Assembly (NCBI RefSeq): GCF_030296775.1
Contig: NZ_AP027742.1
Location: 2,480,001 to 2,544,000, forward strand
Reading direction: 5' to 3'
Origin: Claveliimonas bilis
Lineage (GTDB): Bacteria; Bacillota; Clostridia; Lachnospirales; Lachnospiraceae
DNA length: 64,000 nt
Shown: positions 1 through 64,000 of the stretch, one piece after another
How positions within the stretch are numbered: position 1 is the stretch's first letter
How the letters are laid out: every line of letters starts with the position of its first letter
The notes under the pieces: generated by a model
What the model saw: the letters and a program-made list of their open reading frames with translations, nothing else
What the model was told of the DNA's origin: nothing
Database searches by the model: none
Made by a program: the position numbers and the translations under genes

Positions 1-1301
1 ACGATCGGAATCAGGATACCGAATGTTCCCCAGGATGTACCTGTGGCAAAAGCAAGTCCGCACCCTACCAGGAAGATGATAGCCGGAAGGAAATTCATAA
101 ATCCGGAAGCGCTGGATTTCACAAGCTCAGATACGAACACATCCGCTCCCAGACTGTCTGTCATTGCCTTCAGAGTCCATGCAAAAGTTAAGATCAGAAT
201 AGCCGGCACCATTGCTTTGAATCCTTCCGGAATACACGCCATACACTCATTAAATTTGATGAGCCTTCTCGCTACATAAAAGATAATTGTAATAACAAAG
301 GCAAAAAAGCTTCCAAGTACCAGTCCGACAGAAGCGTCACTCTGTGAGAAAGACGTAACAAAATCTGTTCCGGAAAAGAATCCGCCTGTGTATATCATAC
401 CGATAATACAGAATACGATCAGCAAAATGATAGGAAGTACCAGATCAATAACCTTCCCTTTTCCCTCCACGATCTCTTTCTCTGCATCTGCATAAGGCCT
501 GTCAGGCGTTGTATAAATATCTCCTCTGATAGCATTATCCTCATGCAAACGCATTGGGCCGTAATCCAGCTTCAGAAGAACAAGGCTAAACATCATAACA
601 ATGGTAAGCAGAGCATAAAAGTTATAGGGAATCGCACGAATAAAAATAGAAAATCCGTCTTCCCCCTCTACAAATCCTGTTACCGCTGCCGCCCAGGAAG
701 AAATCGGCGCGATAATACACACCGGAGCTGCAGTAGCATCAATCAGATAAGACAGTTTTGCTCTTGATATTTTATGCTTATCTGTCACGGGACGCATCAC
801 ACTTCCCACTGTCAGACAATTAAAATAGTCATCAATAAAAATCAAAATTCCCAGAAGAATTGTTGCACACTGTGCTCCCGCTCTGGATTTAATGTGCTTT
901 TGAGCCCACTGTCCAAAGGCTGCCGAACCGCCAACTTTATTCATCATACATACCATAATTCCCAGGATAACCAGGAACACAATAATTCCCACATTATAAC
1001 TGTCTGACAGAACAGATATAATGCCTCCCTGGAATACATGAGTTACAGTTCCTTCAAACGCAAACCCGGAGTAAAATACTCCTCCGATCAAAATACCAAT
1101 AAACAGGGAACTGTAAACCTCCTTTGTGATCAACGCCAGTACAATTGCCACAAGGGGCGGGATCAGCGACCAGAAAGTCGCGTACATAGCCGGCACATAT
1201 TCCTCTGCTTCCTCCGCTGCAAATGCCAGCATAGGGCAACATGCCACAAGCAGCATTACTGTGGAGATCAGCCACAGGATTTTTCTCTTTGTCTCTCTCA
1301 T
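1..1301 (-). CDS. NhaC-superfamily transporter, probable lysine transporter (partial, 3' end outside window)
   Basis: An integral membrane transporter, of which about 433 residues are in the window; the C-terminus lies beyond base 1. It starts with a positively charged end and a hydrophobic segment ending in an AFA/EE boundary like a signal peptide, followed by many membrane segments. The motifs FIDDYFN and PVTDKHKISRAKLSYLIDATAAP are typical of NhaC-like Na+/H+ antiporter family proteins. ATG at 1299-1301 is preceded by GAGAGGAAA at proper spacing. The gene has its own promoter, a lysine riboswitch and an attenuator upstream. NhaC-superfamily proteins under L-box control have been predicted to move lysine (LysW in the comparative-genomics literature), so lysine transport is more likely than plain sodium/proton exchange. 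The family is clear from sequence; the substrate is inferred from the riboswitch. Confidence 0.88.
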   Translation of the reverse strand, partial: MRETKRKILWLISTVMLLVACCPMLAFAAEEAEEYVPAMYATFWSLIPPLVAIVLALITKEVYSSLFIGILIGGVFYSGFAFEGTVTHVFQGGIISVLSDSYNVGIIVFLVILGIMVCMMNKVGGSAAFGQWAQKHIKSRAGAQCATILLGILIFIDDYFNCLTVGSVMRPVTDKHKISRAKLSYLIDATAAPVCIIAPISSWAAAVTGFVEGEDGFSIFIRAIPYNFYALLTIVMMFSLVLLKLDYGPMRLHEDNAIRGDIYTTPDRPYADAEKEIVEGKGKVIDLVLPIILLIVFCIIGMIYTGGFFSGTDFVTSFSQSDASVGLVLGSFFAFVITIIFYVARRLIKFNECMACIPEGFKAMVPAILILTFAWTLKAMTDSLGADVFVSELVKSSASGFMNFLPAIIFLVGCGLAFATGTSWGTFGILIPI

Positions 1302-1404
1302 AAAAATTTCCTCTCTCTCTTTTTGTAAAACAGATTTCCACTTCACGTGTATGCCTATTCCGCGAAGCGTTTTATCTAACAGGGAACAAAGTTTCCTATT
1401 AAAT

Positions 1405-1446
1405 GAAAAAGCTATGAATAACGCTGTCTTGAGCGCATCCATAGCA
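1405..1446 (-). terminator. Attenuator hairpin of the lysine riboswitch
   Basis: Read on the minus strand, a GCTATG...CATAGC stem with an internal GCGCT/AGCG pairing is followed by a U run. It lies 50 bases downstream of the lysine aptamer and about 100 bases before the transporter start, the usual place for a premature terminator formed when lysine is bound. Confidence 0.8.
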
Positions 1447-1495
1447 TAAACTGCCCTTCTTCGGACTTCTTATGTATATCAATTTCATTCAATAA

Positions 1496-1657
1496 TGATA
1501 GCGCTCCACAGGTTGTGACAGTCCGCAGCATATTCTGCATACGGCCCAGGAAATCTGTCCGGGAAAACAAGATCTCCTTCGGCAATGTTCCCTTTCCACA
1601 CAGTATGCATACCCGTGCTTCTATTCTGTGGTACTATTGAACACTGCACCTCTATCA
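1496..1657 (-). ncRNA. Lysine riboswitch (L-box)
   Basis: On the minus strand the leader carries the conserved L-box blocks in order: GATAGAGGTGC near the 5' side, an AGTA element, GGGAAC..GCCGAAG, CTGGGCCGTATGCAG, GGACTGTCACAA, and TGGAGCGCTATC at the 3' side. TGATAG and CTATCA close the P1 stem. This matches the lysine aptamer well known from the Bacillus lysC leader. An intrinsic terminator follows, so control is probably transcriptional: lysine bound, terminator on. The regulated gene is the NhaC-like transporter. Confidence 0.9.
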
Positions 1658-1680
1658 GGTCTGATTATTCATACAATAAA

Positions 1681-1709
1681 GTTGTATCACCTTTGCCGGA
1701 TAAAGTCAA
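1681..1709 (-). promoter_or_regulatory. Sigma-A-type promoter of the lysine riboswitch transcript
   Basis: TTGACT and TACAAC are separated by 17 bases on the minus strand, and transcription would start some 20 bases before the aptamer P1 stem. The placement fits a riboswitch leader. Confidence 0.6.
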
Positions 1710-1711
1710 TA

Positions 1712-1750
1712 GAAAAAAGCGAACGCCGCATAAAATGCAGCGTCCGCTTT
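1712..1750 (-). terminator. Intrinsic terminator of the PFOR gene
   Basis: Just after the PFOR stop codon, the minus strand forms GCGGACGCTGCAT / ATGCGGCGTTCGC with a tight loop followed by a U-rich run. The promoter of the downstream transporter lies immediately beyond. Confidence 0.8.
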
Positions 1751-1761
1751 GCGTTTTTCTT

Positions 1762-4700
1762 TTATTCTTCTGTTCCGTACAGAGTAACAAGCTTTTTCAG
1801 ATATGCATATCTTTCTTTTGCTTCTTCCTCGTTCTTTGCAAACATTACTTTTGCCTTCTCCGGATTGGATCTTACAAGTGAATTGTAACGAACTTCTCCG
1901 TTCAGGAAGTCCTGATATCCTTCCAGTTTTGGCTCTTTGCTGTCCAGAGTGAATTTCGCTCCCTCTGCAGCCGGGTTGAAGCGGAAGTTGTTCCAGTATC
2001 CGCATTCTACAGCCAGCTGTTCCTCTGTCTGAGCCTTGCTCATACCTTTCTTGATACCATGGTTGATACATGGAGCATAAGCAATGATCAGTGACGGTCC
2101 CGGATATGCCTCTGCCTCTGCGATTGCTTTTACAGTCTGGTTGTAATCAGCACCCATAGCAATCTGTGCAACGTATACGTATCCGTAGCTCATTGCGATA
2201 CCTGCAAGGTCTTTCTTCTTAGTATCTTTTCCGCCTGCTGCAAACTGTGCAACTGCACCTGTCTTTGTAGCCTTGGAGGACTGTCCGCCTGTGTTGGAGT
2301 AAACTTCTGTATCGAATACCATGATGTTGATATCCTTGCCGCTTGCAAGAACATGGTCAACACCACCGAATCCGATATCATAAGCCCATCCGTCTCCACC
2401 GAAGATCCACTGTGATTTCTTAGCAAGGAAGTCTTTGTTGTTTACGATATCTTTGCATACTTCACAGTCGCATCCTTCCAGCGCTTTTACAAGGTTGTCT
2501 GTTGCTGTTCCGTTTGTAGCGCCGCAGGAGAATGTATCAAGCCATTCTTTACATGCAGCTTTCACTTCATCAGAAGCTTTATCAGATTCCATTACAGACT
2601 CTACTTTAGTCTTAAGACCTGCTCTGATCGTGTTCTGTGCCAGCAGCATACCATAACCGAACTCTGCATTGTCTTCGAACAGGGAGTTGTCCCAAGCCGG
2701 TCCTTTTCCTTCCGGTGTTACGGTGTAAGGTGTGGACGGTGAGGAGTTACCCCAGATAGAAGAACATCCTGTTGCGTTTGCAATGTACATTCTGTCACCG
2801 AACAGCTGTGTGATCAGTTTTGCATATGGTGTCTCACCACATCCTGCACAAGCTCCGGAGAACTCAAGCAGAGGCTGTTTGAACTGAGAACCTTTTACTG
2901 TATTTTCTTTGAATTTTGCTACTACTTCCGGTTTTACAGGAATTTCTCTTCCGAAATCGAATCCTTCCTGACATCCTGCATTTTCTTCCATGTTGCCCAT
3001 AACAAGAGCTTTCTCGCCCTTCTTGCCCGGGCAGACATTTGCACAGGAACCACATCCTGTACAGTCATAAGCTGATACAGTGATAGCGAACTTCATTCCA
3101 GGCATACCGATCATATCAATTGTCTGGAATCCTTCCGGTGCATTTGCGGCTTCTTCCTCTGTCAGAGCTACCGGACGGATAACTGCATGAGGACAAACAT
3201 ATGCACAGCGGTTACACTGGATACAGTTCTCTGACTGCCAAACCGGGATATCTACTGCGATACCACGTTTCTCGTAAGCAGATGTACCGGACGGTGTAGA
3301 TCCGTCTACATAATCTTTAAATGCAGATACAGGCAGTGTATTTCCTTCCTGTGCATTTACTTTTGCCTGAATATTTTTAACAAAATCTACAACTTCTGTT
3401 CTTCCGCCCTTTACTTCCGGTGTAAACAGACCTTCATCAGCACAGTCTTTCCAGCTTTCCGGAACAGTTACTTCATGAACCTGTTTTGCACCTGCATCGA
3501 TGGCATCATAGTTCATCTGTACGATCTTGTCACCTTTTCTTCCGTAAGTAGCTTTTGCAGCAGCCTTCATCAGGTCAATTGCTTCCTCTTCCGGAATGAT
3601 AGCCGCCAGTTTGAAGAATGCTGACTGAAGGACTGTATTGATACGTCCGCCAAGTCCGATCTCCTTACCGATCTTGATACCGTCGATTGTGTAGAATTTA
3701 ATGTTGTGGTTTGCGATAAATGCCTTTACCTGTCCCGGAAGGTGTTTCTCCAGTCCTTCCATATCCCATGGACAGTTCAGAAGGAATGTTCCTCCGTCAA
3801 CCAGTTCCTGTACCATATTATATTTATTGATATAGGATGGGTTGTGGCATGCAACAAAGTTTGCTTTCTTGATCAGATATGTGGATTTGATCGGCTTTTT
3901 ACCGAAACGAAGGTGAGACATTGTCACACCACCGGACTTCTTGGAGTCATAATCGAAGTAAGCCTGTGCATACATATCTGTGTTGTCACCGATGATCTTG
4001 ATGGAGTTCTTGTTTGCTCCTACTGTACCGTCAGCTCCAAGTCCCCAGAATTTACAGTTGATCGTTCCTTCCGGAGTTGTAACAAGCTGCTCGCCCTCTT
4101 CCAGGGAAAGTCCTGTCACATCATCCACGATACCGATAGTGAATTTCTCTTTTTCTGTGTTGCCAAATACAGCAACGATCTGTGCAGGTGTTGTATCTTT
4201 GGAACCTAATCCGTAGCGTCCGGAAAGAACCGGAACAGCGTCAAATTTTGTTCCCTTCAGAGCTGCTACAACGTCCAGCCACAGTGGCTCTCCAAGAGCA
4301 CCCGGCTCTTTTGTTCTGTCTAATACAGAAATTGTCTTAACTGTGTCAGGAATTGCATCGATCAGTGCCTGTGCGCTGAATGGTCTGTACAGACGTACTT
4401 TTACAAGACCAACCTTCTGTCCTGCTGCCAGCAGATAGTCAACTGTCTCCTCGATGGTATCACATACAGATCCCATAGCGATGATAACCTTCTCTGCATC
4501 TGCTGCTCCATAGTAGTTGAACAGTTTGTAATCTGTGCCGATCTTAGCATTTACCTTGTCCATGTATTCCTGAACGATAGCCGGCATAGCTGCATAGTAC
4601 GGGTTGCTTGCTTCTCTTGCCTGGAAGAAGATATCCGGGTTCTGTGCGGAACCTCTCTGGCATGGATGATTCGGATTCAGAGCATGTTTTCTGAATGCGT

Positions 4701-5301
4701 CAATTGCGTCCATATCTACCAGATCTTTCAGATCTTCATAATCCCATGTCTCAATCTTCTGAATTTCGTGAGATGTACGGAAACCGTCAAAGAAATTGAT
4801 GAACGGAATACGTCCCTTGATTGCAGAGCAGTGTGCGACCGGTGTCAGGTCCATAACTTCCTGTACACTTGATTCACACAGCATTGCACATCCGGTCTGA
4901 CGACAGGCATATACGTCTGAGTGATCTCCGAAAATAGAAAGTGCATGGCTTGCAAGAGCACGTGCAGATACGTTGAACACACCTGGAAGCTGCTCACCTG
5001 CAATTTTGTAAAGGTTCGGGATCATAAGGAGCAGACCCTGGGAAGCTGTGTATGTTGTAGTCAGGGCACCTGCTGCCAGTGATCCGTGAACAGCACCTGC
5101 TGCACCAGCCTCTGACTGCATTTCAGTCACCTGTACTTCCTGTCCAAAGATGTTCTTTCTTCCCTGTGTTGCCCATTCATCTGTAGCTTCTGCCATGACA
5201 GATGACGGGGTAATCGGGTAAATTGCGGCAACATCTGTATATGCGTATGACGCATGAGCTGCTGCATGATTACCATCCATGGTCTTCATTTTTCTTGCCA
5301 T
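1762..5301 (-). CDS. nifJ: Pyruvate:ferredoxin (flavodoxin) oxidoreductase
   Basis: A homodimer-type PFOR of 1179 residues, the usual length for the single-chain form. It converts pyruvate and CoA to acetyl-CoA, CO2 and reduced ferredoxin in the cytoplasm and is central to anaerobic fermentation. The N-terminal region has YPITPSSVMAE. Two ferredoxin-type 4Fe-4S motifs, CIQCNRCAYVCP and CTGCGSCANVCP, lie near residues 690 and 748. A further conserved CAGCGETPY is present, and the thiamine-diphosphate site GDGWAYDIGFGG lies near residue 970 with NTGGQSSKAT after it. An AAGGAGG ribosome site precedes the ATG. The gene is monocistronic: a promoter lies 58 bases upstream and a terminator directly follows. 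Its codon use is more uniform than that of its neighbours, as expected for a highly expressed gene. Confidence 0.97.
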   Translation of the reverse strand: MARKMKTMDGNHAAAHASYAYTDVAAIYPITPSSVMAEATDEWATQGRKNIFGQEVQVTEMQSEAGAAGAVHGSLAAGALTTTYTASQGLLLMIPNLYKIAGEQLPGVFNVSARALASHALSIFGDHSDVYACRQTGCAMLCESSVQEVMDLTPVAHCSAIKGRIPFINFFDGFRTSHEIQKIETWDYEDLKDLVDMDAIDAFRKHALNPNHPCQRGSAQNPDIFFQAREASNPYYAAMPAIVQEYMDKVNAKIGTDYKLFNYYGAADAEKVIIAMGSVCDTIEETVDYLLAAGQKVGLVKVRLYRPFSAQALIDAIPDTVKTISVLDRTKEPGALGEPLWLDVVAALKGTKFDAVPVLSGRYGLGSKDTTPAQIVAVFGNTEKEKFTIGIVDDVTGLSLEEGEQLVTTPEGTINCKFWGLGADGTVGANKNSIKIIGDNTDMYAQAYFDYDSKKSGGVTMSHLRFGKKPIKSTYLIKKANFVACHNPSYINKYNMVQELVDGGTFLLNCPWDMEGLEKHLPGQVKAFIANHNIKFYTIDGIKIGKEIGLGGRINTVLQSAFFKLAAIIPEEEAIDLMKAAAKATYGRKGDKIVQMNYDAIDAGAKQVHEVTVPESWKDCADEGLFTPEVKGGRTEVVDFVKNIQAKVNAQEGNTLPVSAFKDYVDGSTPSGTSAYEKRGIAVDIPVWQSENCIQCNRCAYVCPHAVIRPVALTEEEAANAPEGFQTIDMIGMPGMKFAITVSAYDCTGCGSCANVCPGKKGEKALVMGNMEENAGCQEGFDFGREIPVKPEVVAKFKENTVKGSQFKQPLLEFSGACAGCGETPYAKLITQLFGDRMYIANATGCSSIWGNSSPSTPYTVTPEGKGPAWDNSLFEDNAEFGYGMLLAQNTIRAGLKTKVESVMESDKASDEVKAACKEWLDTFSCGATNGTATDNLVKALEGCDCEVCKDIVNNKDFLAKKSQWIFGGDGWAYDIGFGGVDHVLASGKDINIMVFDTEVYSNTGGQSSKATKTGAVAQFAAGGKDTKKKDLAGIAMSYGYVYVAQIAMGADYNQTVKAIAEAEAYPGPSLIIAYAPCINHGIKKGMSKAQTEEQLAVECGYWNNFRFNPAAEGAKFTLDSKEPKLEGYQDFLNGEVRYNSLVRSNPEKAKVMFAKNEEEAKERYAYLKKLVTLYGTEE

Positions 5302-5358
5302 TTTTTGTTCCTCCTTAGATTTTGAAAAATAATAATTTATTTTTTCACATATATTTAT

Positions 5359-5387
5359 ATTATAGCCTGTGCAATTTTAAAAGTCCA
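5359..5387 (-). promoter_or_regulatory. Promoter of PFOR
   Basis: A perfect TATAAT lies 17 bases from TGGACT on the minus strand, about 58 bases before the PFOR start codon. Confidence 0.7.
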
Positions 5388-5430
5388 GATTTTACTCTGT
5401 TTTCTTTTGTTTCTTTTTCGGTACAAAAAG

Positions 5431-5467
5431 GAAAAACGGAATCCTTCCGCATTTATAAGGATTCCGT
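5431..5467 (-). terminator. Intrinsic terminator overlapping the lgt stop codon
   Basis: ACGGAATCCTT and AAGGATTCCGT pair around a short loop, followed by a U run on the minus strand. The ascending arm includes the last codons of lgt. Confidence 0.85.
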
Positions 5468-6319
5468 TTCTTTCTTTTTTCTTCTTCCGCATATGATCCA
5501 GATTACTGACACGATCACCAGCGTTCCCGCCAACACCTGTGACACCGGAATTTCCGTTCCCGGAATCCAGAGCTGATCTGTCCGAAGCCCTTCGATCCAG
5601 AACCGCCCCAGGCCGTATCCTCCCAGATACAACAGGAAAATTTCTCCGTTAAATTTCTTATGTGTCCGGTACAAAAGCAAAAGCACAAGAACTCCCAGAC
5701 ACCACAAAGACTCATAGAGGAAAGTGGGATGTACCTGGATATAGGATACGCCGTCTATGACTTCTATGTGATCCCGGATCTTCTCTGTCAGATCTGAAGT
5801 GCGCACTGCATCCAAAGGAAGCCTCATCGCCAACACGCTGTCTGTATATTCCCCAAAAGCTTCTCTGTTAAAAAAGTTCCCCCATCTTCCAATCATCTGC
5901 CCGGTCACAAGACCAAAGACTGCCGTATCAAGAAGCAGGGCAACCGGCTGTTTTTTCACCCTGGCCACCACAAACACAGTAATGACTGCCGCAATGACTC
6001 CGCCGTAAATCGCAAGACCTCCATGGCGGGTATTAAAAATCTCCAACAGATTATCTTTGTACATATCCCAGGCGAACACAACATAATAAATGCGGGCGCC
6101 GATGATCCCGAATATAATTCCGAACATAGCCAGATCCAGATAATCCTCCTGCTTCTGGCCGGTCCTTTTTGCTTCCATCAACGCCATGGCGATACCGGCC
6201 AGCATTCCGATCCCGATCGTGATTCCGTAATAAGCAATATCAAAGCCGAAAACTGTCACTGTCTTTCCTACATTTTCCAGGTGGATGCCCAGATTAGGAA
6301 AGTCAATTGATGTATGCAT
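5453..6319 (-). CDS. lgt: Prolipoprotein diacylglyceryl transferase
   Basis: This membrane enzyme moves diacylglycerol from phosphatidylglycerol to the lipobox cysteine of prolipoproteins, the first step of lipoprotein maturation. The signature RWGNFFNREAFGEYT lies near residue 145, and RHGGLAIYGG near 98 is the loop with the catalytic histidine region. Seven hydrophobic segments are visible and the basic tail ends in GRRKKKE. I chose the ATG at 6317-6319 because GGATGAGG lies six bases before it. An in-frame ATG at 6331 (292 rather than 288 residues) abuts an AAAGG with no spacing and is unlikely. The gene lies 17 bases after ychF and probably shares its transcript, which ends at the overlapping terminator. 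Confidence 0.96.
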   Translation of the reverse strand: MHTSIDFPNLGIHLENVGKTVTVFGFDIAYYGITIGIGMLAGIAMALMEAKRTGQKQEDYLDLAMFGIIFGIIGARIYYVVFAWDMYKDNLLEIFNTRHGGLAIYGGVIAAVITVFVVARVKKQPVALLLDTAVFGLVTGQMIGRWGNFFNREAFGEYTDSVLAMRLPLDAVRTSDLTEKIRDHIEVIDGVSYIQVHPTFLYESLWCLGVLVLLLLYRTHKKFNGEIFLLYLGGYGLGRFWIEGLRTDQLWIPGTEIPVSQVLAGTLVIVSVIWIICGRRKKKETESL

Positions 6320-6336
6320 AAGCTGCCTCATCCTTT

Positions 6337-7437
6337 CTATACGTTAAACCTAAACAGCATGATATCGCCATCCTGTACCACGTAATCTTTTCCTTCCAGC
6401 CGTACAAGTCCCTTTTCCTTTGCAGCATTATGGGATCCGCATGCAATAAGATCGTCATAAGCGACCACCTCTGCCCGGATAAAGCCCCTCTCAAAATCCG
6501 TGTGGATCTTGCCGGCAGCCTGCGGTGCCTTTGTTCCTCTCTTGATGGTCCATGCTCTTACCTCTGGCTCTCCTGCTGTCAGGTAACTGATCAGTCCAAG
6601 CAGATGATAACTTGCCTTGATCAATTTCTCAAGTCCGGACTCGGATAGTCCCAGATCTTCCAGGAACATTTTCTTTTCTTCCTCTTCCAGTTCCGCAATC
6701 TCCTGTTCAATCTGAGCGCATACAACAAATACTTCAAAACCTTCTTCCGCCGCATACTCCCTTACTGCCTGTACGCCTGCATTGGAAGCGCCGTCATCCG
6801 CCAGATCATCCTCAGTTACATTGGCAGCAAAGATAACCGGCTTATAAGTGAGAAGATTATAGCTCTCCAGCCATTCCTGCTCTTCTTCATCTTCTGCTCC
6901 GTCAAAACTCTTTGCCAGTTTTCCATCTTCCAGATGAGCCTTGATCTCCTCCAGCAGTTTCAGCTCTTTGGCCGCTGTCTTATCATTTCTTGCAACCTTG
7001 GTTGTCTTCGCGATCCTCCGCTCCAGAATTTCCAGATCAGAGAAGATCAGTTCCAGATTGATCGTCTCAATATCTCTCATGGGATCAATGCTTCCGTCCA
7101 CATGGACAATATTGCTGTCTTCAAAACAGCGCACTACATGGACAATCGCATCCACTTCCCGGATATTTGCCAGGAACTGATTGCCAAGCCCTTCTCCCTT
7201 GGAAGCTCCTTTTACCAGCCCTGCAATATCCACAAATTCGATTGCAGCCGGTATGATCTTTTTCGTATGATACATTTCTCCAAGGACATTTAATCTTTCA
7301 TCCGGAACTGTTACCACGCCCACATTGGGGTCAATGGTACAGAAGGGATAGTTTGCAGATTCCGCACCCGCCTTTGTCAGCGAATTAAAAAGTGTACTCT
7401 TACCTACGTTGGGCAGTCCTACAATACCTAATTTCAT
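6337..7437 (-). CDS. ychF: Ribosome-associated ATPase YchF/OLA1
   Basis: An Obg-family P-loop protein of 366 residues, the standard length, which binds the 70S ribosome and prefers ATP to GTP. The P-loop GLPNVGKST is at residues 7-15 and the switch region DIAGLVKGASKGEGLG is near 70-85. Family members have a coiled-coil insert in the middle, here the charged residues around 130-180. The C-terminal TGS domain holds RAWTIKRGTKAPQAAG and DFERGFIRAEV near 295-330. The ATG has only a weak AGG upstream. The promoter at 7573-7601 probably drives ychF and lgt together. Confidence 0.96.
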   Translation of the reverse strand: MKLGIVGLPNVGKSTLFNSLTKAGAESANYPFCTIDPNVGVVTVPDERLNVLGEMYHTKKIIPAAIEFVDIAGLVKGASKGEGLGNQFLANIREVDAIVHVVRCFEDSNIVHVDGSIDPMRDIETINLELIFSDLEILERRIAKTTKVARNDKTAAKELKLLEEIKAHLEDGKLAKSFDGAEDEEEQEWLESYNLLTYKPVIFAANVTEDDLADDGASNAGVQAVREYAAEEGFEVFVVCAQIEQEIAELEEEEKKMFLEDLGLSESGLEKLIKASYHLLGLISYLTAGEPEVRAWTIKRGTKAPQAAGKIHTDFERGFIRAEVVAYDDLIACGSHNAAKEKGLVRLEGKDYVVQDGDIMLFRFNV

Positions 7438-7572
7438 TTTATCTTTTACCTATCCGAAAGCCCCTGCTTTCTAAGGCTTTCTGCCTTTCGTTAAATTTAT
7501 TCTGCGCTACCTTTACGCCGTTTCTCTAAACTCCACCGCGCAGTTCATAAAAGGAGTCCAGCGTGACTATAG

Positions 7573-7601
7573 AGTATAGCACAAAATCGGGCTTTTTTCA
7601 A
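7573..7601 (-). promoter_or_regulatory. Promoter of ychF-lgt
   Basis: TTGAAA and TATACT with a 17-base spacer lie on the minus strand about 135 bases before ychF. The leader between them shows no clear regulatory RNA to me. Confidence 0.65.
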
Positions 7602-7656
7602 TCACCGGTCCGGGCGAATCACCAATTAGGACAAATAGCCACAAAAAATATTCCCA

Positions 7657-7971
7657 TCAGCATAAAACTTTTTCATAATCCTGAAGCTCATGAAAGATAT
7701 TATCAACAATTGCCCTGTTGCCCCCTATATGATACAGCATAAAATACTTGTGAGACATGAAACTAATCCTTTTATACCCTGCTTTCTTTAGTCTTGGATT
7801 CTCGCAATATTTCAAGCTTCCAGCCACCTGTTCTAACGTGCGGATTGTACGCTCAAAGTCATCAAGCACGTTCTTTGCCGCCTGTTCATTTCCTTTTTCA
7901 AAAAGCAAGTATTGGATAAACCTATCCAAATCTTCTTCTGCACTTTTTGTAACAACAACGTTATAATCCAT
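7657..7971 (-). CDS. ParE/RelE-type toxin of a toxin-antitoxin pair
   Basis: A 104-residue protein of the ParE/RelE fold, N-terminus MDYNVVVTKSAEEDLDRFIQYL and C-terminal half with GYKRISFMSHKYFMLYHI followed by IVDNIFHELQDYEKVL. This is the usual order of the family: a helical hairpin, then a beta sheet. Such toxins act on gyrase (ParE) or on mRNA at the ribosome (RelE); sequence alone does not decide between them. The start overlaps the antitoxin gene by 11 bases, giving the standard antitoxin-first, translationally coupled layout. Toxin and antitoxin sit alone between ychF and thiN. Confidence 0.85.
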   Translation of the reverse strand: MDYNVVVTKSAEEDLDRFIQYLLFEKGNEQAAKNVLDDFERTIRTLEQVAGSLKYCENPRLKKAGYKRISFMSHKYFMLYHIGGNRAIVDNIFHELQDYEKVLC

Positions 7972-8260
7972 ATTTCCCTTTCATTTCCGCGATCAAAGAA
8001 TCTGCACTTCTATATTCACCCCGATTTGCCTGTCTCATGGAATATTCCAGCTTTTGCATTAACTCATTTTCACTTAACGGAGCATATAGGTTCACAGAAG
8101 ACTGGTTCAATTTGATCTCAAATGGAAAGCCATTGTTCATCACAGACTGTGTTAAAAACATTCTGATTGCAGAAGTTGTATCCGTTCCCAATTTTTTAAA
8201 CAATTCATCAGCTTTATTTTTCAACTCGTCATCTACCCTGACTTGTATTGTACTTGACAT
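7961..8260 (-). CDS. RelB/DinJ-family antitoxin
   Basis: A 99-residue protein starting STIQVRVDDELKNKADELFKKLGTDTTSAIRMF, the ribbon-helix-helix segment of RelB/DinJ antitoxins, which binds its own promoter. The C-terminal part (from about residue 50) would wrap the toxin. I chose the ATG at 8258-8260 because GGAGG stands at the right distance. An upstream in-frame ATG at 8317 would add 19 residues with no ribosome site. It probably represses the promoter at 8351-8379 together with the toxin. Confidence 0.87.
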   Translation of the reverse strand: MSSTIQVRVDDELKNKADELFKKLGTDTTSAIRMFLTQSVMNNGFPFEIKLNQSSVNLYAPLSENELMQKLEYSMRQANRGEYRSADSLIAEMKGKYGL

Positions 8261-8350
8261 CTCTTTGCCTCCTCCCATTTTCGCAATTGATACCCTCTCT
8301 TTGCAAGACATATACAATTGATAAAGAAAGAGTAAGTATTTTGTTATATA

Positions 8351-8379
8351 ATTATAGTATTAACTCAATGTCAATACAA
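8351..8379 (-). promoter_or_regulatory. Promoter of the toxin-antitoxin operon
   Basis: TATAAT lies 17 bases from TTGTAT on the minus strand. An overlapping TTGACA is another possible -35 with a different -10. The region is AT-rich and has the short alternating repeats expected of an autoregulated operator. Confidence 0.5.
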
Positions 8380-8566
8380 TACTTTTGCATTGATTTGACA
8401 TGGTTTTTATATAGTTTTAGGCAATACACAAGCTAGAAAGACAACACGCCGTTTATAATACCATCTTTTCAATGGCTGCCCGGTAAATTTGGGCGCATTT
8501 CATACATGCTGCCTCTGTGCAGGCATTTTCCCATTCAAGAGAACGCGGCAGACACTCTTTCCCACG

Positions 8567-8602
8567 AAAAAAGACAGTACAGTTCTCAAAACTGCACTGT
8601 CT
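8567..8602 (-). terminator. Terminator ending the priA-thiN gene block
   Basis: GACAGTGCAGTT and AACTGTACTGTC form a 12-bp stem (one mismatch) followed by six U residues on the minus strand, 16 bases after the thiN stop. Confidence 0.88.
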
Positions 8603-8617
8603 GCATCACAATTCTTT

Positions 8618-9277
8618 TTACTCTTTATCCCGCGTTTCCATCAAGATAACGACTCCACTGGAAAAGTCGATGACTACTTCGTCATCTTCTATTTGGTTGC
8701 TGACACACAGGCTGTCATAAGGAGTCAGTGTATGATCCGCCAGCGGATATTTTGCTCCTTTGATATTCAGCTCATAGACCGTGCCTCCAAGAGGGAACAC
8801 AGAAAAATAATTTCCAAACGCCTCTTCCTTCTTAAGATGGGTTTCTCCCCCTATCAGACGGATCCGGTTCATAGGATCCAGGATCACAGCCTCAATCCCT
8901 GCCTTAAACGGAATCATCAGGGTCTGGATATTGGCCCACAGATGATCTACCCGATTGCCGGTAGCTCCCAGGATCAGCATACCGTCGCAGCCCAGTGTCA
9001 TTGCAAGGCGGATTGCTATTTCCGTATCGGACGCATCTTTGACCGGATTAAATTCCCGTACGGGAACATGAGTTTCATTCTTATAATAGTCCACGATTTC
9101 CTGTGACAGACTATCAAAATCTCCTACAATATAGCTGGGTACGATTTTATGTCTGTATAAAAATTCCACGCCTTTGTCTACACCTATAATGCACGGCGCA
9201 TCCTCTTCCCGGATTGTCTGCAAGACCAGTTCCTCATAAAGAGTTCCGCCGCTGATGATTACTGCTTTCTTATTCAT
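8618..9277 (-). CDS. thiN: Thiamine pyrophosphokinase
   Basis: Transfers pyrophosphate from ATP to thiamine, making thiamine diphosphate, the cofactor used for instance by the PFOR in this window. It has 219 residues, normal for the family. Motifs are VDKGVEFLY and GDFDSL (near 33 and 51), DASDTEIAIRLA (near 78) and GATGNRVDH (near 104), which together make the nucleotide and thiamine sites; the C-terminal beta sandwich holds DHTLTPYDSLCVSNQ. The start overlaps rpe by 8 bases. It is the last gene of the conserved Firmicutes block (yloS position in Bacillus) and is followed by a strong terminator. Confidence 0.94.
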   Translation of the reverse strand: MNKKAVIISGGTLYEELVLQTIREEDAPCIIGVDKGVEFLYRHKIVPSYIVGDFDSLSQEIVDYYKNETHVPVREFNPVKDASDTEIAIRLAMTLGCDGMLILGATGNRVDHLWANIQTLMIPFKAGIEAVILDPMNRIRLIGGETHLKKEEAFGNYFSVFPLGGTVYELNIKGAKYPLADHTLTPYDSLCVSNQIEDDEVVIDFSSGVVILMETRDKE

Positions 9278-9932
9278 AACTTTTCAATATCTCCATAAAC
9301 TCTCTGGTGTTTTCTGCTGCATTTCCCTTAAAGACAGCAGAACCTGCCACAATGATATTTGCCCCTGCGTCAAGAACTTCTTTTACATTTGTCAAATAAA
9401 TCCCTCCATCTACCTGGATATCAATCTTTCGTTTCTGATCTTTTGCCATTTTCCGGATTGCCTGAATTTTCTCCAGCGTATCAGGAATAAATTTTTGTCC
9501 GCCAAATCCCGGATGCACCGACATTACAAGGATCATGTCCACTTTTTCCAAATAGGGTTCTACTTCCTCTGCCGGAGTTTCCGGGCAGATGGAAAGGCCG
9601 ACTTTCATTCCCGCCTCATGTATGGCATCCAGCGTTGCTTTTACATCCTTGCAGGCTTCCAAATGTACCGTGAGCAGATCTGCCCCGGCCTTTTTAAACT
9701 CTTCTATGTACCGGATTGGTTCTTCGATCATCAGGTGCACGTCCATAAACTGCCCTGTTGCTCCCTGTATGGATGCAAGAACAGGCATTCCAAACGAAAT
9801 ACTTGGCACAAACATGCCGTCCATCACGTCAAAATGTAAATACTCCGCGCCGTTTTCTTCTGTCACTTTCATTTCCTCCCCCAATCTGGTAAAGTCTGCT
9901 GCCAGAATGGAGGGCGCCAGTATATATGCCAT
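9270..9932 (-). CDS. rpe: Ribulose-phosphate 3-epimerase
   Basis: Interconverts ribulose 5-phosphate and xylulose 5-phosphate in the pentose phosphate pathway. It is a TIM-barrel protein of 220 residues. It starts MAYILAPSILAADFTRLGEE, carries HFDVMDGMFVP with the metal-binding histidine and aspartate, then MSVHPGFGGQKF and the phosphate-binding VDGGI. I chose the ATG at 9930-9932 because GAGGAGG lies upstream; a longer reading frame to 9992 adds 20 residues unlike the family. It lies 4 bases after rsgA. Confidence 0.96.
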   Translation of the reverse strand: MAYILAPSILAADFTRLGEEMKVTEENGAEYLHFDVMDGMFVPSISFGMPVLASIQGATGQFMDVHLMIEEPIRYIEEFKKAGADLLTVHLEACKDVKATLDAIHEAGMKVGLSICPETPAEEVEPYLEKVDMILVMSVHPGFGGQKFIPDTLEKIQAIRKMAKDQKRKIDIQVDGGIYLTNVKEVLDAGANIIVAGSAVFKGNAAENTREFMEILKSYE

Positions 9933-9936
9933 AATA

Positions 9937-10821
9937 TCAGTACCTCCTCTTTTCCTTCTCTTGTTGCTCCTGATACATCTCCAGATAATCACGATATCTT
10001 ATTTCATGAATCTTCCCCTGGTCCACTGCCTCTTTCACCGCGCATCCCGGCTCATGCACATGATCGCAGCCATGAAATCTGCATTGGTCATTGTAAGGAG
10101 TAAATTCCGGGAAATAATATTTCAGCTCTTCCTTCTCAAAATCATTGACATAGAGGGAACTGAAACCGGGTGTATCCATAATATAAGAATCCTCGTTTAA
10201 TGTAATCAGCTCAGAATGTCTGGTGGTATGACGTCCCCTCTCTATCTTCCTGCTGATCTCTCCGGTTTCCATCTTTACCCCGCTTTGCAGAAGATTGATA
10301 AGAGAGGACTTTCCGACTCCCGATGGTCCTGCAACCACAGTTGTACTGCCCTGAAGCACATCCTTCACCTCTTCAATATTCTGCTTTTTAAGAGCGCTTG
10401 TAAAAATCACGCGGCATCCGCAGTTCTCATAAATCTCCTTCAGCTCTGTAATCCGGGACTCTCCGGCAATATCCTCTTTGTTAAAGCAAAGCACAGTGCG
10501 GATTCCTTTTGCCTCCATCATAACAAGAAAACGGTCCAGCAGATTGAAATGCGGGTCCGGCTTTGCGGCGGCAAAGACAACAAGAGCCTGATCCACATTG
10601 GCAACTGCCGGCCGGATCAGCTCATTTTTCCGCGGAAGGATCTTTACAAGATTTCCTTCCATATCCTTATCATCCAGAATTTCTATCTCTACATTATCGC
10701 CTACCAGAGGTTTTTTATTCTCCTTCCTAAATATCCCTCTGGCCCTGCACTCGTAAATACCGAATCCTACTACATGAACGTAGTAGAATCCGGCAATTCC
10801 TTTCACTATTTTCCCCTGCAT
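9937..10821 (-). CDS. rsgA: Ribosome small-subunit maturation GTPase RsgA
   Basis: A circularly permuted GTPase that acts late in 30S subunit assembly. Order: an N-terminal OB fold (1-65), the G4 motif NKED near 119 ahead of the P-loop GPSGVGKSSL near 167, the switch GRHTTRHSELI, DTPGF near 219, and a C-terminal zinc motif with C, C, H and C in CRFHGCDHVHEPGC. Length 294 is standard. It sits 3 bases downstream of prkC, as in the Bacillus prpC-prkC-cpgA block, and is a known PrkC substrate in relatives. Confidence 0.96.
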   Translation of the reverse strand: MQGKIVKGIAGFYYVHVVGFGIYECRARGIFRKENKKPLVGDNVEIEILDDKDMEGNLVKILPRKNELIRPAVANVDQALVVFAAAKPDPHFNLLDRFLVMMEAKGIRTVLCFNKEDIAGESRITELKEIYENCGCRVIFTSALKKQNIEEVKDVLQGSTTVVAGPSGVGKSSLINLLQSGVKMETGEISRKIERGRHTTRHSELITLNEDSYIMDTPGFSSLYVNDFEKEELKYYFPEFTPYNDQCRFHGCDHVHEPGCAVKEAVDQGKIHEIRYRDYLEMYQEQQEKEKRRY

Positions 10822-10824
10822 ATT

Positions 10825-12855
10825 TTATTGTTCCTCACCCGTGGTGTCATCGCCGTCATCAGGAGTCTCCGTACTTCCTCCGGCAGGCCCGCGGCTTACA
10901 ACAATCGTCACCGTTGTCCCTTTGGAAACGCTGGATCCAACTCCCGGTGAGCAGCGGATCACATAGCCGGCCGGAACGGTGTCGCTGTTCTCATACTGGC
11001 TTACGGGACTTAGCCCCGCATTGCTGATCATCTGGCGGGCGTTTGCTTCTGTAACGTTGCTCGTCACATCCGGCACGCTTACCTTCTCTTCCGGTTTCTT
11101 TCCGAGACTGACCACAATAGTCACCCCTGTTCCGGAATCCACCTTTGTCCCGGCTGACGGATTCTGCGAGATTACGTTTCCTGTTGAAACACTGTCACTG
11201 TACTCGGTATCCACTGTCACATTCAATCCTTCGGCAGACAGAGTACTCTTGGCAGTATTTTCATCCTTTCCTCTTACATCGGGAACGGTAATCTTCTCTT
11301 CTCCCTTGCTTACCTGAATGGTAACGGTAGAACCTTTGGCGGCTTTCGTGCCCCCTTCCGGATCTGTCGACACTACAGTTCCCTGAGTATTGCTGCTGTA
11401 CACTGCTTCCGATTCCACCACAAATCCGGCATCCTGCAATGTCTTCTGAGCCGTTGCCTCATCCTGGCCTACAACATTGGGCACATCCACCTCTTCCTCT
11501 GCAAGACCGGTACTGATATCCAGTGTGATCTGAGTATTTTTGTCCACCTTTTCTCCGTCTTCCGGGTCCTGTGCCATAACATAGCCCTTCTCGTACTTCG
11601 TGGACTCTTCCTGTTTGCCGATCTTGTAACCTAACCCGGCCTTGTTCAGCATTTCCTTGGCTTCATCCTGTGTTTTCCCCACCACGTTAGGCACTTTGAC
11701 CTGGTCAGATTCCTGTTCTTCTGTGGCGCTGGACGGTCCGAAACGGAACAGTCCGGCCGCACGGCCGACTACCAGCGCCAGCACAAGGATAATGATCACG
11801 GCTACAACAATGGTCATGATCTTTATAACTTTATTCATCCGGGGATTTACTTCATCGCTGTCATGTTCCTCTCCGTCATCGTCATCCCCGTATTCATCAT
11901 CATCCTGATCTCCGTACTCGTCATATTCATCATCATCGTCTTCGTCATAGGCACTGCGGATATCATCCAGCTCATCTTCCGTGATGATCACCGTATCTGC
12001 ATTTCCTATGGGAACAATATGGACAAAATCTCCGTCGGGATCTACCAGAGAATGCTTCAGATCCTGGATCAGCTCTCCGATCTCTCCATACCGGCGCTCT
12101 GCATTCTTCTGAGTACATTTCAAAATGATCTGTTCCAGACTGTAAGGAATGTCGGGAACCAGCTCGGAGGGCGGCGTGATCTCCTCCTGCAGATGTTTCA
12201 TAGCCACCTCTACCGTGGATTCACCGTTAAAGGGCACTTCTCCTGTCACCATCTCATACAAAGTGATACCAACAGAGTAAATATCGCTCTTCTCATCGCT
12301 GTATCCTCCCCTGGCCTGTTCCGGAGATGTATAGTGTACAGATCCCATGGCCACCGTACTTACCGTCGTGGATGTAACCATCCGCGCAATGCCGAAATCT
12401 GTCACTTTTACTTTTCCATCATTGGAAATAATAATGTTCTGCGGCTTGATATCCCTGTGTATAATATGATGCTTATGCGCTTCTTCAATGCCCATACACA
12501 TCTGGATCCCGATGCTGATCACTTCTTTCGGGGAAAGCCTGCTCTTTTTGTCAATGTAATCCTTCAGCGTAATGCCTTCCACAAGCTCCATGACAATATA
12601 GTAAAGACCTCTGTCCTCCCCTACATCATAAACATTTACAATATTGGGATTGAGAAGTCCTGCCGCTGCCTGTGCCTCGGACCGGAATTTCCTGACAAAT
12701 GTTTCATCTTCCCGAAATTCTTTTTTCAGTACTTTGATCGCGACATAGCGATTCAGCATATGGTCCTTGCCCTTATACACATCCGCCATGCCGCCGGCTC
12801 CAATTTTCTCTAATATCTCATATCTTTTCCCTAAAAATATTCCATCCTTTACCAT
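10825..12855 (-). CDS. prkC: Membrane Ser/Thr protein kinase with PASTA repeats
   Basis: An Hanks-type kinase that senses muropeptides or lipid II through its outer domain and controls growth, cell wall and dormancy in Firmicutes. Residues 1-270 are the kinase: GAGGMADVY loop, catalytic HRDIKPQN near 135, DFGIAR, and an activation loop rich in Thr and Ser. A strongly acidic stretch, mainly Asp and Glu, fills about 295-345 before one membrane helix near 351-371. Four PASTA units follow, starting at VPNVVGKTQDEA, VPNVVGQDEATA, VPDVRGKDENTA and VPDVTSNVTEANA. The tail is rich in Thr, Asp and Gly. The start overlaps prpC by 7 bases. The acidic juxtamembrane run is longer than in Bacillus PrkC. 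Confidence 0.96.
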   Translation of the reverse strand: MVKDGIFLGKRYEILEKIGAGGMADVYKGKDHMLNRYVAIKVLKKEFREDETFVRKFRSEAQAAAGLLNPNIVNVYDVGEDRGLYYIVMELVEGITLKDYIDKKSRLSPKEVISIGIQMCMGIEEAHKHHIIHRDIKPQNIIISNDGKVKVTDFGIARMVTSTTVSTVAMGSVHYTSPEQARGGYSDEKSDIYSVGITLYEMVTGEVPFNGESTVEVAMKHLQEEITPPSELVPDIPYSLEQIILKCTQKNAERRYGEIGELIQDLKHSLVDPDGDFVHIVPIGNADTVIITEDELDDIRSAYDEDDDDEYDEYGDQDDDEYGDDDDGEEHDSDEVNPRMNKVIKIMTIVVAVIIILVLALVVGRAAGLFRFGPSSATEEQESDQVKVPNVVGKTQDEAKEMLNKAGLGYKIGKQEESTKYEKGYVMAQDPEDGEKVDKNTQITLDISTGLAEEEVDVPNVVGQDEATAQKTLQDAGFVVESEAVYSSNTQGTVVSTDPEGGTKAAKGSTVTIQVSKGEEKITVPDVRGKDENTAKSTLSAEGLNVTVDTEYSDSVSTGNVISQNPSAGTKVDSGTGVTIVVSLGKKPEEKVSVPDVTSNVTEANARQMISNAGLSPVSQYENSDTVPAGYVIRCSPGVGSSVSKGTTVTIVVSRGPAGGSTETPDDGDDTTGEEQ

Positions 12856-13592
12856 ATATCCACCTCGTCCGCAATGGGCTCTGCCATCACTACCCCTATA
12901 TTATCTCTTCCGCCGGCCTCATTTGCCTTATCAATCAGCATATGCACAGCCTCTATGATATCCCTGGATCCTTTTACGATTCCAAACATATCCTCATCCT
13001 CTACCATATTACTTAGGCCGTCAGTACACATCAGTATTTTATCTCCCCTTCTGATGCGAAATTCATAGAAATCTGCTTCTGCCTCGTCTTTCACACCCAT
13101 CGCTCTTGTGATAATATTTTTATCCGGGTGATTTCTGGCCTCTTCCGCTTTGATTCCTCCCAGCCTTACCATCTCTTCCACCAGGGAATGATCTTTCGAC
13201 AACTGCCTGATATTATCGCTGATGAGATACAGACGGCTGTCCCCTATATTTGCAAAATAAAGTGTATTCCCGATCACAGTAGCGGCAACCAGCGTGGTTC
13301 CCATTCCTTCCAGCTTAACGTCCTGGGAAGCCGCCTCAATAAGCTTGTGGTTTGCGGTCTCAATCGCCGCGCGGAAGATTTCTTCCGGCTTGCCGGCCTC
13401 GCTTTCTTTCAATTCTTTTTTCAGCGTTTCTACAGTGAATTTTGACGCAAAATCTCCTGCCTTGTGTCCGCCCATTCCATCTGCGACCACAAGGAGATTG
13501 GGAAACGGCCCTACCGGCCTGTCTGTCGCATATACATAGTCTTGATTTACTTCCCTTCTTCTTCCCACATCAGTTAACGCGTATATCTTCAT
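12849..13592 (-). CDS. prpC: PP2C-type Ser/Thr protein phosphatase
   Basis: A metal-dependent phosphatase that removes phosphates placed by the kinase encoded next to it. Motifs in order are RREVNQD, VVADGMGGHKAGD, GMGTTLVAA, NIGDSRLYL, CTDGLSNM and GGRDNIGVV, with the metal-binding aspartates in place. Its 247 residues match the stand-alone PrpC/Stp1 size. AAAGGAG precedes the ATG, which lies inside the end of rlmN (23-base overlap). Confidence 0.96.
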   Translation of the reverse strand: MKIYALTDVGRRREVNQDYVYATDRPVGPFPNLLVVADGMGGHKAGDFASKFTVETLKKELKESEAGKPEEIFRAAIETANHKLIEAASQDVKLEGMGTTLVAATVIGNTLYFANIGDSRLYLISDNIRQLSKDHSLVEEMVRLGGIKAEEARNHPDKNIITRAMGVKDEAEADFYEFRIRRGDKILMCTDGLSNMVEDEDMFGIVKGSRDIIEAVHMLIDKANEAGGRDNIGVVMAEPIADEVDIW

Positions 13593-14640
13593 CTGCTTCT
13601 CCTTTTTCCGCTGCCGCGTAACGCCTTCTCAGCTGTCCGCAGGCTCCATCAATATCGGAACCTCTTTCCCTTCTTATAGTAACATTTATTCCGTTTTTTT
13701 CAAGTTTATTTTGGAATTTCAGGGCATTTTGCCTGCTGGGTCTCCTGTACTGCCTCTCCTTGATGGGATTGACCGGAATCAGGTTGATATGGCAGTTTTT
13801 GTGCTTTAACAGACCGATCAATTCCTGTGCGTCCTCATCCGTATCATTAACCCCGCTTACAAGACTGTATTCAAACGTCACTCTTCGGCCTGTTTTTTCA
13901 AAATATTCATCGCAGGCTGCAAGGACGTCTTTTAACTCGTACTTATTTGCTACCGGCATGAGTTTCTTTCTTTTCTCCTGGGTGGACCCGTGAAGAGAAA
14001 GGGCAAGCGTGATCTGCAGACCCTCCCCGGCAAGCCTTTTTATACCGGGCACAATACCGCAGGTGGATGCGGTAATATTTCTCTGACTGATATGTAATCC
14101 CTTATCACTGCTGATCATACGGATAAAACGGACAAAATTGTCATAGTTATCCAGCGGCTCTCCTGTTCCCATCACCACAATATTCGACACTCTCTCCTGA
14201 GTAATCTTCTGGATCTGATAAATCTGCCTTAACATTTCCGATGTTGTCAGGTTCCTTTTGAGCCCGCCTATCGTAGAAGCGCAAAAGCGGCAGCCCATCC
14301 GGCAGCCTGCCTGTGATGAAATACACACAGAATTTCCATAACTGTATTTCATCAGTACACTCTCCACCATATTGCCGTCATCCAGCTCAAACAAAAATTT
14401 CTCCGTTGGATCTACGCTGGAAATCTGCCGCTCCAGCATTTTCACCTTTGCAATTTCATATTCCTCTGACAGCCTTTTGCGCAGAGCTGCCGGAAGATTT
14501 GTCATCTCGTCAAAACTGTCCGCCAGCTTCACATGCAGCCACTGGTAAATCTGTTTCGCCCGGAAACTTTTTTCCTGCAGGTTTTCCACTTCTTCCTGCA
14601 GTTCTTCATATGTATAGGAACAAATATCTTTCTTCTCCAT
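13570..14640 (-). CDS. rlmN: 23S rRNA/tRNA adenine-C2 methyltransferase (radical SAM)
   Basis: Methylates C2 of A2503 in 23S rRNA and A37 in some tRNAs. The radical-SAM cluster motif is CRMGCRFC near residues 113-120. The methyl-carrying cysteine is in GACGQLR near the C-terminus and its partner is in TASTCGIVPGI. GTGEPLDNYDNF is also typical. Its 356 residues are normal. It lies 2 bases after rsmB and overlaps prpC. Cfr resistance enzymes are related, but the N-terminal domain and this genomic position favour RlmN. Confidence 0.96.
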   Translation of the reverse strand: MEKKDICSYTYEELQEEVENLQEKSFRAKQIYQWLHVKLADSFDEMTNLPAALRKRLSEEYEIAKVKMLERQISSVDPTEKFLFELDDGNMVESVLMKYSYGNSVCISSQAGCRMGCRFCASTIGGLKRNLTTSEMLRQIYQIQKITQERVSNIVVMGTGEPLDNYDNFVRFIRMISSDKGLHISQRNITASTCGIVPGIKRLAGEGLQITLALSLHGSTQEKRKKLMPVANKYELKDVLAACDEYFEKTGRRVTFEYSLVSGVNDTDEDAQELIGLLKHKNCHINLIPVNPIKERQYRRPSRQNALKFQNKLEKNGINVTIRRERGSDIDGACGQLRRRYAAAEKGEADEDIRVN

Positions 14641-14642
14641 CT

Positions 14643-15959
14643 TTACTCCAAATCCGCCTTTTTCCTCTCAAACTCCGCTATATAAAATCCGTCGCCTGCC
14701 TCTTGTTCCGGCAGCATCTGCTGCTGCTTTACTAAATGAAATTCCGGAAACTTATCTGCAAACCAGGCGGCGTTTTCCTCATTTTCTTCCCGGTCTATGG
14801 TGCAGGTACTATAGATCAGCCGGCCTCCCGGCTTTACATACCTGCGGACAACAGACAGTATGTCTCTTTGCAGCTTGGCAAGTTCCTTCTGCATCTGTTC
14901 TGTCATCTTATATTTCAGGTCGCTTTTCTTTGCCAGCACTCCAAGTCCGGAGCAGGGAAGGTCAGCAATAACGATATCTGCCTTTTCCAGGGAAGTTTCA
15001 TTCAGTTCCAGGGCATCCTGCTGAACAGCCACTACATTGGAAAGCCCCAGGCGTTCTATGTTGTCCCGGATGAGATTTACTTTGTATTCTGTCAGATCGC
15101 GGGCCTCCACTGTACCGGTTCCCTTCATTTTATCCGCCAGATGGACTGACTTTCCTCCCGGAGCTGCGCAGACATCAATAATATAATCTCCCTCTTTGGG
15201 ATCCGCCCATTCTCCCACCATCATGGAGCTGATGTCCTGCACCTGAAAGCAGCCTTCCCGGAATGTTTCCAGGGCATCCAGATAATCATATCCGGAAATT
15301 AAAAAGGCTCCGGGGATCTCTCCATATTCCTTTACTGTCACGCCTTCTTCTTCCAGTCTGCTCTTCAGCTCCTTAGGAGTAATCTTGGAGCAGCTGCAGC
15401 GGATCGAAGTGGGCCGTTCTGTAAGAAACGCCTTCAGGATCTGTTCTGTTTTTTCTTCTCCGTACTCTTTTCTCCACTTTCTTACGATCCATTCCGGCAT
15501 GGAATAGATGGCAGACAGCCATTGAACCGGCTCCTCCTCTTTGGAGGGATACTCAATATGATCCAGATTTCTGCTTATATTTCGAAGAAGGCCGTTGACA
15601 AACCCTTTCAGATTGATAAAGCCTTTCTTTGCCGCCAGTTTTACCGCCTCATTGCAGACAGCAGAAGCAGGAACACTGTCCATATACTTTAACTGATAGA
15701 CACCGCTCCTTATAATTTCCCGGATGACCGGCTTCATTTTATTGATCTTAACACTGGAAAACTGATTGATGATCCTGTCGATTTCAATCCTTCTCTCCAG
15801 TGTTCCTTCTACAGTACGCGTCAGAAACGCCCTGTCTTTTTTGTCCAGGTACTGGTATTTCCCCAGCACCTGTCCAAGTGCAATATGGCTGTATTCGCCG
15901 TCCCTGTTGATCAGAAGCAGCGTTTCCAGCACAAGTTCTCTTATATTTACGGATGCCAT
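14643..15959 (-). CDS. rsmB: 16S rRNA m5C967 methyltransferase
   Basis: A SAM-dependent enzyme that methylates C967 of 16S rRNA. The N-terminal 140 residues are the NusB-like RNA-binding domain. The methyltransferase half has DVCAAPGGKSVHLA near 260, the proline-cysteine motif DLPCSGLGVL, and the catalytic YSTCTIDREENE near 395. Its 438 residues match the family. It lies 24 bases after the yugP-like gene and 2 bases before rlmN. Confidence 0.95.
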   Translation of the reverse strand: MASVNIRELVLETLLLINRDGEYSHIALGQVLGKYQYLDKKDRAFLTRTVEGTLERRIEIDRIINQFSSVKINKMKPVIREIIRSGVYQLKYMDSVPASAVCNEAVKLAAKKGFINLKGFVNGLLRNISRNLDHIEYPSKEEEPVQWLSAIYSMPEWIVRKWRKEYGEEKTEQILKAFLTERPTSIRCSCSKITPKELKSRLEEEGVTVKEYGEIPGAFLISGYDYLDALETFREGCFQVQDISSMMVGEWADPKEGDYIIDVCAAPGGKSVHLADKMKGTGTVEARDLTEYKVNLIRDNIERLGLSNVVAVQQDALELNETSLEKADIVIADLPCSGLGVLAKKSDLKYKMTEQMQKELAKLQRDILSVVRRYVKPGGRLIYSTCTIDREENEENAAWFADKFPEFHLVKQQQMLPEQEAGDGFYIAEFERKKADLE

Positions 15960-15983
15960 ATGCTCCCCCTCTTTTTCTCTTCC

Positions 15984-16688
15984 TTAATCTCTTCTTCTGC
16001 CTGTCAGCAGTACAATACGCAAAAGCTGCAGGATAGCTGCCGCTGCTCCGGCCACATAAGTCAGCGCCGCTGCGCTCAGCACTTTTTTCGTATCTTTCAC
16101 TTCTTCCGGATACATGATCCCGGAACTTCCCAGTATGCGGATCGCTCTGTTAGACGCATTAAATTCCACCGGCAGCGTCACGATCTGGAACAGAACCGCC
16201 AGAGAAAAGGCCAGAACTCCCAGGTTCAGAAACATAACAGAAGATTCTCCTGTAAAGAGAAGCCCCAGCAAAATCAAAGGCCATGCCAGCGTGCTTCCCA
16301 GATTCGCCACCGGCACCAGAGAACCTCTGATCTTCAAAGGTACATATCCCTGCGCATGCTGAATGGCATGACCGCATTCATGCGCCGCCACACCAACCGC
16401 CGCAATAGAATTGGATCCGTATGTCGCATCAGACAGACGGAGCACCTTGGTTCTCGGATCATAGTGATCGGTCAGATTCCCGGCTACCCGTTCCACCCGG
16501 ACATCATAAATACCTGCCCGGCGAAGCACTTCCTCTGCAGCCTCCCTGCCGGTCATACCGGAATGACTGCGCACCCTCGCGTACTTCTGAAACGTAGAGC
16601 GCATTTTCGCAGAAGCCAAAAGACAAATAATGACTCCCACGATCACAAGCATATATGTCGGATCAAAATAAAACATTGGATAATACAT
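15984..16688 (-). CDS. Zinc metallopeptidase, YugP family (membrane)
   Basis: A membrane protein of 234 residues with a neutral-zinc-protease motif, HECGH, in AVGVAAHECGHAIQHAQGY. One membrane helix at the N-terminus and two or three in the C-terminal half are visible. Homologues in Firmicutes are called YugP-like, and their substrates are unknown. AGGAGG precedes the ATG. A terminator hairpin and a repeat cluster separate it from fmt, so it may begin a new transcript within the block; it probably runs on into rsmB, 24 bases downstream. Confidence 0.9.
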   Translation of the reverse strand: MYYPMFYFDPTYMLVIVGVIICLLASAKMRSTFQKYARVRSHSGMTGREAAEEVLRRAGIYDVRVERVAGNLTDHYDPRTKVLRLSDATYGSNSIAAVGVAAHECGHAIQHAQGYVPLKIRGSLVPVANLGSTLAWPLILLGLLFTGESSVMFLNLGVLAFSLAVLFQIVTLPVEFNASNRAIRILGSSGIMYPEEVKDTKKVLSAAALTYVAGAAAAILQLLRIVLLTGRRRD

Positions 16689-16721
16689 AGTTATCAGCCT
16701 CCTATTGGAGTATTATATACG

Positions 16722-16746
16722 AAAAACAGGCTGTCAGCCTGTTTTT
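16722..16746 (-). terminator. Symmetric terminator hairpin upstream of the yugP-like gene
   Basis: AAAAACAGGCTG and CAGCCTGTTTTT pair perfectly around one base, so the hairpin can work on either strand. On the minus strand it would stop transcripts coming from fmt before they enter the yugP-like gene. Confidence 0.7.
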
Positions 16747-16854
16747 CACATAAATTTAATATTTTTTAATAACTATTCAGCCATGCGCTTGGCGGGAATA
16801 AGCCTCCGACACAAGCTTGCTTGTAGAGGAGGAATATTCTCGGCAAGCATACGG

Positions 16855-17154
16855 CGTTTAGCCGTAAGCGAGGATTTAGCTGCGCAAGCAGCGGTAAAGC
16901 AGCGTATGCTGCGAATCCGAGCTGCATGGCGGAATTGCTGCTCCCTGTCGCACCACCACGTTTAGCCGTAAGCGAGGATTTAGCTGCGCAAGCAGCGGTA
17001 AAGCAGCGTATGCTGCGAATCCGAGCTGCATGGCGGAATTGCTGCTCCCTGTCGCACCACCGCGTTTAGCCGTAAGCGAGGATTTAGCTGCGCAAGCAGC
17101 GGTAAAGCAGCGTATGCTGCGAATCCGAGCTGCATGGCGAAACTGCTGCTCCCC
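16855..17154. repeat. 104-bp tandem repeat, 2.9 copies, with paired hairpins
   Basis: Three head-to-tail units begin at 16855, 16959 and 17063. The first two differ at a single base; the third is cut to 92 bases and has two substitutions. Each unit holds GCTGC-GCAA-GCAGC and GCAGC-GTAT-GCTGC hairpins, enclosed by GGATT and AATCC, so it can fold as a compact multi-branch structure. The array fills the gap between the fmt stop and the terminator before the yugP-like gene. No frame encodes a recognisable protein. It looks like a structured intergenic repeat (REP/BOX type) that has expanded in tandem. Confidence 0.9.
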
Positions 17155-17158
17155 GCAT

Positions 17159-18088
17159 CTACCCCAGCCTGTATCCTTCTTCCACCTTATAGCCCCGGAG
17201 AAATGCACCTGCATCCATCCTTTTCTTTCCCGGGATCTGAAGTTCCTTTATCTTCAGCTGGCCTTCTTTTGTCTGAACTGCAAAGAAATCTTTGCCTACT
17301 TCTGTCACTGTCCCGGGCGCTTGATCTGTATTTTCCGGCAACACTTCCGCCTTCCAGATCTTCATGGTCTTTTCGTCCCAGAACGTGTAAGCGCTGGGCC
17401 AGGGATTTAATCCCCGGATCAGTCTTTCAATCTGCACTGCTTCACAGGTCCAGTCGATCCTTCCCATTTCTTTATTCAGCATACGGGCATAGGCAGTCGG
17501 ACTTTCTCCCTGCTTTTCAGGTTTTAGAGTTCCCTCTTCCAGTTTTTGCAGTGTTTCCACACAGAGCGCTGCCCCTGCCGCTGCCAGTTTATCATGGAGA
17601 CTTCCTCCTGTCTCGTCCGCCTCAAGAGGAATCTCTTTTTTCAAAAGCATATCCCCTGTATCCAGCCCTTCATCCATCTGCATGGTCGTCACTCCGGACA
17701 CTTTTTCCCCTTCTATAACAGCCCACTGGATCGGCGCTGCTCCGCGGTATTTCGGAAGAAGGGAGGCATGAACATTAATACAGCCGTAAGGAGCCATCTG
17801 AAGGATCTTTGCCGGGAGGATCTGTCCAAAAGCGACCACAACCATCACATCAGCCTGATAACGAGCTAATTCTTCCATACATTCCGGTTCCCGGACTTTC
17901 ATCGGCTGAAACACAGGAATCCCTCTTTTCAGAGCTGCCTCTTTCACCGGCGGATACTGCATTTCCTTTCCTCTTCCCCTGGGTTTATCCGGCTGCGTCA
18001 CCGCAAGCACGATCTCATGTCCGGCATCTGCCAGCGCTTCCAGCGTTCCTACAGAAAACTCCGGCGTCCCCATAAAGATAACCTTCAT
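17159..18088 (-). CDS. fmt: Methionyl-tRNA formyltransferase
   Basis: Formylates initiator Met-tRNA with 10-formyl-tetrahydrofolate. The N-terminal Rossmann domain begins MKVIFMGTPEFS. The active site is NVHASLLPKYRGAAPIQWA with the catalytic Asn and His, followed by TGDMLL; the C-terminal OB-like domain begins near 205. Its 309 residues match the family. It follows def with no gap. The 3' side runs straight into the 104-bp repeat array, only a few bases after the stop. Confidence 0.96.
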   Translation of the reverse strand: MKVIFMGTPEFSVGTLEALADAGHEIVLAVTQPDKPRGRGKEMQYPPVKEAALKRGIPVFQPMKVREPECMEELARYQADVMVVVAFGQILPAKILQMAPYGCINVHASLLPKYRGAAPIQWAVIEGEKVSGVTTMQMDEGLDTGDMLLKKEIPLEADETGGSLHDKLAAAGAALCVETLQKLEEGTLKPEKQGESPTAYARMLNKEMGRIDWTCEAVQIERLIRGLNPWPSAYTFWDEKTMKIWKAEVLPENTDQAPGTVTEVGKDFFAVQTKEGQLKIKELQIPGKKRMDAGAFLRGYKVEEGYRLG

Positions 18089-18562
18089 TTATTCTTCCTC
18101 CTTATATTCGGTATCATGAAGCTCGCCTTCCACCAGATCTACATACATCTTTCCATCCAGATGATCGATCTCATGGCAGAAAGCTCTTGCAAGAAGCCCG
18201 TTTCCTTCCAGCTCTATTTCTTTCATATCCTCATCCAGAGCTTTTACCTTCACATAGTCCGGTCTTGTGACAAGTCCGGATTTTCCCGGTACGCTTAAGC
18301 AGCCTTCTTCTCCGGTCTGTTCCCCATCTGTCCCCACAATCTGCGGATTAATCAGAACAATCGGTCCTTCTCCCACATCGATCACTACGATCCTTTTTAG
18401 AATCCCCACCTGCGGCGCTGCAAGTCCTACCCCCATTGCTTCATACATGGTATCCAGCATGTCATCGATCAGTATTTTTGTCCGAAGTGTCATCTTTGTC
18501 ACTTCTTTGCATGGTTTGGTCAAAACTTCATCTCCGATTTCTCTTATTTTTCTAATTGCCAT
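18089..18562 (-). CDS. def: Peptide deformylase
   Basis: Removes the formyl group from new proteins. The three family motifs are GLAAPQVG near 45, EEGCLSVPG near 90 with the metal-binding cysteine, and HEIDHLDG near 133 with the two metal-binding histidines and catalytic Glu. It has 157 residues. It lies directly before fmt, so the addition and removal of formyl are made from one transcript. Confidence 0.97.
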
Positions 18563-18706
18563 ATCTGTTTTTCTCCTTTTTTCTATATGTGTTATATCTC
18601 CTTTTTTGGAGACTTATTTTTATCCCGTCCCATTTGTCCAGGCAGTCTCTTCACCGAAACTTTCCCGTGCATTCCTGATGAAACTTTTCTGATGAAACAT
18701 TCCTGC

Positions 18707-20935
18707 TTAAAACAGATTCATGGGATTAAAGTCAAACTGAATGCGCATATCTTTAAATCCTGTATTGATCTCTATATACTGTTCCAGCTTATCTTTGGCC
18801 TTTATCAGCATATCATATTTATCGCTTTTTAGATAGAGTATCCTGCGATAAACATCGTTCACCTTCCCCACATAGGGACTGGCGGGACCGATGACCGCAA
18901 GCTGACCTGCCGCCCCGAGACGCTCGGCAAATCCTTTCAGATATTCTGCAGCAAGGATCAGTTTTGTCTCATCCGGCCCTGTCATCAAAATGGCCAGAAG
19001 CTCCGCTGCAGGGGGATACCCCATCATCTCCCTGTAACTCATTTCCTCTTCATAAAAAGCGCAGTAATCCTGCCGGGCCGCCGTCTGAATGCTGTAGTGC
19101 TCCGGGCTGTATGTCTGGATTACCACTTCTCCTTCTTCCCTGCCTCTGCCGGCTCGTCCCGCCGCCTGGGTAAGGAGCTGAAATGTCCGCTCGCCGGCGC
19201 GGTAATCATCGCTGTAAAGAGACATATCTGCCGCCAGGATCCCCACAAGAGTAACACCGGGAAAATCATGACCTTTTACGATCATCTGTGTTCCCACAAG
19301 AATATCTGCTCCGCCGTCTGCAAATGCCTCCAGGATCTTTTCGTGCCCATCCTTGTTTCTTGTGGTATCCGCATCCATGCGGAGGATTCTTGCGCCCGGA
19401 AATTCCCGGGCTGCCATCTCTTCTATCTGCTGTGTTCCCGCCCGGAAGCCTCCAATGTGAACAGAACCGCAGACCGGACAGGCAGTGACTGCTTTCTCCT
19501 CATAGCCGCAGTAATGGCAGACCATTCTGCCGCCCCGGTGTACGGATAAGGACACATCGCAGTGAGGACATTTTACCACATGACCGCAGGAACGGCAGGA
19601 AATAAAGCCTGCGTATCCCCTTCGATTAATAAAAAGCATAGTCTGCTGTTTCTTTTCCAGCCGATCCTGTATCAATTCTCTTAACTGATCACTGAAAATA
19701 GAACGGTTTCCTTTTTTCAGTTCTTCCCTCATATCAGCAATCCATACGTGAGGGAGATTCCCTTCCCGCACCCTGCTTTTCAGCTCCAGCAGCACATACT
19801 CTCCCTTCCGGCAGCGGTAATATGCTTCCAATGATGGCGTAGCGGAGCCAAGGACCACGCTGGCGCCTTCCAGTTTTGCCCGGTAAATCGCTGTCTCCCT
19901 TGCATGATACCGGGGAACCTGCTCACTTTTGTAACTTGGCTCGTGCTCCTCATCAATGATGATCAGACCCAGATCAGGGAAAAGGGTAAACAGAGCGGAA
20001 CGAGGCCCGATCATGACATCGATCTGTCCTGTCCGCGCCAGCTCCATCTGATCATACCGCTCCCCTGCTGACATGCGGGAGTTTAAAATGGAAACTCTTT
20101 CACCGAATACTCTCTGAAAACGCATGACCGTCTGATAGGTCAGAGCGATCTCCGGAATAAGGACAATGGCCTGTTTTCCCTTTTCCACTGCTTTCTGGAT
20201 CATAGCCATATACACTTCCGTCTTTCCGCTTCCCGTGACTCCGTGCACCAGATAAGTTCCGCGCTCTCCCCTGTCATAATCCTCCCGGAAGCGCCGGATT
20301 GCCATCTCCTGCTCCTTCGTATAGCAGATCTCTCTCCGACTCTGCTTCCTTGCAGCCACAGGACTTCGGTACACCTGGGATACCTCTGTTTTCAGGATTC
20401 CCTGCTCTTCCAGCGCCTTTACAACTGTGGCGCTAAGGTTCAGTTTTTTGATGGCAAAATCATACTCAAGCCGGGGGCTGTCAAGAAGGGCGGCAAGCAG
20501 CCTGGCCCTGGCTTTCTGATTTTTTTCCAGATACCAATCCAGCTTCTTTTGGGCCTCCTCCCTGTCAGAGACAAGGAGAAGGGTCCGTTTTTGCCGTATT
20601 TTTTCTTTTTTCTTAATAGGAAGCACTGTCTTAAGAGACTGGATCATGGTTCCTCCATATGTCTCTTTCATCCAGGCGGCAAGCGCTACCAGTTTTGCCT
20701 CAATTGCCATGCTTTCTTTTGCCACACACAGGATTTCCTTCATTTTTTCCGGATCATACCCCGGCTTCTCTGAAAAGCTGACAACATAACCTTTTGTCTC
20801 CTTATTTCCCTTCCCGAAAGGAACGACTACTTCCATCCCGATGCGCAGGTCCTCTTTCAGTTTATCCGGAATCCTGTATTGAAAGATTTTATCCAGTTTT
20901 TCATGTGTAATGTCTATGATAATATCTGCGTACAT
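18707..20935 (-). CDS. priA: Primosomal replication-restart helicase PriA
   Basis: A 3'-5' superfamily 2 helicase that reloads the replisome at collapsed forks. The N-terminal DNA-binding domain (1-200) is followed by the Walker A GVTGSGKTEVYM and the Walker B DEEHE. A zinc-binding insert carries eight cysteines (CRSCGHVVKCPHC, then CHYCGYEEKAVTACPVC), and helicase motif QAAGRAGRG follows. I chose the ATG at 20933-20935 because GGGAGA lies upstream; an earlier ATG at 21004 would run back into the preceding gene. Length from this start is 742. It is the first gene of the priA-def-fmt block. Confidence 0.95.
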   Translation of the reverse strand: MYADIIIDITHEKLDKIFQYRIPDKLKEDLRIGMEVVVPFGKGNKETKGYVVSFSEKPGYDPEKMKEILCVAKESMAIEAKLVALAAWMKETYGGTMIQSLKTVLPIKKKEKIRQKRTLLLVSDREEAQKKLDWYLEKNQKARARLLAALLDSPRLEYDFAIKKLNLSATVVKALEEQGILKTEVSQVYRSPVAARKQSRREICYTKEQEMAIRRFREDYDRGERGTYLVHGVTGSGKTEVYMAMIQKAVEKGKQAIVLIPEIALTYQTVMRFQRVFGERVSILNSRMSAGERYDQMELARTGQIDVMIGPRSALFTLFPDLGLIIIDEEHEPSYKSEQVPRYHARETAIYRAKLEGASVVLGSATPSLEAYYRCRKGEYVLLELKSRVREGNLPHVWIADMREELKKGNRSIFSDQLRELIQDRLEKKQQTMLFINRRGYAGFISCRSCGHVVKCPHCDVSLSVHRGGRMVCHYCGYEEKAVTACPVCGSVHIGGFRAGTQQIEEMAAREFPGARILRMDADTTRNKDGHEKILEAFADGGADILVGTQMIVKGHDFPGVTLVGILAADMSLYSDDYRAGERTFQLLTQAAGRAGRGREEGEVVIQTYSPEHYSIQTAARQDYCAFYEEEMSYREMMGYPPAAELLAILMTGPDETKLILAAEYLKGFAERLGAAGQLAVIGPASPYVGKVNDVYRRILYLKSDKYDMLIKAKDKLEQYIEINTGFKDMRIQFDFNPMNLF

Positions 20936-20973
20936 ACTGTTCTCCCTTTCCCTCTCTATGAACGCATATGTCC

Positions 20974-22440
20974 TTATAAAGAGAGGGGATCTTCTGCCAT
21001 GCATCTGCTGATCAGCTCCCGGTCATCCATGGGGTAACGGATCCCACAGATTTCCTGATAAGTCTCGTGTCCTTTTCCCGCAATTAAAATGATATCTCCG
21101 TAATGTCTTGTTTTCAAAGCATAATGGACTGCCTGACGCCGGTCTTGAATTACGGTGTAATCCCCTTTCGTTCTGCGGATTCCTGACACAATATCTGCAA
21201 TAATATCCTCCGGATTTTCCCAGCGGGGATTATCACTTGTAATGATGGTGTGATCCGCCAGGCGCCCGGCTGTCTCCCCCATCTCATATCTTCTCTCTTT
21301 TGATCTTCCTCCTCCGCAGCCAAAGACAACTACCAGTCTTCCGGGAGCATATTTTCTCAGCGTCCCAAGGGCCTCCGAAAGGCTCATGGCATTGTGTGCG
21401 TAATCCAGAAAAATGCTGCATCCTTCCGGAGAGGGAATCTGCTCCATCCGTCCCGGAACATAAAGTTCTCTCATAGCTGACGCCACCGTTTCCATGGGAA
21501 TGCCGTAATCCAGCAAAGCAGCGGAAGCTGCCAGAGCATTCTGTACATTAAACTGTCCCGGAAGCGGAAGGAAGATCTCACCGCTTCGTCCTTCCAAAAT
21601 AAAACACATGCCCGGCCGGCCGCCGCGCACGCTGCTTTTAGAACCGATTGCCCTGTAATCGGCTCCTTCTTTCATTCCAAATGTAACTTTCCGGCATCCG
21701 CACCGATCTGTCACTTCTTCCCATGCCGGATCATCTGCATTTCCCACTCCCGTTTCACACTGAAGAAAGAGCAGATGTTTGCACTGCAGATATTCCTCCA
21801 TATCTGCATGTTCTCCGGGGCCGATGTGGTCCCGGCCCAAATTGGTAAACACTCCGTATTTAAAAAAAACGCCTGACGTCCGCTGCAGCTTCAGGGCCTG
21901 TGAGGAGACTTCCATGACAGCTGTATCACATCCGGCATCTGTCATCTCTTTCAGGAATCGCTGCAGATCGCAGGACTCCGGCGTGGTGTGGATACTGGGA
22001 AAACGGCGAAGCCCGGTGTCTGTCTCTATAGTTCCTATAAGTCCCGGACGCCTTCCTGCTTTTCTTAAAATTTCCCGTATCATCCAGGCTGTTGTGGTCT
22101 TTCCCTTAGTTCCTGTCACTCCGATAATATCCAGTTTTTCGGCCGGATATCCAAAAGAAGCAGCCGACATTTCAGCCATCACACATCTTGGATCTGCCAC
22201 CTGAATGACTGTCACATCTTCGGGACACACAACCATCTTTGAAACCACCACAGCAGCCGCTCCCCGCTCTGATGCTTCCCACGCAAAGCGGTGGCCGTCC
22301 TGTTCATATCCTTCGATGCATATATAGACATCATCTTTTTGTACTGCCTTTGTATCATTGGTTACGCTTTTTACCTCTCTGTCTGTCGTTCCCTGGATCA
22401 CCCTGTATCTGACTCGTGCAAGCAAACTGGAAAGCCGCAT
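20974..22440 (-). CDS. murE: UDP-MurNAc-tripeptide synthetase, meso-DAP type
   Basis: An ATP-dependent ligase that adds the third stem residue to UDP-MurNAc-L-Ala-D-Glu in the cytoplasm. The P-loop GVTGTKGKTTTAW and the carbamylated-lysine region are present, and the specificity motif is DNPR, which in known MurE enzymes goes with meso-diaminopimelate rather than lysine. It begins MRLSSLLARVRY, the usual MurE opening. I chose the ATG at 22438-22440 because GGTGA stands six bases ahead; an in-frame ATG at 22473 (499 residues) has a poorer site. Length is 488. The 350 bases upstream hold a palindromic element. Confidence 0.92.
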   Translation of the reverse strand: MRLSSLLARVRYRVIQGTTDREVKSVTNDTKAVQKDDVYICIEGYEQDGHRFAWEASERGAAAVVVSKMVVCPEDVTVIQVADPRCVMAEMSAASFGYPAEKLDIIGVTGTKGKTTTAWMIREILRKAGRRPGLIGTIETDTGLRRFPSIHTTPESCDLQRFLKEMTDAGCDTAVMEVSSQALKLQRTSGVFFKYGVFTNLGRDHIGPGEHADMEEYLQCKHLLFLQCETGVGNADDPAWEEVTDRCGCRKVTFGMKEGADYRAIGSKSSVRGGRPGMCFILEGRSGEIFLPLPGQFNVQNALAASAALLDYGIPMETVASAMRELYVPGRMEQIPSPEGCSIFLDYAHNAMSLSEALGTLRKYAPGRLVVVFGCGGGRSKERRYEMGETAGRLADHTIITSDNPRWENPEDIIADIVSGIRRTKGDYTVIQDRRQAVHYALKTRHYGDIILIAGKGHETYQEICGIRYPMDDRELISRCMAEDPLSL

Positions 22441-22539
22441 TTTTATCACCGGCCTGTAGGTCTTTTCTATCATTGTCACACAATCTTTCCGGAGCGTCAA
22501 CTCTTTTTCGTCCGCCAAATTCCGCGGTCTCTGGAAATG

Positions 22540-22734
22540 GTTACTACTCGCAGCCACCCCACCTGCATGCGCACTCGTCGCGCTTACGCGCTTCAGTTCC
22601 GCCCCTTACGGGGCTAAGACTGCTTATGTGGGTGGGGTGGCTGCTTCACAGTCCTGTTTCAGACCTGACAGCAGGAGCTTTTGTGCGAGCGCAACGCATC
22701 TGCTGTCAGGTCTGAAACGGCTGTGAATAGTAAC
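22540..22734. repeat. Composite palindromic (MITE-like) element
   Basis: The stretch is closed by GTTACTA (22540-22546) and TAGTAAC (22728-22734). Inside are two long hairpins. The first pairs GCAGCCACCCCACC (22550-22563) with GGTGGGGTGGCTGC (22631-22644) around smaller GC stems. The second pairs GTTTCAGACCTGACAGCA (22656-22673) perfectly with 22701-22718 around a 27-base loop. No protein frame is convincing. It fills most of the 353-base gap between murE and the murE paralogue. The outline suits a non-autonomous miniature element or a structured intergenic repeat. Confidence 0.75.
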
Positions 22735-22742
22735 GAAAATGC

Positions 22743-22791
22743 AAAAAACAACAGGCCAGGAGTGTTTCTCCCCCGCCCGCTGTCTGTTTTG
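22743..22791 (-). terminator. Terminator after the MurE-paralogue operon
   Basis: AACAG-CAG-GGGC-GGAG on one arm pairs with CTCC-GCC-CTGTT on the other with small bulges, and a run of six U follows on the minus strand right after the stop codon at 22794. Confidence 0.7.
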
Positions 22792-22793
22792 TT

Positions 22794-24317
22794 TTACTGT
22801 CTCTGGTCGTACTCGGCAAGATATTTCTTTACATAATCCACATCAGAAGGACAGTCCACATACTCGCTGCCATACTTCTGTCTCGTCTCTTTTCCCTTTC
22901 CAGTAATAAGAAGAAGAGTTTTTCCTTCCGCGCTTTCAATGGCAGAGCGGATCGCTTCTCCCCGGTCCTCGATCATCTCATACGGACAGTTCTGGGCTTC
23001 CACATACTGCGCGATATCTTTCGATATATCCTCCACCGGCTCATATCCCGGATCCTCTGCTGTCAGGTATACCTTCCGGGCATACTGTCCGGCTACCGTT
23101 CCCAGATCTCTCCTCCGGATATAGGCTTTCTTTCCGGGGCATCCGAAAATAGACACGATCCCGTAATCCGGATATTCTTCCTTCATGGAAGAAAAAAGCT
23201 TTTCAAAACTCAGCTTATTGTGAGCATAATCCACAATGGCAATGACATTCTTATCCTTGCTTGCATACAGCTCCATTCTTCCACTGGATCTTGCCCGCTT
23301 CAGCCCGCTGTGGATATATTCTCTTGGAATCTGAAGAGCCGATGCCGCCGCGATCACTCCAAGGGCGTTTTCCACATTGAAAAGTCCCGGCATGGTAAGG
23401 ACAAATTCCTCATCAAAGTCTTTACTCTTTACGGAAAAGGTTGTCTCATGTCCGTCTTTTCTGATGTTGTAGCCGTAATAATCAGCCTCCGGATTCTTCA
23501 GGCTGAAAGTCACACACGCTTTCGCTGCTTTGGCTTCCTCCAGTATACGTTCTATATGATCTGCATCCAGGTTCACTACCGCTGTGTCTGTCTGTGCAAA
23601 CATCAGCATTTTAGATGAGAAATAATCTTCAAAATCCTCATGTTCAATGGGGCTGATATGGTCTTCTGATATATTCAGAAAGATTCCCACATCAAAACGC
23701 ATGCCATCTACACGGTGATATTTCAGAGCCTGTGAGGATACCTCCATTTCCACATAGGTAATCTGGCTGTCCAGCGCATTTCTCAAATGCTGCTGAAGCT
23801 CCATAGCCTCCGGCGTTGTAATATGGGATTCTACTTTTGTCACCCCGTCGTAAATATCAATGGAAGAGATAACGGCACTTTCCTTTTTCCCTTGTGCCTC
23901 CATATAATCATCCACGACAGCCTTCATATAATATGCTGATGTAGATTTTCCTTTTGTTCCTCCGATCCCGGTGACAACCAGTTCTTTCCATGGCTCCTGG
24001 TAAAAGAAATTTGCCAGAATCGCCATTGCCTTCCGAATGTCTGTTACAAGAATATAGGGAATATCTTTCTCAAGCTCAAAAGCCTTTTCACTGATATAGC
24101 ATACCGCCCCTTTTTCCACTGCTTCCCGCAGGTAAGCCGGCTTGAAAGCCGCGCCCTTACAGATGAACAGCGTATCTTCCCCCGCTTCTTTAGAATTGTA
24201 AGTCAGGATACGGATAACCTGGTCAGAGCTCCCTTCTGTCTTTGTCTCAAAGAGCAGCCCGCTTTTTCTCAGCAGCTCCTGATATTCCCCTATTGTATGA
24301 TACTGCATTTTTGCCAT
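22794..24317 (-). CDS. Second MurE-family ligase (divergent paralogue)
   Basis: A Mur ligase of 507 residues with the P-loop GIGGTKGKSTSAYY near 117 and conserved EVSSQALK, NISEDHISP, FNVENALG, DYAHNKLSF and a GKGKETRQK tail. All catalytic blocks look intact. The specificity loop reads AEDPGYEPVED where the first MurE has DNPR, so it probably does not use meso-DAP. It is the third gene of an operon with an ATP-grasp ligase and an Asp/Glu racemase (27 and 11 bases between genes). I infer that the three build or attach an unusual amino acid on a UDP-MurNAc peptide or a related precursor. Alternatives are a cyanophycin-like or poly-glutamate ligase role. Function is not known to me. Confidence 0.8.
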   Translation of the reverse strand: MAKMQYHTIGEYQELLRKSGLLFETKTEGSSDQVIRILTYNSKEAGEDTLFICKGAAFKPAYLREAVEKGAVCYISEKAFELEKDIPYILVTDIRKAMAILANFFYQEPWKELVVTGIGGTKGKSTSAYYMKAVVDDYMEAQGKKESAVISSIDIYDGVTKVESHITTPEAMELQQHLRNALDSQITYVEMEVSSQALKYHRVDGMRFDVGIFLNISEDHISPIEHEDFEDYFSSKMLMFAQTDTAVVNLDADHIERILEEAKAAKACVTFSLKNPEADYYGYNIRKDGHETTFSVKSKDFDEEFVLTMPGLFNVENALGVIAAASALQIPREYIHSGLKRARSSGRMELYASKDKNVIAIVDYAHNKLSFEKLFSSMKEEYPDYGIVSIFGCPGKKAYIRRRDLGTVAGQYARKVYLTAEDPGYEPVEDISKDIAQYVEAQNCPYEMIEDRGEAIRSAIESAEGKTLLLITGKGKETRQKYGSEYVDCPSDVDYVKKYLAEYDQRQ

Positions 24318-24344
24318 GATTTATCTCCCTTAGTGTTCGCTTTT

Positions 24345-25061
24345 CTACTGGTACTGGGCGCCTGATCGTATAATGGATTCTCTCACCAGCACATCCATCG
24401 CATCCAGACAGAGTGTGGGAATCTCATGCTTTCCCTTAAAGACAGACAGTTCTGTACAGGCCAGTATGACTGCGTCACATCCCTTTCTCATAAATTCGCT
24501 TAATACACGGTCAAATTTGGCGCGGTCCCCTTTTTTTCCGCTTTTGATATCGTCATAAATAAGAGACATCACATCCCTCTGACGCTCAGGAGAGGGTTTT
24601 ACCGGAGTAATACCAAGCTTCCTGCATTCTTTATGGTAAATCCGGGAATTAATAGTTCCATCCGTCGCCATAATACCGATTCTCTTTACATCAGCTATCT
24701 TTTCCACTGCATAAGCCACGCTCTCACGCACCATGTTGATCACCGGAACAGACACCGCTTTTTGGATCTGCTCATAATAATAATGGGACGTATTGCAGGG
24801 GATAGCAATATTTGCCGCCCCCAGCTTTTCCAGCGTACGGGCATCCTCTGTCAGAATCTGGATCAGATGGGCGCTGTCGCCGGATATAATGGATTCCGTA
24901 CGGTCGGGAATGGACGCATGGCTTAAGATCACCATGTTAATATGATCCTGATCCTTTTCCGCCCTGGTGTGAGCAATCACATTTTCATAATAATAACTGG
25001 TCGCCTCAGGTCCCATGCCTCCAATTACGCCCAGGATTTTTCTTTCTTTTCTTTCTTCCAT
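24345..25061 (-). CDS. Aspartate/glutamate racemase family protein
   Basis: A cofactor-independent racemase of 238 residues. It starts ILGVIGGMGPEATSYYY and has two catalytic cysteines in IPCNTSHYYY (near 88) and LACTELSVF (near 200), each in the typical context for aspartate racemase and RacX/YgeA proteins. The second site ACTEL and the first PCNTSH match aspartate racemases more than glutamate racemase MurI. It would make a D-amino acid, most likely D-aspartate, for the ATP-grasp ligase encoded just upstream. Substrate is an inference. Confidence 0.82.
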   Translation of the reverse strand: MEERKERKILGVIGGMGPEATSYYYENVIAHTRAEKDQDHINMVILSHASIPDRTESIISGDSAHLIQILTEDARTLEKLGAANIAIPCNTSHYYYEQIQKAVSVPVINMVRESVAYAVEKIADVKRIGIMATDGTINSRIYHKECRKLGITPVKPSPERQRDVMSLIYDDIKSGKKGDRAKFDRVLSEFMRKGCDAVILACTELSVFKGKHEIPTLCLDAMDVLVRESIIRSGAQYQ

Positions 25062-25072
25062 AAATTCTTTCC

Positions 25073-26284
25073 TTATTTGTAATATTTATTAAAATAGGAA
25101 TACTGTTTCAAATGGGTCTTGAGCATCCGAAGGAAGCGCATCGGACGAAGGTCCCCTCTCATAAAGACCGGATTTACCATCCTGCCTTCTTTTACCAGCT
25201 TTTTCATTCTGGCGATCATTGCAGGGTCTTTGATGTGTTTATAAGCCACGCCCTTTGGAACGGTCATCCATAAATGTTCCTCTGTGGCCTCCTCATATGG
25301 AAGATCGCGGTGATAAATGTAATCCTCCACAAAATATTTTGCCACATTAAACCCGGAGCCTGTTACATAGTAGTTGCTCCTGCCCTGCCTTGTGTTGATC
25401 TCAAAGAAGCGATATGTGCCGTCGCGCATATCATATTTAATATCAAAGTTGGAAAATCCCACATAGTGCAGGTCTTCCAGAAGATTCTTTACTCTTCCCA
25501 TCAGCTCTTTATTCGGTTCTGTAATAATGACAGCATGGTTTCCAAGGCCGTGAGGAGTATGCTCCTCTAAAAGTACATGGCCTAAGCACATCATCTTTAC
25601 TTTTCCGTTCCGGTCAGAATAGGAAGTGAGAACTCTCATATATTCATCGTTTCCGGGTATGGTATCCTGGATGATCAGCGCATCGTCATACCCTGCTTCA
25701 TAGATCTGGCGGATCACATCTTCCATCTCTTTTCTGGAATCCAGCTTATAGATCTTATTCTGCGTCGGAAACGGATGTTCCCAGTAAGCAATACTGTTGG
25801 ATGGCTTTACAATAACCGGGTAGGAAAATTCACATGGGAAATCAAGCCCCATATCCGGCCTGTAAATGATGGTCTTCGGATAGTCTACTCCATGTTTCTC
25901 ACAGAGCTGATAGAAACGTTCTTTCTGCTGCAGGCTGTCCATCAGATCAAAGTCAATATAAGGCGCGATCACATTGGAAGCCAGTTCTTTCTTATGTCTG
26001 CTGGCCAGCGCCACATAGCTGTCTCCGCAGCCGATCAGCAGGATCTTTTTGTCTTTATGCTCATTTGCAAACCGGTTGATACGCTCAAGGAAATAATCAT
26101 CCGTATCAATTTTCGGATTTCCCTCGTACACTGTGATCTGGCTGTGATAGCTGGGGCCGGTCTGGTATTTTCCAAATACATAAGATTTCACCTGGTACTG
26201 CTCATAAAATGCTCTTGCAACACTGTAGGTATTAATATCTCCTCCCAGAAGAACGGGAATAAACTCTCTTTCTTTGCATTCCAT
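25073..26284 (-). CDS. ATP-grasp carboxylate-amine ligase, D-aspartate-ligase-like
   Basis: A 403-residue ATP-grasp protein. It begins with a pre-ATP-grasp domain (EFIPVLLGGDINTYSVARAF), then YPVIVKPSNS with an ATP-binding Lys, LIIQDTIPGNDE, and FSNFDIKYD followed by FFEINTRQGRSNYY with Mg-binding Glu and Asn. The opening and overall size resemble the D-aspartate ligase of Enterococcus faecium, which adds D-Asp to a peptidoglycan precursor and is encoded with an aspartate racemase. The racemase next door supports a similar role here. I am sure of the fold, less of the substrate. It has its own promoter and leads the operon. Confidence 0.8.
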   Translation of the reverse strand: MECKEREFIPVLLGGDINTYSVARAFYEQYQVKSYVFGKYQTGPSYHSQITVYEGNPKIDTDDYFLERINRFANEHKDKKILLIGCGDSYVALASRHKKELASNVIAPYIDFDLMDSLQQKERFYQLCEKHGVDYPKTIIYRPDMGLDFPCEFSYPVIVKPSNSIAYWEHPFPTQNKIYKLDSRKEMEDVIRQIYEAGYDDALIIQDTIPGNDEYMRVLTSYSDRNGKVKMMCLGHVLLEEHTPHGLGNHAVIITEPNKELMGRVKNLLEDLHYVGFSNFDIKYDMRDGTYRFFEINTRQGRSNYYVTGSGFNVAKYFVEDYIYHRDLPYEEATEEHLWMTVPKGVAYKHIKDPAMIARMKKLVKEGRMVNPVFMRGDLRPMRFLRMLKTHLKQYSYFNKYYK

Positions 26285-26353
26285 AACTGTCTGAAATTCT
26301 CCTTATATACATTTGTTCACACTGTCAGGACAAAAGGAATTTTGTCCCAACTG

Positions 26354-26384
26354 ATTATAACGCTTAGGTACCCCGGCTTGTCAA
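26354..26384 (-). promoter_or_regulatory. Promoter of the ATP-grasp/racemase/MurE-paralogue operon
   Basis: A perfect TTGACA and a perfect TATAAT lie on the minus strand 19 bases apart, which is two bases longer than ideal. About 70 bases of leader precede the first gene, with a GGGACAAAATTCC / GGAATTTTGTCCC style inverted repeat just inside it. Confidence 0.5.
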
Positions 26385-26395
26385 GTAATGGCCCT

Positions 26396-26992
26396 TTATT
26401 CTTTGGGCACTCCCGTCCAGGGCACAAAATGTTCATAGGAAATTCCAAACTGCAGAAGGATTTTTCCTATAATATGGTGGATCTGATCCTCCAGTGTGCG
26501 GGGATTATTATAAAATGTCAGGACCGGGGGCACGATGACGCACCCCAGATCCGACGCTTTCTTCAGGTTTTCTATATGGATTTTTCCAAAAGGCATCTCC
26601 CTTGGAACAAGAACAACCTTCCGTCCTTCTTTCAGGCAGACGTCAGCAGCCCTTATAAGGAGATTCTCCGCATACCCCACTGAGATGCCTGCCAGTGTTT
26701 TCATACTGCAGGGCAGGATCACCATGCCGTCCGTGACAAAGGAACCGCTGGATACAGCTGCAACCAGATCCTTTTCATCATAAATGAAATCCGCAAGCTC
26801 TGTCAGCTCTTCTAAAGGCACACTGCTTTCCAGATCCCATGTCACCTTTGCACCTTCACTCAAAATCAGATGTATTTCACAGTTTCCCATATCCTTAAGC
26901 GCCCGCACCAGATAATAGCTCATCTCCACTCCTGTGGCGCCGGATACTCCTACGATCATTCTCATATCAGAACCCATATTCTTTCCATTCAT
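26396..26992 (-). CDS. ubiX: UbiX-family flavin prenyltransferase
   Basis: Makes prenylated FMN, the cofactor needed by UbiD decarboxylases. The start of the core is MIVGVSGATGVEMSYYLVRAL, with the flavin-binding SGATG, then ILPCSMKTLAGISVGYAENLLIRAADVCLKE and LVPREMPFGKIHIENL, all typical. The longest frame starts at 26992 and overlaps ubiD by 26 bases, but the first nine residues are unlike the family and no start has a good ribosome site. The ATG at 26963-26965 may be the true start. It is the second gene of a two-gene operon and presumably supplies cofactor to the neighbouring decarboxylase. Confidence 0.92.
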   Translation of the reverse strand: MNGKNMGSDMRMIVGVSGATGVEMSYYLVRALKDMGNCEIHLILSEGAKVTWDLESSVPLEELTELADFIYDEKDLVAAVSSGSFVTDGMVILPCSMKTLAGISVGYAENLLIRAADVCLKEGRKVVLVPREMPFGKIHIENLKKASDLGCVIVPPVLTFYNNPRTLEDQIHHIIGKILLQFGISYEHFVPWTGVPKE

Positions 26993-28436
26993 CCATCACT
27001 TTTTTCTGCAGTTCTTCCGGATATCCGCGGAAGGACGCCTCCACCGGTCTTGTCTCCTCTGGCCAGCTGTGGAACGGCGTCAGACAGTTATAGATCACTC
27101 TCGTGGAAACGGCGTCCGCCTTCTCCTTAGCACTTAAATATGCCACCAGCGGGAAAATATACTGATTCGGGATCGTCACCCGGGTATCCGGATGGTGACG
27201 GGTGGCAATGGCCCATACAAGCTGTGACAGATTGCTGGGATCAACATCGTCATCCACAACAATTACCTTTGGAACATAGGAGCCTCCTTTGGATGCAAAT
27301 ACCGCCTTTCCAATATCCTCTGCCAGTTTCTGGTCATCTTTTGTATCCCGGTTTTTATCTACGCTGACAACAAACCAGTGTGCCGCCGACTCCATCGGAA
27401 TGAAGCATTCCCGGATTGGGAAATCCTGTTTGGACAGCACATTCTGAATGCTTGCCGCGATACTGATCCCCCAGTTTGTATGATTTTCCTCTGTGGGTAC
27501 GCCTGCCACACAAAGGGGCATGATGGGATCATCACGGTATGTCATTGCTGTCACTTTAAAACATGGAACCTCTTTTCCCCGTCCGGTCCAGACATATCCG
27601 CCGTACTCTCCCATGGGGCCTTCCGGAACCAGCTCATCCAGGGACGCAAATCCTTCAATGACAATCTCTGTAGAGGCCGGCACAAGAAGGTCGTTTGTCT
27701 CACATTTCACCACGTCAACCGGCTCGCCGTACCAGCCGCCCATCATCTCTCCTTCGCTCATTCCGGAAGGAAGAGGATAGCCTGCGATCATGGCAATGGC
27801 AGGATCTACGCCAAGACAGAGAGCGAAAGGCATTTCCTCTCCGATTTCTTTCCACTGAGCATAAATTTTTCCGAAATCCTGTGTCGGGATCACAACGCCT
27901 GCTATCGTCTGTGGGCCGTCCAGCATTGCACGGGAAATCGCCCAGTTTACCCAGGAGCCGTCCGGCGTTCTTGCAACGAAAATACCGTATGTATTAATAT
28001 AGCGACCTCCGTCCCCATAATGGATCCAGGGGATCGGAAGCCTGGTAAGGTCAATCTCTTCCCCAAATAATTTATTCTGCTTACAGGGGCCGTCCTCCAC
28101 TGTGCGGGGCGGGATCGGAGTTACATCCGGAACTTTTGACCATTCCTCCACAAGTTTTGGCGCCGGTGTATCTACAGGCAGCCCAAGAGAGAGGGCCACT
28201 CTTTTAAATGGATGTTCTTTATCCGGGCTTAACCCAACAGGCGCCCCAAGCACCCGGAAACCTTTCTGACATCCTTTTACATTCTCGAACAGCGGAGCCG
28301 GAGCCGGAAGATCATAGGCTCTTCTTGTAATTGCCCCCATTTCCAGATTCCAGTCTACTTCCTTTGAAATCTTTACGATTTCACCGCTTTCCTCCAGCTT
28401 TTCCACATACTCGCGAAAACTTTTGATCGGTTTCAT
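26967..28436 (-). CDS. UbiD-family prenyl-FMN-dependent decarboxylase
   Basis: A 489-residue UbiD-like enzyme. It holds the family blocks LPIPWIHYGDGGRYIN, SWVNWAISRAMLDG, EIVIEGFASLDELVPEGPMGEYGGYVWTG with the catalytic E-R-E set, and the closing GVPTEENHTNWGISIAA. Family members decarboxylate or carboxylate aromatic or alkenoic acids. This organism shows no ubiquinone genes here, and clostridial homologues with an adjacent UbiX often act on 4-hydroxybenzoate or other phenolic acids, so that is the likelier role. A strong AAGGAGG precedes the ATG at 28436. Confidence 0.92.
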   Translation of the reverse strand: MKPIKSFREYVEKLEESGEIVKISKEVDWNLEMGAITRRAYDLPAPAPLFENVKGCQKGFRVLGAPVGLSPDKEHPFKRVALSLGLPVDTPAPKLVEEWSKVPDVTPIPPRTVEDGPCKQNKLFGEEIDLTRLPIPWIHYGDGGRYINTYGIFVARTPDGSWVNWAISRAMLDGPQTIAGVVIPTQDFGKIYAQWKEIGEEMPFALCLGVDPAIAMIAGYPLPSGMSEGEMMGGWYGEPVDVVKCETNDLLVPASTEIVIEGFASLDELVPEGPMGEYGGYVWTGRGKEVPCFKVTAMTYRDDPIMPLCVAGVPTEENHTNWGISIAASIQNVLSKQDFPIRECFIPMESAAHWFVVSVDKNRDTKDDQKLAEDIGKAVFASKGGSYVPKVIVVDDDVDPSNLSQLVWAIATRHHPDTRVTIPNQYIFPLVAYLSAKEKADAVSTRVIYNCLTPFHSWPEETRPVEASFRGYPEELQKKVMDEWKEYGF

Positions 28437-28503
28437 TTTTCTTCCTCCTTAAACAAACCAAACACTTCTTTTTATTCTAACACATATCGCTGTATATGAA
28501 AAC

Positions 28504-29388
28504 CTAGGGCTGCTGTTCATTTTCTTTAAATCCTTCTCCCACTACTTCATTGGATTCCATAATAATGGTAAACGCCTCCGGATCCACCTGGCCGACGATC
28601 CGCTTAATGGTATACATTTCCTTGTTGTTGCAGGCGCACATGACAACATCCTTTTCCCTGCTGGAATAACTTCCTGTTCCTTTTAGAATAGTAGATCCTC
28701 TGCCGGAATACTGATCGATCTTCTGAGCAACCTCTCTTCCTTTTTCTGTGACGATCAGAGTCATTTTTCCCTCATCAATTCCATACATAATGCGGTCCAT
28801 CACACTTGCCATCAGGTAGGTCACGATCACACCGTAAATAAATCCATCCACTTCTTTAAACACGATCAGGCTTCCCAGAAGAATGGTGATCATATCCAAA
28901 ACAAAGGTAATAATACCCAAGGTCATGTGGGGACGCGCTTTGCGGATAGCCACAGTGATAAAGTCCTGCCCTCCCGTGGAAGATCCCCGCATAAAGATCA
29001 GAGCATAGCCGATGCCGGTCAGAACGCCCATACAAAGTGCCGCCAGAAGCCTGCTGCCTTCATAGACCGGAAGAAGCGGCGCCACATAGTCCATAAGCAG
29101 CGAAGAAATGATCATCGATTTGGCTGATTTCAGGAAAAAGATACGCCCCAGATATTTGTAACAGAAAATAGCTACCGGGACATTCAGAAGGATCGTTCCG
29201 GCTCCTACAGGAATCCCGAAAACATGATACAAAATGATCGCCACTCCGGAAAATCCCGCCACCGGAAAGTTGGCATTGAGGGCAAAATTGTAAATTCCTA
29301 TGGCAAGAGCCATTCCTGCCGCCAGGTCAACCAGTATATCCGTGCCGATTTCTTTCCATTTAATCTTCTCTGTCTTCATGCTCTCCAT
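28504..29388 (-). CDS. YitT-family membrane protein (DUF161/DUF2179)
   Basis: A 294-residue membrane protein. Five or six hydrophobic helices cover residues 15-215, with the family features NFALNANFPVAGFSGVAII and GSSTGGQDFI near 137. The C-terminal 80 residues form the soluble DUF2179 domain, ending around IVGQVDPEAFTIIMESNEVVGEGF. The transported or sensed ligand is unknown. GGAAGGAAAAAG precedes the ATG, which lies inside the 3' end of dinB (29-base overlap), so the two genes are co-transcribed. Confidence 0.92.
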   Translation of the reverse strand: MESMKTEKIKWKEIGTDILVDLAAGMALAIGIYNFALNANFPVAGFSGVAIILYHVFGIPVGAGTILLNVPVAIFCYKYLGRIFFLKSAKSMIISSLLMDYVAPLLPVYEGSRLLAALCMGVLTGIGYALIFMRGSSTGGQDFITVAIRKARPHMTLGIITFVLDMITILLGSLIVFKEVDGFIYGVIVTYLMASVMDRIMYGIDEGKMTLIVTEKGREVAQKIDQYSGRGSTILKGTGSYSSREKDVVMCACNNKEMYTIKRIVGQVDPEAFTIIMESNEVVGEGFKENEQQP

Positions 29389-30655
29389 TTCTTTTTCCTT
29401 CCCTGTTATTTTTTAGAAAACTGCCTCTTGTCACTGCATTTTCTCCATACTTTCCCCGGATCTCATCCAGGGCTTTGGCAAGTTTTTCCTGTTTTATGGA
29501 CTGCAGCGCGGCGAAAGCATCCTTTTCCTTTTCTTTCTGCACTTTTTGCAGAGGTTTTTCCGGTATCTGAATATCAAAAATACTCAGCTGCTGCGGTTCA
29601 TCCTCTCCCACAAGTTTGGAACTTCTTATTCCCAGCAGCCGGATGGGCTGACCGTTCCACAATTCATCAAAAAGCTGCACAGCCTCCTGGTAAATTTCCG
29701 TATCACTGCTGGTAACACGGAAAAGCTGCCTTTGATGGGAGCAGGTGGCAAATGTGGAATACTTGATCTCCACGCTTAACATTCCCGCCTTCTGTCCGGC
29801 TTTGCGAAGCCTTCCCCCTACACTTTCCGCAAGCTTCAGGAGCACCTGCTTCGCCTCCTCTCTGGTGACGGCATCTTTGGGAAGCGTCACGGAATTGCCG
29901 ATCCCCTTTGCCTCAACCTTCTCTGATACCACAGGCGTGTCGTCCCGCCCATTGGCAAAATTCCACAGCATTCTCCCGTGGCTTTTCAGATGAAGCTCCA
30001 GGATCGCCGGATCAGCGCATGCCAGTTCCCCAATGGTATGGATACCAAGTTTTTTCAAAGTCTCCACGCTGGAACCTCCGGCCATGTATAGCTCTCTGAC
30101 AGGCAAAGGCCACATTTTTACACGGATCTCTTCCGGGAACAGCGTATGCACCTTGCCCGGTTTTTCAAAATCTGACGCCATCTTTGCCAGAACTTTATTA
30201 GAAGAAATGCCGATGTTTACGGTAAATCCGAATTTCTTATATATTTTCTCTTTGATTTCCAGAGCTGCAGATACGGGAGAATAGAACTGATGGGCAATGC
30301 CTGTGTAGTCGAGGTAACATTCATCCACACTGACCTGTTCAATATCCGGCGTATAGGTATGAAGAAAATCCATCAGCTTTCTGCTGTAGGCCCGGTAAAG
30401 CTCATGATCCGGCGGCTCTATATGGATATCCGGGCATTTCCTTAAGGCGTTTGCCACAGGCTCACCGGTCCGGATCCCATATTTCTTGGCCGGAATCGAT
30501 TTCGCCAGCACCACACCATGTCTGGATTCCTGATTCCCGCCGATAATAGCCGAAATGGTCCTGATATCTGTTTTCGCTCCATTCTTCAGCTGTTCCACTG
30601 CTGTCCAGCTAAGGTAGGCGGAATTTACATCAATATGGAAGATTGTCCGTGACAT
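29360..30655 (-). CDS. dinB: DNA polymerase IV (Y-family)
   Basis: A translesion polymerase of 431 residues. The catalytic carboxylates are in FHIDVNSAYLSW (residues 6-17) and SVDECYLDYTG (near 108); the steric gate region, palm and thumb follow, and a helix-hairpin-helix lies near 180. The C-terminal tail holds QLSIFD, a good match to the beta-clamp binding motif. The protein has YLSWTA in the first motif and resembles the longer clostridial DinB proteins. It has its own promoter. No LexA-like operator is obvious to me. Confidence 0.94.
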   Translation of the reverse strand: MSRTIFHIDVNSAYLSWTAVEQLKNGAKTDIRTISAIIGGNQESRHGVVLAKSIPAKKYGIRTGEPVANALRKCPDIHIEPPDHELYRAYSRKLMDFLHTYTPDIEQVSVDECYLDYTGIAHQFYSPVSAALEIKEKIYKKFGFTVNIGISSNKVLAKMASDFEKPGKVHTLFPEEIRVKMWPLPVRELYMAGGSSVETLKKLGIHTIGELACADPAILELHLKSHGRMLWNFANGRDDTPVVSEKVEAKGIGNSVTLPKDAVTREEAKQVLLKLAESVGGRLRKAGQKAGMLSVEIKYSTFATCSHQRQLFRVTSSDTEIYQEAVQLFDELWNGQPIRLLGIRSSKLVGEDEPQQLSIFDIQIPEKPLQKVQKEKEKDAFAALQSIKQEKLAKALDEIRGKYGENAVTRGSFLKNNREGKRNGEHEDRED

Positions 30656-30696
30656 GCTCCTTCTCCTTTCTGCTAATACTGACCAAGAATATGTCT

Positions 30697-30724
30697 ATTG
30701 TAACATATCAGCGCCGGTGTACAA
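30697..30724 (-). promoter_or_regulatory. Promoter of dinB-yitT
   Basis: TTGTAC and TACAAT lie 16 bases apart on the minus strand about 42 bases before dinB. The -35 box falls within the descending arm of the large hairpin at 30708-30770. Confidence 0.55.
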
Positions 30725-30770
30725 GGGGTAACTACGCTGCTGACTGCGTAATCTTCCCTGCACACCGGCG
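30708..30770. other. Large hairpin between clpB and dinB
   Basis: CAGCGCCGGTGT (near 30708) pairs with ACACCGGCGCTG (near 30758), enclosing a second stem TACGC/GCGTA. On the minus strand it follows the clpB stop but lacks a U run; on the plus strand four T residues follow. It may end clpB transcripts or protect their 3' end. Confidence 0.55.
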
Positions 30771-30801
30771 CTGTTTTCTTCTGAAATCTTCCTAAGATTT
30801 T

Positions 30802-33405
30802 CTAAGAAACTATTTTTAAATTTTCTTTTACCATGGCTTTCAGCCTGCCTTCCGACTCATCAATCAGGATCGTATCACCGCTTCCTACATTTCCTTCCAG
30901 CATAAGCCTTGCAGCCGTTGTCTCTACATTTTTCTGAAGATATCTCTTCATAGGTCTTGCCCCGTACATCGGTTCATAACCCCCCTGAATGATGTGTTCC
31001 TTCGCCGCCTCTGTCAGCTCAATGCCGATTTCTCTGTCAGCCAGCCGCTTATTCAGGTCTGCTACCAGCAGATCTATGATCTGTCCGATATCTGTTCTCG
31101 TCAGCGGCTTAAACATGATCGTCTCATCCAGACGGTTCAAAAACTCCGGGCGGAAATGAGCACGAAGCTCATTCATGACTGCCTGCTGGCTTTCCTCTTT
31201 GATATTTCCCTGATCGTCAATGCCCTCCAGCAGATAGCCGGATCCGATGTTTGAAGTCATGATCAGGATCGTATTCTTAAAGTCAACGGTCCGTCCCTGG
31301 GAATCAGTGATCCGCCCGTCATCCAGTACCTGAAGAAGTACATTGAATACGTCAGGATGGGCCTTCTCGATCTCATCAAAGAGAACAACAGAATAAGGCT
31401 TTCTTCTTACCGCCTCTGTCAGCTGTCCTCCCTCGTCATATCCTACATATCCCGGAGGCGCTCCAATCAGTCTTGACACGGAATACTTCTCCATATACTC
31501 ACTCATGTCAATACGGACCATATTGTTCTCATCGTCAAAAAGACTTTGTGCAAGAGCCTTGGCAAGCTCAGTTTTTCCTACACCGGTAGGACCCAGGAAA
31601 AGGAAGGAACCGATAGGCTTTGTCGGATCCTTGATCCCTGCTTTGGAACGGATAATTGCTTCTGTCACCAGTTCCACTCCTTCGTCCTGACCGATGACTC
31701 TTTTGTGAAGTTCATCCGCCAGATGGAGGGTCTTGCTCCGCTCGCTTTCATTCAGTTTTGCCACAGGGATTCCTGTCCATCTGGATACGATCTTGGCAAT
31801 CTCATCTTCATTGACGCTCTCATGCACCAGATCCAGATCTTCCTCTTTAATCCTTGCTTCCTCTGCTTCCAGCTGTTTTTTCAAGCCCGGCAGCCTTCCG
31901 TACTGAAGTTCCGCTGCCTTTTCCAGATCATAGGACTGCTGTGCCTTCTGGATTTCTTTTCCGATCTGCTCGATCTCCTCGCGCAGCTTCTGTACCCGCT
32001 CCACGCTGCCTTTCTCATTGTCCCACTGTGCCTTGCGGGTCGCAAATTCTTCTCTTTGCTGGGCCAGTTCTTCCTGAATATGCTCCAGCCTTTCTTTGCT
32101 TAACCGGTCTTCCTCTTTTTTCAGAGCCGCCTCTTCTATCTCAAGCTGCATGATCTTTCTTTGAAGTTCATCCAGCTCTGCAGGCATGGAATCCAGTTCT
32201 GTCTTGATCATGGCACAGGCTTCATCTACCAGGTCAATGGCTTTATCCGGAAGGAAACGGTCGGAAATATAGCGGTTAGACAAGGTTGCTGCCGCCACAA
32301 GAGCTCCGTCCGCGATCTTCACTCCATGGAACACCTCGTACCGTTCCTTCAGTCCTCTTAAAATAGAAACGGTGTCTTCTACAGTAGGTTCATCCACCGT
32401 AACCGGCTGGAACCTTCTCTCCAATGCTGCATCCTTCTCAATGTACTGCCGGTATTCATCCAGGGTAGTCGCTCCGATACAGTGCAGCTCGCCCCGTGCC
32501 AACATGGGCTTCAGCATATTTCCGGCATCCATGGCTCCGTCTGTTTTTCCTGCTCCCACAATGGTATGAAGCTCATCAATAAACAGAATGATCTTTCCGT
32601 CACTGTTCTTCACCTCTTCCAGCACAGCTTTCAGACGTTCCTCAAATTCCCCCCTGTACTTTGCACCCGCTACGAGAGCGCCCATGTCAAGGGAAAATAT
32701 CGTCTTGTCTTTCAACGTCTCCGGCACATCTCCGCGGACGATCCTCTGTGCCAGGCCTTCCACTACCGCAGTCTTACCGACGCCGGGTTCTCCGATCAGC
32801 ACCGGATTATTTTTGGTTTTTCGGGAAAGGATACGGATCACATTTCGTATTTCACTGTCACGGCCGATCACCGGATCCAGCTTCTGATCCCTGGCTCTCT
32901 CCACAAGATCTGTCCCGTATTTTGTCAGAGTATCATACGTTGCCTCCGGATTGTCGCTGGTGACTTTCTGATTGCCTCTCACGGTAGAAAGGGCCTGCAG
33001 GAAACCTTCCTTTGAAATTCCCATCTCACGAAACAGTTCCTTCATCTCCCGGCTGGGGTATTTCAAAAGAGCAAGAAACAGATGTTCCACAGAGACGTAC
33101 TCATCACCCATCTGTTTCATCTCGTCCTCCGCGTGAATCAGAACCTTATTCAGATCCTGTCCCACAAAGGCCTGCCCGCCCTGGACTTTAGGACGCTTTG
33201 CAACTGCCTGCTCCGCCCGATTGGCAACATAGTTTTTGTCAAGTCCCATCTTTTCCATCATTTTCAGTATGAGACCATCTTCCTGTGTCAGAAGCGCATA
33301 GAAAAGATGCTCCTGACAAATTTCCTGATTTCCATACTCCATGGCGATCTTTTCGCAGTCCTGAACGGCCTGCAAGGACTTTTGTGTAAATCTATTGATA
33401 TTCAT
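30802..33405 (-). CDS. clpB: ATP-dependent disaggregase ClpB
   Basis: A hexameric chaperone that resolves protein aggregates with DnaK. It has 867 residues. The N-terminal repeat domain (1-145) is followed by AAA-1 with Walker [14 protein letters not shown] near 200 and pore loop [13 protein letters not shown] coiled-coil middle domain (about 410-525) with many Glu, Lys and Arg sets it apart from ClpC and ClpA. AAA-2 has [14 protein letters not shown] near 605 and the pore motif [18 protein letters not shown] precedes the ATG. The promoter carries a CIRCE operator, so HrcA probably represses it until heat or protein stress. Confidence 0.97.
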
Positions 33406-33476
33406 AAATAAAACTCCCTCCTAACTGCTATTGAAAGGGCGCCTATTGGCACCCTGGTTTTCTTGTTCTATCAGAA

Positions 33477-33519
33477 CTATAACACAGTTTTATTAGCACT
33501 GTCAAGAGGTGAGTGCTAA
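33477..33519 (-). promoter_or_regulatory. clpB promoter with CIRCE (HrcA) operator
   Basis: On the minus strand TTGACA (33500-33505) and TTATAG (33477-33482) are 17 bases apart. The CIRCE inverted repeat covers 33493-33519: TTAGCACTG, nine bases, GAGTGCTAA, with one mismatch to the consensus. The -35 box lies at its centre, so HrcA would block RNA polymerase. The att core of the mobile element begins at 33503, inside both the -35 box and the operator. Confidence 0.9.
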
Positions 33520-33542
33520 TTCATTTAAATTGCCTTAAAGTC
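33503..33542. repeat. attL core: left copy of a perfect 40-bp direct repeat
   Basis: These 40 bases are identical to 60646-60685. They start with CAAGAGGTGAGTGC and end with TTGCCTTAAAGTC. Sequence differs immediately outside at both copies. The element integrase lies just inside this side, so I call it attL. Confidence 0.9.
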
Positions 33543-33543
33543 T

Positions 33544-34996
33544 GTTAATTGAAAAAGTTATTTCTGATTTTTTTCCTTTTTTGCTTCTCTATAAATCAGG
33601 GGTGGATTTTACCTTTGCAATCGTGTTATCCTGTACTCCCCGGAGCGGATTGGAGGTCATCATGGCAACTCATCATATTGGTAACTTTAAGCATCTTACT
33701 CTTTCTGATCGTGCAGAGATTGAAATCATGATCGAAAAAGGCTTCTCTTTTTCTCAAATGGCTAGGGCTCTTTCCAAAGACTCCTCTACCATCTCTAAAG
33801 AAATCCGGCGGCATCGTTTCCTTGTTCCACACTATCGGGACGAGAACAGCCGCAGACGCTCGGAATGCGCTCATTTTTCTTCCTGTACCAGGCAGCACCT
33901 GTGCGGACGCACTTCCTGTCTCTCCCTTTGCTCCAAATGCCGCAGCAAGCGCTGTTCTTTTTACTGTCCGGACTTTTCTCCCTTGATCTGTCCACGGCTC
34001 TTAAAGCCTCCTTACGTTTGCAACAGCTGTCCTAAACTGCGTACTTGTTCCCATGACTTCTATTTTTATCGGGCAAAATACGCAGAAGATTCCTATCAGG
34101 AGGTCAAATCTTCTTCCAGATCCGGGATCAATCAGTCTCCGGAATCCCTGGAAAAACTGGACAAGCTCATCTCTCCTCTTTTGAAGCAAGGGCAGCCTCT
34201 GTCCCATATTTATCTCACCCACAGGGAGGAGATCAACTGTTCCCAGCGGACTCTTTACAACTATATCGATCTCCGTTGTTTCTCTGCAGTAAATCTGGAT
34301 CTCCCCAGAAAAGTTTCTTATAAACCCAGGAAAAAACGGCGGTCTGAACCAGAAATTCCCGGCTATCGTATGGGGCGCACATATCTGGACTTTGAGCAGT
34401 ACATAGCCGCTCATCCAGACTGTTCCATTGTGGAAATGGATGTGGTGGAAGGCGCCGGCGGCAAAAGCTCTCCTGTCCTCCTTACTCTTTTCTTTCGCAG
34501 CTGTTCCTTTATGCTCCTTTTTCTCATGGAGAGCGACTGCAGAGCTTCTGTCAGGGATGTTTTTGACTTCCTATATGCCTCCCTGGGACCTGCCCGGTAT
34601 TCTAGGCTTTTTTCCGTGATCCTGACGGATAATGGTTCCTCTTTTAAAGATCCTTCCGTCTTTGAACGAAATAATGGCCATGGTTCTCATACTCTCATTT
34701 TCTACTGTGACCCGATGGCTTCCTGGCAAAAGGGAAGGTTGGAAAAGAACCATGAATTTATCCGCTATGTTCTTCCCAAGGGAAAAACTTTCTCCGGGTT
34801 GACACAGGCACAGGCCACGCTCATAGCTAATCATATCAATAGTACGGCAAGAGCCAGTCTAAACGGCTGCACCCCGTTTGAACTGGCTCTTCTCCTATTG
34901 GACAGAAAACTGCTGGAGCTCTGCCATATGGCATGGATCCCGGCTGATCAGGTCACACTGAAACCTACGCTTTTAAAGTAAATTTTTTCAACAACC
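33544..34996 (+). mobile_element. IS30-family insertion sequence
   Basis: It holds one transposase gene. The likely ends share GTT-TTGAAAAA-TTA: the left end from 33544 reads GTTAATTGAAAAAGTTA, and the reverse complement of the right end near 34996 reads GTTGTTGAAAAAATTTA. The left end sits within one or two bases of the attL core. A target duplication cannot be identified with confidence, so the exact ends are provisional. Confidence 0.6.
33662..34981 (+). CDS. IS30-family transposase
   Basis: A DDE transposase of 439 residues. The N-terminal helix-turn-helix reads LTLSDRAEIEIMIEKGFSFSQMA and continues into STISKEIRRHR, the IS30 signature. A cysteine-rich segment with about a dozen Cys in residues 70-125 looks like zinc fingers. 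The catalytic acids are in EMDVVEG (D), ILTDNGSSF (D) and GRLEKNHEFIRY (E). I chose the ATG at 33662 because GGAGG stands before it; the frame is open upstream without a good site. It appears intact and could still be active. Confidence 0.9.
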   Translation: MATHHIGNFKHLTLSDRAEIEIMIEKGFSFSQMARALSKDSSTISKEIRRHRFLVPHYRDENSRRRSECAHFSSCTRQHLCGRTSCLSLCSKCRSKRCSFYCPDFSPLICPRLLKPPYVCNSCPKLRTCSHDFYFYRAKYAEDSYQEVKSSSRSGINQSPESLEKLDKLISPLLKQGQPLSHIYLTHREEINCSQRTLYNYIDLRCFSAVNLDLPRKVSYKPRKKRRSEPEIPGYRMGRTYLDFEQYIAAHPDCSIVEMDVVEGAGGKSSPVLLTLFFRSCSFMLLFLMESDCRASVRDVFDFLYASLGPARYSRLFSVILTDNGSSFKDPSVFERNNGHGSHTLIFYCDPMASWQKGRLEKNHEFIRYVLPKGKTFSGLTQAQATLIANHINSTARASLNGCTPFELALLLLDRKLLELCHMAWIPADQVTLKPTLLK

Positions 34997-35635
34997 TAAA
35001 ATACAGAAAGCTCCGGGCCAATGACAGGATTTCATACAAACCATACAGAAAAACCGGTGGAAGTTAGTTTTTCAAAAACACTTCCTGCGGTCTTTTTTGA
35101 ATGTCATAAAATATACATCCAGCTGCTTTTCTCCTTTTCATTATAAAGAAAATGTCCCTTAAAATCTATGGAAATCCAGAAATAAGTTTTTCTAAAATCC
35201 TTTATTTATCGATAAGATCCGATGGTGGAAATTAGTTTTTCATTTAACCATTTTTTTGGAAAACCTCAAAAAAGCTTGATTTTACGGGCTTTTTCGGGCT
35301 TTCCAAATTTTCGATTTTTTCAAAAAATGGCTTACTACACCATTTTTACACCATTTCTACACCAATTTGCGCGAAAACTACGAGCCATGCAGGGACGAAA
35401 TTGGATTGATTTTCGGGAGCTTGCTCACAGAAAATCATATACAATTTTGGACCTATAAGGCGACAGCCGCGACTGAGCGAACTTGTTCGCGAAGTGCATG
35501 GCGAGTAGTTCTGTAATCATTCTTAAGGAAATCTGAGTTAATTTACTACACCATCAAACGCAGAAAAATCCGATTTTTTTGTGATTTCCGCTCCAAGGCA
35601 GTCAAAAATCTCTGATTTGGAAACTGAAAATCCGG
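34997..35635. other. Left arm of the element: non-coding, arm-type repeats
   Basis: I see no convincing gene in these 640 bases. Two direct copies of GGTGGAA-TTAGTTTTTCA lie at 35056 and 35224. ACTACACCAT occurs at 35334 and 35545, and the first copy is followed by two more ACACCA units. The same ACTACACCAT occurs twice near the right end (60506, 60518). These have the layout of integrase arm sites, and the first pair could be Xis sites. Confidence 0.6.
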
Positions 35636-36874
35636 TCACATGATCTGAACCAGATCCATCTTTGCAATCTCTTTTTCGATCCTGGATCGGTCTGTGATGT
35701 GGTTATAAACTTCCATCGTGACACTGATGTTCGCATGTCCCATCACATACTGAACGACCTTCATATCCAGATCTGTCTCTGCCATTCTAGTACAGGCTGT
35801 ATGTCTGAGAATGTGGGCGGAAATATGAGGCAGCTCTTCCGGCTTTCTCCTCTCCCGCTTTGCCCGCTCATTTTCTTCCTCGTTATACGCCTTCACAATA
35901 TCCTGGAGAATAAAGTTCACAGTAGTCGGCATCATAGGACGTCCGCTCCTGCTCATGAATACGAAATTCGAAAGCCCTTCAATCTTCACATCCCTGGGAA
36001 TCCCCATCTGAAAATTCAGCCGTCTCTGGGTCTCAAAGGCTTTTGCCACCATTTTACTCATTGGAATCTCCCGGATCCCGGCTTCTGTCTTCGGCATGGT
36101 CACATGAAAATCACACCCGTCACCATAGTTCTTGTAGATCAGCTGATGATTCACGTATACAGTCCGGGTCTTCAGATCTACGTCATTCCAGGTGAGCCCA
36201 ATCAGTTCTCCACAGCGGAGTCCCGTTCCAATCATCACCTGCAGAAGTGACAGATAGATATGGAATACCTCGCTGTTCTTTACATAATTCAGCAGATTTT
36301 TCTGCTGTTCAAAGGACAGGGCGGTGCGTTTCTTTTCCGGTTCCCCATAGTCTCCCAGCGTTCTCTTGGCCGGATTCTTCCGGATGATATCATCATCTAC
36401 AGCCACCTCAAAGCTCGGTAAGATCATATTATGGAGAAACTTGATGGTACTGTGGGAATATTTCTGTTTGCTCAGCCGGGAATAAAACAGGCGTACATGA
36501 GATGGTCTTACCTGTACCACTTTCATCTGTCCGAGTTCATTCCTCACAAGACTGTTCCACATCCTTCTATAATTGGCCTGTGTACTCTCCGCCAGCTTTC
36601 TGGTATCCATGTGGATCTCAAACAGGTCATTGAGAGTCATGTTCTTGCATTGGGTATCAGTCATAATCCCTTCGCTCTGGTCTTTCTCAATCTCTTTTTC
36701 TTTTTTCCTGAGTTCAGCCAGATCCGGAGAATAAACGGCCAGGCGTCTGCCGGTCCGTTCATCTTTGTACCGGTACATATAGAGTCCATCCTTGCGCTGG
36801 GATTCCCCGGTCCTCAGATTTCTTCCTCTATTGTCTTTTCTTGCCACAAAACCATTCCTTTCTCTAATTTCCAC
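35636..36874 (-). CDS. int: Tyrosine recombinase (Tn916-type integrase)
   Basis: Catalyses integration and excision of the element. An N-terminal arm-binding domain (about 1-70, YMYRYKDERTGRR) is followed by a SAM-like core-binding domain (75-180) and the catalytic domain. Catalytic residues are the Arg in TGLRCGELIGL, the His and Arg in HILRHTACTR, the His in MGHANI and the Tyr in MEVYNHI. Its 412 residues are typical of Tn916-like integrases. The longest frame starts with GTG at 36874, which almost touches GGGAGG; another GTG at 36847 follows AAAGG at better spacing, so the start is uncertain. The gene points towards attL. A TATACT box lies upstream. Confidence 0.95.
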   Translation of the reverse strand: MEIRERNGFVARKDNRGRNLRTGESQRKDGLYMYRYKDERTGRRLAVYSPDLAELRKKEKEIEKDQSEGIMTDTQCKNMTLNDLFEIHMDTRKLAESTQANYRRMWNSLVRNELGQMKVVQVRPSHVRLFYSRLSKQKYSHSTIKFLHNMILPSFEVAVDDDIIRKNPAKRTLGDYGEPEKKRTALSFEQQKNLLNYVKNSEVFHIYLSLLQVMIGTGLRCGELIGLTWNDVDLKTRTVYVNHQLIYKNYGDGCDFHVTMPKTEAGIREIPMSKMVAKAFETQRRLNFQMGIPRDVKIEGLSNFVFMSRSGRPMMPTTVNFILQDIVKAYNEEENERAKRERRKPEELPHISAHILRHTACTRMAETDLDMKVVQYVMGHANISVTMEVYNHITDRSRIEKEIAKMDLVQIM

Positions 36875-36955
36875 ACCTCCCTGTTGTGGGGAATGGTCTT
36901 GTCCTGTCTATGAAAAGTATAGCACAAAACCACCCCCACGCACATCCGTGTTCCT

Positions 36956-37150
36956 CTATTCCGCTATTGCTTCCAAGTATTTCTCCACCTTCTGTACGGA
37001 GTACAATACCCGGCGGCCGATGGTGATCCGGGCTCCCGCATCTTCCGCAATCTTCCTTGCAGTCATCTGTCCGCAAGAAAGCATAGCAGCCAGACCTTCA
37101 ATATCCACTGCCAGACGGCAGCTGCTCTCTCTTTCTTTTGTCTGTCTCAT
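36956..37150 (-). CDS. xis: Excisionase, Xis family
   Basis: A 64-residue basic protein with LAVDIEGLAAMLSCGQMTARKIAEDAGARITIGRRVLYSVQKVEKYLEAIAE-type layout, a winged HTH like the Tn916 Xis and other excisionases (here GRRVLY matches the conserved wing). It would bend DNA at the ends and tip the integrase towards excision. The ATG follows the stop codon of the helicase loader directly, so it is made from the replication operon while int has its own start 80 bases on. Confidence 0.85.
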   Translation of the reverse strand: MRQTKERESSCRLAVDIEGLAAMLSCGQMTARKIAEDAGARITIGRRVLYSVQKVEKYLEAIAE

Positions 37151-38005
37151 TTACCTCATCTCCTCCTTTACTCTTTTCTGCATCCGTCCCAGCTTTTCCT
37201 GAACTGTACGCTTCCGGAAACTCTCCCCTTTAAACTGAACCGGCACGCACATCTCCAGCAGCCGGTCATAAATTCTGGCATGCGCTGTATCCTGCGGATT
37301 CTTTAACTCCTGCAGTGTCAGATTGGTCGTTGCGATCAGGGGTTTCCCACTCCGATATCTGCCGTCAATCACCGCATAGATCTGTTCCAGTCCGTACTCT
37401 GTTCCCCGCTCCATTCCAAAATCATCCAGAATCAGCAGCGGAACTCTGCACAGATTATTTATGTATGTGTTCTTCGCTGAAAAATTAGCAGACAGATCAT
37501 TCAGCACTTCCGCAAAATTGTTCATACGCACTTCTATCTCCTGTTCCAACAATGCATTGGCAATACAGCCCGCCAGAAAACTTTTTCCGGTTCCCACTGC
37601 TCCCCAGAAGAGGCAGCCTGTATTCTCCGCCTTCATTGTTTCCCAGTCTTTCACATACAGCTTTGCAAGCACGGTATTTTCGGAAAGCCCTTTATCATTC
37701 TCAAATGTCCATTCCTGCATGGATTTATTCGAAAAACAATGTTCCTTCAATTCTCTGACTACAGCTTCATGACGCTGTTGTTCCCGGTACTGTTCCTCTT
37801 CTTTTCTCTTTTGCCTCCGGCACTCACATTCACGCGGATGTTTTTTTATTCCCAAAACTCCGACTTTCTCCTGATCGAAATAAGCCTCCTTCGGTTCATG
37901 GCATTGTCCACAATACAGGAGCCCGTCTTCTCCGATGTAATCCTCCCTGGTTCTTTCTCCCGGCTGCATCATGTTCTTTACTGTTTCTTCTACCACCTTG
38001 TTCAT
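37151..38005 (-). CDS. DnaC/IstB-like replicative helicase loader
   Basis: An AAA+ ATPase of 284 residues. Walker A is GAVGTGKSFLAG near 138, Walker B is LLILDDFGME near 202, and sensor 1 is IATTN. The N-terminal 65 residues carry four cysteines (CGQC and CEC), a zinc-binding region often seen in phage and ICE loaders. It would load the host helicase at the element origin. It overlaps the initiator gene by 4 bases, so the two are translationally coupled. Confidence 0.88.
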   Translation of the reverse strand: MNKVVEETVKNMMQPGERTREDYIGEDGLLYCGQCHEPKEAYFDQEKVGVLGIKKHPRECECRRQKRKEEEQYREQQRHEAVVRELKEHCFSNKSMQEWTFENDKGLSENTVLAKLYVKDWETMKAENTGCLFWGAVGTGKSFLAGCIANALLEQEIEVRMNNFAEVLNDLSANFSAKNTYINNLCRVPLLILDDFGMERGTEYGLEQIYAVIDGRYRSGKPLIATTNLTLQELKNPQDTAHARIYDRLLEMCVPVQFKGESFRKRTVQEKLGRMQKRVKEEMR

Positions 38006-38748
38006 AGACTTTCCTCCTCACTGCAGGTATAATCCGGAATGTTTTTTACCGGGGCTGACCGTTCTGCCCATCTTCTCAAGGTAACAGCATGATCAGCATA
38101 TTGCTTTCCACTGGAACGCATATAACTGGACAGCTCCTCGATCAGCCTGTCTATTTCCCGGATCTCCTGTTTCAATTCTCCATATTCTGTTTCGGAGAGA
38201 AACACGTTGTGATATTCGCCATAGGCAGAGCGCGCTTCTCTCTCTTTATTTGTTTGACTATATATCAAGTAACTATTATTTAAGTAATTAGGGGATACTT
38301 TTCTATCCATCACAGGGACAGGTTTCTTTCCCTCATAAGTATCATTTTCTTTCCCTTTGAGGGACACTTTTCTTTCCTTCACAGGGAAACTTTTCTTTCC
38401 CTCTGCCGGGATTCTGACATACAGCAGATTCGGTTTTGAAAATCCCTGCTTTTTTCTTACCAGAAGTCCGGCTTCTTCCAGTTCATTCAATGCCTTTTTT
38501 ACAGTCATGTGACTCTTTCTAAGATCGTCAGCCAGATAAACAATGGGATAAACCACAAAAATGTGTTCCTCCTCATCCTTCCACCCTGTTTTCCTGGAAA
38601 GACTGGCCCGATCCAGCAACAGAGCATACAGGACCTTGGCTGTCTGAGTCAGATCCATCCCCAGCAGAAACCGTGGGTAAGGAAGATACACCGGAATCTG
38701 GGTCTGATCCGTCATGTATACCATCTGATCTTTATTCTTCACATCCAT
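38002..38748 (-). CDS. RepA_N-type replication initiator
   Basis: It starts with a winged-helix initiator domain: IPVYLPYPRFLLGMDLTQTAKVLYALLLDRASLSRKTGW and SHMTVKKALNELEEAGLLVRKKQG, characteristic of RepA_N initiators of low-GC Gram-positive plasmids and mobile elements. The middle is low-complexity Lys, Gly and Pro because the gene contains the iteron array (38286-38400). The C-terminal part is helical. An in-frame frame is open up to 38814; I chose the ATG at 38748, although AAAAGG stands very close to it, so the start is uncertain. It gives the element a theta-type origin of its own. Confidence 0.85.
   Translation of the reverse strand: MDVKNKDQMVYMTDQTQIPVYLPYPRFLLGMDLTQTAKVLYALLLDRASLSRKTGWKDEEEHIFVVYPIVYLADDLRKSHMTVKKALNELEEAGLLVRKKQGFSKPNLLYVRIPAEGKKSFPVKERKVSLKGKENDTYEGKKPVPVMDRKVSPNYLNNSYLIYSQTNKEREARSAYGEYHNVFLSETEYGELKQEIREIDRLIEELSSYMRSSGKQYADHAVTLRRWAERSAPVKNIPDYTCSEEESL
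38286..38400 (-). repeat. Five 23-bp iterons inside the initiator gene (candidate replication origin)
   Basis: On the minus strand GGAAAGAAAAGT-TCCC units start at 38400, 38377, 38354, 38331 and 38308, an exact 23-base period. The third and fifth units are the most diverged. Because 23 is not a multiple of three, the repeats are read in shifting frames and the encoded residues are not repeated; the DNA is what is kept. RepA_N replicons are known to hold their origin within the rep gene, which fits. Confidence 0.85.
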
Positions 38749-38947
38749 CCTTTTGTTTCTGTCTGATCTTCCGCCGACGGCCTCGCTTGGATTCATAACA
38801 GGGGCAACAGACAATCACAGTCCGGAAACTCTGCTTGCAGTCTCCAACACATTTCCGGCAGATGTCATTGTGGGCGATGCGCCCTCTTTCATTGAGAAAA
38901 AAGGCCAGTTCCTGTTTTCTTTTCTTGCTCATTCTCGGCACAGACAT
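38732..38947 (-). CDS. Small basic Cys-containing protein of mobile elements
   Basis: A basic protein of up to 71 residues reading MSKKRKQELAFFLNERGRI near its start and DICRKCVGDCKQSFR, with two further Cys in VVCCPCY. Five or six cysteines suggest metal binding. Very similar short genes lie beside replication genes in many Lachnospiraceae integrative elements; I know no function for them. GGAGG lies close to the ATG at 38947 and at better spacing from a GTG at 38941. The 3' end overlaps the initiator gene by 17 bases. Confidence 0.7.
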   Translation of the reverse strand: MSVPRMSKKRKQELAFFLNERGRIAHNDICRKCVGDCKQSFRTVIVCCPCYESKRGRRRKIRQKQKDGCEE

Positions 38948-39407
38948 TCCTCCTTTCTGCTATCCTGCCAGTGCCCGGTACAGGACAGCGAAATATGGTC
39001 ACGTTTCGGTATCATTTTTTGCATTTTTTGCCCTTTACACCAGGCTTTTTTGACCTCAAATATATTTGCCTGGGGTTTATCCTGTCTGACGGCAGAAAAC
39101 GCTGTTTGGTCGTGCTTCGGTATCGTTTTGGAACAATTCATCTGGACTACTTTACCTGCGACGATAATCCCGTTCAAAATCCCCTGCCATCTTCAGCACT
39201 TCTTCCCTGAGTGCGAACAATTCCGCAATGCAGTGACGGATTTCATCCTCCATAGCCAGCGAACGTTCCCCGCCCGAAAACGGGATGTTCGCAATCCGCT
39301 TTGCTCCTTGCTCATAACCTCATAGCTGTTAACACAGCTTTTCCGTGTTCGCTAATGCGTCCACGGAAACAAGGAAGTCTGCTTTACTCAATTCAAAAGT
39401 GTTTAAA
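38948..39407. other. Gap where a relaxase would be expected
   Basis: Downstream of mobC on the minus strand a MobA-type relaxase usually follows, but no long frame exists here. I see a 33-codon frame (39152-39253) with no ribosome site, preceded by an open but start-less stretch, and a GCGAAC/GTTCGC hairpin near 39261-39294. The region may be the scar of a deletion. Confidence 0.5.
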
Positions 39408-39689
39408 TTACGAGACTTCCTTTATGAGGTTAAAGTACCGTGCGATCTGATTCAAGTTCACACCGATCTTTCCATATGCCCCTACCAGACTTCGCAGTTC
39501 TTCCATATCGGCGACCACTTCTACTCGATGCACGATCTCCTTTTCCACCAAAAGTTTCCGCAGGCATTCGGATCTGGACACCCCCAGGATCTCCGCCTTC
39601 CTGTCCAGAAGTTCCAGCTCAATATCGGAAAGCCGGACTCCGACAAAACACGGATGGTTCAGTTCCTGTTCCATTCTCCTTTTTCTCAT
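39408..39689 (-). CDS. mobC: MobC-type relaxosome protein
   Basis: A 93-residue protein with FVGVRLSDIELELLDRKAEILGVSRSECLRKLL, the ribbon-helix-helix of MobC, and the family ending YGKIGVNLNQIARYFNLI, which is the diagnostic MobC block (GxNLNQIAR). It helps a relaxase open DNA at oriT. GGAGATGAAGTC precedes the ATG. The candidate oriT lies directly upstream, as expected, but the relaxase gene is absent from the window. Confidence 0.9.
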   Translation of the reverse strand: MRKRRMEQELNHPCFVGVRLSDIELELLDRKAEILGVSRSECLRKLLVEKEIVHRVEVVADMEELRSLVGAYGKIGVNLNQIARYFNLIKEVS

Positions 39690-39737
39690 GACTTCATCTC
39701 CTTTCTTTCAGTTACTTCAGTAACACCACAAAGGGGA

Positions 39738-39990
39738 GAGCCGGCAGTCCTGCCGGAATCTACCTTTTGTGCTGCGTCCCACTTTCCAGTGGACGCCAAT
39801 ATCTGCCAGATTGGCAGATCATCGAGGGTATGGGGAATCGAAATCCCAGGCAAGAGCCCTACACAGGAAAACACGATAGTGTATTACGGGGTGGATCTTG
39901 CTCTGGAAAAATCCCCATCAAGAGCTCAACCTGTAAGTTAGAGGATTGCCAGGAATGGCATAACCGCTTAACACGGGTGGATCTTGCTCT
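39738..39990. other. Candidate origin of transfer (oriT)
   Basis: Upstream of mobC lies a gene-free stretch with four inverted repeats: CCGGCAG/CTGCCGG at 39741-39756, ATCTGCCA/TGGCAGAT at 39801-39819, ACAC/GTGT at 39871-39882, and TGCCA/TGGCA near 39946-39959. It also has a 15-base direct repeat GGTGGATCTTGCTCT at 39890 and 39976. This density of inverted repeats beside a MobC gene is typical of oriT regions. I cannot place a nick site. Confidence 0.5.
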
Positions 39991-40001
39991 ATAATATTTT
40001 C

Positions 40002-40200
40002 CCCCTCACTTAACGTAACCGGGAGCGGCTATTATACAGGGTCAAAAAGAAATAAATTTTATTCTTATCAACCAGATCCACTCTTATCTTTTTTATTCTT
40101 TAAAAATCCCCTCACTTAACCCAATCGTCAGAGGCAGAAATACAAGGAGATTCGAAAAATCTTTTAATTTTCTGCTTCAAAAAAGATTTCCCCTCACTTA
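40002..40200 (+). repeat. Three spaced copies of CCCCTCACTTA
   Basis: Copies lie at 40002, 40108 and 40190; the first two extend to CCCCTCACTTAAC. Spacing is 106 and 82 bases, so they are not helically phased iterons. The stretch has no gene. They could be binding sites for MobC, a regulator or transfer control. Confidence 0.6.
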
Positions 40201-40258
40201 TAGAAAGGAAATTCGTGAATTATACAGTGTGTGGAGACAAAGTTTTAATAAAGTGCAT

Positions 40259-40290
40259 AAAAAAACATCCCGTCTTTTTTGACCGGATGC
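40259..40290 (-). terminator. Terminator after the 117-aa gene
   Basis: GCATCCGGTC and GACGGGATG pair around an A-rich loop, with seven U residues following on the minus strand. Confidence 0.75.
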
Positions 40291-40346
40291 CAGATTTTAA
40301 TTCATAGATTTCTGTTATAAAAAATAGCCACCAGATTTTCCAGCAG

Positions 40347-40700
40347 CTATTCGCATGTTAAATCATCACCATATTCATTTTTTATTCTTTCGCACAATCG
40401 ATCCCAGCTTTCTTCTTCCTCCTCTGGAGTTCTTTCCGGCAATACCACATCCTTTATATCTTCATCGATAGCTTTTACGTATTTATCCATTAAATCCGGA
40501 TACTCATCCAACAACCTTTCGAACAGTTTATAAAGTCCCCATTCCGTACACTTAGCCAGACATGAAGAAAAAAGTTCCATTGTCATTGGCTTTTGCTTAT
40601 CGATTGCCGCCAGCTCATCTTCGGAAAACTTGAATGTTGTAATAAGAAATTCCTCAAAATTATGTTTTTCTTTGTTGAATAGCTCATCATATTTTTTCAT
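40347..40700 (-). CDS. Hypothetical acidic protein, 117 aa
   Basis: I do not recognise this gene. It is acidic and mostly helical in appearance, with the opening MKKYDELFNKEKHNFEEFLITTF and a run of five Glu near residue 95. GGAGGGAGAGCT precedes the ATG and a terminator follows, so it is probably expressed. It is divergent from the XRE regulator gene 107 bases away, which may control it. It lies between the mobilization region and the defence operon. Confidence 0.7.
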   Translation of the reverse strand: MKKYDELFNKEKHNFEEFLITTFKFSEDELAAIDKQKPMTMELFSSCLAKCTEWGLYKLFERLLDEYPDLMDKYVKAIDEDIKDVVLPERTPEEEEESWDRLCERIKNEYGDDLTCE

Positions 40701-40807
40701 CCCAGCTCTCCCTCCATATACCTTTATTATAGATACATTTTTCAGTATAGTAAACCATTATTTTTGCCATGATAATGATTATATTACAAACTGGGAAGTG
40801 AGCAGAA

Positions 40808-41008
40808 ATGATAAACTATTCTCCATTATGGGAAACCATGCGCCAACGGGATGTCTCCACCTATACACTGATTCATAAGTATGGTATCAATCCCCGGACG
40901 ATCAATAATTTAAAACATAATAAGTCCATTACTATGTTTACACTGGAAAGGCTTTGTGAGATTTTGAATTGCGAACCGAATGATATAATAAGATTTGAAA
41001 AGAAATAA
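40808..41008 (+). CDS. XRE/Cro-type HTH regulator, 66 aa
   Basis: A small DNA-binding protein: SPLWETMRQRDVSTYTLIHKYGINPRTINNLKHNKSI followed by MFTLERLCEILNCEPNDII, the five-helix Cro/C1 fold in its short form. It would bind its own region or the divergent gene at 40700. The ribosome site is weak (GTGAGCAGAA). A clear terminator follows. It could be the switch for the neighbouring operons, but no operator is certain. Confidence 0.88.
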   Translation: MINYSPLWETMRQRDVSTYTLIHKYGINPRTINNLKHNKSITMFTLERLCEILNCEPNDIIRFEKK

Positions 41009-41040
41009 AGCTACTGGAAAATTACGCTCCAATAGCTTTT
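41009..41040 (+). terminator. Terminator of the XRE gene
   Basis: AGCTACTGGA and TCCAATAGCT pair with one mismatch, followed by four T residues. About 150 bases on, another hairpin (TAGCAGC/GCTGCTA, 41195-41230) faces the end of the RecD-like gene on the other strand. Confidence 0.75.
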
Positions 41041-41236
41041 CATAATATAATCCAGACTCTTCTTTTTCTATTTCTTAATTTATATTTTTGCCGTACTGGA
41101 TATCTGCATAAAAACTATGTCCTAACTGGATACCAGACATCCTGTTCCATACTGATGGATATGAGACCATGTTTTACAAGAAAGACAGACATGAAAATAG
41201 CAGCTCCCGGTTCATCGCCGGAGGCTGCTAATTAAT

Positions 41237-44200
41237 TTACTTATGATTTTGTATTATCTCCATTGCCACCGTAGACAAATCTTTTCCTTCATATGTTTTC
41301 AATAGTTTCCCCGGGAAATTTTTCTCATACCATTTTTCTTTCTTCTCCCAATGCGCCCGATACCCTGGAAGATCTAAGCGTCCAATATGCTCCCAATAAT
41401 ATGTTTCTCCCTTAAATTTAACTGTAAAATCAGGCAGATACATTGTGCCGTCCTTAGCGTAAAGCGGTTCTTCATATACAAAAGGAACCTCTTCCGACAC
41501 CAGCATATTTGCAATGATTACCTCGGATTTTGATCGTACAAAATACTGCGACAAAGTATCCAACTTCTTTTCTTCCTTATACCAGTCGCCGCTGTACAAT
41601 AATTCATCAGGTAATGGTTTGAATTCAAACACTGAAGAATTGATCTTCCTCACAGCAGACTTTTCAACATGGCTCATTGTAGTCAATGTGCTGATATCTT
41701 GCTGAAGGAATACTGTTACATGACGCTGAGCTCTGGTCAGAGCTGTGTAGAGCAACTCCATCGTCAACAAATGGCTCTCACGTTTAGGAATCACAATATA
41801 AACATAATCAAATTCAGACCCCTGCGATTTATGAACACTGATAGCATATGCAAGTTCAAGGTTATCGGTCACACTCTGATCAGGTATCCAATACCCTTTC
41901 TCATCCTTACCTAAGAACTTACCATAGTTATAGCTATAGTTTAGCCTAGTTTTCCCGGAGAACTTGCATTGAAAATGCTGGATATTGGTCATCCATGAGA
42001 TTTTCTTTGCTTCATAGGCCATTGGAGAAACAGTCGCTATTTCTCCGTTATATACTTCCTGCCTTCCCGGCTTACGCGTACTCCAGTCATAAACATATGC
42101 TTTATCAGAAGAGGGTCTGTTTCGGATTTGGATGACTTTATCATACAATCCAATACCATCAACAGAAAGCCGTCTACTCCAATAACCATTAAAGGTGCTC
42201 TGCATAAAAGTATTGATAGACATGGTGCCATAGAACTCTCCCCTATATGGAGAAATAATCTGGAACCGTTCCGGCGCATCTTTTATTGCTTCAGTCCAAA
42301 GATCGTGAAGTTCTCTTTCAGTCTCAGCTCTTTTGCCGGTCAGCGCCTGCATATCAGTAACAAGCCGATCCTTCAATAATTTTTCAAGATCTTCTTGCTC
42401 CTGCCAGAAATAAACGCCTAAATCCTTGTCTACATCATCATTCCCATGTTCAAGAACTTTTGTAAAGATGGCTTCCTTTTCCAGCTTATGACATATTGCA
42501 GCATCTGTATCATCTCCAGCAGTCTGTTTTTCCTGAATAAAGACATTGGCCAAATCCAGAATGCCCGTACCATTTCCTTCAGCTGTATTTACCAGTTGCC
42601 TGATATTCTCCGTAAGTACACCGACGCTGTCAACATATTCATCACTATTCTTTAACCACTCAATAACATCTGCAAAAACCTTCCCCCTTCCAATAGGCGG
42701 AAGCTGATTCGGATCTCCGACTAAGATAAGTCTCTGTACGCTGTTCCAGTTTATTGCCCTTACAAGAGTTGCGAACAAATTCAAATCTATCATAGAGCAT
42801 TCATCAAGGATAAGCGTATTAACGTCCTGGCTTTTTTTCCCTCCAGATCTCTTCATCGTCATATTCTTATTCATCCATCCATTCTTAGCTAGGAACGAAT
42901 GGATTGTTGATGATGGCTTGCCGGTCTGAACCTTAATTCTCTCAGCAGCTTTACCTGTCGGTGCCATAAGTAGAAAGCTTGTTCCGGCACCATGCACTCT
43001 TTCAATGTTATCAAGAATTGCTTTGATTACAGTTGTCTTTCCTGTACCTGCCGCACCAGATAAGATGCAGATAGGCTTCCTAAATATTTGCATACACACT
43101 TCGGCCTGTCTGTCCAGAATAAACTCATACTTTTCCGCTGTTTCTTCCTTATCAAGCAACTTGGAGCTTTCGTTCTTCAGGTTTTTCTTAAACCTCTCAG
43201 ATGAGATTGGAATCTTAAGTTCAATATCTGTTCGATCAACCAATGCTCTAAATACATCCTCGACAGTTCTCTCGTCCTCATAAACACTCCGAATATAAAG
43301 ATAGAGATTTTTATCCTCATCATGTCTCATGAAGAGGCCACCGCTCAGAATATTCTTCTCAACATTAAAATTCTTCAGAGAATAGACATATCTCTTCCAT
43401 TCAGGCATTCTATCCAACCTTGCATTGATTGACTTTAATAGTACTTCGGCTTTACCAAAAGAATGAGCCGGAATCCTATTTAATTCATCAACACAAAGAG
43501 CACGCAAACGTTCCGTAGATCCTACATCAATGATTTCTTCCAGACCATACTCAGGTGACGTAATAATTCCATTATCGATTTTATAAAACGGAATTATATC
43601 ATCAGAATCCTCTCCCATATACTGTTCAAAGATGATATAAGGGTTCTCAATAAGCTCGCTAACAGATACAGTAATTGATACATCCTCACGATTCTCTGAA
43701 ATTATTCCTTTTACCTGCCTAGCAGTCAGATCAAATCTGGGAAGTAAATGAAGTAGAAGTTCTTTTTCCTCGTCATCCTTCATCTGAAACTGGCGGCGTA
43801 CTATCTTCAGATCTTTGTCACTATACTCTATCCCAGCAATGGTATTGGAGTCACCGTTCAACAGATCTTCCAACTGCTTATAAAAATTTTTCCTTCCAGC
43901 ATCATTTGTGATATCAAGAAACGGCTTTATCAGTTCAGGCAACTGTAAAGCTTCAAGAACTGATCCCATACCTGGGAACGGCCCTCTGGCTTTCCAAAGT
44001 TCGTTCAGAACAGAACTAAGCCATTCCTTTCTCTTGTTCCAATCTTCGGTGTCATCACCAATTTCAATCAGAACATCTATGATCTCCAACATCTGGTGAA
44101 TGACTTCAATAGCGTCGTCATTCGTTACTTCACGGCTGCCATACTTAAATGGCGTTCTATTGAGCGGTTTAATTGCAAGACGCTCCGATAACTCATCGTC

Positions 44201-44878
44201 ATGTACATACTTCCAATAAGGAATGCAGAAGCCTTCTTCAGGATACATGGATGTTACAGGCTTCTGCCAAGCAAAACCTCCGCCATATTTTCGCTTAATA
44301 TCCTCTGTCGTATTCTCATAGAAATGAAAGCTATCAATCTTTTTCAGTCTTGAAACGCCTACTATAACATAGTTCTCCTCTTCACCTTCTGAAAAGGGAT
44401 TACTATATCCTGCGTAATAGAAAACAAGAGACTTACCTTCATCAAATTGCTCGAAATATTCTTTGGCATTGTTAAAGCGCTTGTTATAATCGTAAGTCTG
44501 TGTACTCCCCGCTTCAGGTGATACGTCTTTTTTGTACATAGCTTCATAGCACCATGTACATGCTGTAGCCGGTGGAAGCGTTAAAGTGACGGGATCCGCA
44601 TTGCCATCCCCCCACCAATCCGGAGGATCCACACGAGTCTGCACAGTTTCCTTTCCAAATGCATTGATGCTTAAGCCGCACGCTATTTGGCATGGATATT
44701 TACCAGCAGATTCACCGCAATGTTTCTTTTCTAATTCAAGATCCCTCTTTGTTGCAATTAAATCTCCTGGGTATGAGTGCGCCCCCACGCAATATGGATT
44801 ATTGCATGGGTTTTCACATATATGTCCATTCCAGCCTTTATCGTGCCAGGCTAGCCTTAAGCTCATGTGCATCGTCAT
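41237..44878 (-). CDS. Large RecD-like helicase with C-terminal nuclease-like domain
   Basis: A 1213-residue protein. Residues 1-90 hold a cysteine cluster (CENPCNNPYC, then single Cys up to ACTWCYE) that may bind zinc. A superfamily 1 helicase core of RecD/TraA type begins near 600: Walker A SGAAGTGKTTV, APTGKAAERI, Walker B LILDECSMID, VGDPNQLPPIG, and SVHKSQGSEFDYVYIV with TALTRAQRHVTVF at the end. Residues 1110-1170 show SEVIIANML, YLPDFTV and YYWEHIGR, the E-D-ExH spacing of a PD-(D/E)XK nuclease. GGGAGGTGGC precedes the ATG. It is the last gene of the six-gene operon, 22 bases after res. I infer DNA unwinding plus cutting in defence. Confidence 0.82.
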   Translation of the reverse strand: MTMHMSLRLAWHDKGWNGHICENPCNNPYCVGAHSYPGDLIATKRDLELEKKHCGESAGKYPCQIACGLSINAFGKETVQTRVDPPDWWGDGNADPVTLTLPPATACTWCYEAMYKKDVSPEAGSTQTYDYNKRFNNAKEYFEQFDEGKSLVFYYAGYSNPFSEGEEENYVIVGVSRLKKIDSFHFYENTTEDIKRKYGGGFAWQKPVTSMYPEEGFCIPYWKYVHDDELSERLAIKPLNRTPFKYGSREVTNDDAIEVIHQMLEIIDVLIEIGDDTEDWNKRKEWLSSVLNELWKARGPFPGMGSVLEALQLPELIKPFLDITNDAGRKNFYKQLEDLLNGDSNTIAGIEYSDKDLKIVRRQFQMKDDEEKELLLHLLPRFDLTARQVKGIISENREDVSITVSVSELIENPYIIFEQYMGEDSDDIIPFYKIDNGIITSPEYGLEEIIDVGSTERLRALCVDELNRIPAHSFGKAEVLLKSINARLDRMPEWKRYVYSLKNFNVEKNILSGGLFMRHDEDKNLYLYIRSVYEDERTVEDVFRALVDRTDIELKIPISSERFKKNLKNESSKLLDKEETAEKYEFILDRQAEVCMQIFRKPICILSGAAGTGKTTVIKAILDNIERVHGAGTSFLLMAPTGKAAERIKVQTGKPSSTIHSFLAKNGWMNKNMTMKRSGGKKSQDVNTLILDECSMIDLNLFATLVRAINWNSVQRLILVGDPNQLPPIGRGKVFADVIEWLKNSDEYVDSVGVLTENIRQLVNTAEGNGTGILDLANVFIQEKQTAGDDTDAAICHKLEKEAIFTKVLEHGNDDVDKDLGVYFWQEQEDLEKLLKDRLVTDMQALTGKRAETERELHDLWTEAIKDAPERFQIISPYRGEFYGTMSINTFMQSTFNGYWSRRLSVDGIGLYDKVIQIRNRPSSDKAYVYDWSTRKPGRQEVYNGEIATVSPMAYEAKKISWMTNIQHFQCKFSGKTRLNYSYNYGKFLGKDEKGYWIPDQSVTDNLELAYAISVHKSQGSEFDYVYIVIPKRESHLLTMELLYTALTRAQRHVTVFLQQDISTLTTMSHVEKSAVRKINSSVFEFKPLPDELLYSGDWYKEEKKLDTLSQYFVRSKSEVIIANMLVSEEVPFVYEEPLYAKDGTMYLPDFTVKFKGETYYWEHIGRLDLPGYRAHWEKKEKWYEKNFPGKLLKTYEGKDLSTVAMEIIQNHK

Positions 44879-44900
44879 AAGCCACCTCCCTAACCTAAAT

Positions 44901-47900
44901 CTATTTCATTACCTTCTCCATCAGTGACGTATAGCTGTCCACGACATCATAGACAACATTACCATTGGATATGGATTTAAAGTGCTCTCTTGCACAGTGA
45001 ATCTTCGATTCCTCAATCAGTCTCAGCTGCATGGAATTCATAGATCCCTTCGTTTCAGCAACAAAGTAAATATGTTTCATGCTGCCCTCATGAAAAGCAA
45101 TTGCCCAGTCCGGATTATAGTGTCCAACAGGAGTTGAAATATAAAATCCCTTTGGTAGCTTTACATATACGGCAACATCCATATTAGTATCCAGATCTGT
45201 AGCAAAGTCTCGTTCGTTGGTTGAGTCATATACAATATGATCATACAGGTGCTTCTGTGCCTTCATGGCATTCACACCCAGTTTTCCTTTGATAGACGGA
45301 TCGGTAAAGATATCCGTTCCATACCGTTCATCAAGAACATTATAAGTAATATGCTCAATGATTGCCGTAGCTTTCTGATCATTAATCAACTGAGCGGCTT
45401 TTGTAATAAATTCCTCCGGATTATCCTTGAACTGATCAAACACAAACGGTTGTATACCCTGAAGAATTGTAATAATTGCCTTACGCGTCAGCCCTGTTTC
45501 GTCTACCAGTTTTCCGATTAGATCATATTTCACATTAGGATTGGCAGCAACACTTACTCTATAGTTTCCGGATTCTTCCTTCACAAACGAGGCTCCTGCA
45601 ACCAGGTCTTCTTTTGATTTAATGGTGTCCATTACACCAGTCTCGACTTTAAAATAAATCTTCGCAACACGGAGTTTGGAATCCAGACACGCAATTGACT
45701 TCTTTATGAGCTCATCCGTATCGAAATCCACTACATAAACAGACTTTGCGTTGATCTTTGACCACAGTGCCTTAAATTCCTTACTATTAAGTTTTTCATC
45801 ATCTACCTGAAGCTCCACGTTGTTACTGCGGGCATTCTCCGGCAACATAGCCTTACTGTCATAAATAGAATCTATAATTCCAATTACATCCACAGAAAAA
45901 TCCTTTGCTTCTTCAGCAATCTTTATCTCACCATTAGCTTTATCTTCATAATATTTATCTGTAAGCTCTCCAATCTTATTAATATAACCATTTACGATCA
46001 AATCAAAGTGAATGGCAGATGCAACATCTCTTGTAATAACAAATTCATTACCTTTATCATCCTTAACGACATGATTAATAAAAAGCTCCTGTGTAACCTT
46101 TTTAGGCCTGTCGGCTACTGCTTCAGCCATTTCTGTCTGTAAGCCCTTAACAAAGGAATCATAGCTCTCACTTGCTATGACAGTCAGAACATTTACATTG
46201 TGAACATCATTTCCAAGAGCATTGATATCCATACGTTCACCATACTGGTTAACACACAAACGAAGTCCACGACCAATCTCCTGACGTTTACGAACATCAC
46301 TATTGCTTTGCTTCAATGTACAGATCTGAAATACATTCGGATTGTCCCAACCTTCACGCAAAGCGGAGTGTGAAAAGATGAATCTTACTGGAGACTTTTT
46401 CGGGTCTCTTTCCAACAAAAGCTCCTTATTCTTCATAATCAGCTCATATGCACTAACATCGTCAGAAGTAGTCTCTTTTCTACCAACCTTTGAATTGATC
46501 ATCTTTCCTTTGCCATCCACAGAAAAGTATCCTGCATGAGTTTTTTCCACTGGAATTGCTTTCAGATACTGTAGATAATCATCTTCGCCTAATATCAGCT
46601 GCCAATTGTTTAGAATATCTTCGTATTCCTCTTCAAACATCGTCGCATACTTACCGTTCATAGGGTAATTGGCAGCATCATACTTACGATAATTTTCAAC
46701 CTCATCAATAAAAAATAAAGACAATACTTTGATTCCCTTATAAAACAGCTGACGCTCCCTCTGCAAATGAGAAAGAATCGTCTCCCTAATCTGAATTCTG
46801 CGGAGCTGATCTTCGTCTACAGCGCCGACCACATCTCCGGCATAAATCTTAATTCCGTTGATGAATTCGACAAAATCATCACGCCCGTCTATATGGCTGA
46901 CAACAAATCCATTCTTATATTCTTCAAGCCCGTTTGAATAATTATAAAGATTATCTCCTTCCTTAACTATTTTGCTCTTTTTCTTCGCTTGACCGCTGGC
47001 CATCTTCATTTCAAACTGGAGTGTGGCAGTCGGATCACCTTTTGAAAGATTGATGCTTTCAAGATAAAGATAACTGTCCGTAGCGGTGCTGCCGGTCTCA
47101 GAAATACCTTTAACTACAATCTTCTTAACCAGACGCTTGTTATATGCCTCCAAAGCATCCAGACGATAAACCATGTTATAGACGCTGTCGCTCTTATGAG
47201 TAGCTGAATACCTAAGTGTAAGCATTGGATTAAACTGCTTCAGATTTTTCTTGGTCTGCTTACCTTCTACCGACTGAGGCTCATCTATGATCATAATCGG
47301 ATTTGTCTTTGCAATGATATCAATCGGTCTACGTGAGCGAAATTCATCCAACTTCATGTATATTCTTCTGGCATCTTTACCTTTCGCATTGAATGCCTGA
47401 GAATTGATGATCATTACATTGATGGAGCCGTCCGATGCAAAACGGTCAATCTCCGCCAACTGTTTAGAGTTATAGATAAAGAAACGGATCTTTTTTCCAT
47501 ACTCTTCCGCAAAGTGCTCCTGTGTCATCTCAAATGACTTATACACGCCCTCACGAATCGCTATGCTCGGAACAACGATGATGAACTTACTCCATCCGTA
47601 TGCTCTGTTAAGTTCATACATCGTCTTTATATATGTATATGTTTTTCCGACACCCGTCTCCATTTCGATGGTGAGATTAAAACCCTCACTACGACCTTCC
47701 AGTTTTTTTGACGGCGTAATCTGATTAGCGCGCTGTATTTTCTGCAGATTATCCAAAATCAATTGATCGTTCAGTTCCGGAACAATCTTCTGATTGCTCC
47801 ATCCTGTAAAGTCAATGTCATCCGTCAGGCTTTGTTGATAGTTTATTCCACGATCCATCATATAAGTTGGAGTCAGATATGGTTGCCCTGTAAAGACTTC

Positions 47901-47957
47901 AACAACAGCCCTTGCTGCATCCGCTTGAAATTTTTGATGTTTATATTGTATCCTCAT
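44901..47957 (-). CDS. Type III restriction endonuclease, Res subunit
   Basis: A 1018-residue protein with superfamily 2 translocase motifs: EMETGVGKTYTYIKTMYEL near 112 (Walker A GVGKT), IIDEPQSVEG near 224 (a DEAD-like box), SATHKSD, and QEIGRGLRLCV near 560. The C-terminal nuclease has HYNPDWAIAF and FVAETKGS near 945-965, the PD-ExK layout of Res subunits. It would need the Mod subunit for DNA recognition and cut when two unmodified sites meet. It overlaps the preceding small gene by 4 bases (ATGA). Confidence 0.93.
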   Translation of the reverse strand: MRIQYKHQKFQADAARAVVEVFTGQPYLTPTYMMDRGINYQQSLTDDIDFTGWSNQKIVPELNDQLILDNLQKIQRANQITPSKKLEGRSEGFNLTIEMETGVGKTYTYIKTMYELNRAYGWSKFIIVVPSIAIREGVYKSFEMTQEHFAEEYGKKIRFFIYNSKQLAEIDRFASDGSINVMIINSQAFNAKGKDARRIYMKLDEFRSRRPIDIIAKTNPIMIIDEPQSVEGKQTKKNLKQFNPMLTLRYSATHKSDSVYNMVYRLDALEAYNKRLVKKIVVKGISETGSTATDSYLYLESINLSKGDPTATLQFEMKMASGQAKKKSKIVKEGDNLYNYSNGLEEYKNGFVVSHIDGRDDFVEFINGIKIYAGDVVGAVDEDQLRRIQIRETILSHLQRERQLFYKGIKVLSLFFIDEVENYRKYDAANYPMNGKYATMFEEEYEDILNNWQLILGEDDYLQYLKAIPVEKTHAGYFSVDGKGKMINSKVGRKETTSDDVSAYELIMKNKELLLERDPKKSPVRFIFSHSALREGWDNPNVFQICTLKQSNSDVRKRQEIGRGLRLCVNQYGERMDINALGNDVHNVNVLTVIASESYDSFVKGLQTEMAEAVADRPKKVTQELFINHVVKDDKGNEFVITRDVASAIHFDLIVNGYINKIGELTDKYYEDKANGEIKIAEEAKDFSVDVIGIIDSIYDSKAMLPENARSNNVELQVDDEKLNSKEFKALWSKINAKSVYVVDFDTDELIKKSIACLDSKLRVAKIYFKVETGVMDTIKSKEDLVAGASFVKEESGNYRVSVAANPNVKYDLIGKLVDETGLTRKAIITILQGIQPFVFDQFKDNPEEFITKAAQLINDQKATAIIEHITYNVLDERYGTDIFTDPSIKGKLGVNAMKAQKHLYDHIVYDSTNERDFATDLDTNMDVAVYVKLPKGFYISTPVGHYNPDWAIAFHEGSMKHIYFVAETKGSMNSMQLRLIEESKIHCAREHFKSISNGNVVYDVVDSYTSLMEKVMK

Positions 47958-48268
47958 TGGTCACCCTCCTCATTCAACTGAAATCCAGATAGTGATCCCT
48001 TGTAATCTCTAGGTACTTTCAGCACCCAATAATAATGCTTATTCTTCAATGTTTCCTTCAGCATTTTTTGGACACGCCCAGTTTGAATAGAATATTGTGA
48101 CAAATTAACAATAAAACCTTTCTCAGTTCTTTCCATAATCGGGGTAGAATAATGCATAAGTTGATTTCCGTGTATAGAAAGATTACCTGGAGCAGTTTTT
48201 GACCCCGCTCTTCCCGAGGTCTCACCTGCAATGAACATATCTATAATTGTTTGAAAATTCAAATTCAT
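47954..48268 (-). CDS. Unknown 104-aa protein within the restriction operon
   Basis: I do not recognise a domain. It opens MNLNFQTIIDMFIAGETSGRAG and has a central NLSIHGNQLMHYSTPIMER, then VQKMLKETLKNKHYYWV and LKVPRDYKGS. No membrane segment or cysteine is visible. GGAGGGCATC precedes the ATG, and it overlaps res by 4 bases, so it is surely translated with the system. Being placed exactly between Mod and Res, it could be an assembly factor, an inhibitor or a phage-sensing subunit. Confidence 0.8.
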   Translation of the reverse strand: MNLNFQTIIDMFIAGETSGRAGSKTAPGNLSIHGNQLMHYSTPIMERTEKGFIVNLSQYSIQTGRVQKMLKETLKNKHYYWVLKVPRDYKGSLSGFQLNEEGDQ

Positions 48269-48278
48269 GATGCCCTCC

Positions 48279-50159
48279 TTACATTATTTTTACACTCGTA
48301 TCCGGAGAAAGCATTTTGAAAATCTCTCCAACGTTAATCTTTGCTGGACTACCACTAAAGCTACTGTCACGAAATACTGCTTTAAGGGGCTGCTTCTTTG
48401 CTATCGCACGAACCACTGAGTCTGGAATGTTTTCATTAAAACAAGCGATTAAATCCCCTTCATTATATAAATACACAGAGCAACCTTCTATTATCTCTGT
48501 ATTAAACGGCAGCGATAATGGAAGTCCCCAATCAAGAAGACACCCAAATAACAAATCCAGATCATTTCTATCAGATTTTATATTTGATTCCAATAGTGAC
48601 AACATGTTTTGCTGATACTCCCCTGCGGAATAGTAAACATCATTCATATTACCGTCATCCAATTTCAACACACGGAAACCAACATCTAAACCTTGCGACA
48701 ACAATCCACCTTCCTCGAGAATAGCTTTACCAGCTCTTCTTATACGTTCTTTGCCAAAATCTGCAATGCTTGTATACTCTGAGCCTCTCAAGTCATTTCC
48801 TTCATCAGACTGTACCATGATAAACCTTCTTGACTTTCCATCTTTAAAATTTGCATTAAAAGTTGCATGCGCAGTAGATGACGAACCAGCAAAAAAATCC
48901 ATAACAATATCACCATCTCCGGAAAAGTTTTGAACAAAAAGTTCTAACAGTTTCGTTGGCTTTGGTGTTTGAAACGGCAGATCTCTGGTCTGAACAATTC
49001 CAAATAAAGCCTTTAATTCTTCCTTAGCTTCATTGTTATTTGAAATCTCAATAAAAGAAGGTATCTTTACTTTTCCGCCGCCATCCGATTCATAGAACTT
49101 CTTATACACAGGATATTTGCTTGATTTCGAATCCTTAAATTCAATTCTGCCGTCACGCAGGAGCTGTTCATATGTATCTTTTGCACAAATCCACTGTGTG
49201 GTAACTGTTCCACCATTTGGCAACTCAATTGGGTAAACCAACGTAGGCCTTGGATCAAGATTGGACTTCAACGGTCTAGTATAATAACGTCCTCGCTCCT
49301 CCAAGTACTCATCTTCCAACACAAACTTTCCTTTTTCTTCATCGGGACGCGCCATTGATATTTCTCCCAATGAAACAATTTTTTTAGCATACGCTAGAAT
49401 ATATTCATGATAATCAGCAAATGTTGATGTTCCTTTTCCTCCTGTATATTTCTTTTTCCATACTAAAATGGCAAGCCTGTTCTCTCGTCCAAATACCTCG
49501 TCACATATTTTAATAAGATTCTCAACTTCATTATCATCTATGCTAATGAAGATTGCCCCATCATCCTTAAGCAAGTTACGTGCAAGTAGCAGTCTAGAAT
49601 AAATCATGGAACACCAATCAGAATGAAATCTTCCATTTGTGTCAGTGTTTTTGAATAACTTCTCTCCATTCTCTCCATAAACACCACTTTCCTCGTCGTA
49701 ATCCTTTTTCTTTGTGGTAAAATTATCGTTGTAAATAAAATCTCCACCCGTATTATAAGGTGGATCAATATATATCACCTTCACTGAATTTAGATAACTC
49801 TCTTGTAACAACTTCAGAACTTGAAGATTTTCTCCCTCAATATATAAATTCTCAGTAGTATCCCAGTTTACGCTTTCCTCTGGACATGGACGCAAAGTTT
49901 TACGGATAGGCCTGTTTGCCTCTACAATGGCGCGTTTCTTTCCAACCCAAGTAAATTCATATGCTTCACCACCTTCAAGGACATCCCCAGAAAGCATCTG
50001 GCGAAGCATATCAAAATTTATAACCTTCTTGTATACCTTTTTCTCTGGAGAACTCTTTTCTTCATCCAAAACCTCAGTTATACAGTTAGGGAATAAAGCT
50101 GCAATCTTATTCACATTCTGTTTTGTCATATCAACTGACTCCATTCTCATTTTTTCCAT
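48279..50159 (-). CDS. Type III DNA-adenine methyltransferase, Mod subunit
   Basis: A beta-class N6-adenine methyltransferase of 626 residues. The catalytic DPPYNT is near 132, ahead of the SAM motif DFFAGSSSTAHA near 420, the order expected for type III Mod. A variable middle (about 210-390) would be the target-recognition domain. It marks host sites and gives specificity to Res. GGAGG lies nine bases before the ATG, which is inside the DUF4391 gene (29-base overlap). Confidence 0.93.
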   Translation of the reverse strand: MEKMRMESVDMTKQNVNKIAALFPNCITEVLDEEKSSPEKKVYKKVINFDMLRQMLSGDVLEGGEAYEFTWVGKKRAIVEANRPIRKTLRPCPEESVNWDTTENLYIEGENLQVLKLLQESYLNSVKVIYIDPPYNTGGDFIYNDNFTTKKKDYDEESGVYGENGEKLFKNTDTNGRFHSDWCSMIYSRLLLARNLLKDDGAIFISIDDNEVENLIKICDEVFGRENRLAILVWKKKYTGGKGTSTFADYHEYILAYAKKIVSLGEISMARPDEEKGKFVLEDEYLEERGRYYTRPLKSNLDPRPTLVYPIELPNGGTVTTQWICAKDTYEQLLRDGRIEFKDSKSSKYPVYKKFYESDGGGKVKIPSFIEISNNNEAKEELKALFGIVQTRDLPFQTPKPTKLLELFVQNFSGDGDIVMDFFAGSSSTAHATFNANFKDGKSRRFIMVQSDEGNDLRGSEYTSIADFGKERIRRAGKAILEEGGLLSQGLDVGFRVLKLDDGNMNDVYYSAGEYQQNMLSLLESNIKSDRNDLDLLFGCLLDWGLPLSLPFNTEIIEGCSVYLYNEGDLIACFNENIPDSVVRAIAKKQPLKAVFRDSSFSGSPAKINVGEIFKMLSPDTSVKIM

Positions 50160-50811
50160 TTTTGAGATCCTCCAGTTCTTTTTTTAGTTTCTTCAGCTCT
50201 GTATTAAGTCGTACCTGTTTATTTAATTGCTTTTCCTTCCTGACCTTCAGCTGTAGAGCAGTAATCTGTTTCTGCAATTCCTGCCGTCTGTTATCTCGAT
50301 CAACAGAGTCTTTAAGACTTTCTTGTTTTTTAGTTTGTAACACATCTCCTGCAATTTGCCGGACAAAGTTTTCATATACTTTATCGATGCTCAGACCATC
50401 TATTTTTAACGGTAAATTAGTTTCTTCCAACCAATCCGTATGATAATAGGTTTCCACCTTAAAAGCGTTATTGCCGGATCCCACAGCTTCCTTATACGCT
50501 GTCCACGCCTGATATTTTCCATCATATTCCAATAAAAATATGATGTGATACGGGATCTCTTTATCAATCTGACGAAGAATTGCTTTATCCAGCTTTGGTT
50601 CTGCCAGCTTGACTTCAAATATCTCAATCTCCGTTACCATCTCGCCTGCTGCCAGATTCATTGTAGTAGCAGCGATTTTATTTCTCCAAAAAATCACTTT
50701 TATCTGATCTATGAACACTCTTTTTAACGCAGGCGGCACCGTCAGGTTCTCATAAAATTTCTGCTTTGGTATTCGCCGGTTAAACTCCGTGCTTTTTGGC
50801 AATCCAATCAC
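50131..50811 (-). CDS. DUF4391-family protein with coiled-coil tail
   Basis: A 226-residue protein. The N-terminal 150 residues (MIGLPKSTEFNRRIPKQKFYENL, then QIKVIFWRNKIAATTMNL) match the DUF4391 type that is commonly found next to SNF2 helicases and Mod genes. IPYHIIFLLEYDGKYQAWTAYKE is also typical. The last 70 residues are a long charged coiled coil. Its biochemical role is unknown; it may bridge helicase and methyltransferase. Overlap with mod and a 9-base gap after the helicase tie it to the system. Confidence 0.85.
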   Translation of the reverse strand: MIGLPKSTEFNRRIPKQKFYENLTVPPALKRVFIDQIKVIFWRNKIAATTMNLAAGEMVTEIEIFEVKLAEPKLDKAILRQIDKEIPYHIIFLLEYDGKYQAWTAYKEAVGSGNNAFKVETYYHTDWLEETNLPLKIDGLSIDKVYENFVRQIAGDVLQTKKQESLKDSVDRDNRRQELQKQITALQLKVRKEKQLNKQVRLNTELKKLKKELEDLKNGKNENGVS

Positions 50812-50820
50812 TTAAACACC

Positions 50821-53800
50821 TCATTTCACAACTAGGAAGCAAATCAGCTCAAAATCATCCAGTCCGTTAATCTCTGACATCAGTGCTGAAGTGCCTCCTG
50901 CGGAGAACAGACTGTCAATATCGCTCTCTTCCTTAACATCAATAATGGAATTGATGGCATCGGAAAGAAGCTGTGATACTTCCTTCATATTTCGTCCATC
51001 ATCAGTTTCTTTATTAAACTTCCCACAAAGCTCCAATACAGGCTCGGATTTACCACGGCAAAGCAACCGAACTGTATCAAGAAGTTTCTTCGGATTCAGA
51101 TAATCACAGACAACTTCCCCATCAATTCCAATGTAAACCATATAGAACGGATGAATCCGGTTCTGATTATCAATATTAATATTGTTGTTGATGTTCCGTA
51201 GAACGAAGATCACGCCTTCCGGATTCTCTTCCGTGGCAGGTACCACAGCATGAAGCCCTTTCGGCTTCTTTGCCAGATCTTCATGCGTCTTTATGTATTC
51301 CAGCAAATCCAGGCGGAATTCATTCAGCCCCAGATCCATGATGGAAATACCTGTGGACATATCCTCGATATCGACCACTTCATCCTGCAACCGCTTCAAC
51401 TGTTGCTTTCTGTATTCCAAATCCCCCTTCTCTTCCGGATTGATTAGATCATCATCTCCTGTAGAAGTCATGACAGAAATCTTCATCCTTGTCTCAACAC
51501 GAGACTTCAGATTAATATAGTCATCCAGTGTCATATCCGGCCAAAAGTTCACCAGCTGTATGTACTGGTTCCGGCTGCCGATACGATCGATACGACCAAA
51601 CCTCTGAATAATACGGACCGGATTCCAATGGATATCATAGTTCACCAAATAATCGCAATCCTGCAGGTTCTGACCTTCAGAAATACAATCAGTAGCAATA
51701 AGAACATCAATCTCCTCTGTGCTTCCTGGCATCAGAACATCCCTGCTCTTGGATATCGGAGAGAAACAAGTCAACACATTATTCAGTGTTGCCTTCAACC
51801 CTTTAATGGTTGTCCTACCATCAATCGTTCCAGTGATGACCGCTGTATCCAGGCCATAATTATTCTTCATGTAGCTGGCAACTTGATCATAAAGATACTC
51901 CGCTGTATCAGAAAAAGCAGAGAAGATTAGCACCTTCTTGTTCCCTTCATTGATAGGATTAGCCATCTTTTCGTCCAGAAGTTTGAAAAGAGTCTGAAGC
52001 TTTAGGTCATGTTCCGGAGTAATGTCAGCGACCATAAGCGTAAGAAGCTCCAAAGTATCCGCATCATATCGAAGCTCTGCTCTCCATGTCTTATAGTCCA
52101 TATCTGCCAGATCTATTTTTACCTTCTTACCAACCGTGAAGAAATCCGTGTTTCCATCTTCCATATCGAAATCATTATCATTGGCTTCGTACATGTCCAG
52201 TTCCGCTTTGCCATACTTTTCAAACTGATTAATAGCATCAATTGTATCCTGGATAAGATCACGTATTCTTGCAAGTGTCAAGCTAAATGAGTAAACGGAG
52301 CTTTCGAGTCTCTTCAACAGGTTGATGCTCATTAAACGCCGGATACCTTGCTCACGACCTTTCTGAGTAAGGTTATTGCCCTTGTTATGAGTCAAATCTA
52401 CATACTTCGACATCTTACTTGGAAAAATATAATGCGATGGTGTATATATGCATAGTGTAAGCTGCATCAGCTGTTCATAGATTTCATTGTAATTGATGGC
52501 ATCATTGAGATCTGTAAGGCCCGGTCTCTTTGATATTGGCTTTAACCGCTCCGGAAATTTTCCAATCTCTTCTGTGTTATAATACTTCTCTATATGTCTT
52601 CTGGATCGTGCAATTGTTACGCTGTCCAAAACCTCAAAGAAATCAAAATCCAGTGTTCGCAGCAGTGCATCCGTCGTTCTTGTTTCAGGCTCAAGTTTGC
52701 TCCATGCATTAAAAGCTTTTTGAGCCTGACGGAATATCTCTTCAATAGGTTTCTTTGTATCCAACTGTTCATTAATAAACTCTGAGTTTCCCTCATAGGC
52801 AAGTGCCAACTGATTCTTAAGATCTGTAAATCTGTTATTTACTGGTGTAGCAGAAAGCATTAGCACCTTTGTTTTAACGCCGGCACGGATGACCTTATCC
52901 ATCAATTTCACATACCGGTTCTCCTGTGTATTGGCATGAGTCCCGGCTCCATTGCGGAAATTATGCGATTCGTCAATCACGACCAGGTCATAGTTGCCCC
53001 AGTTAAGACGATCCAAATCAATTCCATTTGAAACACCACCGCTACGTGATAAATCCGTATGAAACAATACAGCATAGTTCAACCGATCAGAAGCAATCGG
53101 ATTGTTGACATAGTTATCTTTATATGTGTTCCAGTTCTCGCAAAGCTTTTTGGGACAGAGTACAAGAACTGTCTTATTTCTATTTTCGTAGTATTTGATG
53201 ACTGCCAGCGCCGTAAAGGTCTTACCAAGACCAACGCTGTCTGCCAGTATGCAGCCATTATATTTTTCCAACTTATTGATGATGGCAAGTACCGCATCAC
53301 GCTGGAAGTCATATAGCATATTCCAAATCTTACTTTGCTTAAAGCCCGTTGCATCATTAGGCAGAACATCTTCGGAAATATCATCCAGGAACTCACTGAA
53401 GACATTATACAGCGTCATAAAATAGATAAACTCTGGAGAATTTTCATTGTATGCCGTGCTGATATTGGAGATGATCGTCTCCGTTACATCCTGTATCTTT
53501 TCTTTATCATTCCACAGAGTTTCAAATAGCTGCATATACTGAGTAGAAAATGGAGCCTCCATACTGTTTACCATATTATAGCTGTTATTCCCGCGCTCAC
53601 ATCCAATATCGACTGTCGTAAAACCATTAATTGGCATATACGCTGTCTGCTCCACCGGTGAATCTACCGTCATGAATCCACCCATATTTTCACCGGTAAC
53701 ATTGGACTTAAATGTAGCCTTCTTCCGAATCCAATCGGCGCACTCTCTAGCAATAGCTTTCTGCGTCATTTCATTACGCAGCTTTATCTCGAATTCAGTT

Positions 53801-54057
53801 CCATAAAGACTATTCTCACGGCTGAGCCTCGGAATATAGAACTCTCTCTTCTGCTTCTCAGCCTTCTCTTTTATGAATGTCGGAGACGTAAAAATAAAGC
53901 GGAATTCATCCACCTTTTCCAACTGACTCTTCAGTTCTTTGTATGCATACATAGAGAAGCAGGCCGCTGCTATGGAGACTTTGCTTCTTGGTTTTATTTT
54001 CTCTTTTAGGTCATCACGTACCACTTTGGTGATGTTATCAAATATCTCCACAGGCAC
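50821..54057 (-). CDS. SNF2-type helicase with PLD-like N-terminal region
   Basis: A 1078-residue superfamily 2 protein. Residues 1-170 resemble the phospholipase-D-like fold of defence helicases (VSIAAACFSMYAYKEL, FRFIFTSP), but I see no HxK catalytic motif. The helicase has ADSVGLGKTFTALAVIKYY near 275, VVIDESHNFRNG near 360, LMLSATPVNN, and QRFGRIDRIGSRNQYIQLVNFWP near 820 (motif VI). The annotated start is GTG at 54057, very close to GGAGG; another in-frame GTG at 54051 has better spacing. It is the first gene of the operon and probably a DNA translocase. Confidence 0.88.
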   Translation of the reverse strand: MPVEIFDNITKVVRDDLKEKIKPRSKVSIAAACFSMYAYKELKSQLEKVDEFRFIFTSPTFIKEKAEKQKREFYIPRLSRENSLYGTEFEIKLRNEMTQKAIARECADWIRKKATFKSNVTGENMGGFMTVDSPVEQTAYMPINGFTTVDIGCERGNNSYNMVNSMEAPFSTQYMQLFETLWNDKEKIQDVTETIISNISTAYNENSPEFIYFMTLYNVFSEFLDDISEDVLPNDATGFKQSKIWNMLYDFQRDAVLAIINKLEKYNGCILADSVGLGKTFTALAVIKYYENRNKTVLVLCPKKLCENWNTYKDNYVNNPIASDRLNYAVLFHTDLSRSGGVSNGIDLDRLNWGNYDLVVIDESHNFRNGAGTHANTQENRYVKLMDKVIRAGVKTKVLMLSATPVNNRFTDLKNQLALAYEGNSEFINEQLDTKKPIEEIFRQAQKAFNAWSKLEPETRTTDALLRTLDFDFFEVLDSVTIARSRRHIEKYYNTEEIGKFPERLKPISKRPGLTDLNDAINYNEIYEQLMQLTLCIYTPSHYIFPSKMSKYVDLTHNKGNNLTQKGREQGIRRLMSINLLKRLESSVYSFSLTLARIRDLIQDTIDAINQFEKYGKAELDMYEANDNDFDMEDGNTDFFTVGKKVKIDLADMDYKTWRAELRYDADTLELLTLMVADITPEHDLKLQTLFKLLDEKMANPINEGNKKVLIFSAFSDTAEYLYDQVASYMKNNYGLDTAVITGTIDGRTTIKGLKATLNNVLTCFSPISKSRDVLMPGSTEEIDVLIATDCISEGQNLQDCDYLVNYDIHWNPVRIIQRFGRIDRIGSRNQYIQLVNFWPDMTLDDYINLKSRVETRMKISVMTSTGDDDLINPEEKGDLEYRKQQLKRLQDEVVDIEDMSTGISIMDLGLNEFRLDLLEYIKTHEDLAKKPKGLHAVVPATEENPEGVIFVLRNINNNINIDNQNRIHPFYMVYIGIDGEVVCDYLNPKKLLDTVRLLCRGKSEPVLELCGKFNKETDDGRNMKEVSQLLSDAINSIIDVKEESDIDSLFSAGGTSALMSEINGLDDFELICFLVVK

Positions 54058-54106
54058 TGGCCTCCTTCCTTATCCTCGATATATTTCTGCGCCAAACCGC
54101 CCGGAA

Positions 54107-54298
54107 TTACCTCAGCTCGTCCCATTGTTTCAGTTCAATCAAAACTACATTTACATCTTTTCGTTTCCCGTAACGGAATATCAGAAAATCCAATTGTTTG
54201 GATGTCTGTGGGATATTATACTTGATAGCACTCCCTGCATCAGATGGAATTCCCTGATAATTCAGGACTTTATACATATATACCATCCAAAGTATCAC
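54107..54298 (-). pseudogene. Fragment of a DUF2075-type gene
   Basis: A 63-residue frame contains YKVLNYQGIPSDAGSAIKYNIPQTSKQLDFLIF and ends in VVLIELKQWDEL. This looks like an internal piece from the N-terminal region of DUF2075 proteins (nuclease-like domain ahead of an ATPase). Both the usual N-terminal part and the long C-terminal ATPase are missing. It lies directly upstream of the defence operon and marks the edge of an older, lost defence gene. Confidence 0.6.
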
Positions 54299-54687
54299 AC
54301 AGCGGTAATACTTAATCTCACTTTAGCGCAATAATATATGCAATTTATTTACGAATTAACTTTTCTATAATTATATATTATTTTCGCTTTTTCTTCAATT
54401 TTTCTCTCGAGCTTTAATATAAATTAAATAGCTCTAAAAACAAATAAATCCCAAGTAATCATAACACTATCGCACTTTTATAAATGCTAATCTAAAAGTG
54501 AGCCCCAGAGGCTCACTCTATAGTTGACGAACATACACTTTTTAACACTAATACAAAGTTTGTTGTAAAACATATACAGAACTTGATGCATAAAAGTGCC
54601 ATAGGTGGTTAACCTATGGCATGTAAAATATTTTCTCATTCATACAAGAAACTTTATAGGGCATTATGTCTACAGGAGAAAATTTAA
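54299..54687. other. AT-rich gap with two hairpins
   Basis: No gene seen. GTGAGCC/GGCTCAC (near 54498-54517) and TGCCATAGGT/ACCTATGGCA (near 54597-54622) are perfect hairpins that could end transcription from either side. Confidence 0.55.
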
Positions 54688-54885
54688 ATGATACAGTATA
54701 AAACCAAATGTATGTATGGCTATTCGCTACTCGGCGAACGTCCCCCTCAATTAGATATTAATACAGAATATGTAATCATCGGTCAATCAAAGTTCTTCTC
54801 ACATTGCGTTATTATACAGCGAGCAGATGGGAAAGCCTTTCTTGGAGAAAAACGTTGGATTGTTCCTGAAAATAGCATATACTAA
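54688..54885 (+). CDS. Hypothetical 65-aa protein
   Basis: A short frame on the plus strand with CAGGAG before the ATG. Predicted protein MIQYKTKCMYGYSLLGERPP continues into a beta-rich segment (EYVIIGQSKFFSHCVIIQRADGKAFLGEKRWIVPE). I do not recognise it. Its end overlaps the stop of the GHKL gene by 4 bases in convergent orientation. The composition looks protein-like, but it could be chance; a small regulator or immunity factor is possible. Confidence 0.5.
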   Translation: MIQYKTKCMYGYSLLGERPPQLDINTEYVIIGQSKFFSHCVIIQRADGKAFLGEKRWIVPENSIY

Positions 54886-56855
54886 TCAATCTCCAATTCA
54901 TTGATAAGATCGCTCAATGTTGAAAGATTCTTATTTTGTTCAAGAAAATCGCTGTATAAATTTTGCGCATTTTTTAAAAGTTCATCATAATACATAATCC
55001 GACAATGATATGCTTTTAACGCTTCTTTAGTTGCCTGATATACTTCTTCATCATATTTTTCCCCATCTAGATGACGTCCCAAAAGTACTATAATTTCAAA
55101 AGGTTCTGGCTGATCTAAAGTCGACATTACTTTTTTGGTAGCAGAGAAATATTTATACACTTGGGCAGTTATTTCTTGTGATTTAACCATACGGTTGCCT
55201 TTTTTTAATTCAATAATTAAATGCTCATTAGAGGCTTTTCTATATCGAATATCAAGGCGGGCATCTAATTCCTCTTGGGATAGCCCCGCATCTATAGTTT
55301 TAAATTGAGTTTTAAATGCTTGTTCTACTATTGGAAGTTCTGTTCCTCTATCCCATGAGGGATCCAGCAACCATAAGTTTTTGCTTAAATGCTCCTGTAT
55401 TACTTTTTCAAGACTTCCATCAGACACAACATCTTGCATTTTTTGAATTACAGCCAACCGTTCTTGAACAATTTGATAATACATTGTTGCTTCAATATTA
55501 TCAAGACGTCCTGCGACTTCTATAAATGCCGCAATATTTTCAGCATCAATTTTTTCAAGTTGACTTAATTCATTTTTTAATTTGAAGGATTCAAACGCTA
55601 ATACGCCATGCTTAAAAAGTTCTTTCTTTTCATCTTTCTCAACAGTTAATTGATTAATTTTACCAAACAATTTTTTTGCAGATTTTTTATCGTCACCTTT
55701 TAGCTCGTTGTACCAGTCACTAACAACCACATATTTACATGCCTCGTCAACCCCACTGGTGCTTCTGATTTCTTCCCAATCATTTCGGACAGATGATAGC
55801 GATTTTTTAACAAATTCCTTTAAAACTATATAACGCTCGTCATCTTCAAAAAAATCTTGTCTACTACTTGTGGTTATGTCCGCTTCATCATCTAAATCTA
55901 AGAAATCCGCAGATAATTCGCCAAAAACATATTTAGAATAGAGTGCAGTCGTACCTATTTCAGAAAAAATATCTTCTTTTGCCATTTTACCTCGTACCAT
56001 GATCACTATGCGATTCAAATTTTCATCATCATCGAGCTCTTTGGGTTCTGAACAAGTAGCAATCCATCCTGTAATACGATAAGAATTTTCTCCAACAGTG
56101 ACTGTAGACGGAAGTTCTTTTATCAGTTTAATTTTTTCTGATTTAGTTTGAGATTTTAAATCTTCCCTATAATCATCAGCTCCATTCTCTGGTAGAAACA
56201 TCCAAACACATTGAGCTTTAGATAGATAGTTTCTGTCAGATATACTAATTTCTTCGCCATTTATCGATACTTTAAAATTGTTTTTTGTACCAATAACAGC
56301 AAATCTACGAGCTAAACGTTGTCGTAAATGAGTCGCCAATGTAGCAGTTCTTTTTTTCTTTAGATCACTTAAAACAATTTTAGTGCCGTTTCCATTAAAT
56401 TCTATATCATTTGCAGTTAATTCAACAGGATAATAGGTATCATTGTTTTTAATGGCTTCTTTTAAAGAGTTGGTATCAATCTTAAAACCATTAAGTTCTC
56501 CACCCTTTTTCGAATAAACTTCTACAATATTGGCAATAGAAAATAATGATAATTTCCCAATGCCTTTTCGTCCCATTACTGCTCTATGAAATACTGGAGA
56601 TTCTCCACTTTCACTACGTTTCTGATAGCCTACAGTCAAATATTTATTATTTATATCCGAAAGATTCATTCCATTTCCATTATCTGTAATGGTAATATTA
56701 TTTCCATCAATTTGGATATTGACTTCTGTAGCATCTGCATCCCAAGCATTTGCTACTACTTCTGATAACACAGCCGATGTATTACTGTAAAGATTCAACC
56801 CCAAATGATTTAATACTTGTAAGTTTATAGACATTTGAAATTTTGGTACACTCAT
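54882..56855 (-). CDS. GHKL ATPase with C-terminal nuclease domain (MORC/MutL-like restriction protein)
   Basis: A 657-residue protein. The Bergerat-fold ATPase is at the N-terminus: EVVANAWDADATEV, ITDNGNGMNLSDI and GRKGIGKLSLFSIA. The middle (about 200-480) resembles the second S5-like domain and a helical linker. The C-terminal part has ARLDIRYRKASNEHLIIELKKG, a D...ExK core of a PD-(D/E)XK nuclease. Such ATPase-nucleases next to C5 methyltransferases are described as MutL/MORC-type restriction systems by Iyer and co-workers. It overlaps the methyltransferase gene by 4 bases, so it is likely the restricting partner. Confidence 0.85.
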   Translation of the reverse strand: MSVPKFQMSINLQVLNHLGLNLYSNTSAVLSEVVANAWDADATEVNIQIDGNNITITDNGNGMNLSDINNKYLTVGYQKRSESGESPVFHRAVMGRKGIGKLSLFSIANIVEVYSKKGGELNGFKIDTNSLKEAIKNNDTYYPVELTANDIEFNGNGTKIVLSDLKKKRTATLATHLRQRLARRFAVIGTKNNFKVSINGEEISISDRNYLSKAQCVWMFLPENGADDYREDLKSQTKSEKIKLIKELPSTVTVGENSYRITGWIATCSEPKELDDDENLNRIVIMVRGKMAKEDIFSEIGTTALYSKYVFGELSADFLDLDDEADITTSSRQDFFEDDERYIVLKEFVKKSLSSVRNDWEEIRSTSGVDEACKYVVVSDWYNELKGDDKKSAKKLFGKINQLTVEKDEKKELFKHGVLAFESFKLKNELSQLEKIDAENIAAFIEVAGRLDNIEATMYYQIVQERLAVIQKMQDVVSDGSLEKVIQEHLSKNLWLLDPSWDRGTELPIVEQAFKTQFKTIDAGLSQEELDARLDIRYRKASNEHLIIELKKGNRMVKSQEITAQVYKYFSATKKVMSTLDQPEPFEIIVLLGRHLDGEKYDEEVYQATKEALKAYHCRIMYYDELLKNAQNLYSDFLEQNKNLSTLSDLINELEID

Positions 56856-58060
56856 AACGCCACCTCCGTATGTTCGGAAATATATTCAAAATAAAGCCGA
56901 ATTGCTCGCCGAATCTGCGCTTGAACAGATGGGACAATATTTTGGAAAGAATCTTCTTGTCGTAATTTTTTTAGATAGCATTCACAATCATAAGTACCAA
57001 AGTCTAAAATACGTTTAGATCTTCCGATTCTAGAGAGTGTATCGCCAGCAACTTTCGACGAAAGCTTCTTCTCATCTTTAAGCCAATCTATAAATCGCAA
57101 ATTATATAAATCAATGTCCCCGTTAATAAAGCGCATTAGACAAGTAGCGACATAATTAGCAAGTTTAACTGGGACTGCGTTTCCAATCATTTGTTCAGTT
57201 GACGCAGATGAATCATCCCAAATAAAATTCCAAGGAAATGTTTGTATAAGAGAACGTTCTAAGGCAGATAAATTACGTATCTCTTTTGGATCGCATAAAT
57301 CTCCCATATGTTTTTTATAATTCCCTGGTTTAGGACGATTGACTCCTCTTATAGTTGGAGACGGCTCATCAACAGAAAATATACCTCGCCGTTTATATGA
57401 ACGAGGATGTCGATAATAATATTCAATTGGTAATTCATATTTTTCCTGTTCAAAATATTCTCGCACCGTCAAAGGAAATATCGATTGATTTGTAGAAAGT
57501 AATCCATCTAAAAAACTATCTTGACCATTTTTATGCCCAATACAAAAAAAACGTTTCCTCTTTTGTGGAACTCCACAAAAACTCGCATCAAGAACTTTTT
57601 CTGTCAAACCATAGCCAGCTACTTTGAATATTTTACGAGCCTTTTTATAAGCTTCACTATTGTAGGCACGTTCAACATTTTCCATTACAAAATATTGAGG
57701 TAAGATTTCACTAATAATTTTTGCAAATGCAACAGTCAAATTTGCACGATCTCCTTCAATTCGGTTACCTGCACCCGAAAAGTCTTGACAAGGTGGTCCC
57801 CCTATTATAATGTCTGGATTATATTTTGAAATAATTTTGACGGAAAGTTCTACATCAGAAAGATCAACATCTTCAACCGGATGAGAAAAATTATTTTTAT
57901 AGCAAGATATTGCAGCATTCCAATGTTCAAATCCAGCTAAAATATTAAAACCAGCTTCTTGAAACCCTAATGACATCCCACCACAGCCACAAAACAAATC
58001 TACAATAGTAATGTCAACCTCCCCCTTTCCAGCAAATATTTTAGCCTTTAATTGTACCAT
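56852..58060 (-). CDS. C5-cytosine DNA methyltransferase
   Basis: Methylates cytosine C5 at a specific site. Motif I DLFCGCGGMSLGF, motif IV GGPPCQDFSGAGNR with the catalytic Cys, ENV of motif VI, FCGVPQKRKRFFCIG of motif VIII, a target-recognition region (about 220-270) and GNAVPVKLA of motif X are all present. The ATG at 58060 has no ribosome site, but GGGGGAGG lies five bases before an in-frame ATT at 58012, immediately ahead of the usual start of such enzymes. The real start may therefore be that ATT codon. The C-terminal 100 residues form an unusual extension after motif X. Confidence 0.93.
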   Translation of the reverse strand: MVQLKAKIFAGKGEVDITIVDLFCGCGGMSLGFQEAGFNILAGFEHWNAAISCYKNNFSHPVEDVDLSDVELSVKIISKYNPDIIIGGPPCQDFSGAGNRIEGDRANLTVAFAKIISEILPQYFVMENVERAYNSEAYKKARKIFKVAGYGLTEKVLDASFCGVPQKRKRFFCIGHKNGQDSFLDGLLSTNQSIFPLTVREYFEQEKYELPIEYYYRHPRSYKRRGIFSVDEPSPTIRGVNRPKPGNYKKHMGDLCDPKEIRNLSALERSLIQTFPWNFIWDDSSASTEQMIGNAVPVKLANYVATCLMRFINGDIDLYNLRFIDWLKDEKKLSSKVAGDTLSRIGRSKRILDFGTYDCECYLKKLRQEDSFQNIVPSVQAQIRRAIRLYFEYISEHTEVAL

Positions 58061-58090
58061 AAAAAATCTATAAAAGCAATTAAATTTATA

Positions 58091-58120
58091 GTTTTATTTA
58101 TTATGTAGTATTACTTTCAA
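58091..58120 (-). promoter_or_regulatory. Promoter of the methyltransferase-GHKL operon with operator-like repeat
   Basis: TTGAAA and TAAAAC with an 18-base spacer on the minus strand. The spacer begins G-TAATACTACA; the same word lies at the same place in the promoter of the unknown cassette (60096-60150). Confidence 0.5.
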
Positions 58121-58201
58121 CAACATTAACTTTATTCTATCAGAATATCATTAAAAGTACTAGTGTTATTCTTCATCCCTATTTAAAATAATAGACATTA
58201 T

Positions 58202-58340
58202 TTTGCTACACTATTTTCTTTCAAAATGACAATTTTTTGACGCTCCCATGCCTAAATTCAGAACCTGAAAAAGCCTTGAAAGCAAGGATTTATTGGCTCT
58301 AACACCACAGGATAAAACCACTCCGAACGAGCCAAGAGTT
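58202..58340. repeat. Relic element end, homologous to the true right end
   Basis: This stretch aligns over about 135 bases with 60510-60650: a TACAC-AT arm word, TTTCAAAATGACAATTTTTTGACGC, AAGCCTTG, GGCTCTAACACCACAGGATAAAACCAC and CGAACGAGCCAAGAG. Identity is roughly three quarters by eye. After CCAAGAG the core is lost. It therefore resembles an older attachment end just beyond the methyltransferase operon. Confidence 0.75.
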
Positions 58341-58358
58341 TATGTGTCACTCCGTTAT

Positions 58359-59135
58359 TTAGTCATCATTTGGTAAATACCAGCCGTGTTCTCTGTGAGG
58401 CAAGTTGAGAGGAAATCTACTGGCAATTGCATTGACAACATCAATGCGCTTGAGGTCGAGCTGTAAATACTCGTCAGAATCATAGTCCAGCTTATCAAGT
58501 TCTACTCTCATTTCATCCTCTACAGAACGTAGTTCATCTTCCGATGCTGTTTCCATCCAATAATCTGTTACGTGGTTAAATCTCATCCCATTTCCTTTTT
58601 CGTCATCATCACGTCCAGGCATCGGTGAATATTCTGTATCACTATCCTCATCGGACTGAGAGGTTAAAAACACTGCCCCTGCTACTACAGCCACAACACC
58701 AATTGCTTTACCTGCTGTAACCAACCGTTCCTTAGCCTTCCTTCTTCTTTCTTGAATGCAATCTTCACAGAGTGTTGCTCCAGGGGCTGATATGGCCTTA
58801 CCACACTTAGAACATATTCCTTTGATATTATCGAATGTCGTGTCATTCTCGTATCCGCATTCTGTACAGATATGCTTGCTTGCACCACAGTCAAATCCTT
58901 CTTGATTGTTCAGATAGGTCTTGCACTCATCACAGAACCAGAACACATAATCATCCTCAAACTCATCTGCTGAGAGTTGATAGCCACATTTTTCACAAGT
59001 CCACATGGTGGATTTTGTGTTGATAGTCATTTTTCCGTTTTGGCAAGCTGGACAAAACATCCACTTCTTGATTTTTCTTATGTAAGCATAGTTCAACCGA
59101 TTGGCAATTCTTTTCTTCTTTTTATCCTTATGCAT
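58359..59135 (-). CDS. Multi-zinc-ribbon protein with one membrane segment
   Basis: A 258-residue protein of unknown function. A basic N-terminus is followed by several Cys pairs (FCPACQNG, CEKCGY, CDECKTY, CTECGY, CSKCGK, CEDC), giving three or four zinc ribbons in residues 25-140. One hydrophobic helix, AIGVVAVVAGAVFL, is near 152. A conserved-looking acidic C-terminus ends LNLPHREHGWYLPNDD. I chose the ATG at 59135 because GGAGATAAG precedes it. It is the third gene of the cassette, 13 bases after the second. Confidence 0.8.
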   Translation of the reverse strand: MHKDKKKKRIANRLNYAYIRKIKKWMFCPACQNGKMTINTKSTMWTCEKCGYQLSADEFEDDYVFWFCDECKTYLNNQEGFDCGASKHICTECGYENDTTFDNIKGICSKCGKAISAPGATLCEDCIQERRRKAKERLVTAGKAIGVVAVVAGAVFLTSQSDEDSDTEYSPMPGRDDDEKGNGMRFNHVTDYWMETASEDELRSVEDEMRVELDKLDYDSDEYLQLDLKRIDVVNAIASRFPLNLPHREHGWYLPNDD

Positions 59136-59148
59136 CTTATCTCCTTTA

Positions 59149-59610
59149 TCAAGCAACACACTTTGCGTAGGTGTCTACTATGGTTTGATTAGGAAGCAGT
59201 TCTATTCCGAGAGCTACAGCTTCTGTCGCTTTTTCTGCAGAATGATGTCTTCCTACTGCCATTGTTCTAATGTGTCTACTTACATCAAACTTCTCAGTTG
59301 GAGAAGTATATTTTCTTGTAGGCATCACCGTCTCTAACACTGAAGTATCCGGTAAAGCAACCTGTTCCTCAATGGGAACCTTTTTGACGCATTCTTCGAG
59401 CGAGTCCCATAAGGTCTCAAGTGCATCCTTGCTCTTAAGTCGTAGAATTATGCCGATTATCGTAGTGAGTCCAGCACCCGCTAAAATCAACTGTTTTTTA
59501 TGAGTTTTCACCCAAATGATAAAACCCTTCTTATTTTCCGGCATTTTATCCGTGTTCTGCTCCATCTGATAAGTTTCTTCAAGAGTAATCTGTTTAATAT
59601 TCTCACTCAT
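59149..59610 (-). CDS. Single-membrane-helix protein of the unknown cassette
   Basis: A 153-residue protein: an acidic N-terminus, a basic stretch, one membrane helix (QLILAGAGLTTIIGIILRL near 47-65), and a soluble C-terminus with SRHIRTMAVGRHHSAEKATEAVALGIELLPNQTI. I do not recognise a domain. I chose the ATG at 59610 because GGAGGATGCAC precedes it; it overlaps the first gene by 8 bases, so the three genes are coupled. Confidence 0.75.
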   Translation of the reverse strand: MSENIKQITLEETYQMEQNTDKMPENKKGFIIWVKTHKKQLILAGAGLTTIIGIILRLKSKDALETLWDSLEECVKKVPIEEQVALPDTSVLETVMPTRKYTSPTEKFDVSRHIRTMAVGRHHSAEKATEAVALGIELLPNQTIVDTYAKCVA

Positions 59611-60070
59611 GTGCATCCTCCTTCTCATTTGAAAGACTTTCTATCAACTTCTGAAACTCCGTTATTTGTGTTTCATCGGCTTGTATCTGTTTCCGCAACT
59701 GATGGATGGCGGACTCTTTGCTTTTGATAGCATCTTGACACTTCTGAATTTCGCTTTGGAGGAACAAAATAACATCCTGCGTCGAGATTCTGGCTTTCTT
59801 TAATTGCTCCGAATCAATTAACTTTTGTGCAATCAAGCCACCTACCATAACTGTTGGCAATACAGCGGCTCCTATCAAAGAAGTTTTGGCCATGGCTGCA
59901 TACTTAGGAGAGGTCTTTAAAAATTCTCTAAGAGCTGCTTCATAAACGATGTGACCGCCCTTTTTTGACTCTATGGTTGCATCGAGTTTTTTGTCACGAA
60001 TCCAACGACGAACTGTTTCCGGATTGGTATTTAGCATTTCAGAAATTTCTTTTACAGTATAAGTTTTCAT
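59603..60070 (-). CDS. HTH protein with membrane helix and coiled coil (first gene of the unknown cassette)
   Basis: A 155-residue protein. Residues 1-45 form a MerR/excisionase-like HTH (YTVKEISEMLNTNPETVRRWIRDKKL). Residues 60-80 are a hydrophobic helix (SLIGAAVLPTVMVGGLIAQ), and 85-150 a coiled coil rich in Gln, Lys and Glu. A membrane-tethered DNA-binding protein is suggested. GGAGGGCAAGC precedes the ATG at 60070. Its HTH probably binds the repeated TTAATRCTACA words in its own promoter. Confidence 0.8.
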   Translation of the reverse strand: MKTYTVKEISEMLNTNPETVRRWIRDKKLDATIESKKGGHIVYEAALREFLKTSPKYAAMAKTSLIGAAVLPTVMVGGLIAQKLIDSEQLKKARISTQDVILFLQSEIQKCQDAIKSKESAIHQLRKQIQADETQITEFQKLIESLSNEKEDAHE

Positions 60071-60095
60071 GCTTGCCCTCCTGTCTAAGAGCATG

Positions 60096-60150
60096 ATAAC
60101 ACAATATTGTAGCATTAACAAGCAAATGTAGTATTAAAATGTAGTATTAA
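60096..60150 (-). promoter_or_regulatory. Promoter and triple operator-like repeat of the unknown cassette
   Basis: TTGCTT and TGTTAT with an 18-base spacer. Three copies of TTAATRCTACA (minus strand) lie at 60109-60119, 60127-60137 and 60140-60150; the first fills the spacer right after the -35 box. Confidence 0.6.
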
Positions 60151-60505
60151 TATGCTTTTTTATATTTCACACAAAAGTAAACTCCTTCCCCCCAACGGAT
60201 CAAGAAAAGAGAATTGCTAATTATTTTTGATTTGATCCAAAACCTAGAGAAAATGTTTGCCAATAGCCTCTGCATCATAATTATTAATTTCACAAACAAA
60301 CAGTAATCTATACAAAGTAAACAATCAGCCATTACCTCTGCTGAACAGTTCATATTCTTGAAAATGTTTCATCATATATTGATTCTAAAAATCAACTCGT
60401 TCTCTGCCAAATACGAAAATCACATTTATCTTAATTCTATCAAATCCTGGTACTATTCTTTATCACTTATTTTTCACGCCTCACTCGATGGTCCACGCCA
60501 ATTTT

Positions 60506-60645
60506 ACTACACCATTTACTACACCATTTTTTCAAAAAATGACGATTTTTGACGCATCCAGATAAAAAGTAAGAACCCGCAAAAGCCTTGTAAAATAAGG
60601 CTTTACGGGCTCTGACACCACAGGACAAAACCACCCCAAACGAGC
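60506..60645. other. Right arm of the element
   Basis: Two ACTACACCAT words (60506, 60518) are followed by a small hairpin AAAGCCTT/AAGGCTTT and the conserved CTGACACCACAGG block up to the core. Between 60151 and 60505 I see no gene; a weak 68-codon frame is not convincing. Confidence 0.65.
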
Positions 60646-60685
60646 CAAGAGGTGAGTGCTAATTCATTTAAATTGCCTTAAAGTC
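60646..60685. repeat. attR core: right copy of the 40-bp direct repeat
   Basis: Identical to 33503-33542. It includes the stop codon and last codons of the DUF5107 gene, so integration kept that reading frame intact. It also holds an unpaired CIRCE half site GAGTGCTAA. Confidence 0.9.
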
Positions 60686-62587
60686 ATACCGATACGGAAC
60701 TTCTGCCTTTACGCCGTGTATTGTTTCGTATAATTCGCTCCAAAGCTGGGAAATCGAATCTTCACCCTCACGGATATCGTCAATGACAAGCCCTCCGTCC
60801 TCTTCCAGCATCTCATACGCTCTCCTGTCTTCTCCCAGCTGATGCAGCGCATTGATATAATAAAACTTAAGTTTTCCTATCTTCTGCGTTTCCTCTCCCT
60901 GCTTTTCATAAAAACCGGCAATTTCTTTATAGGCTTTACAGAGAAATAAAATTTTTAAGCCTTCTTTTAAATAAGAGACCTTTTTATCTTCCATTTTCAG
61001 ACCTTCAAGCATCCATTTCACTGCTTTCTGATGCTGTTCTGTAAGAAGGTAAACACATGCCAGGCCATGACACGCCCATGGATTTGCCTCCACATCCCAT
61101 GACCGGAGCAGAAATTTCTCTGCCTCCTTATAGTTCTCTTCTGAAAAACAGCCGATTCCCGCCTGATAATAGGCGTACCAGTTTTCTTTATTTACAGACT
61201 CCAGTGTATCTATGAGAAATTTTAAATTTCCGCCGTCTATGAGAAACTCATCCGGCGCGTCGCTTACGGATAGTCTATGCAAAACTCCCGTCTCAAAAAA
61301 GCAATTCCATTGTTTTAAAGAGTCTGATGTCATGACAAACTCCAAATGTTCCGACCACTTTCCGCGCTTTTCCATCGCTCCATATCCGCTGCCCGGCATA
61401 ACAAGCCTTGCCTTTGTCTTCGCCATAGCGGCTGTTTCCCGCAGTTTTCTTTCCATATAAGCAGAGTGGCCGGAAGCCTCCAGGATGCCTGTCAGCTTCT
61501 TTTCTCTCTCCTGATGATGTTTAGGATTTTCTTCCAGTTTTATGGGACCATACTGCTCCATCCATTCCCATGCGGTGTGGGGCGCCATCGGAATACAGCC
61601 ATATTGTGTCTTCCCCAACCCTGCCTGTATTTCTGCATATCTTCCTGCCTTATCTGTCAAAAACTCCTGCCAATGGTCAGATCCCCGTCCATTTCCCCAG
61701 GAGAAAAGTTTTCTGCTCTTTAATCTCTGTGTAGATGTATGCAAAAGTCCGTAACCGTCTTTATTCAAATTCGCAATATATTTTGGTTTTCTGTCATCGA
61801 TTTCAAAAAAGTAATCTACTGATTTTGGAATCTTTTTATAATCTGTCACATCAATCCCATTTACGATCGGAATATCTACCTTAAAAACTCTGCCGTCTGC
61901 ATATGTAAAAGCTTTTTCTGAAGGAACGGTTATCCGGCCGCCTTCGTATTCGGGAACCGCTATATTGCTCCACCAATACATAGGGATAACTTCTTTGCTT
62001 TCATTCACGATCCTTATTCTGCAATTCAGGAACTTATCTTCCTCTTCCAGCCAGAAATCCATCTGATAAGGCACTTTCCTTACACGCTCATATTCATACA
62101 TACGCAGAACCGGACTTCCGGTTTCCGTTTCTGTCACTGCTGTATACAATGGTCCTGCCGTATAAGCATTATGACCGATGATTCCCACATTCCATTCCAC
62201 GCCGCCGCTGAACCATGCATTTCGCACAGCCAGGTTGCTGAACCTGATAACATCGTTGGTGTAAAGCAGATTATTTCCGGTTTCCTTATCCCACAGTTCC
62301 CAAAGCCTGCCGCCGTATTCCGGTAGAAATACAGCTTTTAAATACTGATTTTCCAGTACTGCTGTTCTGATCTCTTTTTCCTTCAGTTCTCTTGTATAAC
62401 TGTTGTACTGCCGATAGGGATACGCATTTTTTCTCCGTCCGTATCCTTCATAGATCTCATCCCATTCATCCAAATGGAACTCCAGATCATTCTGAAGGAT
62501 ATGTTCCCCCAGAAGATCCGGCACGCTGGCCTCTTCCCCCAGATCGGCTCCCTTTATCATCCTGTCTTCAAATCTTAATTCCGGCAT
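60668..62587 (-). CDS. DUF5107-domain protein with TPR region
   Basis: A 639-residue cytoplasmic-looking protein. The first 320 residues resemble DUF5107 (VFLPEYGGRLWELWDKETGNNLLY, FSGGVEWNVGIIGHNA, PMYWWSNIAVPE), a beta-sandwich that looks like sugar-mutarotase or glycosidase accessory domains. The last 250 hold TPR-like repeats (ENWYAYYQAGIGCFSEENYKEAEKFLL and following). Role is probably in carbohydrate metabolism, not proven. I chose the ATG at 62587 because AGGAGGAAAC precedes it. Its 3' end is the integration target of the element. Confidence 0.85.
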   Translation of the reverse strand: MPELRFEDRMIKGADLGEEASVPDLLGEHILQNDLEFHLDEWDEIYEGYGRRKNAYPYRQYNSYTRELKEKEIRTAVLENQYLKAVFLPEYGGRLWELWDKETGNNLLYTNDVIRFSNLAVRNAWFSGGVEWNVGIIGHNAYTAGPLYTAVTETETGSPVLRMYEYERVRKVPYQMDFWLEEEDKFLNCRIRIVNESKEVIPMYWWSNIAVPEYEGGRITVPSEKAFTYADGRVFKVDIPIVNGIDVTDYKKIPKSVDYFFEIDDRKPKYIANLNKDGYGLLHTSTQRLKSRKLFSWGNGRGSDHWQEFLTDKAGRYAEIQAGLGKTQYGCIPMAPHTAWEWMEQYGPIKLEENPKHHQEREKKLTGILEASGHSAYMERKLRETAAMAKTKARLVMPGSGYGAMEKRGKWSEHLEFVMTSDSLKQWNCFFETGVLHRLSVSDAPDEFLIDGGNLKFLIDTLESVNKENWYAYYQAGIGCFSEENYKEAEKFLLRSWDVEANPWACHGLACVYLLTEQHQKAVKWMLEGLKMEDKKVSYLKEGLKILFLCKAYKEIAGFYEKQGEETQKIGKLKFYYINALHQLGEDRRAYEMLEEDGGLVIDDIREGEDSISQLWSELYETIHGVKAEVPYRYDFKAI

Positions 62588-62701
62588 TTTGTTTCCTCCT
62601 GTGCACCCTCTGATTCTGTTTTCATAATATTTGTTTTCATATGGCTTTTCAAGCTGATATCTTGCCATATTTTTTCAAAAAATTGCTTCTATCTGTTTTC
62701 A

Positions 62702-62730
62702 TTGTGTTTTTCCGTTCTCTTCGTTATAAT
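62702..62730 (+). promoter_or_regulatory. Promoter of the two-component operon
   Basis: TTGTGT and TATAAT are 17 bases apart, about 30 bases before the response regulator start. The divergent DUF5107 gene starts about 115 bases away. Confidence 0.65.
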
Positions 62731-62760
62731 AAATGAAAATATACAAAGGAGAAAATTTTT

Positions 62761-63459
62761 ATGGCAGATCATCCTGTTAAAATACTGATTGCTGATGATG
62801 AAAAGGAAATCCGCGACATTCTGACTCTTCTGCTGCGAGGCGAAGGTTATGAAGTTACCGCCGCCAAAAGCGGAGAAGAAGCTGTGCATCTGGCTGATCC
62901 TTCCATCGGCATGTACATCTTGGATATTAATATGCCCGGCATGTCCGGCTATGAAACAGCGGTTAAAATCCGTGAAAAATTTTATGCTCCCATTATTTTC
63001 CTGACTGCTTATTCAGGCGAATCGGATAAGACTATGGGATTTTCCGCCGGAGCGGACGACTATATTGTCAAACCTTTTTCCAACACAGAGCTTTTGCTCC
63101 GGGTCCGTTCTCTACTACGCCGCGCCTATGATTACAGCCCCGCCCAGGGCTCCTCTTCGTCTGAAAATAAAATTTCCTACAAGGATCTGGTCCTTGATCT
63201 TGACAGCCAGTCTGTTCAAAAAGACGGACAGACCATTTCTCTTACATGGACCGAATTTCAGATATTAGAGCTTTTTATTTCCAACCGCGGCAGGATCTAT
63301 TCCCTGGATCATATCTACCAGTCTATCTGGCAGGAAGACGCCGTGGGGGACGGTACTATCATGGTACATATTAAAAACTTAAGAAAAAAACTGGGGGACA
63401 ATTCCAGGAATCCCATATATATAAAGACTGCCTGGGGAAAGGGATATTATGTGGATTAA
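62761..63459 (+). CDS. OmpR/PhoB-family response regulator
   Basis: A 232-residue transcription factor. The receiver domain (residues 6-120) has the acidic pair in IADDEKE, the phospho-accepting Asp in MYILDINMPGMSG, the Thr/Ser of FLTAYSG and the Lys of IVKPFSN. The winged-helix domain (140-230) has SLTWTEFQILELF, TIMVHIKNLRKKLG and TAWGKGYYV. AAAGGAGAAAA precedes the ATG. It overlaps the kinase gene by 11 bases. VanR-like regulators look much the same, so the target is not known. Confidence 0.94.
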   Translation: MADHPVKILIADDEKEIRDILTLLLRGEGYEVTAAKSGEEAVHLADPSIGMYILDINMPGMSGYETAVKIREKFYAPIIFLTAYSGESDKTMGFSAGADDYIVKPFSNTELLLRVRSLLRRAYDYSPAQGSSSSENKISYKDLVLDLDSQSVQKDGQTISLTWTEFQILELFISNRGRIYSLDHIYQSIWQEDAVGDGTIMVHIKNLRKKLGDNSRNPIYIKTAWGKGYYVD

Positions 63460-64000
63460 GAAGAAAAATAAGATTTTCAAAGGGAAATCCTTTGCCAGAG
63501 AAGTGCTGGAATATCTTTTTCTGTCTTTTCTGGTATCCGCCTTTCTTTTTTACTTCCTGTATCATACGTGCATTTCCATTGCCGAAACCTATGTACTGGA
63601 CAGAGCGATCCGGGTGACTTCAGAGCAGGCGGCCGCCTTTTATATGTGGCTTCGCAGCGCCTGTATACTGGCAGCAGTTTTCCTCTTTCTTGTTCTGTTT
63701 CTCTTCCTTCTGGGTCAGAGACTTAGTTACCTTCTCGTCCTTATCAAGGGCGTGGAATCTCTCCGGGAACATCCGGGGGACTTTTCCATCCCTGTAGAGG
63801 GACAGGATGAATTTGCCGCTCTGGCAGAAGGGATTAATTTTCTTGCTGCCACGCAGGCAGAACTGAATCACCGGGAAAAAGAAATTTCCAGGAAGCGGGA
63901 GGAGCTGATCCGCTCCCTCTCCCACGATATCCGCACGCCCCTCACCTCCCTTCTGTCCTACTCGGAATATCTGGAGCAAAAAGAACAGCTGGAGTCTGAA
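63449..64000 (+). CDS. Membrane sensor histidine kinase (partial, 3' end outside window)
   Basis: 184 residues are present. Two membrane helices flank a short outer loop: the first near 20-40, the second near 72-95 (ILAAVFLFLVLFLFLLG). A HAMP-like linker follows, then the phospho-acceptor region SLSHDIRTPLTSLLSYSEYL with the H box histidine. The catalytic ATPase domain lies beyond the window. The short external loop suggests membrane-level sensing. The start overlaps the response regulator, so both are made together. Confidence 0.92.
   Translation, partial: MWIKKKNKIFKGKSFAREVLEYLFLSFLVSAFLFYFLYHTCISIAETYVLDRAIRVTSEQAAAFYMWLRSACILAAVFLFLVLFLFLLGQRLSYLLVLIKGVESLREHPGDFSIPVEGQDEFAALAEGINFLAATQAELNHREKEISRKREELIRSLSHDIRTPLTSLLSYSEYLEQKEQLESE

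Follow-up and report, generated by a model that had tools for sequence, protein, structure and literature searches.

Considering that textbook type III restriction-modification (R-M) systems consist of two genes, the six-gene operon present in a 64,000-nucleotide stretch of Claveliimonas bilis DNA (named the "window") raises the question of whether its products constitute one composite defence system, as proposed in an initial annotation, or a smaller recurrent unit carrying exchangeable genes. The six open reading frames (ORFs), whose products were assigned to families with Pfam, PADLOC and NCBIfam, are all open and all located on the minus strand (Table 1). Their junctions, in order from the SNF2 gene to the RecD-like gene, are a gap of 9, an overlap of 29, a gap of 10, an overlap of 4 and a gap of 22 bases, and the ORF coordinates thus bear out the one-strand layout with gaps and overlaps of 4 to 29 bases described initially. 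A ribosome-binding-like purine stretch is clear before five of the six starts and weak before that of the DUF4391 gene. The total of terminator-like hairpins obtained by consensus scan is near chance (11 matches, versus a shuffled mean of 7.8, sd 3.2); the two flanking the operon lie outside the unit, and the remaining minus-strand matches are inside coding sequence.

Table 1 Features of the operon and its flanks, with positions numbered along the window.
Feature	Position	Strand	Place in operon	Family or basis
SNF2-family helicase/translocase, 1078 aa	50821..54057	-	core gene 1	PADLOC C3a139; Pfam, PADLOC
DUF4391 protein, 226 aa	50131..50811	-	core gene 2	PF14335, E 2e-58
Mod, type III N6/N4 DNA methyltransferase, 626 aa	48279..50159	-	core gene 3	Pfam, PADLOC
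104-aa orphan protein	47954..48268	-	cargo, Mod/Res slot	no family match
Res, type III restriction subunit, 1018 aa, SF2 helicase and PD-(D/E)XK endonuclease	44901..47957	-	core gene 4	PF19778, PF04851
RecD-like SF1 helicase, 1213 aa, Cys/His-rich N-terminus, putative PD-(D/E)XK-like C-terminus	41237..44878	-	cargo behind Res	PADLOC PDC-S68
Terminator-like hairpin behind the operon	41007..41039	-		consensus scan only
Terminator-like hairpin upstream, between type II R-M genes and the operon	54597..54621	-		consensus scan only

Type III enzymes are characterised by cleavage that consumes ATP and takes place between two unmethylated sites in inverse orientation, combined with methylation of one strand. 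Mod of the window matches PF01555 (E 3.8e-31) and the PADLOC model MTase_III (E 3.8e-201), and conserves the DPPY and AdoMet-binding motifs of a type III N6/N4 methyltransferase (DPPYNTG, residues 132-138, and DFFAGS, residues 421-426). Res matches the EcoP15I Res subunit in PDB entry 4zcf (4zcf_C, E 1.6e-69) and contains, next to its SF2 helicase, a C-terminal PD-(D/E)XK domain in which D950, E968 and K970 are conserved. As mod and res are on the same strand, 321 bases apart and separated by the 104-aa gene alone, they belong to one operon. Like EcoP1I and EcoP15I, the locus has mod and res side by side in an operon and the motifs that define the type; it differs from them by two extra recurrent upstream genes (encoding SNF2 and DUF4391) and by variable cargo inside the operon. 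Its initial description as type III-like, with additional helicases, is supported. The target-recognition region of Mod probably corresponds to about residues 224-395, which have 12-27% identity to 28 relatives; the sequences show that this middle region has been exchanged.

The survey of DUF4391 neighbourhoods with Mod/Res returned a recurrent four-gene core and no fixed six-gene set. The order SNF2-DUF4391-Mod-Res is present in 31 of the 42 stretches examined, these being 40 stretches fetched through DUF4391 (29 with the core), the window and its relative L062; it is also present in all four plasmid stretches opened for their SNF2 match and, among 28 IMG/VR stretches retrieved through SNF2, in 17. 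Because loci were drawn by the presence of DUF4391, SNF2, Res or RecD, such core frequencies do not represent population estimates, and the contig ends of MAGs hide neighbours in survey loci. Counted as complete are three cores with irregular frames, namely L087 (damaged DUF4391 frame), L096 (Mod frame split) and L099 (two ORFs on the opposite strand interrupt Mod). Of 295 genomes of the order of the host, 22 have SNF2 (threshold E 1e-50), 23 have DUF4391 (threshold E 0.001) and 19 have both. On a tree of Res, the presence of SNF2/DUF4391 changes eight times, compared to a mean of 15.4 in shuffled labels, none of 500 shuffles being as low, and the core lineage is present in both Bacillota and Gammaproteobacteria. 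Both SNF2 and DUF4391 recur as companions of this type III lineage. Mod-Res loci lacking both also exist, some with a Res near that of the window (60% in L114 and 58% in L115); the two helpers are therefore dispensable for some members, with which the eight changes on the tree agree. One relative (G283) is mosaic, its SNF2 gene being 99.6% identical in DNA, compared to about 77% for DUF4391, 69% for Mod and 72% for Res. No name for the four-gene core was found in the literature searched, from which subscription papers and bioRxiv were mostly outside scope, and an older description may exist; in the same literature DUF4391 was found in one paper, as a table row.

The SNF2 protein conserves the motifs GLGKT (residues 276-280), DESH (362-365) and QRFGR (818-822), and matches the PADLOC model C3a139, labelled 'HKD+Snf2', at 406.6 bits. 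A fusion of an HKD (PLD-type) nuclease to SNF2 was nonetheless rejected: residues 1-240 of the window protein contain no HxK motif and so lack the catalytic HxK(x)4D, HxKxxxxD is found in the N-terminal domain of none of 34 aligned SNF2 proteins (window included; HxK in two), and no PLD domain is matched in Pfam. For DUF4391, the AlphaFold model (pLDDT 88.1) consists of an alpha/beta domain followed by a C-terminal helical hairpin. Since no PDB or BFVD entry reached E 0.001 or better in a Foldseek search with this model, and VIA-align rows cover almost solely the hairpin (residues 161-226), a known fold is neither assigned to nor ruled out for this protein. A nuclease assignment through its 'FEVKL' stretch was dropped, the residues not being conserved.

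Three slots of the core hold changing cargo: the DUF4391/Mod junction, the Mod/Res junction and the region behind Res. One or both of the first two slots are filled in 17 of the 31 core loci (15 of 29 without the window and L062), by families that include RhuM, YhcG/DUF1016, Shedu-like, KAP, Schlafen-type and SIR2-like genes and, in L062, PDC-S02. These cargo ORFs are mechanical calls, several without a family, and 19 of the 33 in these two slots were scanned for families, besides the 104-aa gene of the window. The 104-aa protein has no family match in Pfam, PADLOC, NCBIfam or PHROGs, and one weak phage match (E 0.01), on which nothing here relies. Searches of plasmids, of viral contigs and of the genomes of 30 relatives did not return its gene, and among 184 fetched loci the sole occurrence is the window's own copy (L184).

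The RecD-like protein matches the PADLOC model PDC-S68 over its full length (1754.6 bits, residues 1-1211 on model positions 1-1199 of 1202). PDC-S68 is a candidate family, PDC families being described as largely without validation, and this name was not found among the matches listed in the literature searched. The helicase core matches RecD2 and its motifs are kept, whereas the whole protein scores below the cut-offs of both RecD2 (TIGR01448, 252.9 bits versus 500) and the RecBCD subunit RecD (TIGR01447, 192.5 bits versus 310.15). It differs from RecD2 by about 345 N-terminal residues, with invariant Cys/His, that precede the RecD2-like part, and by its PD-(D/E)XK-like C-terminus. An alignment of 11 sequences, that of the window among them, shows no variation in the motor residues, the N-terminal Cys/His or the acidic residues of the C-terminus. 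The putative assignment of a nuclease is based on the invariant E1119, D1150 and E1163 and on the known pattern of PD-(D/E)XK motifs; a sequence-profile search of this C-terminus gave no convincing solved relative (best E 0.53). Of the two separate nuclease-like domains initially announced, that of Res stands, and that of the RecD-like protein is a prediction from motifs. The AlphaFold model of the N-terminus, built with 12 sequences, has a pLDDT of 44.5, and for this reason no fold is claimed for it.

Among the core loci examined, the core followed by a RecD-like gene is found in the window and L062 only; it is missing behind Res in all 39 other complete core loci with at least 3.7 kb of room (28 survey, 2 plasmid and 9 IMG/VR). 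L062 (RecD-like 94% and Res 89% identical to the window) keeps the RecD-like gene at the same place, so that at least two genomes have this combination, and carries two other genes in its slots and no 104-aa gene. Elsewhere, the genes in front of the RecD-like gene are of DrmD-like, Druantia, BREX-like or type ISP systems, or it lies away from defence genes, three copies (L063, L068 and L153) having no recognised system directly in front; it was not found in viral contigs. A search of 391 genomes with the PADLOC model, scoring at most two candidates per genome, was dominated by ordinary RecD2 (of the matches listed, the window alone scored as a true member, with 1754.6 bits, the next best reaching 140.7 bits) and was replaced by a search with residues 1-345, which detected this region in 6 of the 295 genomes of the order. 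L064 and L152 are apparently one Druantia locus from two collections, to be counted once. Eight loci with DrmD-like neighbours may instead be BREX-like, since L155, which bears PglZ, has similar sacsin-type and SNF2 genes (the latter with HEPN_Swt1); of these eight, L059, which is truncated at the contig start, was alone typed by PADLOC and Pfam, the other seven being typed by tblastn match position (L067 also by ORFs).

Judged from gene content, the 104-aa and RecD-like genes appear to be accessory cargo and not fixed components. The explanation considered probable is that the locus represents a mobile type III R-M system of an SNF2/DUF4391-extended lineage, with slots that have received unrelated genes, two accessory genes being present here: the 104-aa gene in the Mod/Res slot and the gene of the PDC-S68 helicase behind Res. 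In EcoP15I-type enzymes, Mod marks short sites of the cell's own DNA by methylation, while Mod-Res, driven by ATP, departs from a site that lacks the mark, slides along the DNA and cuts where two enzymes meet; by analogy, Mod and Mod-Res of the window would do the same. SNF2-DUF4391 may act as an auxiliary motor with its adaptor, helping on difficult DNA, and the RecD-like protein may be a separate backup that unwinds and degrades DNA from ends or single-stranded stretches, which would be made by whichever translocating or cutting system adjoins it. DNA degradation after cutting, suggested by the initial annotation as an extra step, is possible. The close packing of the genes, and the overlap by 4 bases between res and the 104-aa gene, would be compatible with a functional unit as well and, like the retention of the RecD-like gene in L062, speak against the cargo reading.

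A tentative and less probable reading is that SNF2-DUF4391-Mod-Res constitutes a four-component type III subtype and cassette carrier with defined cargo slots, the second motor (SNF2) and the protein without a clear known fold (DUF4391) being working parts, and that PDC-S68 serves quite different translocating systems (type III, type ISP, DrmD-like, BREX-like, Druantia) as a common finishing module, degrading the DNA that they have attacked. It is rather unlikely that the RecD-like and 104-aa proteins are guards (abortive infection) triggered by phage inactivation of the restriction enzyme, like PrrC in EcoprrI, and not helpers in DNA degradation. Embedded genes in R-M operons are taken as backups in two publications (PMC12707154, PMC3710099), and other cargo of the lineage includes families of proposed or known toxins or effectors, e.g. 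RhuM and SIR2-like; however, the retained helicase motifs of the RecD-like protein fit DNA processing at least equally, and three of its copies have no recognised system directly in front. With PrrC/RloC-type genes of type I R-M operons the locus shares an accessory gene inside an R-M operon; the operon here is type III, the protein families are different, and nothing in the locus points to tRNA cleavage or to a response to anti-restriction proteins. That the RecD-like gene is a mere neighbour trapped by island assembly, with no defence role, is improbable: some copies lie away from defence genes and its frequency in the order is low, but many copies are directly behind defence genes, the residues named above are invariant, and PADLOC lists the protein as a candidate. 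A true six-component system with one pathway (recognise, cut, then degrade) is very improbable, since the close spacing of the six genes and the order shared with L062 are set against a 104-aa gene found nowhere else and a RecD-like gene that is absent from the other cores and occurs behind other systems.

The operon was also compared with other known systems, its parts and the principle of embedding being already known. It is not DISARM, which has DrmD/DrmA helicases with DrmB (the SNF2 protein reaches 151.7 against a DrmD cut-off of 610, and no Pfam match to DUF1998 (DrmB) is present in the six proteins), nor BREX, which has PglZ and PglX (no Pfam match to PglZ, Eco57I or N6_Mtase in the six proteins), nor a BREX-related (BR) system, which has a DUF499 ATPase with N6-MTase and helicase-nuclease (no Pfam match to DUF499 or DUF3780 in the six). 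BR systems (PMC12839542) combine an HKD-Swi2/Snf2 helicase with an N6-MTase; in both, a methyltransferase of adenine type adjoins an SNF2-type helicase and auxiliary nucleases are close by, whereas here the methyltransferase is a type III Mod with a Res partner, and the HKD motif is lacking. Genes embedded in defence operons, the PADLOC PDC families, were reportedly found by 'guilt-by-embedding' (preprint of Payne et al., 2024, as cited in later papers); the full-length PDC-S68 match and the PDC-S02 cargo of L062 are shared with these, and PDC-S68 here differs in being last, behind Res, and not between core genes. In line with the initial annotation, the literature searched (most subscription papers and bioRxiv being outside its scope) names no system made up of precisely these six components; the RecD-like protein is already represented in PADLOC.

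The retention of an SNF2 motor and DUF4391 beside Mod/Res in Bacillota and Gammaproteobacteria suggests that the two-gene picture of type III systems misses a helper function. The cargo slots provide a list of candidate accessory defence genes, and a RecD-like helicase recurring behind several kinds of defence operon would indicate a shared downstream step.

As proposed in the initial annotation, six collinear ORFs on the minus strand, specifying an SNF2-type helicase, a DUF4391 protein, Mod, a 104-aa protein, Res and a RecD-like protein, are all present and open in the window, with successive junctions consisting of a gap of 9, an overlap of 29, a gap of 10, an overlap of 4 and a gap of 22 bases. 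A purine-rich stretch precedes the start clearly in five of the six genes and weakly for DUF4391, and the six genes likely form a single transcript. The operon is flanked by terminator-like hairpins, which were called by consensus only and whose total count is close to the shuffled mean. A 63-codon ORF ahead of the SNF2 gene resembles the remnant start of another gene.

Coordinates and family assignments of the operon genes and neighbouring features in the window
Feature	Position	Strand	State or basis	Family assignment
SNF2 gene	50821-54057	-	open ORF	PF00176/PF00271; PADLOC C3a139 'HKD+Snf2', 406.6 bits
DUF4391 gene	50131-50811	-	open ORF	PF14335
Mod gene	48279-50159	-	open ORF	PF01555, MTase_III
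104-aa gene	47954-48268	-	open ORF	no match in Pfam, PADLOC or NCBIfam
Res gene	44901-47957	-	open ORF	PF04851 + PF19778, REase_III
RecD-like gene	41237-44878	-	open ORF	AAA_19/AAA_30/UvrD_C_2; PADLOC PDC-S68, 1754.6 bits, entire model covered
Terminator-like hairpin, operon flank	54621-54597		consensus scan only	
Terminator-like hairpin, operon flank	41039-41007		consensus scan only	
63-codon ORF	54107-54298	-		
Type II R-M pair	54882-58060	-		BbrUII/HgiDII-family restriction enzyme (786 bits, cut-off 550); cytosine methyltransferase
Island, ~25 kb	35332-60531			
Tyrosine integrase	35636-36874		by eye	
16-bp direct repeat	35332 and 60516			
clpB	30802-33405		by eye	

The window Res resembles that of EcoP15I (match to 4zcf_C, E 1.6e-69), and the catalytic motifs of Mod and Res are retained. 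The HKD nuclease implied by the PADLOC label of the SNF2 protein is unsupported for this lineage, since HxK is absent from residues 1-240 of the window protein and missing there in 32 of 34 aligned SNF2 proteins (the window's counted), and HxKxxxxD occurs in none of the 34.

In surveys of the order (295 genomes) and of the class (391 genomes), DUF4391 was detected in 23 and 28 genomes, respectively, the window's own genome being counted in each. From the larger set of matches, 40 DUF4391 stretches, 20 per survey, were examined together with the window and locus L062. SNF2, a DUF4391-type gene, Mod and Res follow one another in this order in 31 of these 42 stretches (including L087, counted although its DUF4391-type gene is damaged). 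Six of the 11 other stretches end at contig limits (L081, L082, L086, L095, L097, L106), and five show different surroundings of DUF4391 (L090, L102, L104, L112 and L089, the last located at a contig start). When recounted with stricter scores, this four-gene core was recovered in 29 of the 40 survey stretches, 17 of 28 stretches from IMG/VR and four of seven plasmid stretches, the remaining three plasmid stretches having been chosen for their RecD-like gene. Across the 295 genomes of the order, SNF2 (E 1e-50) was found in 22, DUF4391 (E 0.001) in 23 and both in 19; SNF2 without DUF4391 was seen in three, being two fragments (G133, G261) and genome G277. On contig C25 of the latter (L133), an SNF2 gene whose product is 66% identical stands ahead of unrelated genes together with a DUF4391-like gene of weak score (14 bits), Mod and Res being absent from that stretch.

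The SNF2 protein was also found on 102 of 72,556 plasmid records (E 1e-60), four of which were examined for this match. Brochothrix and Enterococcus plasmids carry the core without additions, an unnamed 185-aa gene being DUF4391-like by profile score, and Aeromonas and Citrobacter plasmids carry the core plus additional genes, here termed cargo. Contigs of the viral sequence collection IMG/VR (L156-L182) hold the full or partial core; just upstream in L157, L159, L160 and L167 lies a 760-768-aa gene, ATP-binding in appearance.

Cargo, defined as a gene of at least 90 aa in either of two inner slots, DUF4391-Mod or Mod-Res, is present in 17 of the 31 complete loci, or in 15 of 29 once the window and L062 are set aside; 14 loci have no such gene. 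Twenty cargo proteins, 19 from the two inner slots and one from behind Res, were scanned against Pfam at E 0.01, and 11 reached Pfam's own cut-off: RhuM (L076, L085, L100), YhcG/DUF1016 nuclease (L062, L098), Shedu SduA_C and KAP NTPase (both L088), HATPase_c_4 with Schlafen AlbA (L078), DUF4365 (L076), DUF2513 (L077) and, behind Res, SIR2_2 (L076). Four gave sub-cut-off matches only (L075, L079, L087, L099) and five no match (212 aa in L062, 225 aa in L077, L080, 287 aa in L085, L101), and two of four scanned IMG/VR slot proteins matched a reverse transcriptase (L172) and GmrSD (L175). The 104-aa gene is one such slot insert, and an orphan: it was found in none of 30 relative genomes, nor among plasmids or viral contigs, and within 184 fetched loci only in L184, the window's own copy. 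One weak outside match of its protein is to Bacillus phage vB_BcoS-136 (36% over 79 aa, E 0.01).

Considering loci with at least 3.7 kb past Res, the RecD-like gene lies behind a complete core in the window and L062 only, and is absent from the 39 other complete core loci of that extent (28 survey, 2 plasmid, 9 IMG/VR). Exact peptide patterns retrieved 14 RecD-like loci from the genome_contigs collection, of which one, L062, has the core ahead of the gene. A different SNF2 helicase lies a few kb upstream in eight (L059, L060, L061, L066, L067, L069, L070, L071), that of L059 being DrmD-like by PADLOC and followed by a sacsin-type ATPase; Druantia DruE lies two genes upstream in L064; no recognised system stands directly ahead in L068 or in L063, where the available upstream sequence is only 1.7 kb long; and the remaining two, L065 and L072, are fragmentary. 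In L068, an ORF located 2.5 kb upstream has, by eye, the appearance of a DUF262 protein.

A search with RecD-like residues 1-345 was positive in six of the 295 genomes (the window's, G070, G112, G222, G225, G277). The G070 copy has a Druantia setting and is seemingly the same locus as L064, a sacsin-type ATPase lies behind the gene in G112 and G222, and the G225 copy is located away from defence genes, judged by eye. The diverged G277 copy (L155, contig C2) ends a cluster that reads as BREX-like because an Eco57I-type methylase, PglZ, SNF2 and a sacsin-type ATPase are encoded in front; the G222 and G277 copies show only 26-27% identity over their length. Four plasmids also carry the gene: directly after a type ISP enzyme (Paracoccus), behind an SNF2 protein (Hymenobacter), adjoining a type I R-M operon of the opposite strand (Bartonella), and as a 25% identical copy (Vibrio fluvialis). 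Cys 21, 25, 30, 63, 67, 107 and 110, His 12, 19 and 53, the Walker A motif, the DE motif, E1119, D1150 and E1163 are kept in 11 aligned RecD-like sequences, the window's counted.

The locus is mosaic: the relative G283 is 99.6% identical to the window in SNF2 DNA, but about 77% in DUF4391, 69% in Mod and 72% in Res, and holds neither the 104-aa gene nor a RecD-like match. Mod residues 224-395 are 12-27% identical to 28 relatives, as compared to 39-78% for residues 1-223; this region, probably the specificity part, is thus exchanged. The operon is held by an island with a tyrosine integrase, and the two copies of the 16-bp direct repeat TTACTACACCATTTTT may be att sites. GC content is 0.37-0.42 in the six operon genes versus 0.49 in clpB. 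Directly upstream of the operon lies a separate type II R-M pair, whose GC3 (0.21-0.22) is far below that of the operon genes (0.32-0.45).

In EcoP15I, a short asymmetric site is methylated by Mod on a single strand, and ATP starts the sliding of Res, cleavage taking place upon the meeting of two complexes. With the anatomy, motifs and recurrence of the locus established here, SNF2-DUF4391 would serve as a helper motor plus adaptor. The RecD-like protein may work independently, as a helicase-nuclease that attacks DNA at ends or gaps, or else it may be a guard. Published work reports PDC families nominated through 'guilt-by-embedding' (PMC12988326, PMC10855318, PMC12255303), second systems embedded within type I R-M operons (PMC12629846, PMC12255303), embedded backups (PMC3710099, PMC12707154) and BREX with auxiliary effectors (PMC12839542). 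No word starting with RecD occurs in PMC12839542 or in the YprA-helicase preprint PMC12458937, and in the literature searched DUF4391 was met in one paper, as a table entry. In view of this literature on embedded and auxiliary defence genes, the accessory genes belong to an already recognised kind.

Res was found in 49 of the 295 genomes (E 1e-20), and in a converse sample of 20 Res stretches away from any DUF4391 hit, of which eight (L116-L121, L128, L129) were cut by contig ends or too fragmentary and 12 judgeable, neither a window-type SNF2 nor DUF4391 was present. Res of L114 and L115, both without SNF2 and DUF4391, is 60% and 58% identical to the window Res, respectively. Therefore, the helper pair is common without being obligatory. 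On a quick tree of 69 Res proteins (each above 600 bits and 850 aa), the SNF2/DUF4391 label changes 8 times versus a shuffled mean of 15.4, none of 500 shuffles being that low; because the sample was partly picked by this label and a few labelled rows miss one gene call, such clustering is support, not proof. In three of the 12 judgeable stretches (L127, L130, L131), an SNF2 helicase that is different and shorter is encoded upstream of Mod, and these loci suggest that type III genes may have joined SNF2 motors more than once.
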